From Pseudolactococcus plantarum (GTDB taxonomy: Bacteria; Bacillota; Bacilli; Lactobacillales; Streptococcaceae), in the NCBI GenBank assembly GCA_030454995.1, contig JAKDQI010000002.1:1-41028 (forward strand): 41,028 bases of DNA. Reading direction: 5' to 3'. The translations under genes and the position numbers were made by a program. How positions within the stretch are numbered: the stretch's first letter is position 1; every line of letters begins with the position of its first letter. A model generated the notes under the pieces. The model had not been told where the DNA came from and made no database searches. It saw nothing but the letters and a program-made list of their open reading frames with translations. Below, one piece after another: positions 1-41,028 of this stretch.

Positions 1-186
1 TGTTTCTAAGCAGACTACTTTTACTGATACGCAGTTCATACTGGATCTGCTAAGCAAAATCCCCTTGTTAACGATATTTATTCTACCCATAAATTCATAA
101 TGTTTAATCTCATATATTTTATCGGCAATTTTCAAAAGGCTTTCATCATGTGTCGCGTTAATAACAATTTTAGCTTTTATATTCAT
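1..186 (-). CDS. Partial open frame resembling the C-terminal end of an ABC transporter ATPase
   Basis: An ATG at 184-186 opens a frame of 62 codons that runs off the left edge without a stop. Its early residues read IVINATHDESLLKIADKIYE, which resembles the switch-histidine (H-loop) region near the end of many ABC ATPases (hydrophobic strand, ATHD, then a helix with 'ADKIYEI'). The Walker and signature motifs that should precede it are absent, and an in-frame TAA lies nine codons upstream of the ATG. It is therefore either the tail of a decayed ATPase or a chance resemblance. The continuation past residue 30 is not recognisable. No convincing ribosome binding site was seen. Confidence 0.3.
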   Translation of the reverse strand, partial: MNIKAKIVINATHDESLLKIADKIYEIKHYEFMGRINIVNKGILLSRSSMNCVSVKVVCLET

Positions 187-383
187 GATAGGCTGTTTAA
201 CACTTTTTAGTTATAAGTCATATCTAAAGTCGTTTTAGCTACCCAAAGATGTTAAAAAACCAAACCGTCAAAGAAGCCTAAGCACCTGATAAGTACCGAT
301 TATTTCTATAATAACTGATTTGCGCCGGACTATGTAGTATATTTCCAGTTTTATATACTTTTATTTGTTTGAGATATCAATTT
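187..383. other. Gap left of ruvA with no recognised feature
   Basis: The stretch between the partial ABC-like frame and the ruvA stop is AT-rich. It shows no convincing gene, hairpin terminator or consensus promoter on either strand. Confidence 0.3.
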
Positions 384-965
384 TCATTTCATCATCAGTT
401 TCAAAGCTGTTTTGATAAATCCTTCAGTGGTATCTAGTGTACTGTCTAGTTGTTTTTCAACTTTCTTAAGTTCAGCCGGTTTATATCCTAACGCACGCAA
501 CGCTTCTAGTGCATCACTTAAGGAAGTATTAGACTCTGAATTAGCATTGGATCTCTTTGTCGCAACCTGCTCAAACTTACCTTCAAGATCTAACACCATC
601 TGGCTAGCTGTTTTTTTACCAACACCCGGAAATTTTGTCAGATATTTGATGTCACCACTATCTATGGCGGTCACAAGCCCAACATTATCATCTGCTGCGA
701 TGATAGCAAGTGCTGATTTTGGCCCGATCCCAGAAACGGAAATCAACTGTAGAAAAAGTTGTTTTTCAGTCTCATCAGAAAATCCATATAATGTATGGGC
801 ATCCTCACGTACCACTTGATGCGTATAAACTTGTATGACAGCATTGACAAGTGTTGAAAATGAATAAGGATTTGCAACATGAATCAGAAAGCCTATCCCT
901 GAAACTTCCAATACAATATAGGTCGGCGTAATTTTGACTAGTGTGCCTTTTAGATATTCGTACAT
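384..965 (-). CDS. ruvA: Holliday junction branch migration protein RuvA
   Basis: RuvA forms a tetramer that holds the four-way Holliday junction flat and recruits the RuvB helicase motor during recombinational repair. The 193-residue protein has the usual layout: an N-terminal OB fold beginning MYEYLKGTL, two helix-hairpin-helix motifs (ISVSGIGPKSALAII around 76-90 and LTKFPGVGKKTASQMV around 109-124), a variable linker, and the C-terminal RuvB-contact domain (SDALEALRALGYKP). Length is normal for the family. The ATG follows AGAAGGAAG. It lies 70 bp downstream of mutL with no terminator between them, so the two are probably co-transcribed, as in related lactococci and streptococci. RuvB is not in the window. 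Confidence 0.96.
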   Translation of the reverse strand: MYEYLKGTLVKITPTYIVLEVSGIGFLIHVANPYSFSTLVNAVIQVYTHQVVREDAHTLYGFSDETEKQLFLQLISVSGIGPKSALAIIAADDNVGLVTAIDSGDIKYLTKFPGVGKKTASQMVLDLEGKFEQVATKRSNANSESNTSLSDALEALRALGYKPAELKKVEKQLDSTLDTTEGFIKTALKLMMK

Positions 966-1035
966 AACTTCCTTCTATAACTTATATGCTACACCATACT
1001 ACTTAAACTGCTGATATAGCAAGACTAATTAGCGA

Positions 1036-2976
1036 TTAAAACTGAGTATGCCATCCACCTTGATGTCCTTGTTGAATACGTCTGAACATCTTTTCAAGAT
1101 CAAGATTCGAAAACGTGACAAGTGCTGGTCGACCATGCGGACAATTGTAAGGATTCTCACAGTTTGCAAGTTGGCTGAGTAAATCCCGAGCACTGGCTGG
1201 ATCAATAAACATATTTGCTTTAATTGAACTCTTACATGCGATCATAATCGCTAAATCTTCCCTGTATTTTTTAACAGATACTTCTTGATCATCTAAAAGC
1301 AGATCGATTAGTTCATACGTCGCTTTTTCGATTTCATTATCATTCATCCAGATAGGATGCTCACGCAAGATAAGCTGATTTTCTCCATAAGCATCTAAAA
1401 ACACACCAGCTTCAGCGAGTAATGCTTTTTTCTCAAGCACTAGTCCAACTTCATCTTGGGATAACTTGATCAAAATCGGTGTTAAGAGTTGTTGTTGGTC
1501 ATAATTAACCTGTCCTATTTTTTCACGATAATACTCATATTTGACACGCTCTTGTGCTGCATGTTGATCCACAATGTACAAGCCATCAGGTGATTGACAA
1601 AGGAGATAGGTCCCATGCATTTGAGCTAAAAATTCTAATTCAGGAAACGATTTATGCACTTCTTTAGACGTATCAGTTTCAAAATAAGCCGTCTCATTTA
1701 CTGCAATAAACTGATCGTCTTTAGCGCTATCAGAGATATAGTTATCTTTAGTATCAATCAACTCAGAGAGCGTCGTTGGTACTTTTTCAACTGTCGGCGC
1801 TACGCCATCCGAAGACTTTTCTTGCACATAAAAATCTTGCTTTTCTGCATCATAATACAATTGCTTACTCGTTAAGGGTAGACGCGTTTGGTGAGAGCTA
1901 ATGGTTGACTGAGTAGCCTGTTTTGGTTGATTCAAATTGTCTAAAGCATTAGGAATTAAAGTTTCTGGTTGTAAGGCTTGTTTGATTGCACTAGTAATCA
2001 GCAACATTAAGTCCTTTTCTTTAGAAATTCTAACTTCCTGTTTGGTCGGATGTACATTGACATCAGCTAAAAAAGGATCAATTTTGATATCAATCACCGC
2101 AATAGGGAAACGTCCTACCATAAGTTTTGAGCCATAGCCATCCACAATAGCCCGGTTAATGAGGTAATTTTTGATATATCTACCATTCAGTAACACAGTA
2201 ATATAATTACGGTTTGCACGCGTCAACTCCGGTAGGCTGACATAACCCGTCACTTCAAAATCCAAATCAGCATTTGATATACGCAACATCTTCTTAGCTG
2301 TCGAAATGCCGTAGACGCCTGCGATAGCTTGACGCAAATCACCGCTGCCTGCTGTTTTCAGCATCTCACGACCATCATTGATTAAAGTAAATGCGACCTC
2401 TGGATGTGCCAAACTCAATCTGTTGATGACATCTGTAATATGACTTAATTCAGCTTGTAAACTCTTAATATATTTAAGACGAGCTGGCGTATTAAAAAAT
2501 AGATTTTCTACTTTGATTTGGGTGCCAACACGTTTAGGTGCAGGATTATTTTGGAGCACTTGTCCACCTTTGGCTACCAATAAAGTACCACTTACATCAC
2601 CATTATCGGCTACAGCGGTGTTAATGGTCAACTCACTAACACTGGCAATCGATGGTAGTGCCTCTCCTCTAAAGCCCAACGTTCTAATCCGAAATAAATC
2701 ATCTACATCTTTGATTTTACTCGTTGCATGACGTTTCAGGGCTAACGCAACCTCGTCACGCGCAATCCCCTCACCATTATCGGTGATTTCGATCGATTTC
2801 AGGCCTGATTCTTCGATGCTAATCGTGATTTGTGTTGCTGCTGCATCAATCGCATTCTCTAATAATTCTTTGACAACACTAGCTGGCCTTTCAATCACTT
2901 CACCAGCAGCAATTTTATTGGCTAATTCTTCACCAAGTTCAATAATTGTACTGTGTTTTTTTTCCTGTATACTCAT
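1036..2976 (-). CDS. mutL: DNA mismatch repair protein MutL
   Basis: MutL couples mismatch recognition by MutS to strand incision. The N-terminal GHKL ATPase is clear: [13 protein letters not shown] near residue 40, ITDNGEGI, then [15 protein letters not shown] near 98, and the [16 protein letters not shown] segment. The C-terminal dimerisation domain carries the endonuclease motif found in bacteria lacking MutH ([13 protein letters not shown] near 472) and the late CPHGRP metal-binding motif. The 646-residue length is typical. The ATG at 2976 is the only sensible start, because the conserved IIEL segment begins ten codons later with no other start codon between. There is no Shine-Dalgarno, and an extended -10 box ends 6 nt upstream, so the mRNA may be leaderless. 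The gene is separated from the mutS operon by a terminator. Confidence 0.96.
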
Positions 2977-2982
2977 GACTTT

Positions 2983-2991
2983 ATTATACCA
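2983..2991 (-). promoter_or_regulatory. Extended -10 promoter of mutL, placed for a leaderless transcript
   Basis: On the minus strand TGGTATAAT ends six nucleotides before the mutL ATG, so a normal start site would fall on the A of the ATG. No good -35 is seen at 16-18 bp; the TG extension may compensate. The SD-like AAAGGGAG further upstream lies about 26 nt from the ATG, too far to serve it. Confidence 0.6.
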
Positions 2992-3051
2992 TTTTTTTAA
3001 ACTCCCTTTTGTTTCAATTTTTATATCAGAAGTTTTAATCGTATAACACTA

Positions 3052-3090
3052 TAAAAAAGCACCATCACTTGCATGATGATGGTTGCTTTT
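3052..3090 (-). terminator. Intrinsic terminator after the mutS-membrane protein genes
   Basis: On the minus strand a hairpin with arms around ACCATCA and TGATGGT, flanked by AAAAGC and GCTTTTTT, lies just past the stop at 3097 and ends in a T run. It separates the mutS operon from mutL. Confidence 0.85.
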
Positions 3091-3096
3091 GATACG

Positions 3097-3996
3097 TTAG
3101 GATTTTATACGGATTTTTTTAACAGCATGTGACCCTTTTTGGCTCGTCGTATTTAATCTTGTCCCAATAGCTAAATCAAATCCAAATAAAATTTTTATGA
3201 CAAATCCGAAAACGATAAACGTTAGAATAGGAATCACACAAGTTGTCACGATCATTCTGGTGACCTCTTGTGTTAACGTATTTAACATATTAACTGCTTT
3301 CTCTTTCCCAGCAGTCAATACACGACCTGTTTTAGAGAAAAAATCTGTAATACCTGATTCGATTTTTTGCAAAAAATTCTGATCAGTCTCTATCTTTTTT
3401 TGTTTGACTTTAATATCTGCATCATCTGCCTTTACTTTTTGACTCGTTTCCTGAATCTCGGTCACGAATTTTTGATCTACTAGATCAGAAATCTGGAGTG
3501 ATGCGGGGACAAGTGCAACAAAGAATAAGGCAAAAATTGTGACTTTAATTGCTAATACTTTAAAAATGGCTTGCCGTCTATAAATATAAAATAGTCCTAA
3601 GCCGATTGCAATCGGTAGTAAGTAAGTAAAGGTCATCGTCCCAGCTATCGACAGTAAAAATTTCTCGATAATCAAAACGCCTAATACCACCATAAACTTA
3701 CCAGAAAGTTGGGCAAGTTGTTCTGACACTGCACTGCCAACATCACCAGGCAATAGGGATACTGTTACAGATCCTGCAGTCGTTGCCCCCATCAACTCAA
3801 GTGATACTTTTTGTTTTTGTGAGATAGATTTCTCAAAATGAGCATTAACTTTTTCTGATCTTGATATGGGTGATAAAACAAAAATAGAGATCAACCCAAT
3901 GATAACAAGTATAATCGCTTGTTTGTGTCTTTTTTTTAGTGACGGTTCTTCAAACTCACCACCAGGTTCATAATATGTTTCTATTACATCTGTCAC
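3097..3996 (-). CDS. Uncharacterised multi-pass membrane protein
   Basis: The 299-residue protein is not a family I can name. A charged N-terminal tail of about 25 residues precedes a first membrane segment (AIILVIIGLISIFVLSPIS). After a loop come three closely spaced segments (about 98-170), then a Lys/Asp/Gln-rich region likely to form a coiled coil (about 180-215), and a last membrane segment (MIVTTCVIPILTFIVFGFVI) before a basic tail. The start is GTG with AAGGAGAG four bases upstream. It follows mutS by 58 bp with no terminator between them and has a strong terminator after it, so it is probably the last gene of the argR-ylbF-mutS transcript. Nothing links it to mismatch repair beyond position. 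Confidence 0.7.
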   Translation of the reverse strand: MTDVIETYYEPGGEFEEPSLKKRHKQAIILVIIGLISIFVLSPISRSEKVNAHFEKSISQKQKVSLELMGATTAGSVTVSLLPGDVGSAVSEQLAQLSGKFMVVLGVLIIEKFLLSIAGTMTFTYLLPIAIGLGLFYIYRRQAIFKVLAIKVTIFALFFVALVPASLQISDLVDQKFVTEIQETSQKVKADDADIKVKQKKIETDQNFLQKIESGITDFFSKTGRVLTAGKEKAVNMLNTLTQEVTRMIVTTCVIPILTFIVFGFVIKILFGFDLAIGTRLNTTSQKGSHAVKKIRIKS

Positions 3997-4054
3997 GATA
4001 CTCTCCTTTCATAAGTCAAAACTTATTTTTGCTCATCTGTAACAAAAATAGTTG

Positions 4055-6610
4055 TTATACTAATTTTTTTAATTCATACAGTTGATTGATCGCATCCATT
4101 GGCGTCAGATTCATTACATCAATTTGTTTAACAGCAGTTACTAGTTCATCAGATTGCCCAAATAAACCAAGTTGTTCAGCTTCTTTTATGGGCGCTTCAA
4201 GCACATGTTGCGTAGACGAATTTTCTAGTTCTGATAAAATCAGCTTAGCTCGACTTAATAATGGTTGTGGCAAGCCTGCAATTTTAGCAACATGAATCCC
4301 GTAAGATTTATCTGCCGGCCCTGGTTCTATCTTATGCAGGAACGTCACTTCCCCAGCATTTTCAAGTGTGGCAACATGAACATTTCTAACTTTAGATAAC
4401 TGACTCTCAAGTACAGTCAACTCATGATAGTGTGTCGCAAATAAGGTTTTAGCACCAACCTGTTCATGGATATATTCTACAATAGACTGTGCTAACGCAA
4501 TCCCATCATAAGTCGCAGTCCCACGTCCCAATTCATCAAATAAAATTAAAGACTGTGGTGTGGCTCTTCTGATCGCATGATTAGCTTCCATCATCTCGAC
4601 CATAAAGGTTGATTGACCACTGATTAGATCATCAGCAGCGCCAATTCTTGTAAAAATAGCATCAAAAATAGGCAAGTCAATCTGATCTGCAGGTAGATAA
4701 CAACCTATCTGTGCCATGACTACACTCAAGGCTAGTTCACGCATATAGGTCGATTTACCTGACATGTTAGGCCCTGTGATAAGTTGTATCATGGTATCCT
4801 GATCAAAGTCAATAGAGTTTGGTACGTATTGTTGCGCACCCATTACTTTTTCAACAACAGCATGGCGGCCATTTTTGATGTGAATCTCTTGACTGTCTTC
4901 GTGAATAGCTGGTCTGATGTAGTGATTGTTTTCCGCGACGACTGCTAAAGATTGGAGCACATCAATTTCTGCTATTATTTTAGCTAGTTTTTGAATACGT
5001 GAAATAAACGTTGCTGCTTGTTCTCTTACTTCTAGAAATAAATTATATTCTAAACTAGCAGCATTTTCACGAGCATCTAACATTTGAGTTTCTATAGCTG
5101 ACAGCTCTTGCGTGCCATAGCGTTCTGAATTTTTTAAAGTCGCTTTACGAAAGAAATGACTAGGTACTTGTGACAGATTACCATTCGTTACATGAAAATA
5201 GTACCCATCTTTCTTGTTGTAATCTATTTTTAGATTATTAATACCTGAATTCACACGCTCTTTTGCTTCAAGTTCAGTTATCCAACTTGTCCCATCACGC
5301 AAAATAACACGATAATCATCTAAAGTCTCATTAAATCCATCTTTAATGATATTACCTTCTGTAATACTGGCAGAAGCACTACTATCGATGGCACACGTAA
5401 TCAACTCGAGTAAGTCAGGCATATGATCTAATTGGTTGATTAAAGATACCAAGACATCTGAGGACATCTGAGTTAAGACTGTGCTAATAGCAGGAACATT
5501 TGACAAAGTCTGTGCTAACTGCAGTAAGTCTTTTGGCGATGCTTTCCCAAAAGAAATTCGAGAAGCTAGTCGTTCAATATCATAGACACCCTTAAGCGCC
5601 TCAGACAAGTCAGAGCGTTCAAAAAAATGATCCAAAAAGACTTGACTAACATCCTGACGTTTTTTGATTGCGTTTAGGCTCACTAAAGGGCGATCTATCC
5701 ACATCTTCAACATCCGTGTTCCCATAGCTGTTTTCGTCTCATCTAACAGCCAATAAAGACTACCATATTTCTTACCTGTTCTAGCATTATAAAGCAAGTC
5801 TAGACTTTTTTTGCTCGATGCATCCATCAGTAAAAAATCTTTTATTTCATAGTGCTGAACTGCTTGTAAATGTGACAAGTGTCTTTTTTGTGTACCAATC
5901 ACATAATTTAAAAGCTTAGCTGCTGTCCTAGCTTCCAAGCTAGACAACTCAGCGCTGATTAACTCACTAGCTTCGACACCTATCAATTCAGATGACACCA
6001 AAACATTTAGCTGTACTTCTAAGATCTGCAGTTGTGGATCAGTTTCTGATAACGTATAGCCAACGACTACCTCACGCGCCTTAAGTGATGCAATCTCATC
6101 TACGACGGTTTCAAAATTTTCTAGACTAGTGACAAAAAATTCACCTGTTGCTAAGTCTAGATAACTAAGTGCATACTGTGCTTCGTCTCGATCTATCGCG
6201 ACTAAAAAATTATTATCTTTACCTGAATTCAGAGCATCTACAGCCGTGCCTGGTGTGATCACTTGGACAACGTCACGTTTAACAACACCAACAGCTTGTT
6301 TAGGGTCTTCCATCTGTTCTGCAATTGCGACTTTATAGCCTAGATCAATCAAAATATCTATATATTGTTGGACGCTATGGTGTGGTACACCTGCCATTGG
6401 AATCGGATTCTCTGAATTTTTATTTCTAGAAGTTAGTGTTAATTCTAGTATCTGAGCGGCTTTAACAGCGTCATCATAAAATAATTCATAAAAATCACCC
6501 ATTCGAAATAGCAAAAAAGCATCTGAATAAGCTTGTTTGATATCCAGATACTGTCTCATGCCCGGTGAAATTTTTTCGGCAGGTTTTGATGATAGATTCT
6601 CAGTTCTCAC
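4055..6610 (-). CDS. mutS: DNA mismatch repair protein MutS
   Basis: MutS recognises base mismatches and small loops and, with ATP, becomes a sliding clamp that recruits MutL. The mismatch-binding Phe-X-Glu motif lies in [10 protein letters not shown] (near residue 37). The C-terminal ABC-type ATPase has Walker [13 protein letters not shown], signature region [14 protein letters not shown], Walker [18 protein letters not shown] and ATHYHEL. The 851-residue length is normal. The likely start is a GTG at 6610 inside the end of the ylbF-like gene, with GAGGAA upstream; the family's usual N-terminus (EKISPGM) begins about 12 residues later, so a slightly later start is possible. The overlap points to translational coupling. 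Confidence 0.97.
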
Positions 6611-6980
6611 GATGAAGTTCCTCGTTAATTTGTGTCTCTAAATTTTGTAAAAGATACTGCAACAACTCAGTTACTGCAGTTAGTTTACGGCGATAATCAA
6701 TTAAGATAGGCTCATCATTTAGTTGCGCCTCAATCACTTTTGAGCGTGCAATCGTTTCTTGATAAGCTTTTTCTTTTCCTATTTTTTTATACAAAATAGC
6801 ATCTTTTGCTAGTGATTTCATCTCAACTTCGAGCTCATAGAGTTCCGTGCTATTTTTTAGTAAGCTTTCTGCAGCTTGAAACTGGATGACTGTTGGATGG
6901 TCTGCCAATTCATTCAAAAAAAGGCTCAGCGTGTGATCGTAATCAGACTGCTCACTATCTATTTGCGTTTCTAGCATCAT
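6600..6980 (-). CDS. YlbF/YmcA-family protein (DUF964)
   Basis: The 126-residue, helix-rich protein fits the Com_YlbF family: short helical proteins with a conserved central stretch, here around [19 protein letters not shown] and [16 protein letters not shown]. In Bacillus the relatives YlbF and YmcA act with YaaT in a complex that affects RNase Y-dependent RNA processing and competence. In streptococci the role is not settled and I infer nothing more. The start is the first of two ATGs inside the end of argR (26-nt overlap), and its stop overlaps the mutS start. argR, this gene and mutS therefore form one tightly coupled transcript. Confidence 0.82.
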
Positions 6981-7434
6981 TCATTTCTCTTTCAAATTTT
7001 TCCGCACTTGCTTCATCTCGACAAGTGATGAGTAACGTATCAGCTCCTGCGATAGTACCCAAAACTTCTTGCTTATTAGCACCATCGATCGCATTGGCTA
7101 ATAAGTCAGCTTCCCCCAGACCTGTATGGACAATAATGATAAACGCAGCTCGACTCACACTTAAAATATATGCTGAAAAGACATCTACCAAATCCATGTT
7201 GGCACTGACAAAGTTAGGATTATCTAACACATCATCATATTCAAATAATGCATAAAAGTTGCCGTCATCATAGCGATTTTTAATGATCCCCAACTCCCGA
7301 ATATCTCTAGATAAAGTTGCTTGTGTTGTAGACACACCAAGTTTTAACAGACGTTGTGATAACTCTTCTTGTGTATCTATCTTATTATTACGGATTAATT
7401 CCCGAATAATCTCTTGCCGTTTTTGTTTTTTCAT
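6955..7434 (-). CDS. argR: ArgR/AhrC-family arginine regulator
   Basis: This 159-residue protein has the ArgR layout: an N-terminal winged helix (RQEIIRELI, then VSTTQATLSRDIRELGI) and a C-terminal hexamerisation and ligand domain (FIIIVHTGLGEADLLANAID, GTIAGADTLLITC). Arginine-responsive ArgR proteins usually have two adjacent Asp residues in GTIAGDDT that contact arginine. Here the first is Ala (GTIAGADT), so arginine sensing may be weakened or may need a partner regulator. Lactococci are known to use two ArgR-type proteins, ArgR and AhrC, together. The ATG lacks a Shine-Dalgarno, and an extended -10 box ends 7 nt before it. It sits just downstream of argS, as in streptococci. Confidence 0.92.
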   Translation of the reverse strand: MKKQKRQEIIRELIRNNKIDTQEELSQRLLKLGVSTTQATLSRDIRELGIIKNRYDDGNFYALFEYDDVLDNPNFVSANMDLVDVFSAYILSVSRAAFIIIVHTGLGEADLLANAIDGANKQEVLGTIAGADTLLITCRDEASAEKFEREMNDARNANR

Positions 7435-7441
7435 ATGTCTA

Positions 7442-7450
7442 ATTATACCA
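7442..7450 (-). promoter_or_regulatory. Extended -10 promoter of argR, placed for a leaderless transcript
   Basis: On the minus strand TGGTATAAT ends seven nucleotides before the argR ATG, so transcription should begin at or within a base or two of the start codon. No -35 of quality and no Shine-Dalgarno are visible. The box is identical to that of mutL. Confidence 0.6.
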
Positions 7451-7496
7451 CAAATTGACTGATTATCTTATTTAACGATGATATTTAGACAATCAC

Positions 7497-9191
7497 TTAC
7501 ATTTCTTCTGGTGCTTCAACACCCAAGAGTCTAAGGCTTTCTTTTAATACAACACCTGTTGCATAAGCTAAAGACAATCGTGCTGCTTTTTCGCTACTTT
7601 CTTCTAAAATACGTGTATGGGCGTAATATTTATTAAAGGCTTGGGCAAGATTAATCGCATATTTGGCAATAGCTGAGGGCTCAAATAATCTAGCAGCTCG
7701 ATTAATCACATCAGGAAAAGCTTGTAATAATTTGATAATTATCCAACTCTCATCATCTGAAAGTGAGAAACTTTGGCCAATGACCGCTTCTGGTTTAAAG
7801 TCAGCCTTCTTGAGGATAGACTGAATTCGAGCGTGCGCGTATTGAACGTAAGGTCCTGTTTCGCCTTCAAATGATACCATCTCTTCAAGATTAAAATCAT
7901 ACCCATTCAATCGTTCATTTTTTAAGTCATAAAATTTAATCGCACCAACACCAACTTCATGTGCAACTACATCTTTGTTTGGTAAATCAGGATTTTTAGC
8001 CTCTATTTGCGCCTGAGCTCGTTTAACTGCTTCTTGAATCGTTGGTTCTAATAAAATCACGTTACCTTTACGTGTTGATAGTTTTTTACCTGCTTTTGTA
8101 ACTAGGCCAAAAGGTACATGATAGATATCCTCAGACCACGCGTATCCCATCTTATCAAGTACAGCTTTAAGTTGTTTAAAGTGTCCTGACTGTTCTTGTC
8201 CTACCACATAAATTGATTTAGCAAAGTCATATGTCCGCTTACGATAAAGCGCTGCTGCTAAGTCACGTGTGATGTAAAGTGTTGCCCCATCAGATTTTTT
8301 AATCAAGGCAGGGTTTTCAAACCCTTCCAATTCAACAACAGTAGCTCCTTCTGACTCAGTTAGTAGCTGTTTATCGGCAAGTATATCGATAATTTCTGAC
8401 ATTTTATCATTATAAAATGCCTCACCGTTCATACTATCAAACGTTACACCTAATTCTTGATAGATGCGATCAAATTCAACTAAAGACTCATCTCTGAACC
8501 ATTGCCAGAGTGCTAATGCTTCATCATCGCCATTTTCCAGTTTTAAGAACCATTCCCGCGCCGATTCATCGATGGTAGGATCCTCAGCTGCCTCAGCATT
8601 GATTCTAACATAAAGTTTCAACAACTCTGAAATTGGGTGCTTGCGGATAGCCGCTTCATCGCCATATTTTTTATAGGCAACAATCAACATGCCAAACTGT
8701 TTGCCCCAATCGCCTAAGTGATTGATTCGAACAGGTGTGTAGCCAATCTTACAGTAAATTTCTGCTAAAGCATCTCCGATAACGGTTGAACGTAGATGTC
8801 CAATTGAAAATGGTTTAGCGATATTTGGAGATGACATATCGATAGCAACTTTCTCTCCATTCGGCGCTAGTGTTGCATAGGATTCACCTTGTTTTAGAAT
8901 CGTTGTTAAAACTGATGTCATTGTCGCTGATTTATCTAAGAAAAAGTTAACATATGGCCCAGTGGCAACGATTTTCTCAAAACCATCTTGAGATAGTTTA
9001 TCCACGATATCAACTGCAATCATATTTGGTGCTTTTCGTAGGGTTTTAGCTAATGAAAAGACAGGAAAAGCCAAATCCCCCATCTCTGGTTTCTTTGGTA
9101 TTTCTAGTAAGTTAGTGATCTCAGACTCAGTCAGTGCATTATCTAAAACAGCTACTAATGCTTGAGTTGCTAATTGTTTATCATTTGTCAT
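7497..9191 (-). CDS. argS: Arginyl-tRNA synthetase
   Basis: ArgRS charges tRNA-Arg with arginine. The 564-residue class I enzyme shows the N-terminal additional domain, the HIGH-type motif ([21 protein letters not shown] near 120), an Arg-rich linker, the KMSKS-like region ([17 protein letters not shown]) and the C-terminal DALR anticodon-binding domain with the terminal [14 protein letters not shown]. Length is normal. The ATG has AAAGGA nine bases upstream. It lies just upstream of argR, as in streptococci, but argR has its own promoter. A ten-codon frame immediately before the start overlaps it and is described separately. Confidence 0.97.
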
Positions 9192-9220
9192 TTCATCATG
9201 TCCTTTAAATAAGTAGTCAT
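9188..9220 (-). CDS. Possible 10-codon leader ORF overlapping the argS start
   Basis: A frame reading [10 protein letters not shown] begins four bases after a TGATAAAAT box. It ends in a TGA that overlaps the argS ATG (ATGA arrangement) and contains the argS Shine-Dalgarno. It has no arginine codon, so it is not a classical arginine attenuator; coupling of argS translation is the simpler reading. Its own translation is unproven. Confidence 0.3.
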
Positions 9221-9224
9221 TTCT

Positions 9225-9233
9225 ATTTTATCA
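9225..9233 (-). promoter_or_regulatory. Extended -10 box of argS
   Basis: TGATAAAAT on the minus strand precedes the short leader frame and argS. No clear -35 was found. Confidence 0.45.
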
Positions 9234-9313
9234 TATTTTAGCGCTTGTAGGGGATGAATTCGTGTATTACTACTGCTAGGTTAGGCTATCCTAAGTATAA
9301 AAAAACAAGGATT

Positions 9314-9347
9314 AAAAAACAGCAAATCAAATAGATGAGTTGCTGTT
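9314..9347 (-). terminator. Terminator after the YhgE-like membrane protein gene
   Basis: Minus-strand arms AACAGCAA and TTTGCTGTT with a T run following lie just past the stop at 9379. Confidence 0.8.
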
Positions 9348-9378
9348 AAGAAAAAATTGATTTTTATATACTACTGTA

Positions 9379-10410
9379 CTACTCAGACTTATTGCCAAAT
9401 CTGAACATTACCATACCAAATCCAACATATGCTAACAACACAATCAACGGTTGGTTGATCGCATGACCTTCAAAGAAAGCGATATTTCTCAGTAAAGTAC
9501 CCGTTGCACCAGGTGGTAATAATTGTCCAAATCCTCCCCAACCACTCGGTAGTAGCTCGGGTGCTGATACTAACCCAGATAATGGATTCCCTAATAAAAT
9601 CAAAACGATTGCTGCAATGCCAAGCCCCGGCAACGCAAGCACCTCTAATATACCTAATACAAAGAAACTAGTTGCCATAATCCCCAACATTGCCCCTAAG
9701 GATGTGAGCAGATAATTACCATCAAATGTCCCTATACCAAATTGAATCATAGCGATAAGACCAAGTCCTCCGATGATTGAAAAACCAATAACGGCTATAA
9801 ATTTTTGTTTTTTTCCTTTGATTAATTGGCTAATCGCAACCGTACCAATCCAACCACCGAGTGCGATGGGTAGCGCACCTGCTGCTAATCCCGACCCTTT
9901 TTCATCAGCTTTTGGAAATGATTTGACATCCGTGACTTTGACTTGTTTACCTGAAATTGCTACTAGTTTTTGAGTGAACCCCTTAAGTTTGATACTATCT
10001 GTTGTTTTTGCCATCAATTGCGTCAGCTGTGCTTGTGCAGCTGATTTTTGTTGTGTGAGCATATCCTTAGCTACATCTGTTAATAGTTGGGCAACCGTGG
10101 CAGATGCGGCTGTCGCTTTATACAACTCTAAATTAACTATTGTATCAATCGAAAATGCACCATATAATTTTCTTTGTTTAATCTCTGTTGTAGCTTCTTT
10201 CTCAGTATCAAGGCGTGTGACTTTAAACCCTTTTTCTTGAAGCATAGTACTTAATTTTTCATATGTTACATCATCTTTTTCTATCATACCAATAGGTACT
10301 TTGTGGATACCAGAATGCACAGCAGGTAAAGCAAAAGCTGCCATCATAATTGCTAGTATTGCCGTAAGTATCACGACTAATGATAAAATAAAACGCCAAG
10401 TTGATTTCAT
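9379..10410 (-). CDS. YhgE/Pip-like (ABC-2 type) membrane protein
   Basis: The 343-residue protein has one N-terminal membrane segment (about 8-30), an extracytoplasmic region of about 130 residues containing GMIEKDDVTYEKLSTML and a helical Ala/Gln-rich part, and then five or six C-terminal membrane segments from about 175 on. This is the architecture of YhgE/Pip and ABC-2 permease-like proteins, seen both in phage-receptor proteins and in drug or lipid exporters. No ATPase gene lies beside it. The start ATG has AAAGGGAG upstream. A strong terminator separates it from the TetR gene, and a TATCAAA/TTTGATA dyad sits between that terminator and the gene, which suggests control by the adjacent TetR protein. 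The substrate is unknown. Confidence 0.65.
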   Translation of the reverse strand: MKSTWRFILSLVVILTAILAIMMAAFALPAVHSGIHKVPIGMIEKDDVTYEKLSTMLQEKGFKVTRLDTEKEATTEIKQRKLYGAFSIDTIVNLELYKATAASATVAQLLTDVAKDMLTQQKSAAQAQLTQLMAKTTDSIKLKGFTQKLVAISGKQVKVTDVKSFPKADEKGSGLAAGALPIALGGWIGTVAISQLIKGKKQKFIAVIGFSIIGGLGLIAMIQFGIGTFDGNYLLTSLGAMLGIMATSFFVLGILEVLALPGLGIAAIVLILLGNPLSGLVSAPELLPSGWGGFGQLLPPGATGTLLRNIAFFEGHAINQPLIVLLAYVGFGMVMFRFGNKSE

Positions 10411-10427
10411 TTCTTAACTCCCTTTGT

Positions 10428-10450
10428 TTTGATATTTAAATCTTATCAAA
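10428..10450. promoter_or_regulatory. Candidate TetR operator upstream of the YhgE-like gene
   Basis: Seven-base arms TTTGATA and TATCAAA are separated by nine bases, right before the membrane protein's ribosome binding site. The size and placement suit a TetR-family operator; the link to the neighbouring TetR gene is inference. Confidence 0.4.
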
Positions 10451-10460
10451 CAAATATATA

Positions 10461-10505
10461 AAAAAATACCATCAATATCCCACAAGTGTTGGATAGTGAT
10501 GATAT
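10461..10505 (-). terminator. Terminator of the quinone reductase-TetR operon
   Basis: Fifteen-base arms (466-480 and 491-505 of this kilobase) pair at 13 positions on the minus strand around a ten-base loop and are followed by a run of T. It lies past the TetR stop at 10545. Confidence 0.78.
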
Positions 10506-10544
10506 TTATTAACTTCACACAGATAAAAACAAAGATAACACGAC

Positions 10545-11120
10545 TTAATCAATTAAAAGCCGCATCGTTTTAGGTAAAATGCGACTAACGATTTTAGACA
10601 ATTCCTCTGGTGTCTCAATAAAATCCCGTTCAATCCATTTTTGGATTAGATTAAACATCATGCTTTGAAAAATAGAAAATACATATACATCTGGTATATT
10701 GATAGCTTGAACGATATTTGCCTCAATCAAAAATTGCTCAGAAAATACTGAGAAACGTGATAAAAATAATCCATCCGACTTGGGACTTAAAAATAATTTG
10801 ATGATTTTTTTATGCTCATAAATCCGTTTGATGAGTAAATTAATCCGAGAGTTGACAAGTTCATGATCATCTAACTTAAGTATAGTCACCTCAGGTAGAC
10901 CTTCTATAATTTCGGTGATCAGTCGAATTTGAACTTGTGCCATCAAATCTTCCTTATCTAAAAAATGTTCATAAAAAGTAGACCGATTAATTGTTGCTTG
11001 TCTAACGACCATACTCACGCTAATCTTGTGATAGCCTATCATATCTAATAAGGCTAAAAATGTTTCTGTTATTTTTTTATCTGTTGTGACATAACGCAGG
11101 TCATTTTTTTTAGTTATCAC
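10545..11120 (-). CDS. TetR/AcrR-family transcriptional regulator
   Basis: The 191-residue protein has an N-terminal TetR helix-turn-helix (KKITETFLALLDMIGYHKIS, then VRQATINRSTFYEHFLDKEDLM) followed by a helical ligand-binding domain without recognised ligand residues. The start is a GTG two bases after the stop of the upstream reductase gene, which implies translational coupling. The operon logic (reductase, regulator, then a membrane protein with an operator-like dyad in front) is that of a stress- or drug-responsive unit. The inducer cannot be read from the sequence. Proteins of this C-terminal type are often found next to YhgE/Pip-like exporters. Confidence 0.85.
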   Translation of the reverse strand: MITKKNDLRYVTTDKKITETFLALLDMIGYHKISVSMVVRQATINRSTFYEHFLDKEDLMAQVQIRLITEIIEGLPEVTILKLDDHELVNSRINLLIKRIYEHKKIIKLFLSPKSDGLFLSRFSVFSEQFLIEANIVQAINIPDVYVFSIFQSMMFNLIQKWIERDFIETPEELSKIVSRILPKTMRLLID

Positions 11121-11122
11121 GT

Positions 11123-11641
11123 CTAATTACCAAGTACATGTTTAAGCATCTGTTCAGTACTCAAAGTGACAGTTGCATCTGTTGCCTCATTGGCACCATA
11201 AGCAATAAAAGGCTCCTCAAAAATCATACCGCAGAGTTGACTGGTCATCTCAAGTGGTCGCAATACTTCTGTCATCGTATGTTGTTTACGCCCGTCTGGC
11301 TGATAGTCAGCTTCTGAAGACCCTGCAGATAATACCAACATGAACGATTTGCCATGCAAATAAGTCCCGGTTGACCCATGTGCAAAACCTCGAGTTAATA
11401 CCACGTCTTGCCACTGTTTCAGCAAAGGTGGTGTGCTATACCAGTACAAAGGAAATTGGAAAACAACCCGATCATGTTGCTTTAGTAATTCCTGCTCTTT
11501 TAGATAGTCAATCTTACCATCTGGATAAGTCGCGTATAAATCGTGATGCGTCACATCTGCTTGTTTCAGCTCACGCTGCCACGCTCGGTTAAACCGAGAC
11601 TGTGATATATTTGGATGAGCCATGATAATTAGTGTTTTCAT
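11123..11641 (-). CDS. NAD(P)H-dependent quinone/FMN oxidoreductase, KefF/MdaB type
   Basis: The 172-residue protein has the flavodoxin-like fold of the NAD(P)H dehydrogenase (quinone) family: MKTLIIMAHPNISQSRFN at the N-terminus for FMN phosphate binding, and the diagnostic FQFPLYWYSTPPLLKQW followed by GFAHG near the middle. Such enzymes reduce quinones or electrophiles by two electrons at the expense of NAD(P)H in the cytoplasm. The ATG follows AGAAAGAAG. It is the first gene of an operon with the TetR regulator and is divergent from the LytTR gene. Confidence 0.87.
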   Translation of the reverse strand: MKTLIIMAHPNISQSRFNRAWQRELKQADVTHHDLYATYPDGKIDYLKEQELLKQHDRVVFQFPLYWYSTPPLLKQWQDVVLTRGFAHGSTGTYLHGKSFMLVLSAGSSEADYQPDGRKQHTMTEVLRPLEMTSQLCGMIFEEPFIAYGANEATDATVTLSTEQMLKHVLGN

Positions 11642-11741
11642 ATTTTCTTCTTTCTAAGTTGTCATTTACTACATATATTAAGCAATATTAGGTAAAACAT
11701 TAGTTTATATATACTTCTAGTTTACACACAAAAAATAAAAA

Positions 11742-11827
11742 AGTATACGCCAAAGCATTTTATTTTTTCAAAAAAAGCAGTATACTAAAATGACCATAAT
11801 TTATGATTGACTGATGTCAAAGCATAA
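11742..11827. promoter_or_regulatory. Divergent control region with AGTATAC repeats and a dyad
   Basis: Between the reductase and LytTR genes, AGTATACG (11742-11749) and the palindrome AGTATACT (11779-11786) lie 37 bp apart. A second AGTATACT occurs at 12364-12371 after the LytTR gene. A 27-bp dyad with arms TTATG/CATAA and TTGAC/GTCAA spans 11801-11827. These may be operators; some TATACT copies could equally be -10 boxes. Confidence 0.3.
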
Positions 11828-11881
11828 TTTAAATACGACTAGATATAAAATAGAGAAATTATAATGGAAATGGCGGAGTAA

Positions 11882-12346
11882 ATGGCAAACAAGAATCTTA
11901 AAATTATCATGAATCAGTTAAAGGATATAACCGCGCAAGAATCTGTCATATTTAATTTATTTCGTACAAATAGTACAATCAATAAAGTCATTGATATGTT
12001 ACGTCAATCTAGCTCAACTATTCTAGCAACTGAGCTGCAAACAGCTGTACAGTACAAAGTCAAATTCGCAGATATTTTATATCTTGATTACGTTGACAGA
12101 AATGTGTGTTTGTACACTAAAGATGCGAGTTATTGGGTTAAAATTTCTTTTATCAAAATTTTAACCCAACTGCCAAGTCACTTCGTTCAGATTTCTAAAA
12201 ACAACGCTGTCAACATCTATGAGGTTCAATCTGTAGAAACTAATATCGGTGGCAATTTAATCATCAAACTCTCTACTGATGAAAAACTGGTCGTTAGCCG
12301 TCGCTATATCAAGAATTTTAAATTATGTTTGATTGAACAAACATAA
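11882..12346 (+). CDS. LytTR-type DNA-binding regulator
   Basis: The 154-residue protein has an N-terminal region of about 55 residues without a receiver domain, then a LytTR DNA-binding domain (from VKFADILYLDYVDRNVCLYT to VVSRRYIKNFKLCL, with the typical FVQISKNNAVNI strand). LytTR proteins of this size commonly pair with a DUF3021 membrane protein that restrains them; such a gene follows here with one gene in between. The ATG has GCGGAG upstream, and a five-codon frame (MEMAE) ends directly against it. Target genes are unknown; autoregulation is typical of the class. Confidence 0.85.
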   Translation: MANKNLKIIMNQLKDITAQESVIFNLFRTNSTINKVIDMLRQSSSTILATELQTAVQYKVKFADILYLDYVDRNVCLYTKDASYWVKISFIKILTQLPSHFVQISKNNAVNIYEVQSVETNIGGNLIIKLSTDEKLVVSRRYIKNFKLCLIEQT

Positions 12347-12453
12347 TTTAGCCGAATGTGTTCAGTATACTGCCACATGTGTCAACTGCTATTTCTTTTT
12401 ATGTCTGACATACCTATAATAAAAATATAGAAAGAAAAGAGGTTATACATCAC

Positions 12454-12963
12454 ATGACAGCATTATTAACTATCATCGTTCAAATCCTATCACACACACC
12501 GGTCTGGGTATGGATTATTCTCCTAATTTTGATAAAAAGAGGGATAAGTTTACAGACAGATTCCCCTGTGTCCCTCGCCAAATCCTTTATCATGCCAATT
12601 ATCTTTATACTGTGGGGACTAGATACAATTGCCACCAAATTCCACTTTCCGCTTTATCTTCTAACGACATACCTGCTATGTTTAGTTTTGGGCGCTTGTG
12701 CTAGTCTTTATCTCTATCGCAACAAAAGATTTTATGTCCAAAACACTGTTTTGATGCAAACCGGTAGCAAGATTCCCTTATGCATCATGATGAGTAATTT
12801 TTCTATTAAATATTGTTTAAATGTACTATTATCTACTCATTCTTCACTCTATAGTGTATTAAGTTTCAATATCACCTATGGTATCATCTCTGGATTTACA
12901 GTTGGGCTATTTTGGGGTGGCATTATTAAATCATCCCAAGCCAAAGCACGCCTAAGCGCTTAA
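12454..12963 (+). CDS. Small integral membrane protein, DUF6622-like
   Basis: The 169-residue protein is mostly hydrophobic with about four or five membrane segments. Its N-terminus (ILSHTPVWVWIILLILIKRG) matches my recollection of the DUF6622 family, whose members often start with a 'HTPxWVW' segment; that assignment is tentative. It lies between the LytTR regulator and the DUF3021 protein on the same strand, with 107 and 34 bases on either side, so it is probably part of their operon. The ATG follows AGAGG at a spacing of about eleven bases. No catalytic motif is visible. Confidence 0.6.
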   Translation: MTALLTIIVQILSHTPVWVWIILLILIKRGISLQTDSPVSLAKSFIMPIIFILWGLDTIATKFHFPLYLLTTYLLCLVLGACASLYLYRNKRFYVQNTVLMQTGSKIPLCIMMSNFSIKYCLNVLLSTHSSLYSVLSFNITYGIISGFTVGLFWGGIIKSSQAKARLSA

Positions 12964-12997
12964 ACTTAACTCACAATTCATAGCAAGGAAAATTAAG

Positions 12998-13381
12998 ATG
13001 TCTATTTTACAACGCTGTTTCAAAGCTTTAGGGATTGGTTCTTTTATCTACTTATTAATCCTGTTCATCAATAACGGTATAGTCGTCTACACGTCAGGAG
13101 TTATCTATGTCTTTGCAATCTCTATCTTTATTGCATTGACAAGTTATATTTTTAATATAGATGCCCTAAATTTTATCACTTGTTTAGTTATCCATTATAT
13201 ATTGGTTAATATATTTGTGATTGTTGGCAATTATGCCATGCACTTCACAGGTAACTACACCAACTTGTTTTTTTCCATTTTTATCATCTATGTAGTCTCT
13301 TTTATCGTGACAACAATTCAGACAAGACTGACCGTTAAACAGCTCAACTACTTAATTGATCAAGTTCATCACAAACACTAG
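12998..13381 (+). CDS. DUF3021-family membrane protein, LytTR partner
   Basis: The 127-residue protein has four predicted membrane segments and the ending typical of DUF3021 proteins (about ten residues after the last segment). Families of this kind sit beside LytTR regulators and are thought to sequester or modulate them at the membrane. The ATG has AAGGAAAA upstream. It is the last gene of the plus-strand trio, followed by a two-way terminator. Confidence 0.7.
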   Translation: MSILQRCFKALGIGSFIYLLILFINNGIVVYTSGVIYVFAISIFIALTSYIFNIDALNFITCLVIHYILVNIFVIVGNYAMHFTGNYTNLFFSIFIIYVVSFIVTTIQTRLTVKQLNYLIDQVHHKH

Positions 13382-13440
13382 GTCACGATAACTAATTTCA
13401 TTTTCCAATTTTTGTGTCTATCTTATCTTTTACAGCAAAC

Positions 13441-13470
13441 TAAAAAAGTTACACAAAGGTAACTTTTTTA
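13441..13470. terminator. Bidirectional terminator between DUF3021 and fakA
   Basis: A perfect hairpin with 12-base arms (TAAAAAAGTTAC and GTAACTTTTTTA) around six bases has T-rich tails in both directions and serves the converging genes. Confidence 0.9.
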
Positions 13471-13478
13471 GTTTTCAC

Positions 13479-15161
13479 TTATTCAACTGAGAATAAATAA
13501 GGATAAACAGGTTGTCCACCATCAAATATCTCGATTTCAACATCAGGGTACGTCTCTGATAATTCATCTGATAACCTATCAGCTAATTTACGTGAGCCAT
13601 CAGCACCGATATAGAGACTAATAATTTCAGCATCTTCGTTATCAGCGAGCATCTTCGCAAACGTTTGTGTCAAGACATCGTGTATGTCTTTTTCTGAGAC
13701 CACAATCTTATTATCGATCATACCAAGCCAGTCATTTTCATGGATGGCAAGTCCATCGATAGAAGTATCTCTGACAGCATTTGTCACTTGACCACTCATC
13801 ACTTCTGAAAGATTTTCAGTCATATCTGATACATTTTCATCTAATGTTTTACTTGCTTCAAAAGCTAATAAAGCCGTTAGACCTTGTGAAACTGTTTTAG
13901 ATTCAACTACCTTAGCAGGCACATCGACAACATCAGCTGCTGATTGGGCTGCCATAAAGATATTTTTATTATTTGGTAGAATAATCACATTTCTAGCATT
14001 CACAAGATCAATCGCTTTAACGATATCCTCCGTAGAAGGATTCATCGTTTGACCACCAGAAATAACGTAATCAACGCCCATATCTTTGAAGATTTTAGCT
14101 AAACCATCTCCTGCTGCGATTGCGATAATACCAAATTCTTTAGGCTCAGCCGCTTTTACAGGTGCTACTTGCTTTTCTTCTTTGATAATTTGTGCATCGT
14201 GTTGCTCACGCATATTATCAACTTTGACTTTAACTAAAGCACCGTATTTGAGTCCTTCTTGCATAACAAGACCTGGATCTTCAGTATGCACATGGACTTT
14301 AACGATTTCATCATCATTAACGACTAATAAAGAATCACCGATTTCATTCAAGTAATTTCTAAACGTCTCATAGTCAAAAGATTTACTCGCTGTAGGCCCT
14401 TGACCTAATCCAACCATGATCTCTGTACAATAGCCAAATTTGATATCTTCGGTTGCAATGTGACCTGCGACTGATTTATGATGTTCAGCATTAACCATCT
14501 CATCCATAACAGCAGGTGTTGCTTCAAATTCTGCTGAATCTAAATATTCACCAGTTGCTGCAGCAACAAAACCCTCTAAGATATAGACAAGACCTTGACC
14601 ACCAGAGTCAACGACACCGACTTCTTTTAAGACAGGCAACATATCAGGTGTTTTAGCAAGTGCTACTTTAGCCCCTTCAAGAGCTGCTTTCAAGACAACT
14701 ATCGCATCATCAGACTCATTTGCTGCTTTACCTGCAAAAGCTGATGCCCCACGAGAAACTGTTAAAATTGTTCCTTCTACTGGTTTCATAACCGCTTTAT
14801 AAGCGACTTCTACACCATTTTGGAAAGCTTTTGCTAAATTTTCTCCAGTAAATACTGTTTCTTCTTTGATAGCTTGACCAAATCCACGGAAAATTTGCGA
14901 CAAGATAACACCTGAGTTACCTCGCGCACCCATCAAAAGTCCTTTAGCAAGAATAGCCGCAACTTCACCTACTGTAGTCGCTTGTTTATCAGAAACGGCT
15001 TTTGCACCATTTGTGATCGTCATCCCCATATTAGTACCTGTATCGCCATCTGGAACAGGAAAAACATTAAGTGAGTTAACATACTCAGCTTGGCTATTTA
15101 ATCTGGTACTAGCAGCCTGAATCATTTCCTGAAATTGGCTTGCATTAATTGTATTAGTCAT
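13479..15161 (-). CDS. fakA: Fatty acid kinase, ATP-binding subunit FakA (DAK/DegV-associated)
   Basis: FakA phosphorylates fatty acids presented by a FakB (DegV-type) protein, so that exogenous fatty acids can enter phospholipid synthesis. The 560-residue protein has the N-terminal DhaL kinase domain (NSLNVFPVPDGDTGTNM near 29-45, GARGNSGVILSQIFRG near 98-113), a middle domain, and the C-terminal EDD-like region (GQPVYPYLFSVE at the end). Length is normal. It starts one base after the Asp23-like gene, the standard order in Firmicutes (yloU-yloV). No FakB gene is in the window. Confidence 0.92.
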   Translation of the reverse strand: MTNTINASQFQEMIQAASTRLNSQAEYVNSLNVFPVPDGDTGTNMGMTITNGAKAVSDKQATTVGEVAAILAKGLLMGARGNSGVILSQIFRGFGQAIKEETVFTGENLAKAFQNGVEVAYKAVMKPVEGTILTVSRGASAFAGKAANESDDAIVVLKAALEGAKVALAKTPDMLPVLKEVGVVDSGGQGLVYILEGFVAAATGEYLDSAEFEATPAVMDEMVNAEHHKSVAGHIATEDIKFGYCTEIMVGLGQGPTASKSFDYETFRNYLNEIGDSLLVVNDDEIVKVHVHTEDPGLVMQEGLKYGALVKVKVDNMREQHDAQIIKEEKQVAPVKAAEPKEFGIIAIAAGDGLAKIFKDMGVDYVISGGQTMNPSTEDIVKAIDLVNARNVIILPNNKNIFMAAQSAADVVDVPAKVVESKTVSQGLTALLAFEASKTLDENVSDMTENLSEVMSGQVTNAVRDTSIDGLAIHENDWLGMIDNKIVVSEKDIHDVLTQTFAKMLADNEDAEIISLYIGADGSRKLADRLSDELSETYPDVEIEIFDGGQPVYPYLFSVE

Positions 15162-15162
15162 G

Positions 15163-15525
15163 TTAGTCAGCCACCACTTTCACATTCTGTACGAAAACAT
15201 TGACTGAATTTGCTGTTACACCCAGTTGGTTTTCTAGATTAAACTTGACACGCTCTTGTACATTTTTAGCAACTTCAGAAATCTTGACACCAAAAGATAC
15301 AATCACATAAATATCAACATCAACACCATTATTTGTCGCTGAAATCACAACACCTTTAGCATAGTTTTCTTGACGTAGTAGTGTTTTGAAATTATCTTTA
15401 ACAGCATTTTTACTAGTCATACCGACTACACCGAAAATTTCAGTCGTTGATGCACCAACTATGGTAGAAATTACATCATTTTCAATGTCAACTGTTCCAT
15501 TTTTTGTATTAATTGTCACAGACAT
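15163..15525 (-). CDS. Asp23/Gls24-family protein (YloU-like)
   Basis: The 120-residue protein matches the Asp23/Gls24 family: it starts with a short strand-rich segment (IENDVISTIVGASTTEIFGVVGM), has the conserved GVVISATNNGVDVDIYVIVSFGVKI core, and ends with the VNVFVQNVKV strand. Relatives are envelope-stress or fakA-adjacent proteins of unsettled function. The ATG follows GCGAGG. Its upstream region holds a hairpin in the untranslated leader. It is co-transcribed with fakA. Confidence 0.88.
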   Translation of the reverse strand: MSVTINTKNGTVDIENDVISTIVGASTTEIFGVVGMTSKNAVKDNFKTLLRQENYAKGVVISATNNGVDVDIYVIVSFGVKISEVAKNVQERVKFNLENQLGVTANSVNVFVQNVKVVAD

Positions 15526-15545
15526 ATTTTATCCTCGCTTATGAT

Positions 15546-15578
15546 GAGTTTTGTGAAGCTTACTTAAAAGCAAAACTC
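15546..15578 (-). other. Hairpin in the 5' leader of the asp23-fakA transcript
   Basis: Perfect eight-base arms GAGTTTTG and CAAAACTC surround a 17-base interior that contains a smaller CTT/AAG pairing. It lies about 20 bases before the asp23-like start and has no T run, so it is not a terminator. Its role is unknown. Confidence 0.4.
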
Positions 15579-15670
15579 CTGTGTTTAAAAGCCTAACAAC
15601 CATCTATAACCTACTCATGGTCACAAATATCAAAGGCCCTTTCACTTATTTTAACATAATCTAATCAATT

Positions 15671-15696
15671 AAAAAACCGTGAAGTCTTTTCACGGT
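15671..15696 (-). terminator. Terminator after rpmB
   Basis: Minus-strand ACCGTGAA and TTCACGGT form a tight hairpin followed by six T. Confidence 0.9.
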
Positions 15697-15709
15697 AAAT
15701 TTATAACAA

Positions 15710-15898
15710 TTAAACGCGTTCCACTGAAAGGTTTTTAAGTGCACGAGCTGATGCCCATACTGATTTCACTTTACCATTTTCAACGATTTTAATTTTTTGT
15801 AAGTTTGGTTTAACTTGTTTTTTCGTTTTGTTCATCGCATGCGAACGGTTGTTAGCAGATGAAGTCTTACGACCTGTAAAGTAACATACTTTAGCCAT
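15710..15898 (-). CDS. rpmB: 50S ribosomal protein L28
   Basis: The 62-residue basic protein begins [20 protein letters not shown] and has the L28 core [20 protein letters not shown] and ending [13 protein letters not shown]. The correct start is the ATG at 15898, which has AGGAG upstream; an upstream in-frame start would add 12 residues without a ribosome binding site. It has its own promoter and terminator and lies opposite in direction of synthesis to nothing nearby, being between the gal operon and the asp23-fakA unit on the same strand. Confidence 0.95.
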
Positions 15899-15952
15899 GA
15901 TATATTTCTCCTGTAGTATTTTTTTGTTAGTCATTTCATAACATACTAGAAC

Positions 15953-15980
15953 ATTATATCATATCTCACTTTAAAATCAA
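15953..15980 (-). promoter_or_regulatory. Promoter of rpmB
   Basis: Minus strand -35 TTGATT (15975-15980), 16-bp spacer, -10 TATAAT (15953-15958) preceded by TGA. Confidence 0.75.
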
Positions 15981-16049
15981 GCCATTTTAATGATTTTTTT
16001 CAGGTATTACCCACAACGTTAAACACACATCTATCAATACAATACTCTA

Positions 16050-17033
16050 TTAATATCCTGTCGGATGATTTTTATGCCATTGCCAAGCATTCGTGATAAT
16101 GTGTTCAATATCATGTTTAGCCGACCAGCCTAAGACTTTTCCTGCTTTACTTGCATCTGCAACCAAAGCATCTGGATCACCTGCACGACGTTCTCCTATT
16201 TGACTAGGAATGGCGCATCCTGTAACTTTTCGTGCAGTTTCAAGCACTTCTAAATTGGAGTATCCTTTACTTGAGCCTAGGTTAAATGCATCCGATTGAC
16301 CACCTGCTTTAAGATATTCCAACGCCTTGATATGCGCATCTATCAGATCTTCCATATCGATATAATCTCGGATACAAGTCCCATCAGCTGTCTGATAATC
16401 ATCACCATATATAGTAATCACGTCACGTTGTCCTAATGCAGTTTGCAAGATAATCGGAATCAGATGTGTTTCATTTTTATGGGCTTCTCCAATAGACCCA
16501 TCGCCCTTAGCACCAGCTACATTAAAATAGCGAAGTGCTACATAAGTCATATCAGTTGCTTCAGATTGCCACTTCATCATTTTTTCCATAAGAAGCTTGC
16601 TCTCACCGTAAGGATTAATCGGATTTTGAGGCGTTAGTTCAGAGATTGGTGACTTTTCTGGTATACCAAATGTAGCAGCTGTAGAAGAAAATACAATATG
16701 TTTTACATCAAATGCTTGCATGGTCTCCAAAATAGAGATACATCCGCCTACATTATTATCAAAATACATCATTGGGTTCACCATAGATTCCCCAACTAAA
16801 GAATACGCACAAAAATGCATAATCCCTTCAATAGTGTTTTCTGAGTTAAAGACGTGTGCTAAAAATTCACGATCTAAAACATCCCCTTCATACAAACGAA
16901 CGTTCTCTGGTATAGCTTGTCGATGACCTGTAACGAAGTTATCTACCACTGCTACATCATACCCTTTTTCCATCAACATGGATACAGCGTGACTACCAAC
17001 ATATCCTGCGCCACCAAGTACTAAAACCGTCAT
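16050..17033 (-). CDS. galE: UDP-glucose 4-epimerase
   Basis: GalE interconverts UDP-galactose and UDP-glucose with bound NAD, closing the Leloir pathway and supplying UDP-galactose for envelope sugars. The 327-residue short-chain dehydrogenase has the N-terminal NAD motif VLGGAGYVGSHAV, the catalytic Ser/Thr (FSSTAAT) and the YxxxK pair (PYGESKLLMEK), and the DYIDMEDLIDAH segment. The ATG has AAGGAGG upstream. It is last in galP-galM-galK-galT-galE, but a 173-bp gap holds extra -10 boxes, so it can probably be expressed apart from galactose induction. No clear terminator follows. Confidence 0.95.
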   Translation of the reverse strand: MTVLVLGGAGYVGSHAVSMLMEKGYDVAVVDNFVTGHRQAIPENVRLYEGDVLDREFLAHVFNSENTIEGIMHFCAYSLVGESMVNPMMYFDNNVGGCISILETMQAFDVKHIVFSSTAATFGIPEKSPISELTPQNPINPYGESKLLMEKMMKWQSEATDMTYVALRYFNVAGAKGDGSIGEAHKNETHLIPIILQTALGQRDVITIYGDDYQTADGTCIRDYIDMEDLIDAHIKALEYLKAGGQSDAFNLGSSKGYSNLEVLETARKVTGCAIPSQIGERRAGDPDALVADASKAGKVLGWSAKHDIEHIITNAWQWHKNHPTGY

Positions 17034-17113
17034 ACTTTTCCTCCTTAAACTTTCGCAACTGATAGTTATTCATGATATTTGTCATCTAACTCTCATTTTT
17101 TAACAATACTTTA

Positions 17114-17122
17114 ATTATACAA
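17114..17122 (-). promoter_or_regulatory. Candidate extended -10 box for galE
   Basis: TTGTATAAT lies about 80 bases upstream of the galE ATG on the minus strand. A second box, TGATATAAT (17158-17166), lies further up. No strong -35 was found for either. Confidence 0.45.
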
Positions 17123-17206
17123 TTTTACTTGTTTAAAATCTATCACATTTTAAGTTAATTATATCAGAACACTCATTAAATCATAGCAAGCAATCAATAG
17201 TACATC

Positions 17207-18691
17207 TTATCTATCATTAACAGCCGCTATGAATCTGTCAAATCCTATTTGTCCATTATGATTATCTTTAAAAACACCCGCATCTTGTAAAACTTGCTCA
17301 AATACTGCACCAACTGCTTGTTGAACTTTTTCATGTACGTCTTGGGGAGTAACAGCTAGTGTATTTTTCAAATGATTTGCCCAACTAAGATGACTATCAG
17401 CAATCTCATTTGATTGATTCAGCAAGTACTTTTCAACTTCGTTAAGTTCATCTTTTAAACGCGGTGGTAAAATGGCAAGTCCCATCACTTCAATTAAACC
17501 AATATTTTCTTTTTTGATGTGATGTAGCGTCTCATGTGGATGAAAGATACCATCTGGAAATGCTTCACTTGTATTATTATCTCTAAATACTAAATCAAGC
17601 ACATAATCAGTACCTATTTTTCTAGCAATTGGGGTAATCGTATGATGCAATACATTATCCTCAGTTTTCGAGACAATCTGTAGCGATTTGTCATCATATT
17701 GTCTCCACTTTTCTAATATTTCGCTACTCGCAGCCAACAGAACATCCCTTTTCGTACTTCTTAATCGCAAAACCGACATCGGCCAATTCACAATCCCTGC
17801 TTGAATATCTGGATAGTTTTGTAATTGAACAGTTTTTCGGATATGTGCTTTCATCATCGGAAAGTCATAGCACCCTGCTTGATAATGGTCATGTGTTAAA
17901 ATAGAGCCTCCAACAATCGGTAAATCAGCATTTGAGCCTATCATATAATGCGGGAACACATCCAAAAAACTGAGTAAATTATCAAATGTTTGCTCATTAA
18001 TGACCATCGGCTGATGTGTTTCATTAAACACAATAGCATGTTCTTGATAATAAGCATATGGCGAATATTGAAACCCCCATTTTTGATCACCCAGTCGCAT
18101 TCTAATGACACGATGATTACTTCTTGCTGGATGATTACCTCCACCATACAGACCTTCATTTTCAAGACACAAAGCACACTTAGGATAGCCTGACGATTGT
18201 TTCATTTTCTCCAAAGCGATCATTTTAGGATCTTTTTCTGGTTTGGAAAGATTAATAGTAATCTCTAACTCACCGTATTTTGTTTGATGTATGAAGCCAA
18301 TATTTTTAGCAATATCTCTTGTTTTGACTTGGTCAACTTGACGTGCCAATTGATAAAAATAACTGGTTGCAAGTTCAGGTTGTTCATCATATTTTTCCCA
18401 AAATTCCTGGTTAATTTGACTTGGTTTTGGTGTGATGAAATTCATCAATGCAGCCTCATAAAAAGACGCATCTTCCTCAGTAAATTGCTTATTTATTTTT
18501 GCAATCTCCAGTAAATCGTCCATCAAGATAAGTGCACTATGTTTTTCACCACCAACTTTTGGTTCTTGCCAATCATCAACACCTAAAAAATGAAGCAACT
18601 GATTCCGCAAGTAGACTTTATCTATTGCATTAATCGTCCCATTTTCTTCTGCTATATCTATAAAATTTTGAATGGTTTGATACTTTGACAT
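17207..18691 (-). CDS. galT: Galactose-1-phosphate uridylyltransferase (Firmicutes type)
   Basis: GalT exchanges UMP between UDP-glucose and galactose-1-phosphate. The protein belongs to the long Firmicutes GalT class (about 490 residues), with the conserved CALCLENEGLYGG and the later PIVGGSILTHDHYQAG and FHPHETLHHIKKENIG stretches. I chose the ATG at 18691 because MSKYQTIQNFIDIAEENG aligns with family N-termini and gives 494 residues. An in-frame TTG at 18763, with AAGGTG seven bases before it, would add 24 residues and is an alternative; an ATG at 18748 has no ribosome binding site. Third cistron of the gal operon proper, 88 bases after galK. Confidence 0.92.
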   Translation of the reverse strand: MSKYQTIQNFIDIAEENGTINAIDKVYLRNQLLHFLGVDDWQEPKVGGEKHSALILMDDLLEIAKINKQFTEEDASFYEAALMNFITPKPSQINQEFWEKYDEQPELATSYFYQLARQVDQVKTRDIAKNIGFIHQTKYGELEITINLSKPEKDPKMIALEKMKQSSGYPKCALCLENEGLYGGGNHPARSNHRVIRMRLGDQKWGFQYSPYAYYQEHAIVFNETHQPMVINEQTFDNLLSFLDVFPHYMIGSNADLPIVGGSILTHDHYQAGCYDFPMMKAHIRKTVQLQNYPDIQAGIVNWPMSVLRLRSTKRDVLLAASSEILEKWRQYDDKSLQIVSKTEDNVLHHTITPIARKIGTDYVLDLVFRDNNTSEAFPDGIFHPHETLHHIKKENIGLIEVMGLAILPPRLKDELNEVEKYLLNQSNEIADSHLSWANHLKNTLAVTPQDVHEKVQQAVGAVFEQVLQDAGVFKDNHNGQIGFDRFIAAVNDR

Positions 18692-18779
18692 GTCTAATTC
18701 CAATCTAGATTTATTTTCATTACCTTTATCATTTACTTCAATTGACATGTATCTGTTTGTCAAATTTCAACACCTTACT

Positions 18780-19979
18780 TTAGTTTACATCTAATTTTGT
18801 TGCACCAGAACCAATCTGAGCAACATAGAAACTTGCAGGATAACCGATTGTCTTTTCATAAATGTCACCGACTGTCTTTTCAAAAGCAGCAACTCTATCA
18901 TGCGCAACAAGCGCGATAGCACACCCACCAAAACCTGCGCCTGTCATACGAGCGCCTAACGTACCTGGTTGTTTTTGAGCCGATTCTGCTAAGGTATCCA
19001 ACTCAATTCCTGTCACTTCATAATCATCTTTTAGCGATGCATGAGAAGCGTTTAAAAGGTCTCCAAATTTCGTTAAATCACCAGAAACAAAAGCTTTTTG
19101 GGCGATTTTAGTCCGATTATTTTCATAAACTGCATGGCGCGCACGCTTAATTAGCGTTGGATCATTAATTAAGTCTACATTTGCATCAAATTCCTCGTTA
19201 GAAAGCTCTGCAAGTGCAGTAATCGGCATTTTAGTTTGTAGACGTTTAAGTGCTTCTCTTGTTTCTGAAAATCGCTCATTATATTTAGATTCGGCTAAAG
19301 CACGTGGTTTGTTTGTATTCATGATCACGATATCGTAATCACGTAATTCTACAGGCACCATTTCATATTTTAATGTATTGCAGTCAAGTAAGATAGCTTT
19401 TTTAACTTCACCAAACCCAATTGCAAACTGATCTAGAATACCTGAGTTGACACCAATAAACTCATTTTCTGTTTTTTGTCCTAGTTGCACAAGTTCCAGA
19501 CGTGGGACATTTAACTTAAATAAGTCATCTAGTGTTACACCGACTAAAAGTTCAAGAGAGGCTGAAGATGATAGCCCTGATGCTGTAGGTATCTCCCCTT
19601 GTATTAAAAATTCAAATCCCCTATCAATTTTATACCCTGCCTCTTTTAATACCGTTATCATGCCTTTGACATAATTTGACCAACTATTGCCATCTTGTAC
19701 ACCACTGTCTGCTAAATCAAATTCAATGATGCCTATTTCTGGAAAATTTTCTGAATAAAGCCTAACTTTATGATCATCTCTTAGTCGTGCTATAGCTGTT
19801 GTACCAATGGTAATTGATGCTGGAAAAACATAGCCTCCATTATAATCTGTGTGTTCTCCAATTAAGTTAATCCGCCCAGGAGAGAAAAAGTATGAAACTC
19901 CTCGTTTATCTCCAAATACGGATACAAATTTGTCTGTTAAACCTGACAAAACTTGACTATTATCTACAACTGTTGACAT
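18780..19979 (-). CDS. galK: Galactokinase
   Basis: GalK phosphorylates alpha-D-galactose with ATP. The 399-residue GHMP kinase shows the galactokinase signature GRINLIGEHTDYNGGYVFP, the ATP-binding PTASGLSSSASLELLVG, and the late GARMTGAGFGGCAIALV. The ATG at 19979 follows AGAGGAG and yields the standard lactococcal N-terminus (MSTVVDNSQVLSGL); an in-frame start 12 codons earlier lacks such a site. It lies just after the interrupted galM. All key motifs are intact, so galactose phosphorylation should be functional. Confidence 0.96.
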   Translation of the reverse strand: MSTVVDNSQVLSGLTDKFVSVFGDKRGVSYFFSPGRINLIGEHTDYNGGYVFPASITIGTTAIARLRDDHKVRLYSENFPEIGIIEFDLADSGVQDGNSWSNYVKGMITVLKEAGYKIDRGFEFLIQGEIPTASGLSSSASLELLVGVTLDDLFKLNVPRLELVQLGQKTENEFIGVNSGILDQFAIGFGEVKKAILLDCNTLKYEMVPVELRDYDIVIMNTNKPRALAESKYNERFSETREALKRLQTKMPITALAELSNEEFDANVDLINDPTLIKRARHAVYENNRTKIAQKAFVSGDLTKFGDLLNASHASLKDDYEVTGIELDTLAESAQKQPGTLGARMTGAGFGGCAIALVAHDRVAAFEKTVGDIYEKTIGYPASFYVAQIGSGATKLDVN

Positions 19980-20032
19980 TTTATTCTCCTCTAACTGTTT
20001 ATCATTATACGACACTTAATACTTACGACAAG

Positions 20033-21052
20033 CTAATTTACCTGTAATTGGTAAACTGTTTTCGCGTGATAAGTATCTCCAGCAACTAATGTAATATCTC
20101 CAAGTTCTGGAATTTGCTGTGAACCTGGTGATACTTGACATTCAAACGTTATCCCACCATGGTTTACTTGTTGCCTACCATGATAGACAGTCCCTAATTC
20201 TCCAAAATTGGCTGTAAAAATGACAATACTCGGACGATCTGTGTGAACTTAAATACTTAACTCTCCCAAACTCAGTCGTGCTTGTTCTTTTTCAAGTGTC
20301 ACCTCATCTAATAAGAAAGGATGATCGATACCACCAACAAGCTGCACTTGTGCCATAGCAGAATTTAATGCCTGACTCAGTAATTTAGGCTGATGAAAAT
20401 CTAAATCAGTCCCTTCTAGATCAACAATATCTCCTCGTACAATCTCTGTTTTATCTTTTAATGTGACAAATCGTGATGCTGACATTTCAAGCATATGCTG
20501 ATCAATTGTTTGGCTAGCATCGCCAGTCAAATTAAAATAGACATGCCCAGTCGGATTAAAAACAGTATCTTTGGTTGTTGTTGCCTGATAATCAATTGTC
20601 CAATTATTGTCTTCGTCATAGGAATGGGTCACAGTCATACTAAGTTGACCTGGGTAACCATTCTCTCCATCATTAGAGATGTAACTAAACTTAACTTGGG
20701 CTTTACTTTCCGTTTCAGAAATATCATACTGCCAAAGTTTTGTATGTATACTTGAGTCTCCACCATGTAGTGTTTGTGGACCTTCATTTTGATTCAGTTG
20801 TACTTTCTCTCCAGAAATCTCAACCACTCCATCTTTAATTCTCCCGGCTGTTCGGCCAATAGTTGCACCAGGATAGGCATCTTTTTCAAGATATTCTTGT
20901 GCAGAATCGAATCCTAAAACTAAGCTTTTACCATCTTTTTGCCAATCCACAATACGCGCGCCAAAGTTAGTAAAACTAATACTCACACCCTGTTGATTGG
21001 TCAGAGTAATCAGGTTACTGCCCAATCCAAAATCCCTTATCTTAATATCCAT
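20033..21052 (-). pseudogene. galM: Aldose 1-epimerase (galactose mutarotase) interrupted by an in-frame stop
   Basis: GalM equilibrates beta- and alpha-galactose for galactokinase. From the ATG at 21052 (AGGAGG upstream; an earlier start adds an unrelated 26-residue tail) the frame reads MDIKIRDFG and contains the mutarotase core NQNEGPQTLHGG and NPTGHVYFNLTG. It stops at a TAA (20249-20251) after 267 residues. The same frame then continues for 71 codons with clear mutarotase sequence (VHTDRPSIVIFTANFGEL, then NHGGITFECQ) to a TAG at 20033-20035. Without the TAA the protein would be 339 residues, the family's usual size. It is a nonsense mutation or a base-call error, not a frameshift. The truncated product lacks the last beta strands. 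Confidence 0.88.
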
Positions 21053-21139
21053 ACTGTTCCTCCTAAAACAGATGCTACTACTCAAAACAACTAAGCAGTA
21101 GCATCTGTTTAACAACACCTTGATAAGCAAGGCGTTTAA

Positions 21140-22528
21140 CTATTTAAAACGTTCTTCAAGTTCCTTGACAATTTCTTCATGTCGTTTTTCAGTTAGTTTC
21201 ACTATGAATAAGTAAATCGTTAGTGAGATGATCATCAAAACTGCTGGGACAATAAAGGCATATAATTTAAAAGTTGCAACACCATAAGTATGCCCACTAA
21301 TATATTTTGAACCTGTCATGCCTGCTGCGATGGCAACAAATCCATAAATCCCATTTGAAAATGCACCAGCAATTTTATCAAGTAATGGTCGCATGGCAAG
21401 TGTTACTGCCTCATTACGCACACCATTTTTCCATTGCCCATATTCAACAGAGTCAGTAATCGTCATTAAAACAGATAAGAAAACTAATTGATAAGGTGTT
21501 GTTAAGAAAATTAACCCAGCTACCGTCATAGGCACAGATGTACCTACAGTAAAAATGACGTATCCAACAAGCATTGAGATGATGGCACCTGTCAAAACTT
21601 TACGACGACCGAACTTCTTAGCTAAGATTGGAAATAGTGGTACTAAAATAATCGAACCGATAAAGCCAACAATACCAGTGATTGAATACAAGCTGACATT
21701 ACCAATGACAAAGGTAAAGTTTAAAATCAGTGTTGCTGTTGTTGCCACATAAGCAATTGCAAATAAAATGTATGAGAGCGACAACCACATCAATTGATCA
21801 TTTTTTACTAACGCTTTAAATACATCTAATGTATTTGTTTTTGTCCCTTGTTGTCTAATTGTTGATTCTCGTTCTTTGGTTCCCCAAGCTGCTACTAAAG
21901 CTGATATGCCTTGAACTAGTGCTGCAATGACACCAAAAGCAAAGAAACCACGTGCTCCTTGTGTATGACCACCTTTTGTAAAAAATAGTGTGATTGGGAT
22001 TGCAAGAATCGTCGCACCTTGTGCACCAATAGCTGATCCAAAACGCGCAAATGTGCCTAAAGTTTCGCGTTCTGAGTTTTTTTCTGATAGCGCTGGAATC
22101 ATTGACCAAAATGCAATATCCTTAAATGAATAAAAAGCATCTAAGATGATAAATGAAATAATAAAGACGATCGTAAATAACGTCCGATTGCCACTTTTTG
22201 CTAACCCAAAAAAGTCAGAGAACATTAGCATAATCATTAACGAAGACATAAGCCCGCCAACAACTAACCAAGGTTTAAATTTTCCCCATCGTGTTTGTGT
22301 ATTATCAATGATTGACCCAATAATTGGATCAAAAATAATTTCTACGAGACGTATAATCACAACTAAACTTGTCACAAGTGCAATCATTGCATCTTCATGA
22401 GGTGTCCCAGCAAACATCTGTGCTGTGACAAAGGCAATAAAGAATGTACTAATTGAGTAATAATAGACATCGTGCCCGAGTGCACCGAATCCATACGATA
22501 AAAGTTGCTTCATTTTTCCACTGTTCAT
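21140..22528 (-). CDS. galP: Galactose permease, GPH (MelB-like) family
   Basis: This 462-residue protein has about twelve membrane segments and the glycoside-pentoside-hexuronide symporter signature: N-terminal KQLLSYGFGALGHDVYYYS, then FDPIIGSIIDNTQTRWGKFKPW with the conserved Asp and RxGxxxP-like loop. It should import galactose with a cation. Unlike LacS it has no C-terminal IIA domain. The ATG follows GGGAGG. It is the first gene of the gal operon, behind a promoter region with a cre site and a repeated operator, and downstream of an RpiR-type regulator gene. Confidence 0.9.
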   Translation of the reverse strand: MNSGKMKQLLSYGFGALGHDVYYYSISTFFIAFVTAQMFAGTPHEDAMIALVTSLVVIIRLVEIIFDPIIGSIIDNTQTRWGKFKPWLVVGGLMSSLMIMLMFSDFFGLAKSGNRTLFTIVFIISFIILDAFYSFKDIAFWSMIPALSEKNSERETLGTFARFGSAIGAQGATILAIPITLFFTKGGHTQGARGFFAFGVIAALVQGISALVAAWGTKERESTIRQQGTKTNTLDVFKALVKNDQLMWLSLSYILFAIAYVATTATLILNFTFVIGNVSLYSITGIVGFIGSIILVPLFPILAKKFGRRKVLTGAIISMLVGYVIFTVGTSVPMTVAGLIFLTTPYQLVFLSVLMTITDSVEYGQWKNGVRNEAVTLAMRPLLDKIAGAFSNGIYGFVAIAAGMTGSKYISGHTYGVATFKLYAFIVPAVLMIISLTIYLFIVKLTEKRHEEIVKELEERFK

Positions 22529-22553
22529 GGTAATCCTCCCAGTAATTACGATT

Positions 22554-22567
22554 TGAAATCGCTTACA
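22554..22567. promoter_or_regulatory. CcpA catabolite-response element (cre) of the gal operon
   Basis: The minus strand reads TGTAAGCGATTTCA, a full match to the consensus TGWAANCGNTNWCA. It lies about 26 bases before the galP ATG and just downstream of the likely -10 box, a position suited to catabolite repression. Confidence 0.88.
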
Positions 22568-22572
22568 TAATT

Positions 22573-22581
22573 AGTTTAACA
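22573..22581 (-). promoter_or_regulatory. Likely extended -10 of the gal operon
   Basis: Minus strand TGTTAAACT lies between the operator repeats and the cre site. The -35 region is poor, consistent with a regulated or activated promoter. The same nine bases occur as the extended -10 of the HTH-aminotransferase gene. Confidence 0.45.
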
Positions 22582-22588
22582 TGTACTC

Positions 22589-22638
22589 TTAGGAAAATAT
22601 TTCCAAGTTATAGATATTACTTAGGAAATGCTTTCAAT
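22589..22638. promoter_or_regulatory. Two tandem operator-like dyads upstream of galP
   Basis: TTAGGAAAATATTTCCAA (from 22589) and TTAGGAAATGCTTTCAAT (from 22621) share the plan TTAGGAAA-N3-TTTC. Their centres are 32 bp apart, about three helical turns. They lie upstream of the gal promoter and next to the RpiR-type gene, which is the obvious candidate to bind them. Confidence 0.6.
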
Positions 22639-22639
22639 A

Positions 22640-22668
22640 TTAAAAAGATACTAAAAGTATCTTTTTAA
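22640..22668. terminator. Terminator between the RpiR-type gene and galP
   Basis: Perfect 12-base arms (TTAAAAAGATAC and GTATCTTTTTAA) around five bases, with T-rich tails, isolate the regulator from the gal operon. Confidence 0.88.
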
Positions 22669-22693
22669 TCAAGTAACCTTTGTCTATGATCAA

Positions 22694-23431
22694 TTAATCC
22701 TTATTTTTTTGATAAATCGAATAGCCATCTATCAAAACCCGCCCCAAAATAAAAAGCGGTAATCTGCTATGCACGTCTAAATCAAAATGATTAATCTCTA
22801 ATCGACTTTTATATCCTATCAGACAAACATCAGATAAACACACAAGTTCGCTATCTTGGTTAGTCGTTAATGCTAAAATATTACCTGATTGTCGATTCAC
22901 TTGTTTTAATGGTATATTGATTTCAGCATTTTCGCCAGATAATGAAAGTGCAATGACAAGCTGATGTTCTTTAACAAAACGTGTATAATAAAGCATTTGT
23001 TGTGGATCATCATAAAGACTCACACTTTTATGAAACAGCTGTAGTTTTCTTAATAACTCATTTGCAACATTTATCGTCAGGCCCCGGGCAAAAAGTAAAA
23101 TTTCCTCAGCCTCATCTATTAATTTTACTGCTGCCTCTACGTCGGTAGCAGATATACTATAAATCGTCTGTAATAATTCTTCCTCATTTTTAGCAATAGC
23201 CTCTAAAAATTCTCTAGAAAAACCGGTCCTATCAGGTAACTTTTTCTCACGAATTGAATATCTAAATTCACCATATCCTGAAAATCCTTTTTTTCGTACT
23301 GTACGATTGACTGTAGAAATAGATACGTGAGCCAAATTTGACAAATCTGAAATTGATAACTTTGGAATATTGTCATAATTTTCTTGGATGATTTCCCAAG
23401 TACAGCGTTCTGCGTTTGTAAGATTTGACAT
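22694..23431 (-). CDS. RpiR-family regulator, probable galactose operon regulator
   Basis: The protein has an N-terminal RpiR helix-turn-helix (LSISDLSNLAHVSISTVNRT followed by VRKKGFSGYGEFRYSI) and a C-terminal SIS sugar-phosphate isomerase-like domain (AEEILLFARGLTINVANELL, LVIALSLSGENAEI). RpiR regulators sense phosphosugars. I prefer the ATG at 23431 (245 residues), because GGAG precedes it while the ATG at 23449 has none. Placed directly before galP and separated by a terminator, it is the natural candidate to sense a Leloir intermediate and act at the tandem dyads; that is inference. Confidence 0.88.
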   Translation of the reverse strand: MSNLTNAERCTWEIIQENYDNIPKLSISDLSNLAHVSISTVNRTVRKKGFSGYGEFRYSIREKKLPDRTGFSREFLEAIAKNEEELLQTIYSISATDVEAAVKLIDEAEEILLFARGLTINVANELLRKLQLFHKSVSLYDDPQQMLYYTRFVKEHQLVIALSLSGENAEINIPLKQVNRQSGNILALTTNQDSELVCLSDVCLIGYKSRLEINHFDLDVHSRLPLFILGRVLIDGYSIYQKNKD

Positions 23432-23475
23432 ATGATTAATCAACTCCATTAAATTTTATGTTTCTATTTAACTAA

Positions 23476-23497
23476 AGTATATCATGAAGCGCTTACA
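23476..23497 (-). promoter_or_regulatory. Promoter of the RpiR-type gene with a degenerate cre
   Basis: An extended -10 TGATATACT (23476-23484) is preceded by TGTAAGCGCTTCAT (23484-23497), which matches the first ten positions of a cre and then diverges. CcpA could touch this promoter, but the match is partial. Confidence 0.4.
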
Positions 23498-23614
23498 ATT
23501 GATATAAGCAAACTAGAGACTCTCTCTAAACCTGTTCGTTTGTCATAAGCAAGCTATTTAAAAATGAAACCAGTCTCATTTATTCGAAATACTAATGAAA
23601 AGTTCAACTTTTTC

Positions 23615-23623
23615 TGTTAAAAT
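23615..23623 (+). promoter_or_regulatory. Extended -10 promoter of the DUF1129 gene, placed for a leaderless transcript
   Basis: TGTTAAAAT ends six bases before the ATG at 23630, and no Shine-Dalgarno lies between. The arrangement is the same as at mutL, argR and polA. Confidence 0.5.
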
Positions 23624-23629
23624 AAGATT

Positions 23630-24301
23630 ATGGAAAATTATATTGATCAATTAACAGGAAAAAATAGCGAATACGTACATATCATCACGCGTGAACTTGT
23701 CAAAATAGGTAAGACAGATGAAGAAATAAAAGCTATTTTATCAGAAATATTGCCACAAATTGTAGCCGCACAGGAGCAACGTGTGCTCGCTAAAGATCTG
23801 CTTGGTACGCCTTCAGAATTCACAGCTAAATACACACCACAAACTCAAGTCAGCAAAAATACAAAAGCTGACCAATACGATAACGAAACACCTGTATTAA
23901 TGTGGCTAGATAGTGCTCTCTTAATGTTAGGGTTCATCACTATCTTAAACGCTATTATGGCTACCTTTAATAAAGGTGCTCGCGCATATGGGATCGTTAC
24001 ACTCGTTACGATGAGCTTTGCTGCTGGTTTTGTCATTTATCTCATGTACCGACTTGTATATAAACCACAAAACGAAGGTAAAAAAAGACCCGGATTCAAA
24101 TCTTATGCAATCCTCACGCTAGCATTTCTGGCTTGGATTGTTTTGTATAGCTTGTCTGCCTTATTACCAGCTAGTCTTAATCCTTCACCAAATAGCTATG
24201 TTGTCGGTGTGATTGGTCTTATCGCTTTAGGGATTCGTTACCTCCTCAAACGTAAATATCATATCAGATCTGCTATGGCTACATCACCAAAGAGAAACTA
24301 A
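23630..24301 (+). CDS. DUF1129-family membrane protein
   Basis: The 223-residue protein has a cytoplasmic N-terminal helical region of about 85 residues (LTGKNSEYVHIITRELVKIG, a HAAS/DUF1129-type start, then ILPQIVAAQEQ and LLGTPSEF), followed by four membrane segments arranged in two pairs and a basic tail. The DUF1129 family is common in lactic acid bacteria and has no known function. It is a single gene with its own promoter, lacks a Shine-Dalgarno, and ends at its own terminator. Confidence 0.72.
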   Translation: MENYIDQLTGKNSEYVHIITRELVKIGKTDEEIKAILSEILPQIVAAQEQRVLAKDLLGTPSEFTAKYTPQTQVSKNTKADQYDNETPVLMWLDSALLMLGFITILNAIMATFNKGARAYGIVTLVTMSFAAGFVIYLMYRLVYKPQNEGKKRPGFKSYAILTLAFLAWIVLYSLSALLPASLNPSPNSYVVGVIGLIALGIRYLLKRKYHIRSAMATSPKRN

Positions 24302-24330
24302 TCCTTTCTTATCTATGATCTACTCAGACT

Positions 24331-24362
24331 AAAGACAAAGTATGAAAAGCTTTGTCTTTTTT
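24331..24362 (+). terminator. Terminator after the DUF1129 gene
   Basis: Arms AAAGACAAAG and CTTTGTCTTT around nine bases are followed by a T run on the plus strand. Confidence 0.88.
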
Positions 24363-24447
24363 GTGTCGTTTTCTCCGAATTCTTGTCATGTTTCGAGATA
24401 GCTACCTTATAAGAAACTGTTGCTATTCCCTATTCTAGTTGATGTTT

Positions 24448-24486
24448 ATATGTCAAAAAACCGCTTGTTGAGCGGTTTTTGGCATA
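24448..24486. terminator. Strong two-way terminator after the CapA-like gene
   Basis: Arms AAAAAACCGCT and AGCGGTTTTT, extended by ATGTC/GGCAT, surround a five-base loop. T runs in both directions suit the minus-strand CapA-like gene and the plus-strand DUF1129 gene. Confidence 0.85.
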
Positions 24487-24536
24487 TAGGTTACAGCTCA
24501 TCATATGGACCTATCCTTACAATGTTAATAGATGAA

Positions 24537-25877
24537 CTAATTGGAAAGTGGCGTTTGTCTGACTTTCAAAACACCGTCAGCTTCGATCAAGGCCACACCA
24601 TCAACTTGACTGATCTGTGACACTCTCTCTTGAATCGCTGTTACTGTCTCTGGATCAGCTAATTTTGGTCGACCACGCTTGCTGGGGCGGTCATGCGTCA
24701 ACTGCAAATCAATCGGAATCAAGTGATAATCGAATGTCTCTTGGTCTGCATTTAAGTCAAAACTAATCAAAACGCTTTGACTAAACCTATCTTCAGCATT
24801 AAAGCCTTGCCAGTTACCAGCTTTGTCTTTAGCCCGATTAGCATGTAATGTTGAAGGTTTTGAGTTTGCTGGATAGCCATATGCTTCATACATTTCTGGT
24901 GGGATAATTGATTCTCCCGACTCAAATTCCATCACCAGACTATGAATATTATAGAAAATAGGTTTGCCTTGATGCAGCGCTATACCTTTTAGAAAATGCG
25001 CACCATGTCCGATAACTGCATCTGCGCCATAATCAATAGCTGATTTAGCAAACTTTTCGATAAACGCTGCAGGCTCATCAGCATACCAATCTTCATTTAA
25101 TCCTTCATGAGCATGGAAATTTACAAAAACATAATCAGCACGATTTTTAGCATCGGCGATATCAGCTAATATGTCAGCTTGGTCCTGCTCATTCGCTTTG
25201 GTGCGAACAGCATAATCGTCACCCAACTCGATTGATACATGTTCTTGCCAGAGAGAGCCAAATTTAAAAGCGCTATCATCTGGTCCTGACCAAGTTTCTA
25301 CACGACTACCCTGCTCTGTACTAGCTCGTGTTCCAAGTTTATGATCTATCTCAGCTAAGGCATCAAATGCAGACTTAGGTAATACATAGCTGCGGTCCCA
25401 ACGCAAGGGATTAACACCGGGTCGAGCTGGCACACCATTACCAGCATCACTTGCAGCAAATACCTCACTTCGTGTGACAGCTACAGTGATAATGGCAATT
25501 CGACCATCTCGTGTATCTATAAACTGTGGTTTTCTAGCATCAAATAAACTTTCGCCTAGACCCAAAGGATGTAACCCTCGACTTCTAGCTGCTGCCAAAG
25601 TATCTAACATCCCTGTGATACCAAAATCACCCGTATGATTATTGGCAAAAGAGAGATATTTCATATTTAGATCCGTAAATTCGTCAAGCGTTTCAGCTCG
25701 AACTGCGGTTACATATCCTCTTCCAGCAGCAGGTGGGGTATCTTTTTTAGGGGTTACAAATTCTGCGTTGGCCACAACTGCGTCTGCTGACTGTAACAAC
25801 TCAACAAGTTTAGGATCTATCGTCTCTTTCAAATTACGACTTGAAAAGAGCAAATCCCCTGCAACGATTAACTGCAT
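24537..25877 (-). CDS. CapA-family (poly-gamma-glutamate synthesis-like) metallophosphatase-type protein
   Basis: The 446-residue protein has the CapA fold: an N-terminal AGDLLFSS strand, VVANAEF, LSFANNHTGDFG (metal-binding Asn-His type) near 95, and later VFVNFHAHEGLNE and DAVIGHGAHFLKGI. CapA homologues can participate in polyglutamate export or act as phosphatase-like enzymes. There is no signal peptide or membrane anchor, so a cytoplasmic role is likely here. The C-terminus has a basic KRGRPKL stretch resembling an AT-hook core. The gene looks more GC-rich than its neighbours, a hint of transfer. SD GGAAGG precedes the ATG. It starts 17 bases after the lipoprotein gene and is probably co-transcribed. 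Confidence 0.78.
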   Translation of the reverse strand: MQLIVAGDLLFSSRNLKETIDPKLVELLQSADAVVANAEFVTPKKDTPPAAGRGYVTAVRAETLDEFTDLNMKYLSFANNHTGDFGITGMLDTLAAARSRGLHPLGLGESLFDARKPQFIDTRDGRIAIITVAVTRSEVFAASDAGNGVPARPGVNPLRWDRSYVLPKSAFDALAEIDHKLGTRASTEQGSRVETWSGPDDSAFKFGSLWQEHVSIELGDDYAVRTKANEQDQADILADIADAKNRADYVFVNFHAHEGLNEDWYADEPAAFIEKFAKSAIDYGADAVIGHGAHFLKGIALHQGKPIFYNIHSLVMEFESGESIIPPEMYEAYGYPANSKPSTLHANRAKDKAGNWQGFNAEDRFSQSVLISFDLNADQETFDYHLIPIDLQLTHDRPSKRGRPKLADPETVTAIQERVSQISQVDGVALIEADGVLKVRQTPLSN

Positions 25878-25894
25878 CGCTTGGTCCTTCCTTA

Positions 25895-26749
25895 TTATTG
25901 ATTAATTTCTTTTTCATCAGGTAGATAGCTAGCGCCCAACTGTTCTTGACTAATTTTTTCGAGCGTACCATCTTTGTATATTTTTTTAATTTGCTGATTG
26001 ACTACTTTTAAGAGCTTGTCGCCGTCTTTAGTTTTAGGTAAAAGCAGGTAGGCATCAGGATAGATACTTGGATCTGAGAACGGAACAATTTTCAGTTTAA
26101 ACCCATGCTCTTTAATCGCTTGTTTTGCTGAAATAGTACTGATAATCCGTACATCATATTTCCCCTCTTCAATATTCTGAAATTGTTTGATAAAATCTTG
26201 ATCTGTGTATTGAATATCAATTTTACCACTATGATTTTTATTATAATTTTCTAGTAAAGTCGCACCACTATTGCCGACCTCTGTCACTGCTTTTTTGCCT
26301 GTCAAATCATCTAAAGATTTGATTTGGTTGTCATTTTCTCGGACTACTAAAACATAAGGATTTTTAGTAATTGGCAATGAGAAGTTATACTTTTTAGCAC
26401 GTTCTGCGTTATACGAAAAGTTATTTGCACCTAGTTGATAACGATCGGTATCCAAACCAGCCAAAATTGATTCGAATTCCGTCGTTTCAAGATCGACCTT
26501 ATACTCCTGCTTCAATCCAGAAAATAAAGCCTTAACCACCTCAACATCATAGCCTGTCAGCTTTCCGTTTTCTCTATAGCTAAAGGGCTTGCTGACCCCA
26601 GACGTACCAATATGGAGGACTTGAGGGGCAGATGCCGGCTGACCTGATGATTTCGTTTCTTTTTTTTGCTGACCACAAGCGACCAAACTACCACCAATGA
26701 CAGCAAGCGCTAACCCACTCACGATTAAACGTTTCACTTTTGACTTCAT
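25895..26749 (-). CDS. Amino acid ABC transporter substrate-binding lipoprotein
   Basis: The 284-residue protein starts at the ATG at 26749 (GGAAGA upstream). An in-frame ATG-less extension of 21 residues has no ribosome binding site and would spoil the signal peptide. A lipoprotein signal peptide ends in the lipobox LVAC, followed by a Lys/Ser-rich spacer. The mature part has the SBP_bac_3 fold for polar amino acids (GKLTGYDVEVVKALFSGL, TTEFESILAGLDTDRYQLGANNFS, KAVTEVGNSGATLLENYN). No permease or ATPase gene lies beside it, so it must pair with a distant transporter. It is upstream of the CapA-like gene in the same transcript. Confidence 0.88.
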   Translation of the reverse strand: MKSKVKRLIVSGLALAVIGGSLVACGQQKKETKSSGQPASAPQVLHIGTSGVSKPFSYRENGKLTGYDVEVVKALFSGLKQEYKVDLETTEFESILAGLDTDRYQLGANNFSYNAERAKKYNFSLPITKNPYVLVVRENDNQIKSLDDLTGKKAVTEVGNSGATLLENYNKNHSGKIDIQYTDQDFIKQFQNIEEGKYDVRIISTISAKQAIKEHGFKLKIVPFSDPSIYPDAYLLLPKTKDGDKLLKVVNQQIKKIYKDGTLEKISQEQLGASYLPDEKEINQ

Positions 26750-27055
26750 TTTATTATCTTCCAATCTAAATATTTTTTCTATACACCTAATCATACTATG
26801 TTTAGGTGACACTAGCGTTTGCGTTTATTTATAACCGTTATTCATTTTTTATAACAAGTCGTCAAATGATTGAATTATTAGCATATGGCACTAAAACAAT
26901 TGTAATAACTGACAAATTAACTGAAATTCATCTAATAAGATCAAGATATAAATAACATGTTTCTGATAAGATTACTTGCTGATGAGTCGACACGGTTTTC
27001 TATATAATTGACTAGTTTTATCAGTTTCCTTGGCATTCCCTGTTATCATACCCAC

Positions 27056-27088
27056 ACAAAAACCCTAGCGATAGTTACGCTAGGGTTT
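27056..27088 (-). terminator. Terminator of polA
   Basis: Perfect 11-base arms AAACCCTAGCG and CGCTAGGGTTT around a seven-base loop, followed on the minus strand by a short T-rich tail. Confidence 0.88.
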
Positions 27089-27098
27089 ATTCAGCCTG

Positions 27099-27120
27099 AC
27101 ACAAACCAATTGGTCTGTGT
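27099..27120. repeat. 22-bp palindrome just after the polA stop
   Basis: ACACAAACCAATTGGTCTGTGT is self-complementary except for one pair. It stands between the polA stop and the main terminator and would form a second hairpin in the polA 3' untranslated region. Confidence 0.55.
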
Positions 27121-27127
27121 TTTAGAA

Positions 27128-29743
27128 CTACTTGGCATCGTACCAAGTTTTACCATTATTTTCGTCTACTAATAAAGGAACCGAGAGAGAAATTGCTTCT
27201 TCCATCGTCTTTTTAACTAATGTTTGCATCACTGCTAACTCTTCATTTGGTACATCTAAAACGATCTCATCATGTACCTGAAGTAACATTTTACTTTTAT
27301 ACTTACCTGCTGTCAAAGTATGATCTAGATTAATCATGGCAACTTTAAGAATATCAGCTGCTGAACCCTGAATTGGGCTATTAATAGCTGTGCGTTCTGC
27401 AAATGATCGAACGGAAAAATTTCTAGCATTAATATCTGGTAAATTTCGACGTCTGTGGTAAAGCGTTTCGACAAATCCTGTATCCTTAGCACTTCGCACG
27501 ATATCTTCCATATACTTTTTAATATCTGGATAGCGTTCAAAGTAAGTATCGATATATGTCTTTGCTGCTTTTCTTGAAATACCTAGATTATTTGATAACC
27601 CAAAGTCTGATATCCCATAGACAACACCAAAGTTTACTGCTTTAGCATTTCTACGATCATTTGCTGTCACATCTTCTGGCTTATCAATACCAAATACGCG
27701 CATCGCTGTCGATGTATGGATATCTGCGCCATCATTAAACGCTGAAATCAAGTGTTCATCTCCGGATATATGTGCTAATACACGTAATTCAATCTGAGAA
27801 TAGTCACTTGATAATAGAACTGAATCTTCATTTTCAGGCAAAAAGGCCTTACGAATCTTACGTCCTTCAGGCAACCGAACCGGGATATTTTGTAAGTTAG
27901 GTTGTACACTAGACAAACGGCCTGTCTGTGTTAAATCTTGGACATAACGTGTATGGATCTTACCATCAGGCATGATTTCTCCAAGTAAGCCTGTAACATA
28001 GGTAGACTGAATCTTTGAAATCTGGCGATACTTCAAAATCTTATCAACAATCGGTGCTTGTGGGGCAAGTTGCTCTAGTACATCAACTGCTGTAGAATAA
28101 CCCGTTTTCGTTTTCTTAATAACAGGTAATCCCATTTTTTCAAATAAAATCACCCCTAGCTGTTTAGGAGAGTTGATATTAAAGCTTTCTCCTGCAAGGT
28201 CGTAGATTTCTTCGGTCAATCCTTTAAGTACTTGCTCATTCTCAAGCCCAATTTCACTTAAAACACCACCTGAAACTTTTATCCCCGAAATTTCCATCTT
28301 AGCCAATACATCAGCTAAAGGAAGTTCAATCTGACCTAAGAGATCCACTTGATCATTTTCTACCAACTTTTCAAGTAACGGTGCTTGCGTTTTCACTAAG
28401 ACATCTAGTTTTCTAGCAAGATGGTCAAATAAAATAGCATCTTCAGGTACTGCACGTTTAGCTCCCTTGCCATAGACTAACTCATCATCTGGCAACTCAA
28501 AACCAAATAACTCAGCAATGGTTGAAATTTTATTATTTTCTATCGTAGAATACAAGTACTTGGCAAGCATAGTGTCAAAGCTGACTACCGGGTAATTAAT
28601 ACCTTGACGTGCTAGTAAGACTTTATTCTTCTTAAAATCAAAGGTATTTTTGGGAAACCGTACATCACTAAGTAAGGCAACATTTTTTGACACATAAATC
28701 TGCTTCGCATCACCCCAAGTAAATCCGATGATCGTATCGCGATGATAATCTTCTCCTAGGATTTCAAGATAGAAAAACTGATCATCATGAAACATATCAT
28801 CACTAAGATGTTCTTCCACGATGTTAAACTCAATAGCTTCGACTACTTTCTCGGTAGCCCCTTCCAAGTTTTCTAGAAATTTATGGAAGCCCATCTCCTT
28901 ATAGAAAGCTTTTAATTTATCGTAGTCACTTCCCTCATATAGTGTGTCTGCTAAGCTGATTTCGATCGGTGAATCAAGATCGATCGTTGCAAGCTGTCTT
29001 GACAAAAACGCTTGTTCTCGGTCATTGATCAAGTTTTCTTTGAGCTTAGAGGTTTTCATCTCATCTATGTGATTGTAAATCCCATCTAACGACCCATGCT
29101 CAAGTAATAATTTGATACCTGTTTTTTCACCTACCTTAGTCACACCAGGAATGTTATCAGATTTATCCCCCATGAGTGCTTTTAAATCGATGAATTGCTC
29201 AGTTGTTAATCCTAATTTCTCATATAAATAGGTCGGCGTATAAGTTTCAAGCTCTGCAACACCTTTAATTGTAATCTCAACTGTTGTTTTTTCAGTTGTC
29301 AGTTGTGTTAAGTCACGATCTCCGGATACCACTGTGATTTTATCAAACCCAGATTTTTCTGCCTGACTGGCTAAGGTACCAATAATATCATCTGCTTCAT
29401 AGTTCACAAGTTCATAATGCCTAATCCCTTGTGCTTCAAGCATCTCTTTAATAAAAGGCATCTGCTCACGAAACTCATCTGGTGTTTTGGCACGGCCGCC
29501 TTTATACTCCGCATACATGTCAGTTCTAAACGTTGTTTTACCTGCATCAAAAGCAACCAAAACGTGTGTAGGTTGTACAGCTTCTAAAACGTTCCCTAAC
29601 ATCGTATGAAAAGCAAAAATCGCATTTGTATGAAGTCCTGATGGTGCAACAAATCGATCAATCTGTGTATAAAGTGCAAAAAAAGCACGAAAAGCGATGG
29701 AAGACCCATCTATCAAAAGTAGTTTTTTCTCTGTAGTTGTCAT
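27128..29743 (-). CDS. polA: DNA polymerase I
   Basis: Pol I fills gaps in repair and removes RNA primers. The 871-residue protein has the N-terminal 5'-3' exonuclease (LLLIDGSSIAFRAFFALY, ALMGDKSDNIPGV near 190), a middle region in which the 3'-5' exonuclease catalytic acids are not evident, and the polymerase domain with motif A (SSDYSQIELRVLAHISGD), motif B (RRNAKAVNFGVVYGISDFG) and motif C (LLQVHDEIVLDVP). Lack of proofreading is usual in this group. The ATG at 29743 has no Shine-Dalgarno; an extended -10 TGTTAAAAT ends six bases before it, right after the preceding gene's terminator, so the mRNA looks leaderless. Confidence 0.96.
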   Translation of the reverse strand: MTTTEKKLLLIDGSSIAFRAFFALYTQIDRFVAPSGLHTNAIFAFHTMLGNVLEAVQPTHVLVAFDAGKTTFRTDMYAEYKGGRAKTPDEFREQMPFIKEMLEAQGIRHYELVNYEADDIIGTLASQAEKSGFDKITVVSGDRDLTQLTTEKTTVEITIKGVAELETYTPTYLYEKLGLTTEQFIDLKALMGDKSDNIPGVTKVGEKTGIKLLLEHGSLDGIYNHIDEMKTSKLKENLINDREQAFLSRQLATIDLDSPIEISLADTLYEGSDYDKLKAFYKEMGFHKFLENLEGATEKVVEAIEFNIVEEHLSDDMFHDDQFFYLEILGEDYHRDTIIGFTWGDAKQIYVSKNVALLSDVRFPKNTFDFKKNKVLLARQGINYPVVSFDTMLAKYLYSTIENNKISTIAELFGFELPDDELVYGKGAKRAVPEDAILFDHLARKLDVLVKTQAPLLEKLVENDQVDLLGQIELPLADVLAKMEISGIKVSGGVLSEIGLENEQVLKGLTEEIYDLAGESFNINSPKQLGVILFEKMGLPVIKKTKTGYSTAVDVLEQLAPQAPIVDKILKYRQISKIQSTYVTGLLGEIMPDGKIHTRYVQDLTQTGRLSSVQPNLQNIPVRLPEGRKIRKAFLPENEDSVLLSSDYSQIELRVLAHISGDEHLISAFNDGADIHTSTAMRVFGIDKPEDVTANDRRNAKAVNFGVVYGISDFGLSNNLGISRKAAKTYIDTYFERYPDIKKYMEDIVRSAKDTGFVETLYHRRRNLPDINARNFSVRSFAERTAINSPIQGSAADILKVAMINLDHTLTAGKYKSKMLLQVHDEIVLDVPNEELAVMQTLVKKTMEEAISLSVPLLVDENNGKTWYDAK

Positions 29744-29749
29744 ATTTCT

Positions 29750-29758
29750 ATTTTAACA
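29750..29758 (-). promoter_or_regulatory. Extended -10 promoter of polA, placed for a leaderless transcript
   Basis: Minus strand TGTTAAAAT ends six bases before the polA ATG, so the usual start site is the A of the ATG. It directly follows the T run of the upstream terminator. The -35 region falls in that terminator and is weak. Confidence 0.55.
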
Positions 29759-29762
29759 CAAA

Positions 29763-29790
29763 AATACCTGTCTCATCTATGACAGGTATT
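29763..29790 (-). terminator. Terminator after the DUF6440 gene
   Basis: Perfect ten-base arms AATACCTGTC and GACAGGTATT around eight bases, followed by T on the minus strand. It insulates polA. Confidence 0.88.
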
Positions 29791-29850
29791 CATCAATTTT
29801 GAACTTATGCTGTCAAAAACGCGATGATAAATATGCGTATCATATCGTGA

Positions 29851-30081
29851 TTAAAACGGTGACACATCTTTATCCGAAACAGATTTCTCTTCAACTATTT
29901 CCGTTTTTGATAAGACAGGTTTTCCATCACCGTCAATCAAGGGAGTTAATCCCGCCCCAGTATCTCTGGTTGCTAATAAATATTGAACGCCTGTCACCTT
30001 ATCTGTGATAACATCAATCCCTTGAAAGGCACCACCTGTCGTTCTTTCAAAACGTTTTTTTATATCATTTTTAGTAAACAT
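29851..30081 (-). CDS. DUF6440-family small protein
   Basis: The 76-residue protein starts MFTKNDIKKRFERTTGGAFQ and has the DUF6440 core (DVITDKVTGVQYLLATRDTGAGLTPLIDGDGKP), a short strand-rich domain of unknown function common in Firmicutes. The ATG at 30081 has AAAGGAGG upstream; an earlier in-frame start is not supported. The stop of a short reading-frame remnant lies 13 bases upstream of its ATG, as if another gene once preceded it in an operon. Confidence 0.7.
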   Translation of the reverse strand: MFTKNDIKKRFERTTGGAFQGIDVITDKVTGVQYLLATRDTGAGLTPLIDGDGKPVLSKTEIVEEKSVSDKDVSPF

Positions 30082-30094
30082 TTCTATCCTCCTT

Positions 30095-30190
30095 TTAGCC
30101 AATAGGCTGTGTTTCAAAATTTGTCAGTCCATCTTTTACTGCAGCTAACTTAGACTTCATCTCATAATATTGCTCAAAGATAAGTTTACC
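30095..30190 (-). pseudogene. Short open frame, possible 3' remnant of a lost gene
   Basis: Between an upstream TAA (30191-30193) and the stop at 30095-30097 lies a 31-codon frame whose latter part reads MKSKLAAVKDGLTNFETQPI. It has protein-like composition but no usable start signal, and it abuts the Shine-Dalgarno of the DUF6440 gene as a preceding cistron would. The parent family is not recognised. Confidence 0.3.
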
Positions 30191-30249
30191 TTATTTTAAA
30201 TTAAAAATAAACCCTTATACTACCACATAAGCTGACAAAATAGTTTTAC

Positions 30250-30278
30250 TTTACATCCGCCCACAGACACTGTATAAT
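30250..30278 (+). promoter_or_regulatory. Promoter of the monooxygenase gene
   Basis: -35 TTTACA, 17-bp spacer and -10 TATAAT on the plus strand. Confidence 0.82.
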
Positions 30279-30306
30279 CATGACAAGATAGAAAAGGAGT
30301 CAACAA

Positions 30307-30594
30307 ATGATCGTTATTAATGTATTTTTTCACATCAAACAAGAACAAAAAACAGCTTATTTAAAAGCAATGAATGAACTTGTGAATCAGTCTAAGACAG
30401 AAGAAGGTGCTATTTTTTACGACCTTTTTTCTGACCCAAAAGATGATACAAGATATATTATAGTTGAAAATTGGGCAAGTCAAACAGCCCTTTCAGCACA
30501 TAATGAAACAGCTCATTTTAAAGCATTTGCTAGCCAAATTAATGAATTTCTAGTTGAACCTTTCAGACTAGTCGTTAGTACTGAACAAGTATAA
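30307..30594 (+). CDS. Antibiotic biosynthesis monooxygenase (ABM)-fold protein
   Basis: The 95-residue protein fits the ABM/dimeric alpha-beta barrel family (YgiN/HmoA type): INVFFHIKQEQKTAYLKAMN, EEGAIFYDLFSDPKDDTRYIIVENW, and a closing helix with HNETAHFKAF. Such small proteins are quinol monooxygenases or have unknown substrates. The histidine in SAHNETAHFK is at the position usual for this group. It has its own consensus-like promoter, an AGGAG ribosome binding site and a terminator, so it is a single-gene transcript on the plus strand between two minus-strand units. Confidence 0.82.
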   Translation: MIVINVFFHIKQEQKTAYLKAMNELVNQSKTEEGAIFYDLFSDPKDDTRYIIVENWASQTALSAHNETAHFKAFASQINEFLVEPFRLVVSTEQV

Positions 30595-30609
30595 GCTAAA
30601 TGCTAAACA

Positions 30610-30646
30610 AATAAAAAGTAACAGCTATCTGCTGTTACTTTTTATT
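30610..30646. terminator. Bidirectional terminator of the monooxygenase gene and gatCAB
   Basis: Perfect 16-base arms (610-625 and 631-646 of this kilobase; inner part GTAACAGC/GCTGTTAC) around a five-base loop, with A/T tails on both sides. Confidence 0.92.
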
Positions 30647-30659
30647 TATAATTGACTCA

Positions 30660-32090
30660 TTATTTATCGAGTTCAGCGTACAACAATTCTTGCACAACTT
30701 GTGGATTTGCTTGTCCTTTAGTTGCTTTCATAAGTTGACCAATCAAAGCCTTAGCTGAATTTTTGTTGCCACCTTTGTAGTCGCTAACAGCTTTTTCATT
30801 TTTAGCCAAAACATCTGAAATGATTGGGATAAGCACAGCTGGATCTGAAATTTGAATCAAACCAGCTTTCTTAACAAACGCCTCTGCAGAACCACCATTT
30901 TTAGCTAATTCTACAAATACTTTTTTAGCAATCTTAGATGAGATCGTCCCATCAGAAATTAATTGCAACATTTCAGTCAAGTTTTCAGGTGTTAACCCTA
31001 TTTCTGTAAGAGTTTTACCTTCAGCGTTAAGATATTGTGCAACCTCACCTTGCAACCAGTTAGATGCAAGTTTAGCATCAGCACCAGCTTTAATAGCTGC
31101 TTCAAAGAAATCAGCTGTTTCTTTAGAAGCTGTCAATTGTGCTGCATCATACTCTGATAAGTCTAATTCAGAAACATATCTTGCACGACGTGCTTTAGGA
31201 AATTCTGGTAATGTTTTACGCACATCATCAATCCAGTCGTCAGAGATTTCAAAACGAGGTAGATCAGGTTCTGGGAAATAACGATAATCTGATGACCCTT
31301 CTTTGACACGCATCAAAGTCGTTTCACCTGTTTTTTCGTCATAACGACGTGTTTCTTGCTGAATCACACCGCCAGCACGCAAGATTTTAGCTTGACGTGC
31401 AACTTCATATTCTAATCCTTTACGAACAAAGTTGAACGAATTCAAGTTTTTAAGCTCTGTTTTTGTACCAAATTCTTCTTGACCATAAGGACGTAATGAA
31501 ATATTAGCGTCACAACGCATTGATCCTTCTTCCATCTTGACATCAGAAATACCTGTATATTGGATGATTTCTTTGATGGCAGTTAAGTAGGCATAAGCTT
31601 CTTCAGGAGAACGCATATCAGCTTCTGATACAATTTCGATCAAAGGTACACCTTGACGGTTCAAGTCAACATAAGAATATCCATCTGTACCGTGTGTGTT
31701 TTTACCAGCATCTTCTTCTAAATGGGCACGTTCGATACGTAAAGTCTTTTTAGTTCCATCTGCTAATTCGATTTCAATGCTGCCATTATACCCAATTGGT
31801 TCATCAAATTGAGAGATTTGGTAAGCTTTTGGATTATCCGGATAAAAATAATTTTTACGGTCAAAGTGCATACTTTGATGGATATCCATATTAAGTGCAA
31901 GCGAAGCCTTAATACCTGATTCGATAACCCCTTTATTCATGACTGGTAAAACGCCTGGAAAGCTCCAATCAACGATATTCGTGTTTTTATTTGCGCCTTC
32001 ACCAAAGTGAGCCGGTGCTGGTGAAAATATTTTTGAGTTAGTATTTAACTCAACATGGACTTCAAGTCCGATGACTGTTTCAAAATTCAT
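30660..32090 (-). CDS. gatB: Asp-tRNA(Asn)/Glu-tRNA(Gln) amidotransferase subunit B
   Basis: GatB binds the mischarged tRNA and activates its Asp or Glu with ATP for amidation. The 476-residue protein has the catalytic cradle ([21 protein letters not shown], then [36 protein letters not shown]) and the C-terminal YqeY-like tail that contacts tRNA. Length is normal. The ATG has AAAGGAC upstream and lies 16 bases past gatA. Because no GlnRS is expected in this group, the complex is needed at least for Gln-tRNA; the linked AspRS and T-box suggest Asn-tRNA as well. Confidence 0.96.
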
Positions 32091-32106
32091 AGATTAAAGT
32101 CCTTTC

Positions 32107-33549
32107 TTAAAAAATAATTGGTTTTGCTTTATGGAAATCAGTTGTCGCTTCAAAGGCTGCAGCAGCTTGATAAATTGTCTCTTCATCAAATGCTTTACCA
32201 ATAATTTGCAAGCCAACTGGTAAGCCTTCTACTTGTCCAGCAGGAATTGAAATACCTGGTAGACCAGCTAAGTTAACAGGAATTGTTAACAAGTCAGCTA
32301 AATACATGGCAACTGGATCATGACCTTGTGTATCTAGATCATACGCAACACTTGGTGCTGTTGGGCCAATAATTAAGTCATAGGTTTCAAATACTTTTTG
32401 GAAATCTTGCATGATAAGCGTTCTGACTTGACCTGCTTTTTTGAAATAAGCATCATAATATCCAGATGACAAGCTAAATGTCCCTAGCATAATCCGACGT
32501 TTCACTTCTTCACCAAAGCCTTGTGAGCGTGTTTTAACATAGATATCCTCTAAATCAACAGCGTCCTCAGCACGGAATCCATAACGAATACCGTCAAAAC
32601 GTTGTAAGTTAGAACTTGCTTCAGATGAGGCAATAATATAATAAACCGCTACACCATATTTACTATGTGGTAAGCTAACCTCTTCAACAGTTGCCCCAAG
32701 TTTTTCAAACTGTTTAGCTGCAGCTAATACTTGCGCTTTAACTTTAGGATCAATCCCTTCACCCAAATACTCTTTTGGCAAAGCAATTTTAAGCCCTTTG
32801 ATATCTTGACCGATTTTAGATGTAAAATCAGGAATCGCAACTTTTGAAGATGTAGAATCTTTAGGATCATGTCCTGAAACAGCATTTAATAATAAAGCAT
32901 TATCTTCTACGTTTTGTGAAAATGGACCGATTTGGTCAAGTGATGAGCCAAAGGCAATCAATCCAAAACGTGAAATACGACCGTAAGTCGGTTTCAGCCC
33001 AACCACACCATTAAATGACGCTGGTTGACGAATTGAGCCACCAGTATCAGAACCTAGTGAGAGTAGAACTTGGTTTGAAGCGACCGCTGTAGCAGATCCA
33101 CCTGATGAGCCACCTGGTACTTTAGTTTGATCCCAAGCATTTTTCGTTACTTTAAAAGCTGAGTTTTCAGTTGACCCACCCATAGCGAACTCATCCATGT
33201 TGGTTTTCCCTACAACGATCATGTCATTGCTGTATAATTTTTCTACAGCTGTTGCATCAAAAATGGGTTCGTAATTATAGAGCATTTTTGATGCTGCAGT
33301 CGTAAGAATCCCTTTTGTTGAGATGTTATCTTTAAAAGCTAATGGAATACCAGACATTGGGTTTGTCGCATCGATACCACGTGCATCAATTGCAGCAGCT
33401 TGAGCAAGTGCTGCTTCTTCAGTGATCGTGATAAAACTATCTACTTTACTTTCACGATCCGCTATATTTTTCAAGGTCTCTTGTGTTAATTCAACCGCTG
33501 AAATATCTTTGTTCACCAATTTTTCATGGAGTGATTTAATTGTTGTCAT
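32107..33549 (-). CDS. gatA: Asp-tRNA(Asn)/Glu-tRNA(Gln) amidotransferase subunit A
   Basis: GatA is the glutaminase/amidase subunit that releases ammonia from glutamine. The 480-residue protein has the amidase signature with the Ser-cisSer-Lys triad: Lys in PLAFKDNI near 72, [13 protein letters not shown] near 145, and the nucleophile segment [12 protein letters not shown]. All are intact. The ATG directly follows the gatC stop (TAAATG), so the two are translationally coupled. Confidence 0.97.
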
Positions 33550-33843
33550 TTAGTTATCCTCCATAATTGTTGGTACTTTGATAAAGCCATCTTCAGTTTC
33601 AGGAACATTTTTAAACAATTCATCTCTATCCCAACCAGCGACAGCAACGTCTTCACGCCAAGTGTTAATATTATCCGCAACATTTGATGTAAATGCTACA
33701 CCAGTTGTATCGACTTCTTCTAATTTTAAAAACATATCAACTATTTTGGTTAATGATCCAGCAAATTCTGCTGTTTCTGTCTCGTCAAATGACAACTTAG
33801 ACAAATTAGCCACATGTTTAACATCTTCTTTTGTAATTTCCAT
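33550..33843 (-). CDS. gatC: Asp-tRNA(Asn)/Glu-tRNA(Gln) amidotransferase subunit C
   Basis: GatC is the small helical subunit that wraps GatA and GatB. The 97-residue protein shows the family start [19 protein letters not shown] and the ending with [17 protein letters not shown]. The ATG has AAGGAAG upstream. It heads gatC-gatA-gatB and follows aspS by 69 bp, where a promoter lies at the end of aspS. Confidence 0.95.
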
Positions 33844-33890
33844 GTATTCTTCCTTTTTTATTTGTCAGATTATTTACTGATTGCAAGCTT

Positions 33891-33920
33891 ATTATATCAA
33901 TTTATCACTAGGTTAGTCAA
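33891..33920 (-). promoter_or_regulatory. Internal promoter for gatCAB
   Basis: -35 TTGACT (33915-33920, overlapping the aspS stop), 18-bp spacer, and -10 TATAAT (33891-33896) preceded by TGA on the minus strand. gatCAB can thus be made independently of the T-box as well as by readthrough from aspS. Confidence 0.6.
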
Positions 33921-35676
33921 AATCAATATCTAATACCAACTTCAACTCTGATAGCTGTTTTGGTTCAACGTCACTTGGTGATGCCATCATCAAGTCAACA
34001 CCTGCAGCACTTTTTGGAAAGGCAACGACTTCACGGATATTGTCTTCTCCCGTAAGCACCATAAAGATACGTTCTAAACCAAATGCACAGCCAGCATGCG
34101 GTGGCGCACCAAACTTGAAGGCTTCAAGCATGGCACCAAACTTCTCTTCTACAAAGTGTTCATCATATCCTAATATGCTGAAAGCTTTATACATCACTTC
34201 TGGATTGTAATTACGTACAGCGCCTGAACAAATTTCATAGCCATTCATGACCATATCGTATTGGTCAGCTTTAATCGCTAATTTATCAGCATCTGTCTTA
34301 GCAGCTTCTAATACAGCTACGCCACCTTTAGGTAATGAAAATGGATTATGTCCAAAGTCAACTTTACGATTTTGCTCATCATATTCATAGAATGGAAAGT
34401 CAACAACCCAACATAATGCGACTTTATTTTTATCTTTCAGATCATAAAAATCAGCAAACTCATTACGCATTCTACCCAATACTTTATTAACTGTCGCAGG
34501 TTTTCCAGCACCAAAGAAGACGATATCGCCATCTTCAGCACCTGTTTTTGCCGTAATTTCTGCTAATTCAGTTTCGCTCAAGAATTTTGCGATAGGCGAT
34601 TTGATACCACCATCTACAAAAGTGAGGTAGGCAAGACCACCAGCTCCTTCTTTTTTGGCAATTTCAGTAAAGTGATCAATTTGAGAACGTGACATACTCG
34701 CTGCACCTTTTACACAAATTGCTTTGACTTTTTTAGCGTTCTTGAAAACAGCAAATTCAGTCGTTGCTAGCGTTTCATCTAAATCAACTAGTGTCATACC
34801 AAATCGCAAATCAGGTTTATCACTACCATAAATATTCATCGCATCTTCATAAGCAATACGTGGAATTTCTGCTGATACTAAATCTTTTCCAGCAAAATCT
34901 TTAACTAAGTTTTGGATAAGCACTTCCATCTCACGACGAATTTCTTCGCCATCTTCGACAAAGGCACGTTCTACATCAAGTTGGTAAAAATCACCATAAA
35001 GACGATCAGCACGTGGATCTTCATCACGGAAACATGGTGCAATTTGATAATATTTATCTACACCACCTACCATAAGCAGTTGTTTGAACTGTTGTGGTGC
35101 TTGAGGTAGTGCATAGAATTTACCAGCATGAATACGACTTGGTACTAGAAAGTCGCGCGCACCTTCTGGAGAAGAATTCGCTAAGATCGGTGTTTGGACT
35201 TCCAAGAATTCTTGATCTTCCATAAAACGACGAATAAATGACAAATATTTTGCACGGCGTTTTAAAGTTTCTTGCATTTTAGCACGACGTAAATCTAAAT
35301 AACGATATTTTAGTCGTAATTCTTCACTAGATTTATTGGCTTCATTTAATGAAATTGGTAATGGTTTTGAGGCATTCAAAATCGTGAATGTTTCTGCCAC
35401 TAATTCTATTTTACCAGTTGTGATATTTGGATTTTCTAAGCCTTCACCACGCTCGCGGATTAAACCTGTCACAGCAATTGCGTACTCATCACGTAAGTGT
35501 TCTGCTGCTGAAAAATTAGCAACATTTTCAGGTTGGATAACAACTTGTAGTAATCCTGCATCATCACGTAAGTCGATGAAAATTACCCCACCATGATCTC
35601 GGCGTGAATTAACCCAACCTTTTACGGTTACTTGTTCACCTTGTTTTGTAATTGTGCTAGTTGTTTTTGTTCTCAT
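33913..35676 (-). CDS. aspS: Aspartyl-tRNA synthetase, probably non-discriminating
   Basis: AspRS charges tRNA-Asp and, if non-discriminating, also tRNA-Asn, which GatCAB then amidates. The 587-residue bacterial-type enzyme has an N-terminal OB fold, the flipping loop SSPEGARDFLVPSR, class II motif 2 (FRDEDPRADRLYGDFYQLD), the inserted GAD domain and motif 3 (AFGLERIFMVLTG). In the OB fold, His28 (RRDHGG) and Gly79 (RERGEGLENPN) align with His31 and Gly82 of the Pseudomonas aeruginosa enzyme, a pair linked to relaxed tRNA choice. The ATG has AGGAG upstream. A T-box leader precedes it and gatCAB follows. Motif 2 with PRADRLYG differs from the common LRADRQPE. Confidence 0.93.
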   Translation of the reverse strand: MRTKTTSTITKQGEQVTVKGWVNSRRDHGGVIFIDLRDDAGLLQVVIQPENVANFSAAEHLRDEYAIAVTGLIRERGEGLENPNITTGKIELVAETFTILNASKPLPISLNEANKSSEELRLKYRYLDLRRAKMQETLKRRAKYLSFIRRFMEDQEFLEVQTPILANSSPEGARDFLVPSRIHAGKFYALPQAPQQFKQLLMVGGVDKYYQIAPCFRDEDPRADRLYGDFYQLDVERAFVEDGEEIRREMEVLIQNLVKDFAGKDLVSAEIPRIAYEDAMNIYGSDKPDLRFGMTLVDLDETLATTEFAVFKNAKKVKAICVKGAASMSRSQIDHFTEIAKKEGAGGLAYLTFVDGGIKSPIAKFLSETELAEITAKTGAEDGDIVFFGAGKPATVNKVLGRMRNEFADFYDLKDKNKVALCWVVDFPFYEYDEQNRKVDFGHNPFSLPKGGVAVLEAAKTDADKLAIKADQYDMVMNGYEICSGAVRNYNPEVMYKAFSILGYDEHFVEEKFGAMLEAFKFGAPPHAGCAFGLERIFMVLTGEDNIREVVAFPKSAAGVDLMMASPSDVEPKQLSELKLVLDIDFD

Positions 35677-35741
35677 TTCTTCTCCTATATACGTATTGCC
35701 TTCTAATCAATGTAACACACGACGTTATCAATACATGTCAT

Positions 35742-35942
35742 AAAAAAATAGCACCACATCTCCTGTCTAAAAAGGACGAGAGTCGTGGTGCCACCTTAAT
35801 TTGTCATTTATCTATTCAGTAAATGACCTCTTTTTTTTATTCACAATAATTTAAAAATAGTGTTCTTCATCTTATCCATCTGACACCATTTTCAGCAACA
35901 GGTGTTCTCTAAACAGATTTTTGATAAGATTACTGCTATTTT
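35742..35942 (-). promoter_or_regulatory. T-box riboswitch leader of aspS with a GAAC specifier
   Basis: On the minus strand the T-box elements occur in order. Stem I spans 35942-35854 (AAAATAG/CTATTTT base, AGTA on the 5' side of the specifier loop, an AGAGA motif near 35910). Stem III is GTCATTTA/TAAATGAC (35803-35827). The T-box sequence AAGGTGGCACCACG is at 35784-35797. A terminator shares its GCACCAC arm and ends in a T run at 35742-35748. The 3' side of the specifier loop (35861-35868) reads GAAGAACA, which contains GAA (Glu) and AAC (Asn) in overlapping register. No Asp codon sits in the loop. Confidence 0.88.
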
Positions 35943-35951
35943 GTAATGAAT

Positions 35952-36740
35952 TTAGAAGTTGCGTCCTTCAAGTTTTTCATAAATACCTGAATTAACAACT
36001 TTCAAATAAGTTCCCTTCATACCTAGAGAACGAGATTCGATAATCCCTGCTGATTCAAGCTTACGCAAGGCATTAACAATAACCGAACGTGTAATACCAA
36101 TTTTATCAGCAATAACAGAAGCAGTCAAACGTCCTTCTTCTCCACCCAACTCTTCAAGGATTGCCTTAACAGCTTTCATCTCAGAGTAAGATAGTGTGCT
36201 AACTGCCATATTAACAGCTGCTGATTTACGGATGCTTTCTTCCATTTTTTCAATTTGAAGGTTAGATAGTTGAATACCAATGACAGTCGTTGCAATCTCT
36301 ACAAGCACCAAGTCATCTTCATCAAATTCACCCTCGTTACGCCAGATAATAAATGTACCCAAACGCAACCCACTACCATAAATCGGTGCCACAGTCGTTT
36401 TACCATTCGGGAAGTCTTTGATAACTTCTTGTGGGTAGAGTGACAATACCGCATCAGCTGGCAAGTTAGCTTCAGTATCGTAAGTACGTGAAGCAACTTG
36501 TACATACTCAGCTGAAAGCTTTCTCTCATCAAACATCGCTTCTACACGATCATTATTTGTTTTATAAGGCATCGCATAGCCTAGTACATCACCATGTCCA
36601 TCGATGACTAATGAATTACAATCGATGACACCTGAAAGACGTTCAGATAATCCTTTGTAAGGGAGTACATCACCTGAATTGTTCAATCCTTCTTGTAAAA
36701 TCGCTGTTATCTTTCTAGTATTTTCTAATAAAGTAGCCAT
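35952..36740 (-). CDS. codY: GTP- and branched-chain amino acid-sensing global regulator CodY
   Basis: CodY represses amino acid and peptide acquisition genes when branched-chain amino acids are plentiful; in lactococci it is thought to respond to these rather than to GTP. The 262-residue protein has the N-terminal GAF ligand domain ([18 protein letters not shown] onward) and the C-terminal winged helix ([28 protein letters not shown]), both well conserved. The ATG has AGGAG upstream. A near-perfect CodY box next to its promoter indicates autoregulation. Its stop lies nine bases before the aspS T-box, whose terminator probably also ends the codY transcript. Confidence 0.96.
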
Positions 36741-36774
36741 GATTCTCCTGTTTTTTTAAAGTTTAGATATCTCA

Positions 36775-36803
36775 ATTATAACAAATTAAACCAAAAATAC
36801 AAC
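36775..36803 (-). promoter_or_regulatory. Promoter of codY
   Basis: -10 TATAAT (36775-36780) preceded by TGT, with TTGTAT 16 bases upstream on the minus strand. Confidence 0.65.
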
Positions 36804-36818
36804 AATATTCAGAAAATT
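36804..36818. promoter_or_regulatory. CodY box upstream of codY
   Basis: Minus strand AATTTTCTGAATATT matches the consensus AATTTTCWGAAAATT at 14 of 15 positions and abuts the codY -35, as expected for autorepression. Confidence 0.82.
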
Positions 36819-36844
36819 ATTTATTGTTTTGTTTTAAGACACAA

Positions 36845-38266
36845 TTACCTGCAGTATTGGTGTAAAAATCGTGTCATCTTCTCTTGGATCATAGCCAATT
36901 CATCTAATCGCGGCATATACACGATACGGAAATGATCTGGCTCTTTCCAGTTAAACCCACGTCCTTGAACAAGCATTACTTTTTCTTGCTTGAGAAAATC
37001 TAAAACAAATTGCTCATCATCTTGAATGTCATACATATTCCTATCGATTTTAGGGAAAATATAGAAGGCTGCTTTTGGTTTAACAGCTGAGATACCAGGG
37101 ATTTCATTCATCGCTTTATAAATAAACTCACGTTGTTCATAGATGCGTCCTCCCGGCAACAACAGCTCATCTATTGACTGTGTCCCACCTAAAGAAGTCT
37201 GGATAACTTGTTGCGCTAAGACATTTGAACACAAACGCATACTAGCCAACATGTCTAAACCTTCAATATAGCCTTTTGCATGTTTTTTCTCTCCAGAAAG
37301 CACCATCCAACCGACACGGAATCCAGCAATTCTATGTGATTTAGATAGTCCACCCATAGTCACAACAAATAAATCTGGTGCTAAACTAGCAATGGGTACA
37401 TGCTGTAAACCATCCATAATCACACGATCATAAATCTCATCTGAAAAAATGATCAAATTATGTTGGCGCGCTACTTCTGCAATCTCTAACAATAACTCTT
37501 TTGGATAAACAGCTCCCGTAGGATTATTAGGGTTAATGATGACAATTGCTTTAGTATTTGAGGTAATTTTAGACTTGATATCTGCGATATCAGGAAACCA
37601 CTCTGCTGATTCATCACAAAGATAATGTACCGCATTACCGCCTGCCAAACTTACTGATGCTGTCCATAATGGATAATCTGGCATAGGGATTAATACCTCA
37701 TCTCCATTATTTAACAGTCCATTCATTGACATAGAGATTAACTCACTCACGCCATTGCCGGTATAAATATCGTTCACATCAACATTTGGAAACCCATGCA
37801 GTTGACAATACTGCATAATTGCTTTTCTAGCACTAAAGATTCCCTTACTATCTGAGTAGCCTTCACTATCACGTGCATTCATAATCAAGTCGCGTAATAC
37901 TTCATCCGGTGCTGTGAAGCCGAATTCTGCCGGATTACCTGTATTAAGGCGTAGGATTTTCTCACCGTTTGCGCGCATCCGGTTTGCTTCATCTAATACT
38001 GGGCCACGAATATCATAGGCTACATGATCCAATTTACTTGATTTTTCAAATTTGTCCATTCTTTCCCCTAACTCGTTAGTTTCTTTTGTAATCTCTATTA
38101 ACTCAACACCATATAATTCAGCTAATTTTCTGAGACTTTCTTCCTTAGGTTTTGCGTTCCCTTTTTCCCAAGCCCAGTAAGAAGGCTTTGATACACCGAT
38201 ACTTCTGGCCACCTCTGCTTGACTTAGACCAGATTTTTCTCTTAGTCGAATTAGATTGTTTTTCAT
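36845..38266 (-). CDS. XRE-type HTH domain fused to an alanine aminotransferase-like PLP enzyme
   Basis: The 473-residue protein has two parts. Residues 1-58 form a Cro/C1-type helix-turn-helix (LREKSGLSQAEVARSIGVSK then PSYWAWEKGNAKPKEE). Residues 70-473 form a class I/II aminotransferase of AlaT type: LNTGNPAEFGF, INPNNPTGAVYPKE, and the PLP lysine in VTMGGLSKSHRIAGFRVGW. All catalytic motifs look intact. The ATG at 38266 has GGAAG/AAAGG upstream. An in-frame ATG at 38059 (residue 70), with AGGGGA before it, could yield the enzyme alone. A palindrome covers the gene's own -10. It lies upstream of codY, as plain aminotransferases do in streptococci. Confidence 0.9.
   Translation of the reverse strand: MKNNLIRLREKSGLSQAEVARSIGVSKPSYWAWEKGNAKPKEESLRKLAELYGVELIEITKETNELGERMDKFEKSSKLDHVAYDIRGPVLDEANRMRANGEKILRLNTGNPAEFGFTAPDEVLRDLIMNARDSEGYSDSKGIFSARKAIMQYCQLHGFPNVDVNDIYTGNGVSELISMSMNGLLNNGDEVLIPMPDYPLWTASVSLAGGNAVHYLCDESAEWFPDIADIKSKITSNTKAIVIINPNNPTGAVYPKELLLEIAEVARQHNLIIFSDEIYDRVIMDGLQHVPIASLAPDLFVVTMGGLSKSHRIAGFRVGWMVLSGEKKHAKGYIEGLDMLASMRLCSNVLAQQVIQTSLGGTQSIDELLLPGGRIYEQREFIYKAMNEIPGISAVKPKAAFYIFPKIDRNMYDIQDDEQFVLDFLKQEKVMLVQGRGFNWKEPDHFRIVYMPRLDELAMIQEKMTRFLHQYCR
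38057..38081 (-). promoter_or_regulatory. Internal start signal and operator-like site inside the fusion gene
   Basis: On the minus strand AACTAACGAGTTAG (38068-38081) resembles the promoter palindrome with a two-base wider centre. It is followed by AGGGGAAAGA and an in-frame ATG at 38057-38059, exactly at the border between the HTH and aminotransferase parts. Confidence 0.4.
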
Positions 38267-38280
38267 ACCTTTACCACTTC

Positions 38281-38333
38281 CGTTAGTTTTATTTAACTAA
38301 CGTTAGTTTAACACTTCTATCCTCATTCGTCAA
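38281..38333 (-). promoter_or_regulatory. Promoter and palindromic operator of the HTH-aminotransferase gene
   Basis: -35 TTGACG (38328-38333), 17-bp spacer, and -10 TAAACT (38305-38310) with a TGT extension. The perfect 14-bp palindrome AACTAACGTTAGTT (38295-38308) overlaps the -10 and the expected start site. A further half-site CGTTAGTT (38281-38288) lies nearer the gene. Confidence 0.75.
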
Positions 38334-38412
38334 GTTTTTATAAGGCATCGTTATAAATGATTGATAGGCTGATGACAAGGCTAACTGATGCCACTTAACG
38401 CAAAAGTAAATC

Positions 38413-38446
38413 AAAAAAACTATCTGATTTAAAATCAAATAGTTTT
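38413..38446 (-). terminator. Terminator of the ireB-ruvX-DUF1292 operon
   Basis: Minus-strand arms AAAACTATTTGATTT and AAATCAGATAGTTTT form a long hairpin with a T run, just past the stop at 38453. Confidence 0.9.
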
Positions 38447-38452
38447 GCTAAC

Positions 38453-38764
38453 TTAATCCTGCTCTTCAACAAATGTGTTAAAGACTTCTTCAATCATGTC
38501 CCATTCTTCATTTGCATCTTCAGGAATTGGAATCAAGTCACCTTCTGTACCATCTTCACTTTGTGTATAAGCGTAAGCTTGAATTTCTACTTCGCCATTC
38601 TCGTCTTCCTCAGCTCCTGCCGGTACGACCAAGACGTAATTTTTACCAAATTCTTCTTGCCCATCAATAGTCAAAAGAATCTCAAATAATGTTTCATTAC
38701 CTTGATCATCAACTAATGTAATAAATTCTTGTTCATGGTCGTGATTATGTGTATGTTCAGTCAT
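38453..38764 (-). CDS. DUF1292-family acidic protein (YrzB-like)
   Basis: The 103-residue, strongly acidic protein starts with a His-rich tract ([13 protein letters not shown]), followed by the DUF1292 core ([28 protein letters not shown]) and an acidic C-terminus. Its function is unknown. It is the third gene of ireB-ruvX-DUF1292, a fixed trio in Firmicutes (yrzL-yrrK-yrzB in Bacillus). The His-rich start could bind metal, but that is a guess. The ATG has GGAG upstream. Confidence 0.88.
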
Positions 38765-38782
38765 TTTTTCTCCTAGATAGTG

Positions 38783-39205
38783 TTAAAAAGCTTGGCTGTC
38801 AAGATAGTTCTGCAAAATTAATACCGCTGCTAATTTATCGATATACTTTTTACGATTTTCTCGACGCGTATGCCCTTGGATCAGTATTTTTTCTGCTTGA
38901 GCAGTAGTCAAGCGCTCATCTTGATAAGCAACTGGTATACCAAACTCAGCTACCAATAAGTCACCATAATGTCTGCTCGCTTGAGCCCTGATGCCTTCAT
39001 CATTATTCATATGTTTAGGTAAGCCTAAAACAAACTTAGCTGGTTGGTATTCTTTGACTAACTCAGCTAGACGTTCAAACCCATAATCTTGCTTTGCTTC
39101 GTTAATTCGGATCGTTTCAACTGGCTGCGCTGTGTACCCTAAAAGATCACTTACCGCAACGCCAACAGTTACACTCCCAACATCTAATCCCATTATTCGT
39201 TGCAT
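38783..39205 (-). CDS. ruvX: YqgF/RuvX-family Holliday junction resolvase-like protein
   Basis: The 140-residue RNase H-fold protein has [16 protein letters not shown] at the start, VLGLPKHMN in the middle and [15 protein letters not shown] near 95, with the catalytic acids in place. In Escherichia coli the homologue YqgF is essential and takes part in 16S rRNA maturation; the resolvase name comes from its fold. The likely ATG overlaps the ireB stop by one base (TGATG); a TTG one codon earlier is an alternative. Confidence 0.92.
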
Positions 39206-39471
39206 CAAAGATCTACACCTTGTTGTTTCAGATAGTTTTTGATCAACTCCTCAACAATGTCATCACGATCAAAGCGACGAATTTTATTACGTGCATCATT
39301 ATGACGTGGAATGTAGGCAGGATCTCCTGACAATACATAACCAACCATCTGATTAATGGGATTGTACCCTTTTTCTCCTAAAGATTTATAGACACTGGCA
39401 AGGGTTTCACCAATCTCTTTTTTGTCCGAGTCATCAAACTCGAAACGTACAGTTTCATCTGTAAAACTCAT
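39205..39471 (-). CDS. ireB: IreB-family regulatory phosphoprotein (DUF965)
   Basis: The 88-residue protein starts [20 protein letters not shown] and includes the family hallmark [20 protein letters not shown] and the [17 protein letters not shown] ending. In Enterococcus faecalis IreB is phosphorylated near its N-terminus by the PASTA kinase IreK and lowers cephalosporin resistance; the two N-terminal threonines are present here. The start is the ATG at 39471 with GAGGTGG upstream; a GTG three codons earlier overlaps that site. First gene of its operon, behind a good promoter. Confidence 0.93.
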
Positions 39472-39508
39472 ATTTGCCACCTCACTTCTGATTTATGTAG
39501 TTAACCTA

Positions 39509-39537
39509 ATTATATGTTATTTTTGCTAAAAATTCAA
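39509..39537 (-). promoter_or_regulatory. Promoter of ireB-ruvX-DUF1292
   Basis: -35 TTGAAT (39532-39537), 17-bp spacer and -10 TATAAT (39509-39514) on the minus strand. Confidence 0.78.
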
Positions 39538-39606
39538 ATAATAGTCCTTATAATACAACTATACAAGTGTATACACGTCCTATCATCTGCAACTCTCAAT
39601 TTTCAA

Positions 39607-40528
39607 TTAAGGTAGTACATTCCCTGCTGCTTGATACAATGAATACCATTCTTCACGTGTTAATACGATATCTGATGCCTCTGTCACTTCCACAATACGT
39701 GAGGTATTCATCGTACCAATAATTGTTTGCATCTTAGCCGGATGTCGATTAATAAACGCAATCGCTATACCTGATGGTGTACTATCATACTGCTCCGCCA
39801 ACTCTATTAGGCGTTTGTTAAGCTCAGGAAATTTTTTCCATATTTCCCACAAAAGGACCTTCAAAAAAACCATATTGGAACGGCGACCAAGCTTGAATCG
39901 TCACATTTTCTATTCTTGAATACTCTAAAATACCACTATCACGCACTAATCCAGCTTGATTTGTCATATTAACATTAATTCCTGAATCAACCATACCCGT
40001 ATACATTAAGCCAAACTGCAACTGATTAATATTCATCGATTGCTGAATGGCTGTTTTCAACAACTCTATTTGGCCTGGATTTTGATTTGATACACCGAAT
40101 GCACGAACTTTACCTGCTTTTTCCAGTTGCGTAAATGCTTCTGCTACCTCTTCAGGCTCTACCAAAGTATCTGGTCTATGTAATAATAAAGCATCCAGAT
40201 AATCAGTATCTAGTCTTTTTAAACTACCTTCAACGGCTTCGATGATATGTGCTTTTGAAAAATCAAATGCTATACCGGGTCGGATCCCCACTTTAGACTG
40301 TATGTAGATATCTGATCGAGAAATAGTGGTTGCTTTTAAGGCCTTAGCAAAAATCGTTTCACAAGTGCCACCACCATAGATATCCGCATGATCAAAGAAA
40401 TTCACACCGTTATCATAAGCTGTTTGAATAATTGTAGCAACATCTAGACTAGGTTCATTCATCCTCATACATCCAAGTACGACTTGACTGGCCTTAATTT
40501 CTGTATTTGCAATTTGAATTTGTTTCAT
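39607..40528 (-). pseudogene. Aldo/keto reductase (YdhF-like) broken by a one-base frameshift
   Basis: The N-terminal part runs from the ATG at 40528 (AGGAGG upstream) to a TGA at 39824, giving 234 residues. It contains the reductase motifs NFFDHADIYGGG (catalytic Asp/Tyr), YIQSKVG, YLDALLLHRPD and QAWSPFQYGFFEGPFVGN. The remaining 75 or so residues (FPELNKRLIELAEQY, then FINRHPAKMQTIIGTMN) follow in another frame to 39607. Removing one A from the six-A run at 39832-39837 (T on the plus strand) joins them exactly (GNMEK-FPELNK). The intact enzyme would be about 305 residues. It is a genuine mutation or a homopolymer error. Confidence 0.85.
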
Positions 40529-40547
40529 ATCATCCTCCTACATACAT

Positions 40548-40567
40548 GGTAACCGGTTTCAATTATA
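40548..40567 (-). promoter_or_regulatory. Promoter -10 and cre-like operator of the aldo/keto reductase gene
   Basis: -10 TATAAT (40562-40567, preceded by TGA) is followed at once by TGAAACCGGTTACC (40548-40561), which matches the cre consensus at 13 of 14 positions. It could bind CcpA or another LacI-family repressor. Confidence 0.6.
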
Positions 40568-40639
40568 TCAAAAAAAATAGAAATTAACCTAAAGTAAAAA
40601 TGGAAACCCTTGCTAGTATTGCTGTTTTCTCTAAATATA

Positions 40640-40677
40640 AAAAAAGAACATGGACTCGAGTTTCCATGTTCTTTTTT
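40640..40677. terminator. Terminator after rpmH
   Basis: Arms AAAAAAGAACATGGA and TCCATGTTCTTTTTT around an eight-base loop form a strong hairpin just past the rpmH stop. Confidence 0.92.
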
Positions 40678-40680
40678 ATG

Positions 40681-40815
40681 TTATGCAGTTAAAACTGCAC
40701 GGCCTTTACGACGACGGCTAGCGACTACGCGACGACCATTTTTAGTTGCCATACGTTTACGGAAACCATGTGTTTTTTGACGTTTACGTTTACTTGGTTG
40801 AAAAGTGCGTTTCAT
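40681..40815 (-). CDS. rpmH: 50S ribosomal protein L34
   Basis: The 44-residue, very basic protein reads [20 protein letters not shown] and ends [11 protein letters not shown], the standard L34 sequence. The ATG at 40815 has AGGAGG upstream. It has its own consensus promoter and a strong terminator. rnpA, normally adjacent to rpmH near dnaA in many bacteria, does not follow here; downstream lies the unrelated broken reductase. Confidence 0.96.
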
Positions 40816-40913
40816 AAATATTTTCCTCCTGTACAGAATTTTGGGTTGTAAGTATAACCTACAATCTTTATGTCTAGCCTAGGCTTTTGATCAGTTACTA
40901 AACATACCTTAAT

Positions 40914-40942
40914 ATTATATCGTTTTTATAGTCCGCTGTCAA
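40914..40942 (-). promoter_or_regulatory. Consensus promoter of rpmH
   Basis: Perfect -35 TTGACA (40937-40942), 17-bp spacer and perfect -10 TATAAT (40914-40919) on the minus strand. The resulting leader is about 90 bases. Confidence 0.9.
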
Positions 40943-41028
40943 TATCATCTTATGTTTCTGATTTGATTTTATTTTAAGTATAAAAAATCTCTTGAATACT
41001 ATCAGCTCAGTGAGGGGTTTTCTGATAC

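Follow-up and report, generated by a model that had tools for sequence, protein, structure and literature searches.

A galM gene interrupted by a single in-frame stop codon within the galPMKTE operon of Pseudolactococcus plantarum

In this analysis of a 41,028-nucleotide stretch of Pseudolactococcus plantarum DNA (hereafter the window) we find a Lactococcus-like galPMKTE operon in which galM, the gene for galactose mutarotase, an accessory enzyme of galactose breakdown, carries an in-frame TAA. The gene is either an ordinary point-mutation pseudogene or the site of a base-call error, and it has probably been inactivated by one recent substitution that would have turned codon 268, a serine codon in relatives, into TAA. 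The features on which this reading rests are listed in Table 1.

Table 1. Features of the gal region, in window coordinates
Feature	Position	Strand	Basis
galM (galactose mutarotase / aldose 1-epimerase), disrupted	20033..21052	-	translation, homology
In-frame TAA, codon 268; Ser in sister G001 and most near relatives	20249..20251	-	translation, alignment
galM N-terminal part, translatable, 267 aa; His96, His170 and Asp243 present, Glu304 absent	20252..21052	-	alignment
galM 71-codon remnant, untranslated; Glu304 included; no further lesion	20036..20248	-	translation, alignment
galP, GPH-family sugar:cation symporter, 462 aa, intact	21140..22528	-	
galK, galactokinase, 399 aa from ATG, intact, own ribosome-binding site	18780..19979	-	
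galT, UDP-glucose--hexose-1-phosphate uridylyltransferase, intact	17207..18763	-	
galE, UDP-glucose 4-epimerase, intact	16050..17033	-	
RpiR-family regulator, directly upstream of galP	22694..23449	-	family and position; L. lactis comparison from PMC6528599

The galM frame comprises 340 codons, including the internal TAA and a terminal TAG. It begins with an ATG at 21052, 5' of which lies an AGGAGG-type ribosome-binding site, and runs for 267 sense codons before the TAA and 71 after it. The TAA, read from 20251 to 20249, is the only break in the frame, and there is no indel. The original prediction of a single in-frame nonsense substitution followed by 71 codons of mutarotase sequence agrees with the closest genome, the sister species G001, which has a sense codon at this position and an intact galM matched by the tail of the frame. 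The total of 339 residues given there includes the position of the TAA itself. The lysine or glutamine codon proposed as the ancestor of the TAA is not supported by the alignment, in which G001, G006, Lactococcus lactis and most other near relatives have serine at codon 268.

When read through the stop, the frame aligns without gaps to L. lactis galactose mutarotase (PDB 1L7J) over residues 1–337 (E 1.1e-166), which rules out a chance open frame. The copy studied here differs from the L. lactis protein in its TAA at codon 268 and in the absence of Glu304 from the translated part. His96, His170, Asp243 and Glu304, which PMC5622589 places in the active site of the L. lactis enzyme, are invariant in ten aligned GalM sequences; in this alignment the first three precede the TAA and Glu304 falls beyond it. 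The deposited L. lactis GalM variant 1ns0 has Gln aligned with Glu304, which would fit an earlier study of this glutamate for its role in the mechanism. Because an active-site residue and the end of the fold are missing, the 267-aa product should be inactive, as judged from the sequence. This product scores 294 bits, below the galM_Leloir cut-off of 397.65, a threshold that is not decisive for this lineage since the intact GalM of the sister species scores only 370.

In G001 the intact galM (L003) shares 95% protein identity with the interrupted gene and has the same neighbours in the same order, so that, as a pseudogene reading requires, an intact orthologue lies at the same place in a close relative. 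Among the GalM matches in 40 relatives' genomes searched, the comparison set containing one genome per species, no other has a stop codon. Absence of a close GalM is not rare within the genus, since only 8 of the 12 genomes of the genus set have a match at E <= 1e-60. For GalK, the closest named relative is Lactococcus fujiensis (80%). A literature search, judged by titles and abstracts, gave no published galM nonsense allele that we recognised in Lactococcus.

Codons on the two sides of the TAA are equally constrained in comparison with G001 (dN/dS 0.187 before, 0.186 after), in a pairwise measure made against an intact orthologue and therefore blind to relaxation of selection after the stop. 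This equality, together with the lack of any second lesion, suggests that the stop is either recent or a base-call error. An error of sequencing or assembly, with galM intact in the organism, has an appreciable if clearly minor probability: the difference is a single base in a 1.94-Mb draft assembly of 194 contigs, and the undamaged state of the rest of the gene, with the same constraint before and after the TAA, is what such an error would leave. Yet among the remaining genes of the window, all those alignable with the sister genome are uninterrupted, which argues that the sequence is not generally poor, and there are further differences from G001 close by, at codons 270 and 273, as fits ordinary divergence. 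The constraint on the 71 codons after the stop could also be taken to mean that the TAA is read through, or that the two parts of galM act as a split enzyme, so that some mutarotase is made. We regard this as highly improbable, because with an intact orthologue as reference the constraint is mostly older than the stop, and because the downstream part contains no in-frame ATG and the stop is absent from all relatives. A recent substitution remains the preferred reading.

The dN/dS of galM, 0.187, is the highest of the five operon genes, the others ranging from 0.059 to 0.126. Its excess is significant with respect to galE alone (p 0.012), but not with respect to galP, galK and galT together (Fisher p 0.26) or to all four genes pooled (p 0.13). 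Relaxed selection before the stop was accordingly not retained, as the excess over the pooled neighbours is not significant and most amino-acid differences cannot be assigned to a lineage. As a separate observation, dS with respect to G001 is low around the operon (window positions 13479-24301), at about 0.10–0.18 with galE as an exception at 0.31, and mostly higher in the flanks (4055-13381 and 24537-38266), at about 0.2–0.9; this pattern may stem from codon bias or from a gal region recently exchanged between the two species.

The genes are transcribed in the order RpiR-family regulator, GPH symporter gene galP, galM, galK, galT, galE, and the P-M-K-T-E arrangement matches that of L. lactis, as in the galPMKTE operon of strain MG1363 (PMC6085457). 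By position and family the regulator is the counterpart of GlaR (YugA), which in L. lactis IL1403 is an RpiR-family activator of the gal genes (PMC6528599). As originally stated, the remaining Leloir genes are intact, the frames of galP, galK, galT and galE all being open. Strong polarity of the galM stop on galKTE is not expected, because galK is preceded by a ribosome-binding site of its own and a search of the genome for Rho gave weak ATPase-like matches only, none above the cut-off, on which ground Rho-dependent polarity was set aside.

Loss of GalM would leave a pathway in which galactose enters via GalP and is then processed by GalK, GalT and GalE. The substrate of galactokinase is the alpha anomer (PMC6085457), and dependence on spontaneous mutarotation could make its supply limiting (PMC5902678). 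In the proposed scheme alpha-galactose would be resupplied by spontaneous mutarotation, possibly helped by an aldose-epimerase-family protein encoded on another contig (L116, 1387-2259). This intact protein of 290 aa is the only other PF01263 member found in the genome (108 bits, cut-off 27). It shares this family with galM, but a genome search with a Leloir GalM query does not pick it up and found no second GalM of the Leloir type; nor does any NCBIfam GalM model match it above cut-off. A second Leloir GalM was rejected on this ground, and the L116 protein is regarded as a distinct member of the family. A bypass through tagatose 6-phosphate was also rejected, as lacA gave matches below cut-off only, both here and in G001, with similar weak matches in control genomes. 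A mild galactose defect with dependence on spontaneous mutarotation is the best prediction, and a plausible one.

Several GH1 proteins are encoded in the genome, all below the lacG cut-off, and a search of the genome for galactosidases of families GH2, GH36 and GH42 found none. The contrast between growth on lactose and on galactose that had been suggested as a check may thus be inapplicable to this strain, given that no GH2 or GH42 beta-galactosidase was found. One could further propose that loss of GalM is tolerated or even favoured in this lineage, either because galactose reaches GalK without need of the enzyme, no GH2 or GH42 enzyme having been found, or because the L116 protein substitutes for it; we consider this doubtful. 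The finding means little beyond annotation, where galM is to be labelled a pseudogene. Provided that the stop is real, the strain is a natural galM mutant with a galPMKTE operon, and could show how much GalM weighs in a Lactococcus.

Two further observations were made elsewhere in the window. The block at 9379-13381, which encodes an ABC-2 type membrane protein and its neighbours, is clearly more divergent from G001 than the rest (78–92% protein identity, dS 0.5–0.9), and the counterpart of this block in G001 is flanked by extra sequence, about 1.6 kb on one side and 2.2 kb on the other. The GTG-start open reading frame at 25895-26812 has probably been called too long at its 5' end: the aligned upstream part in G001 has a stop just 5' of a shared internal ATG, which belongs to a lipoprotein-like solute-binding protein (SBP_bac_3).
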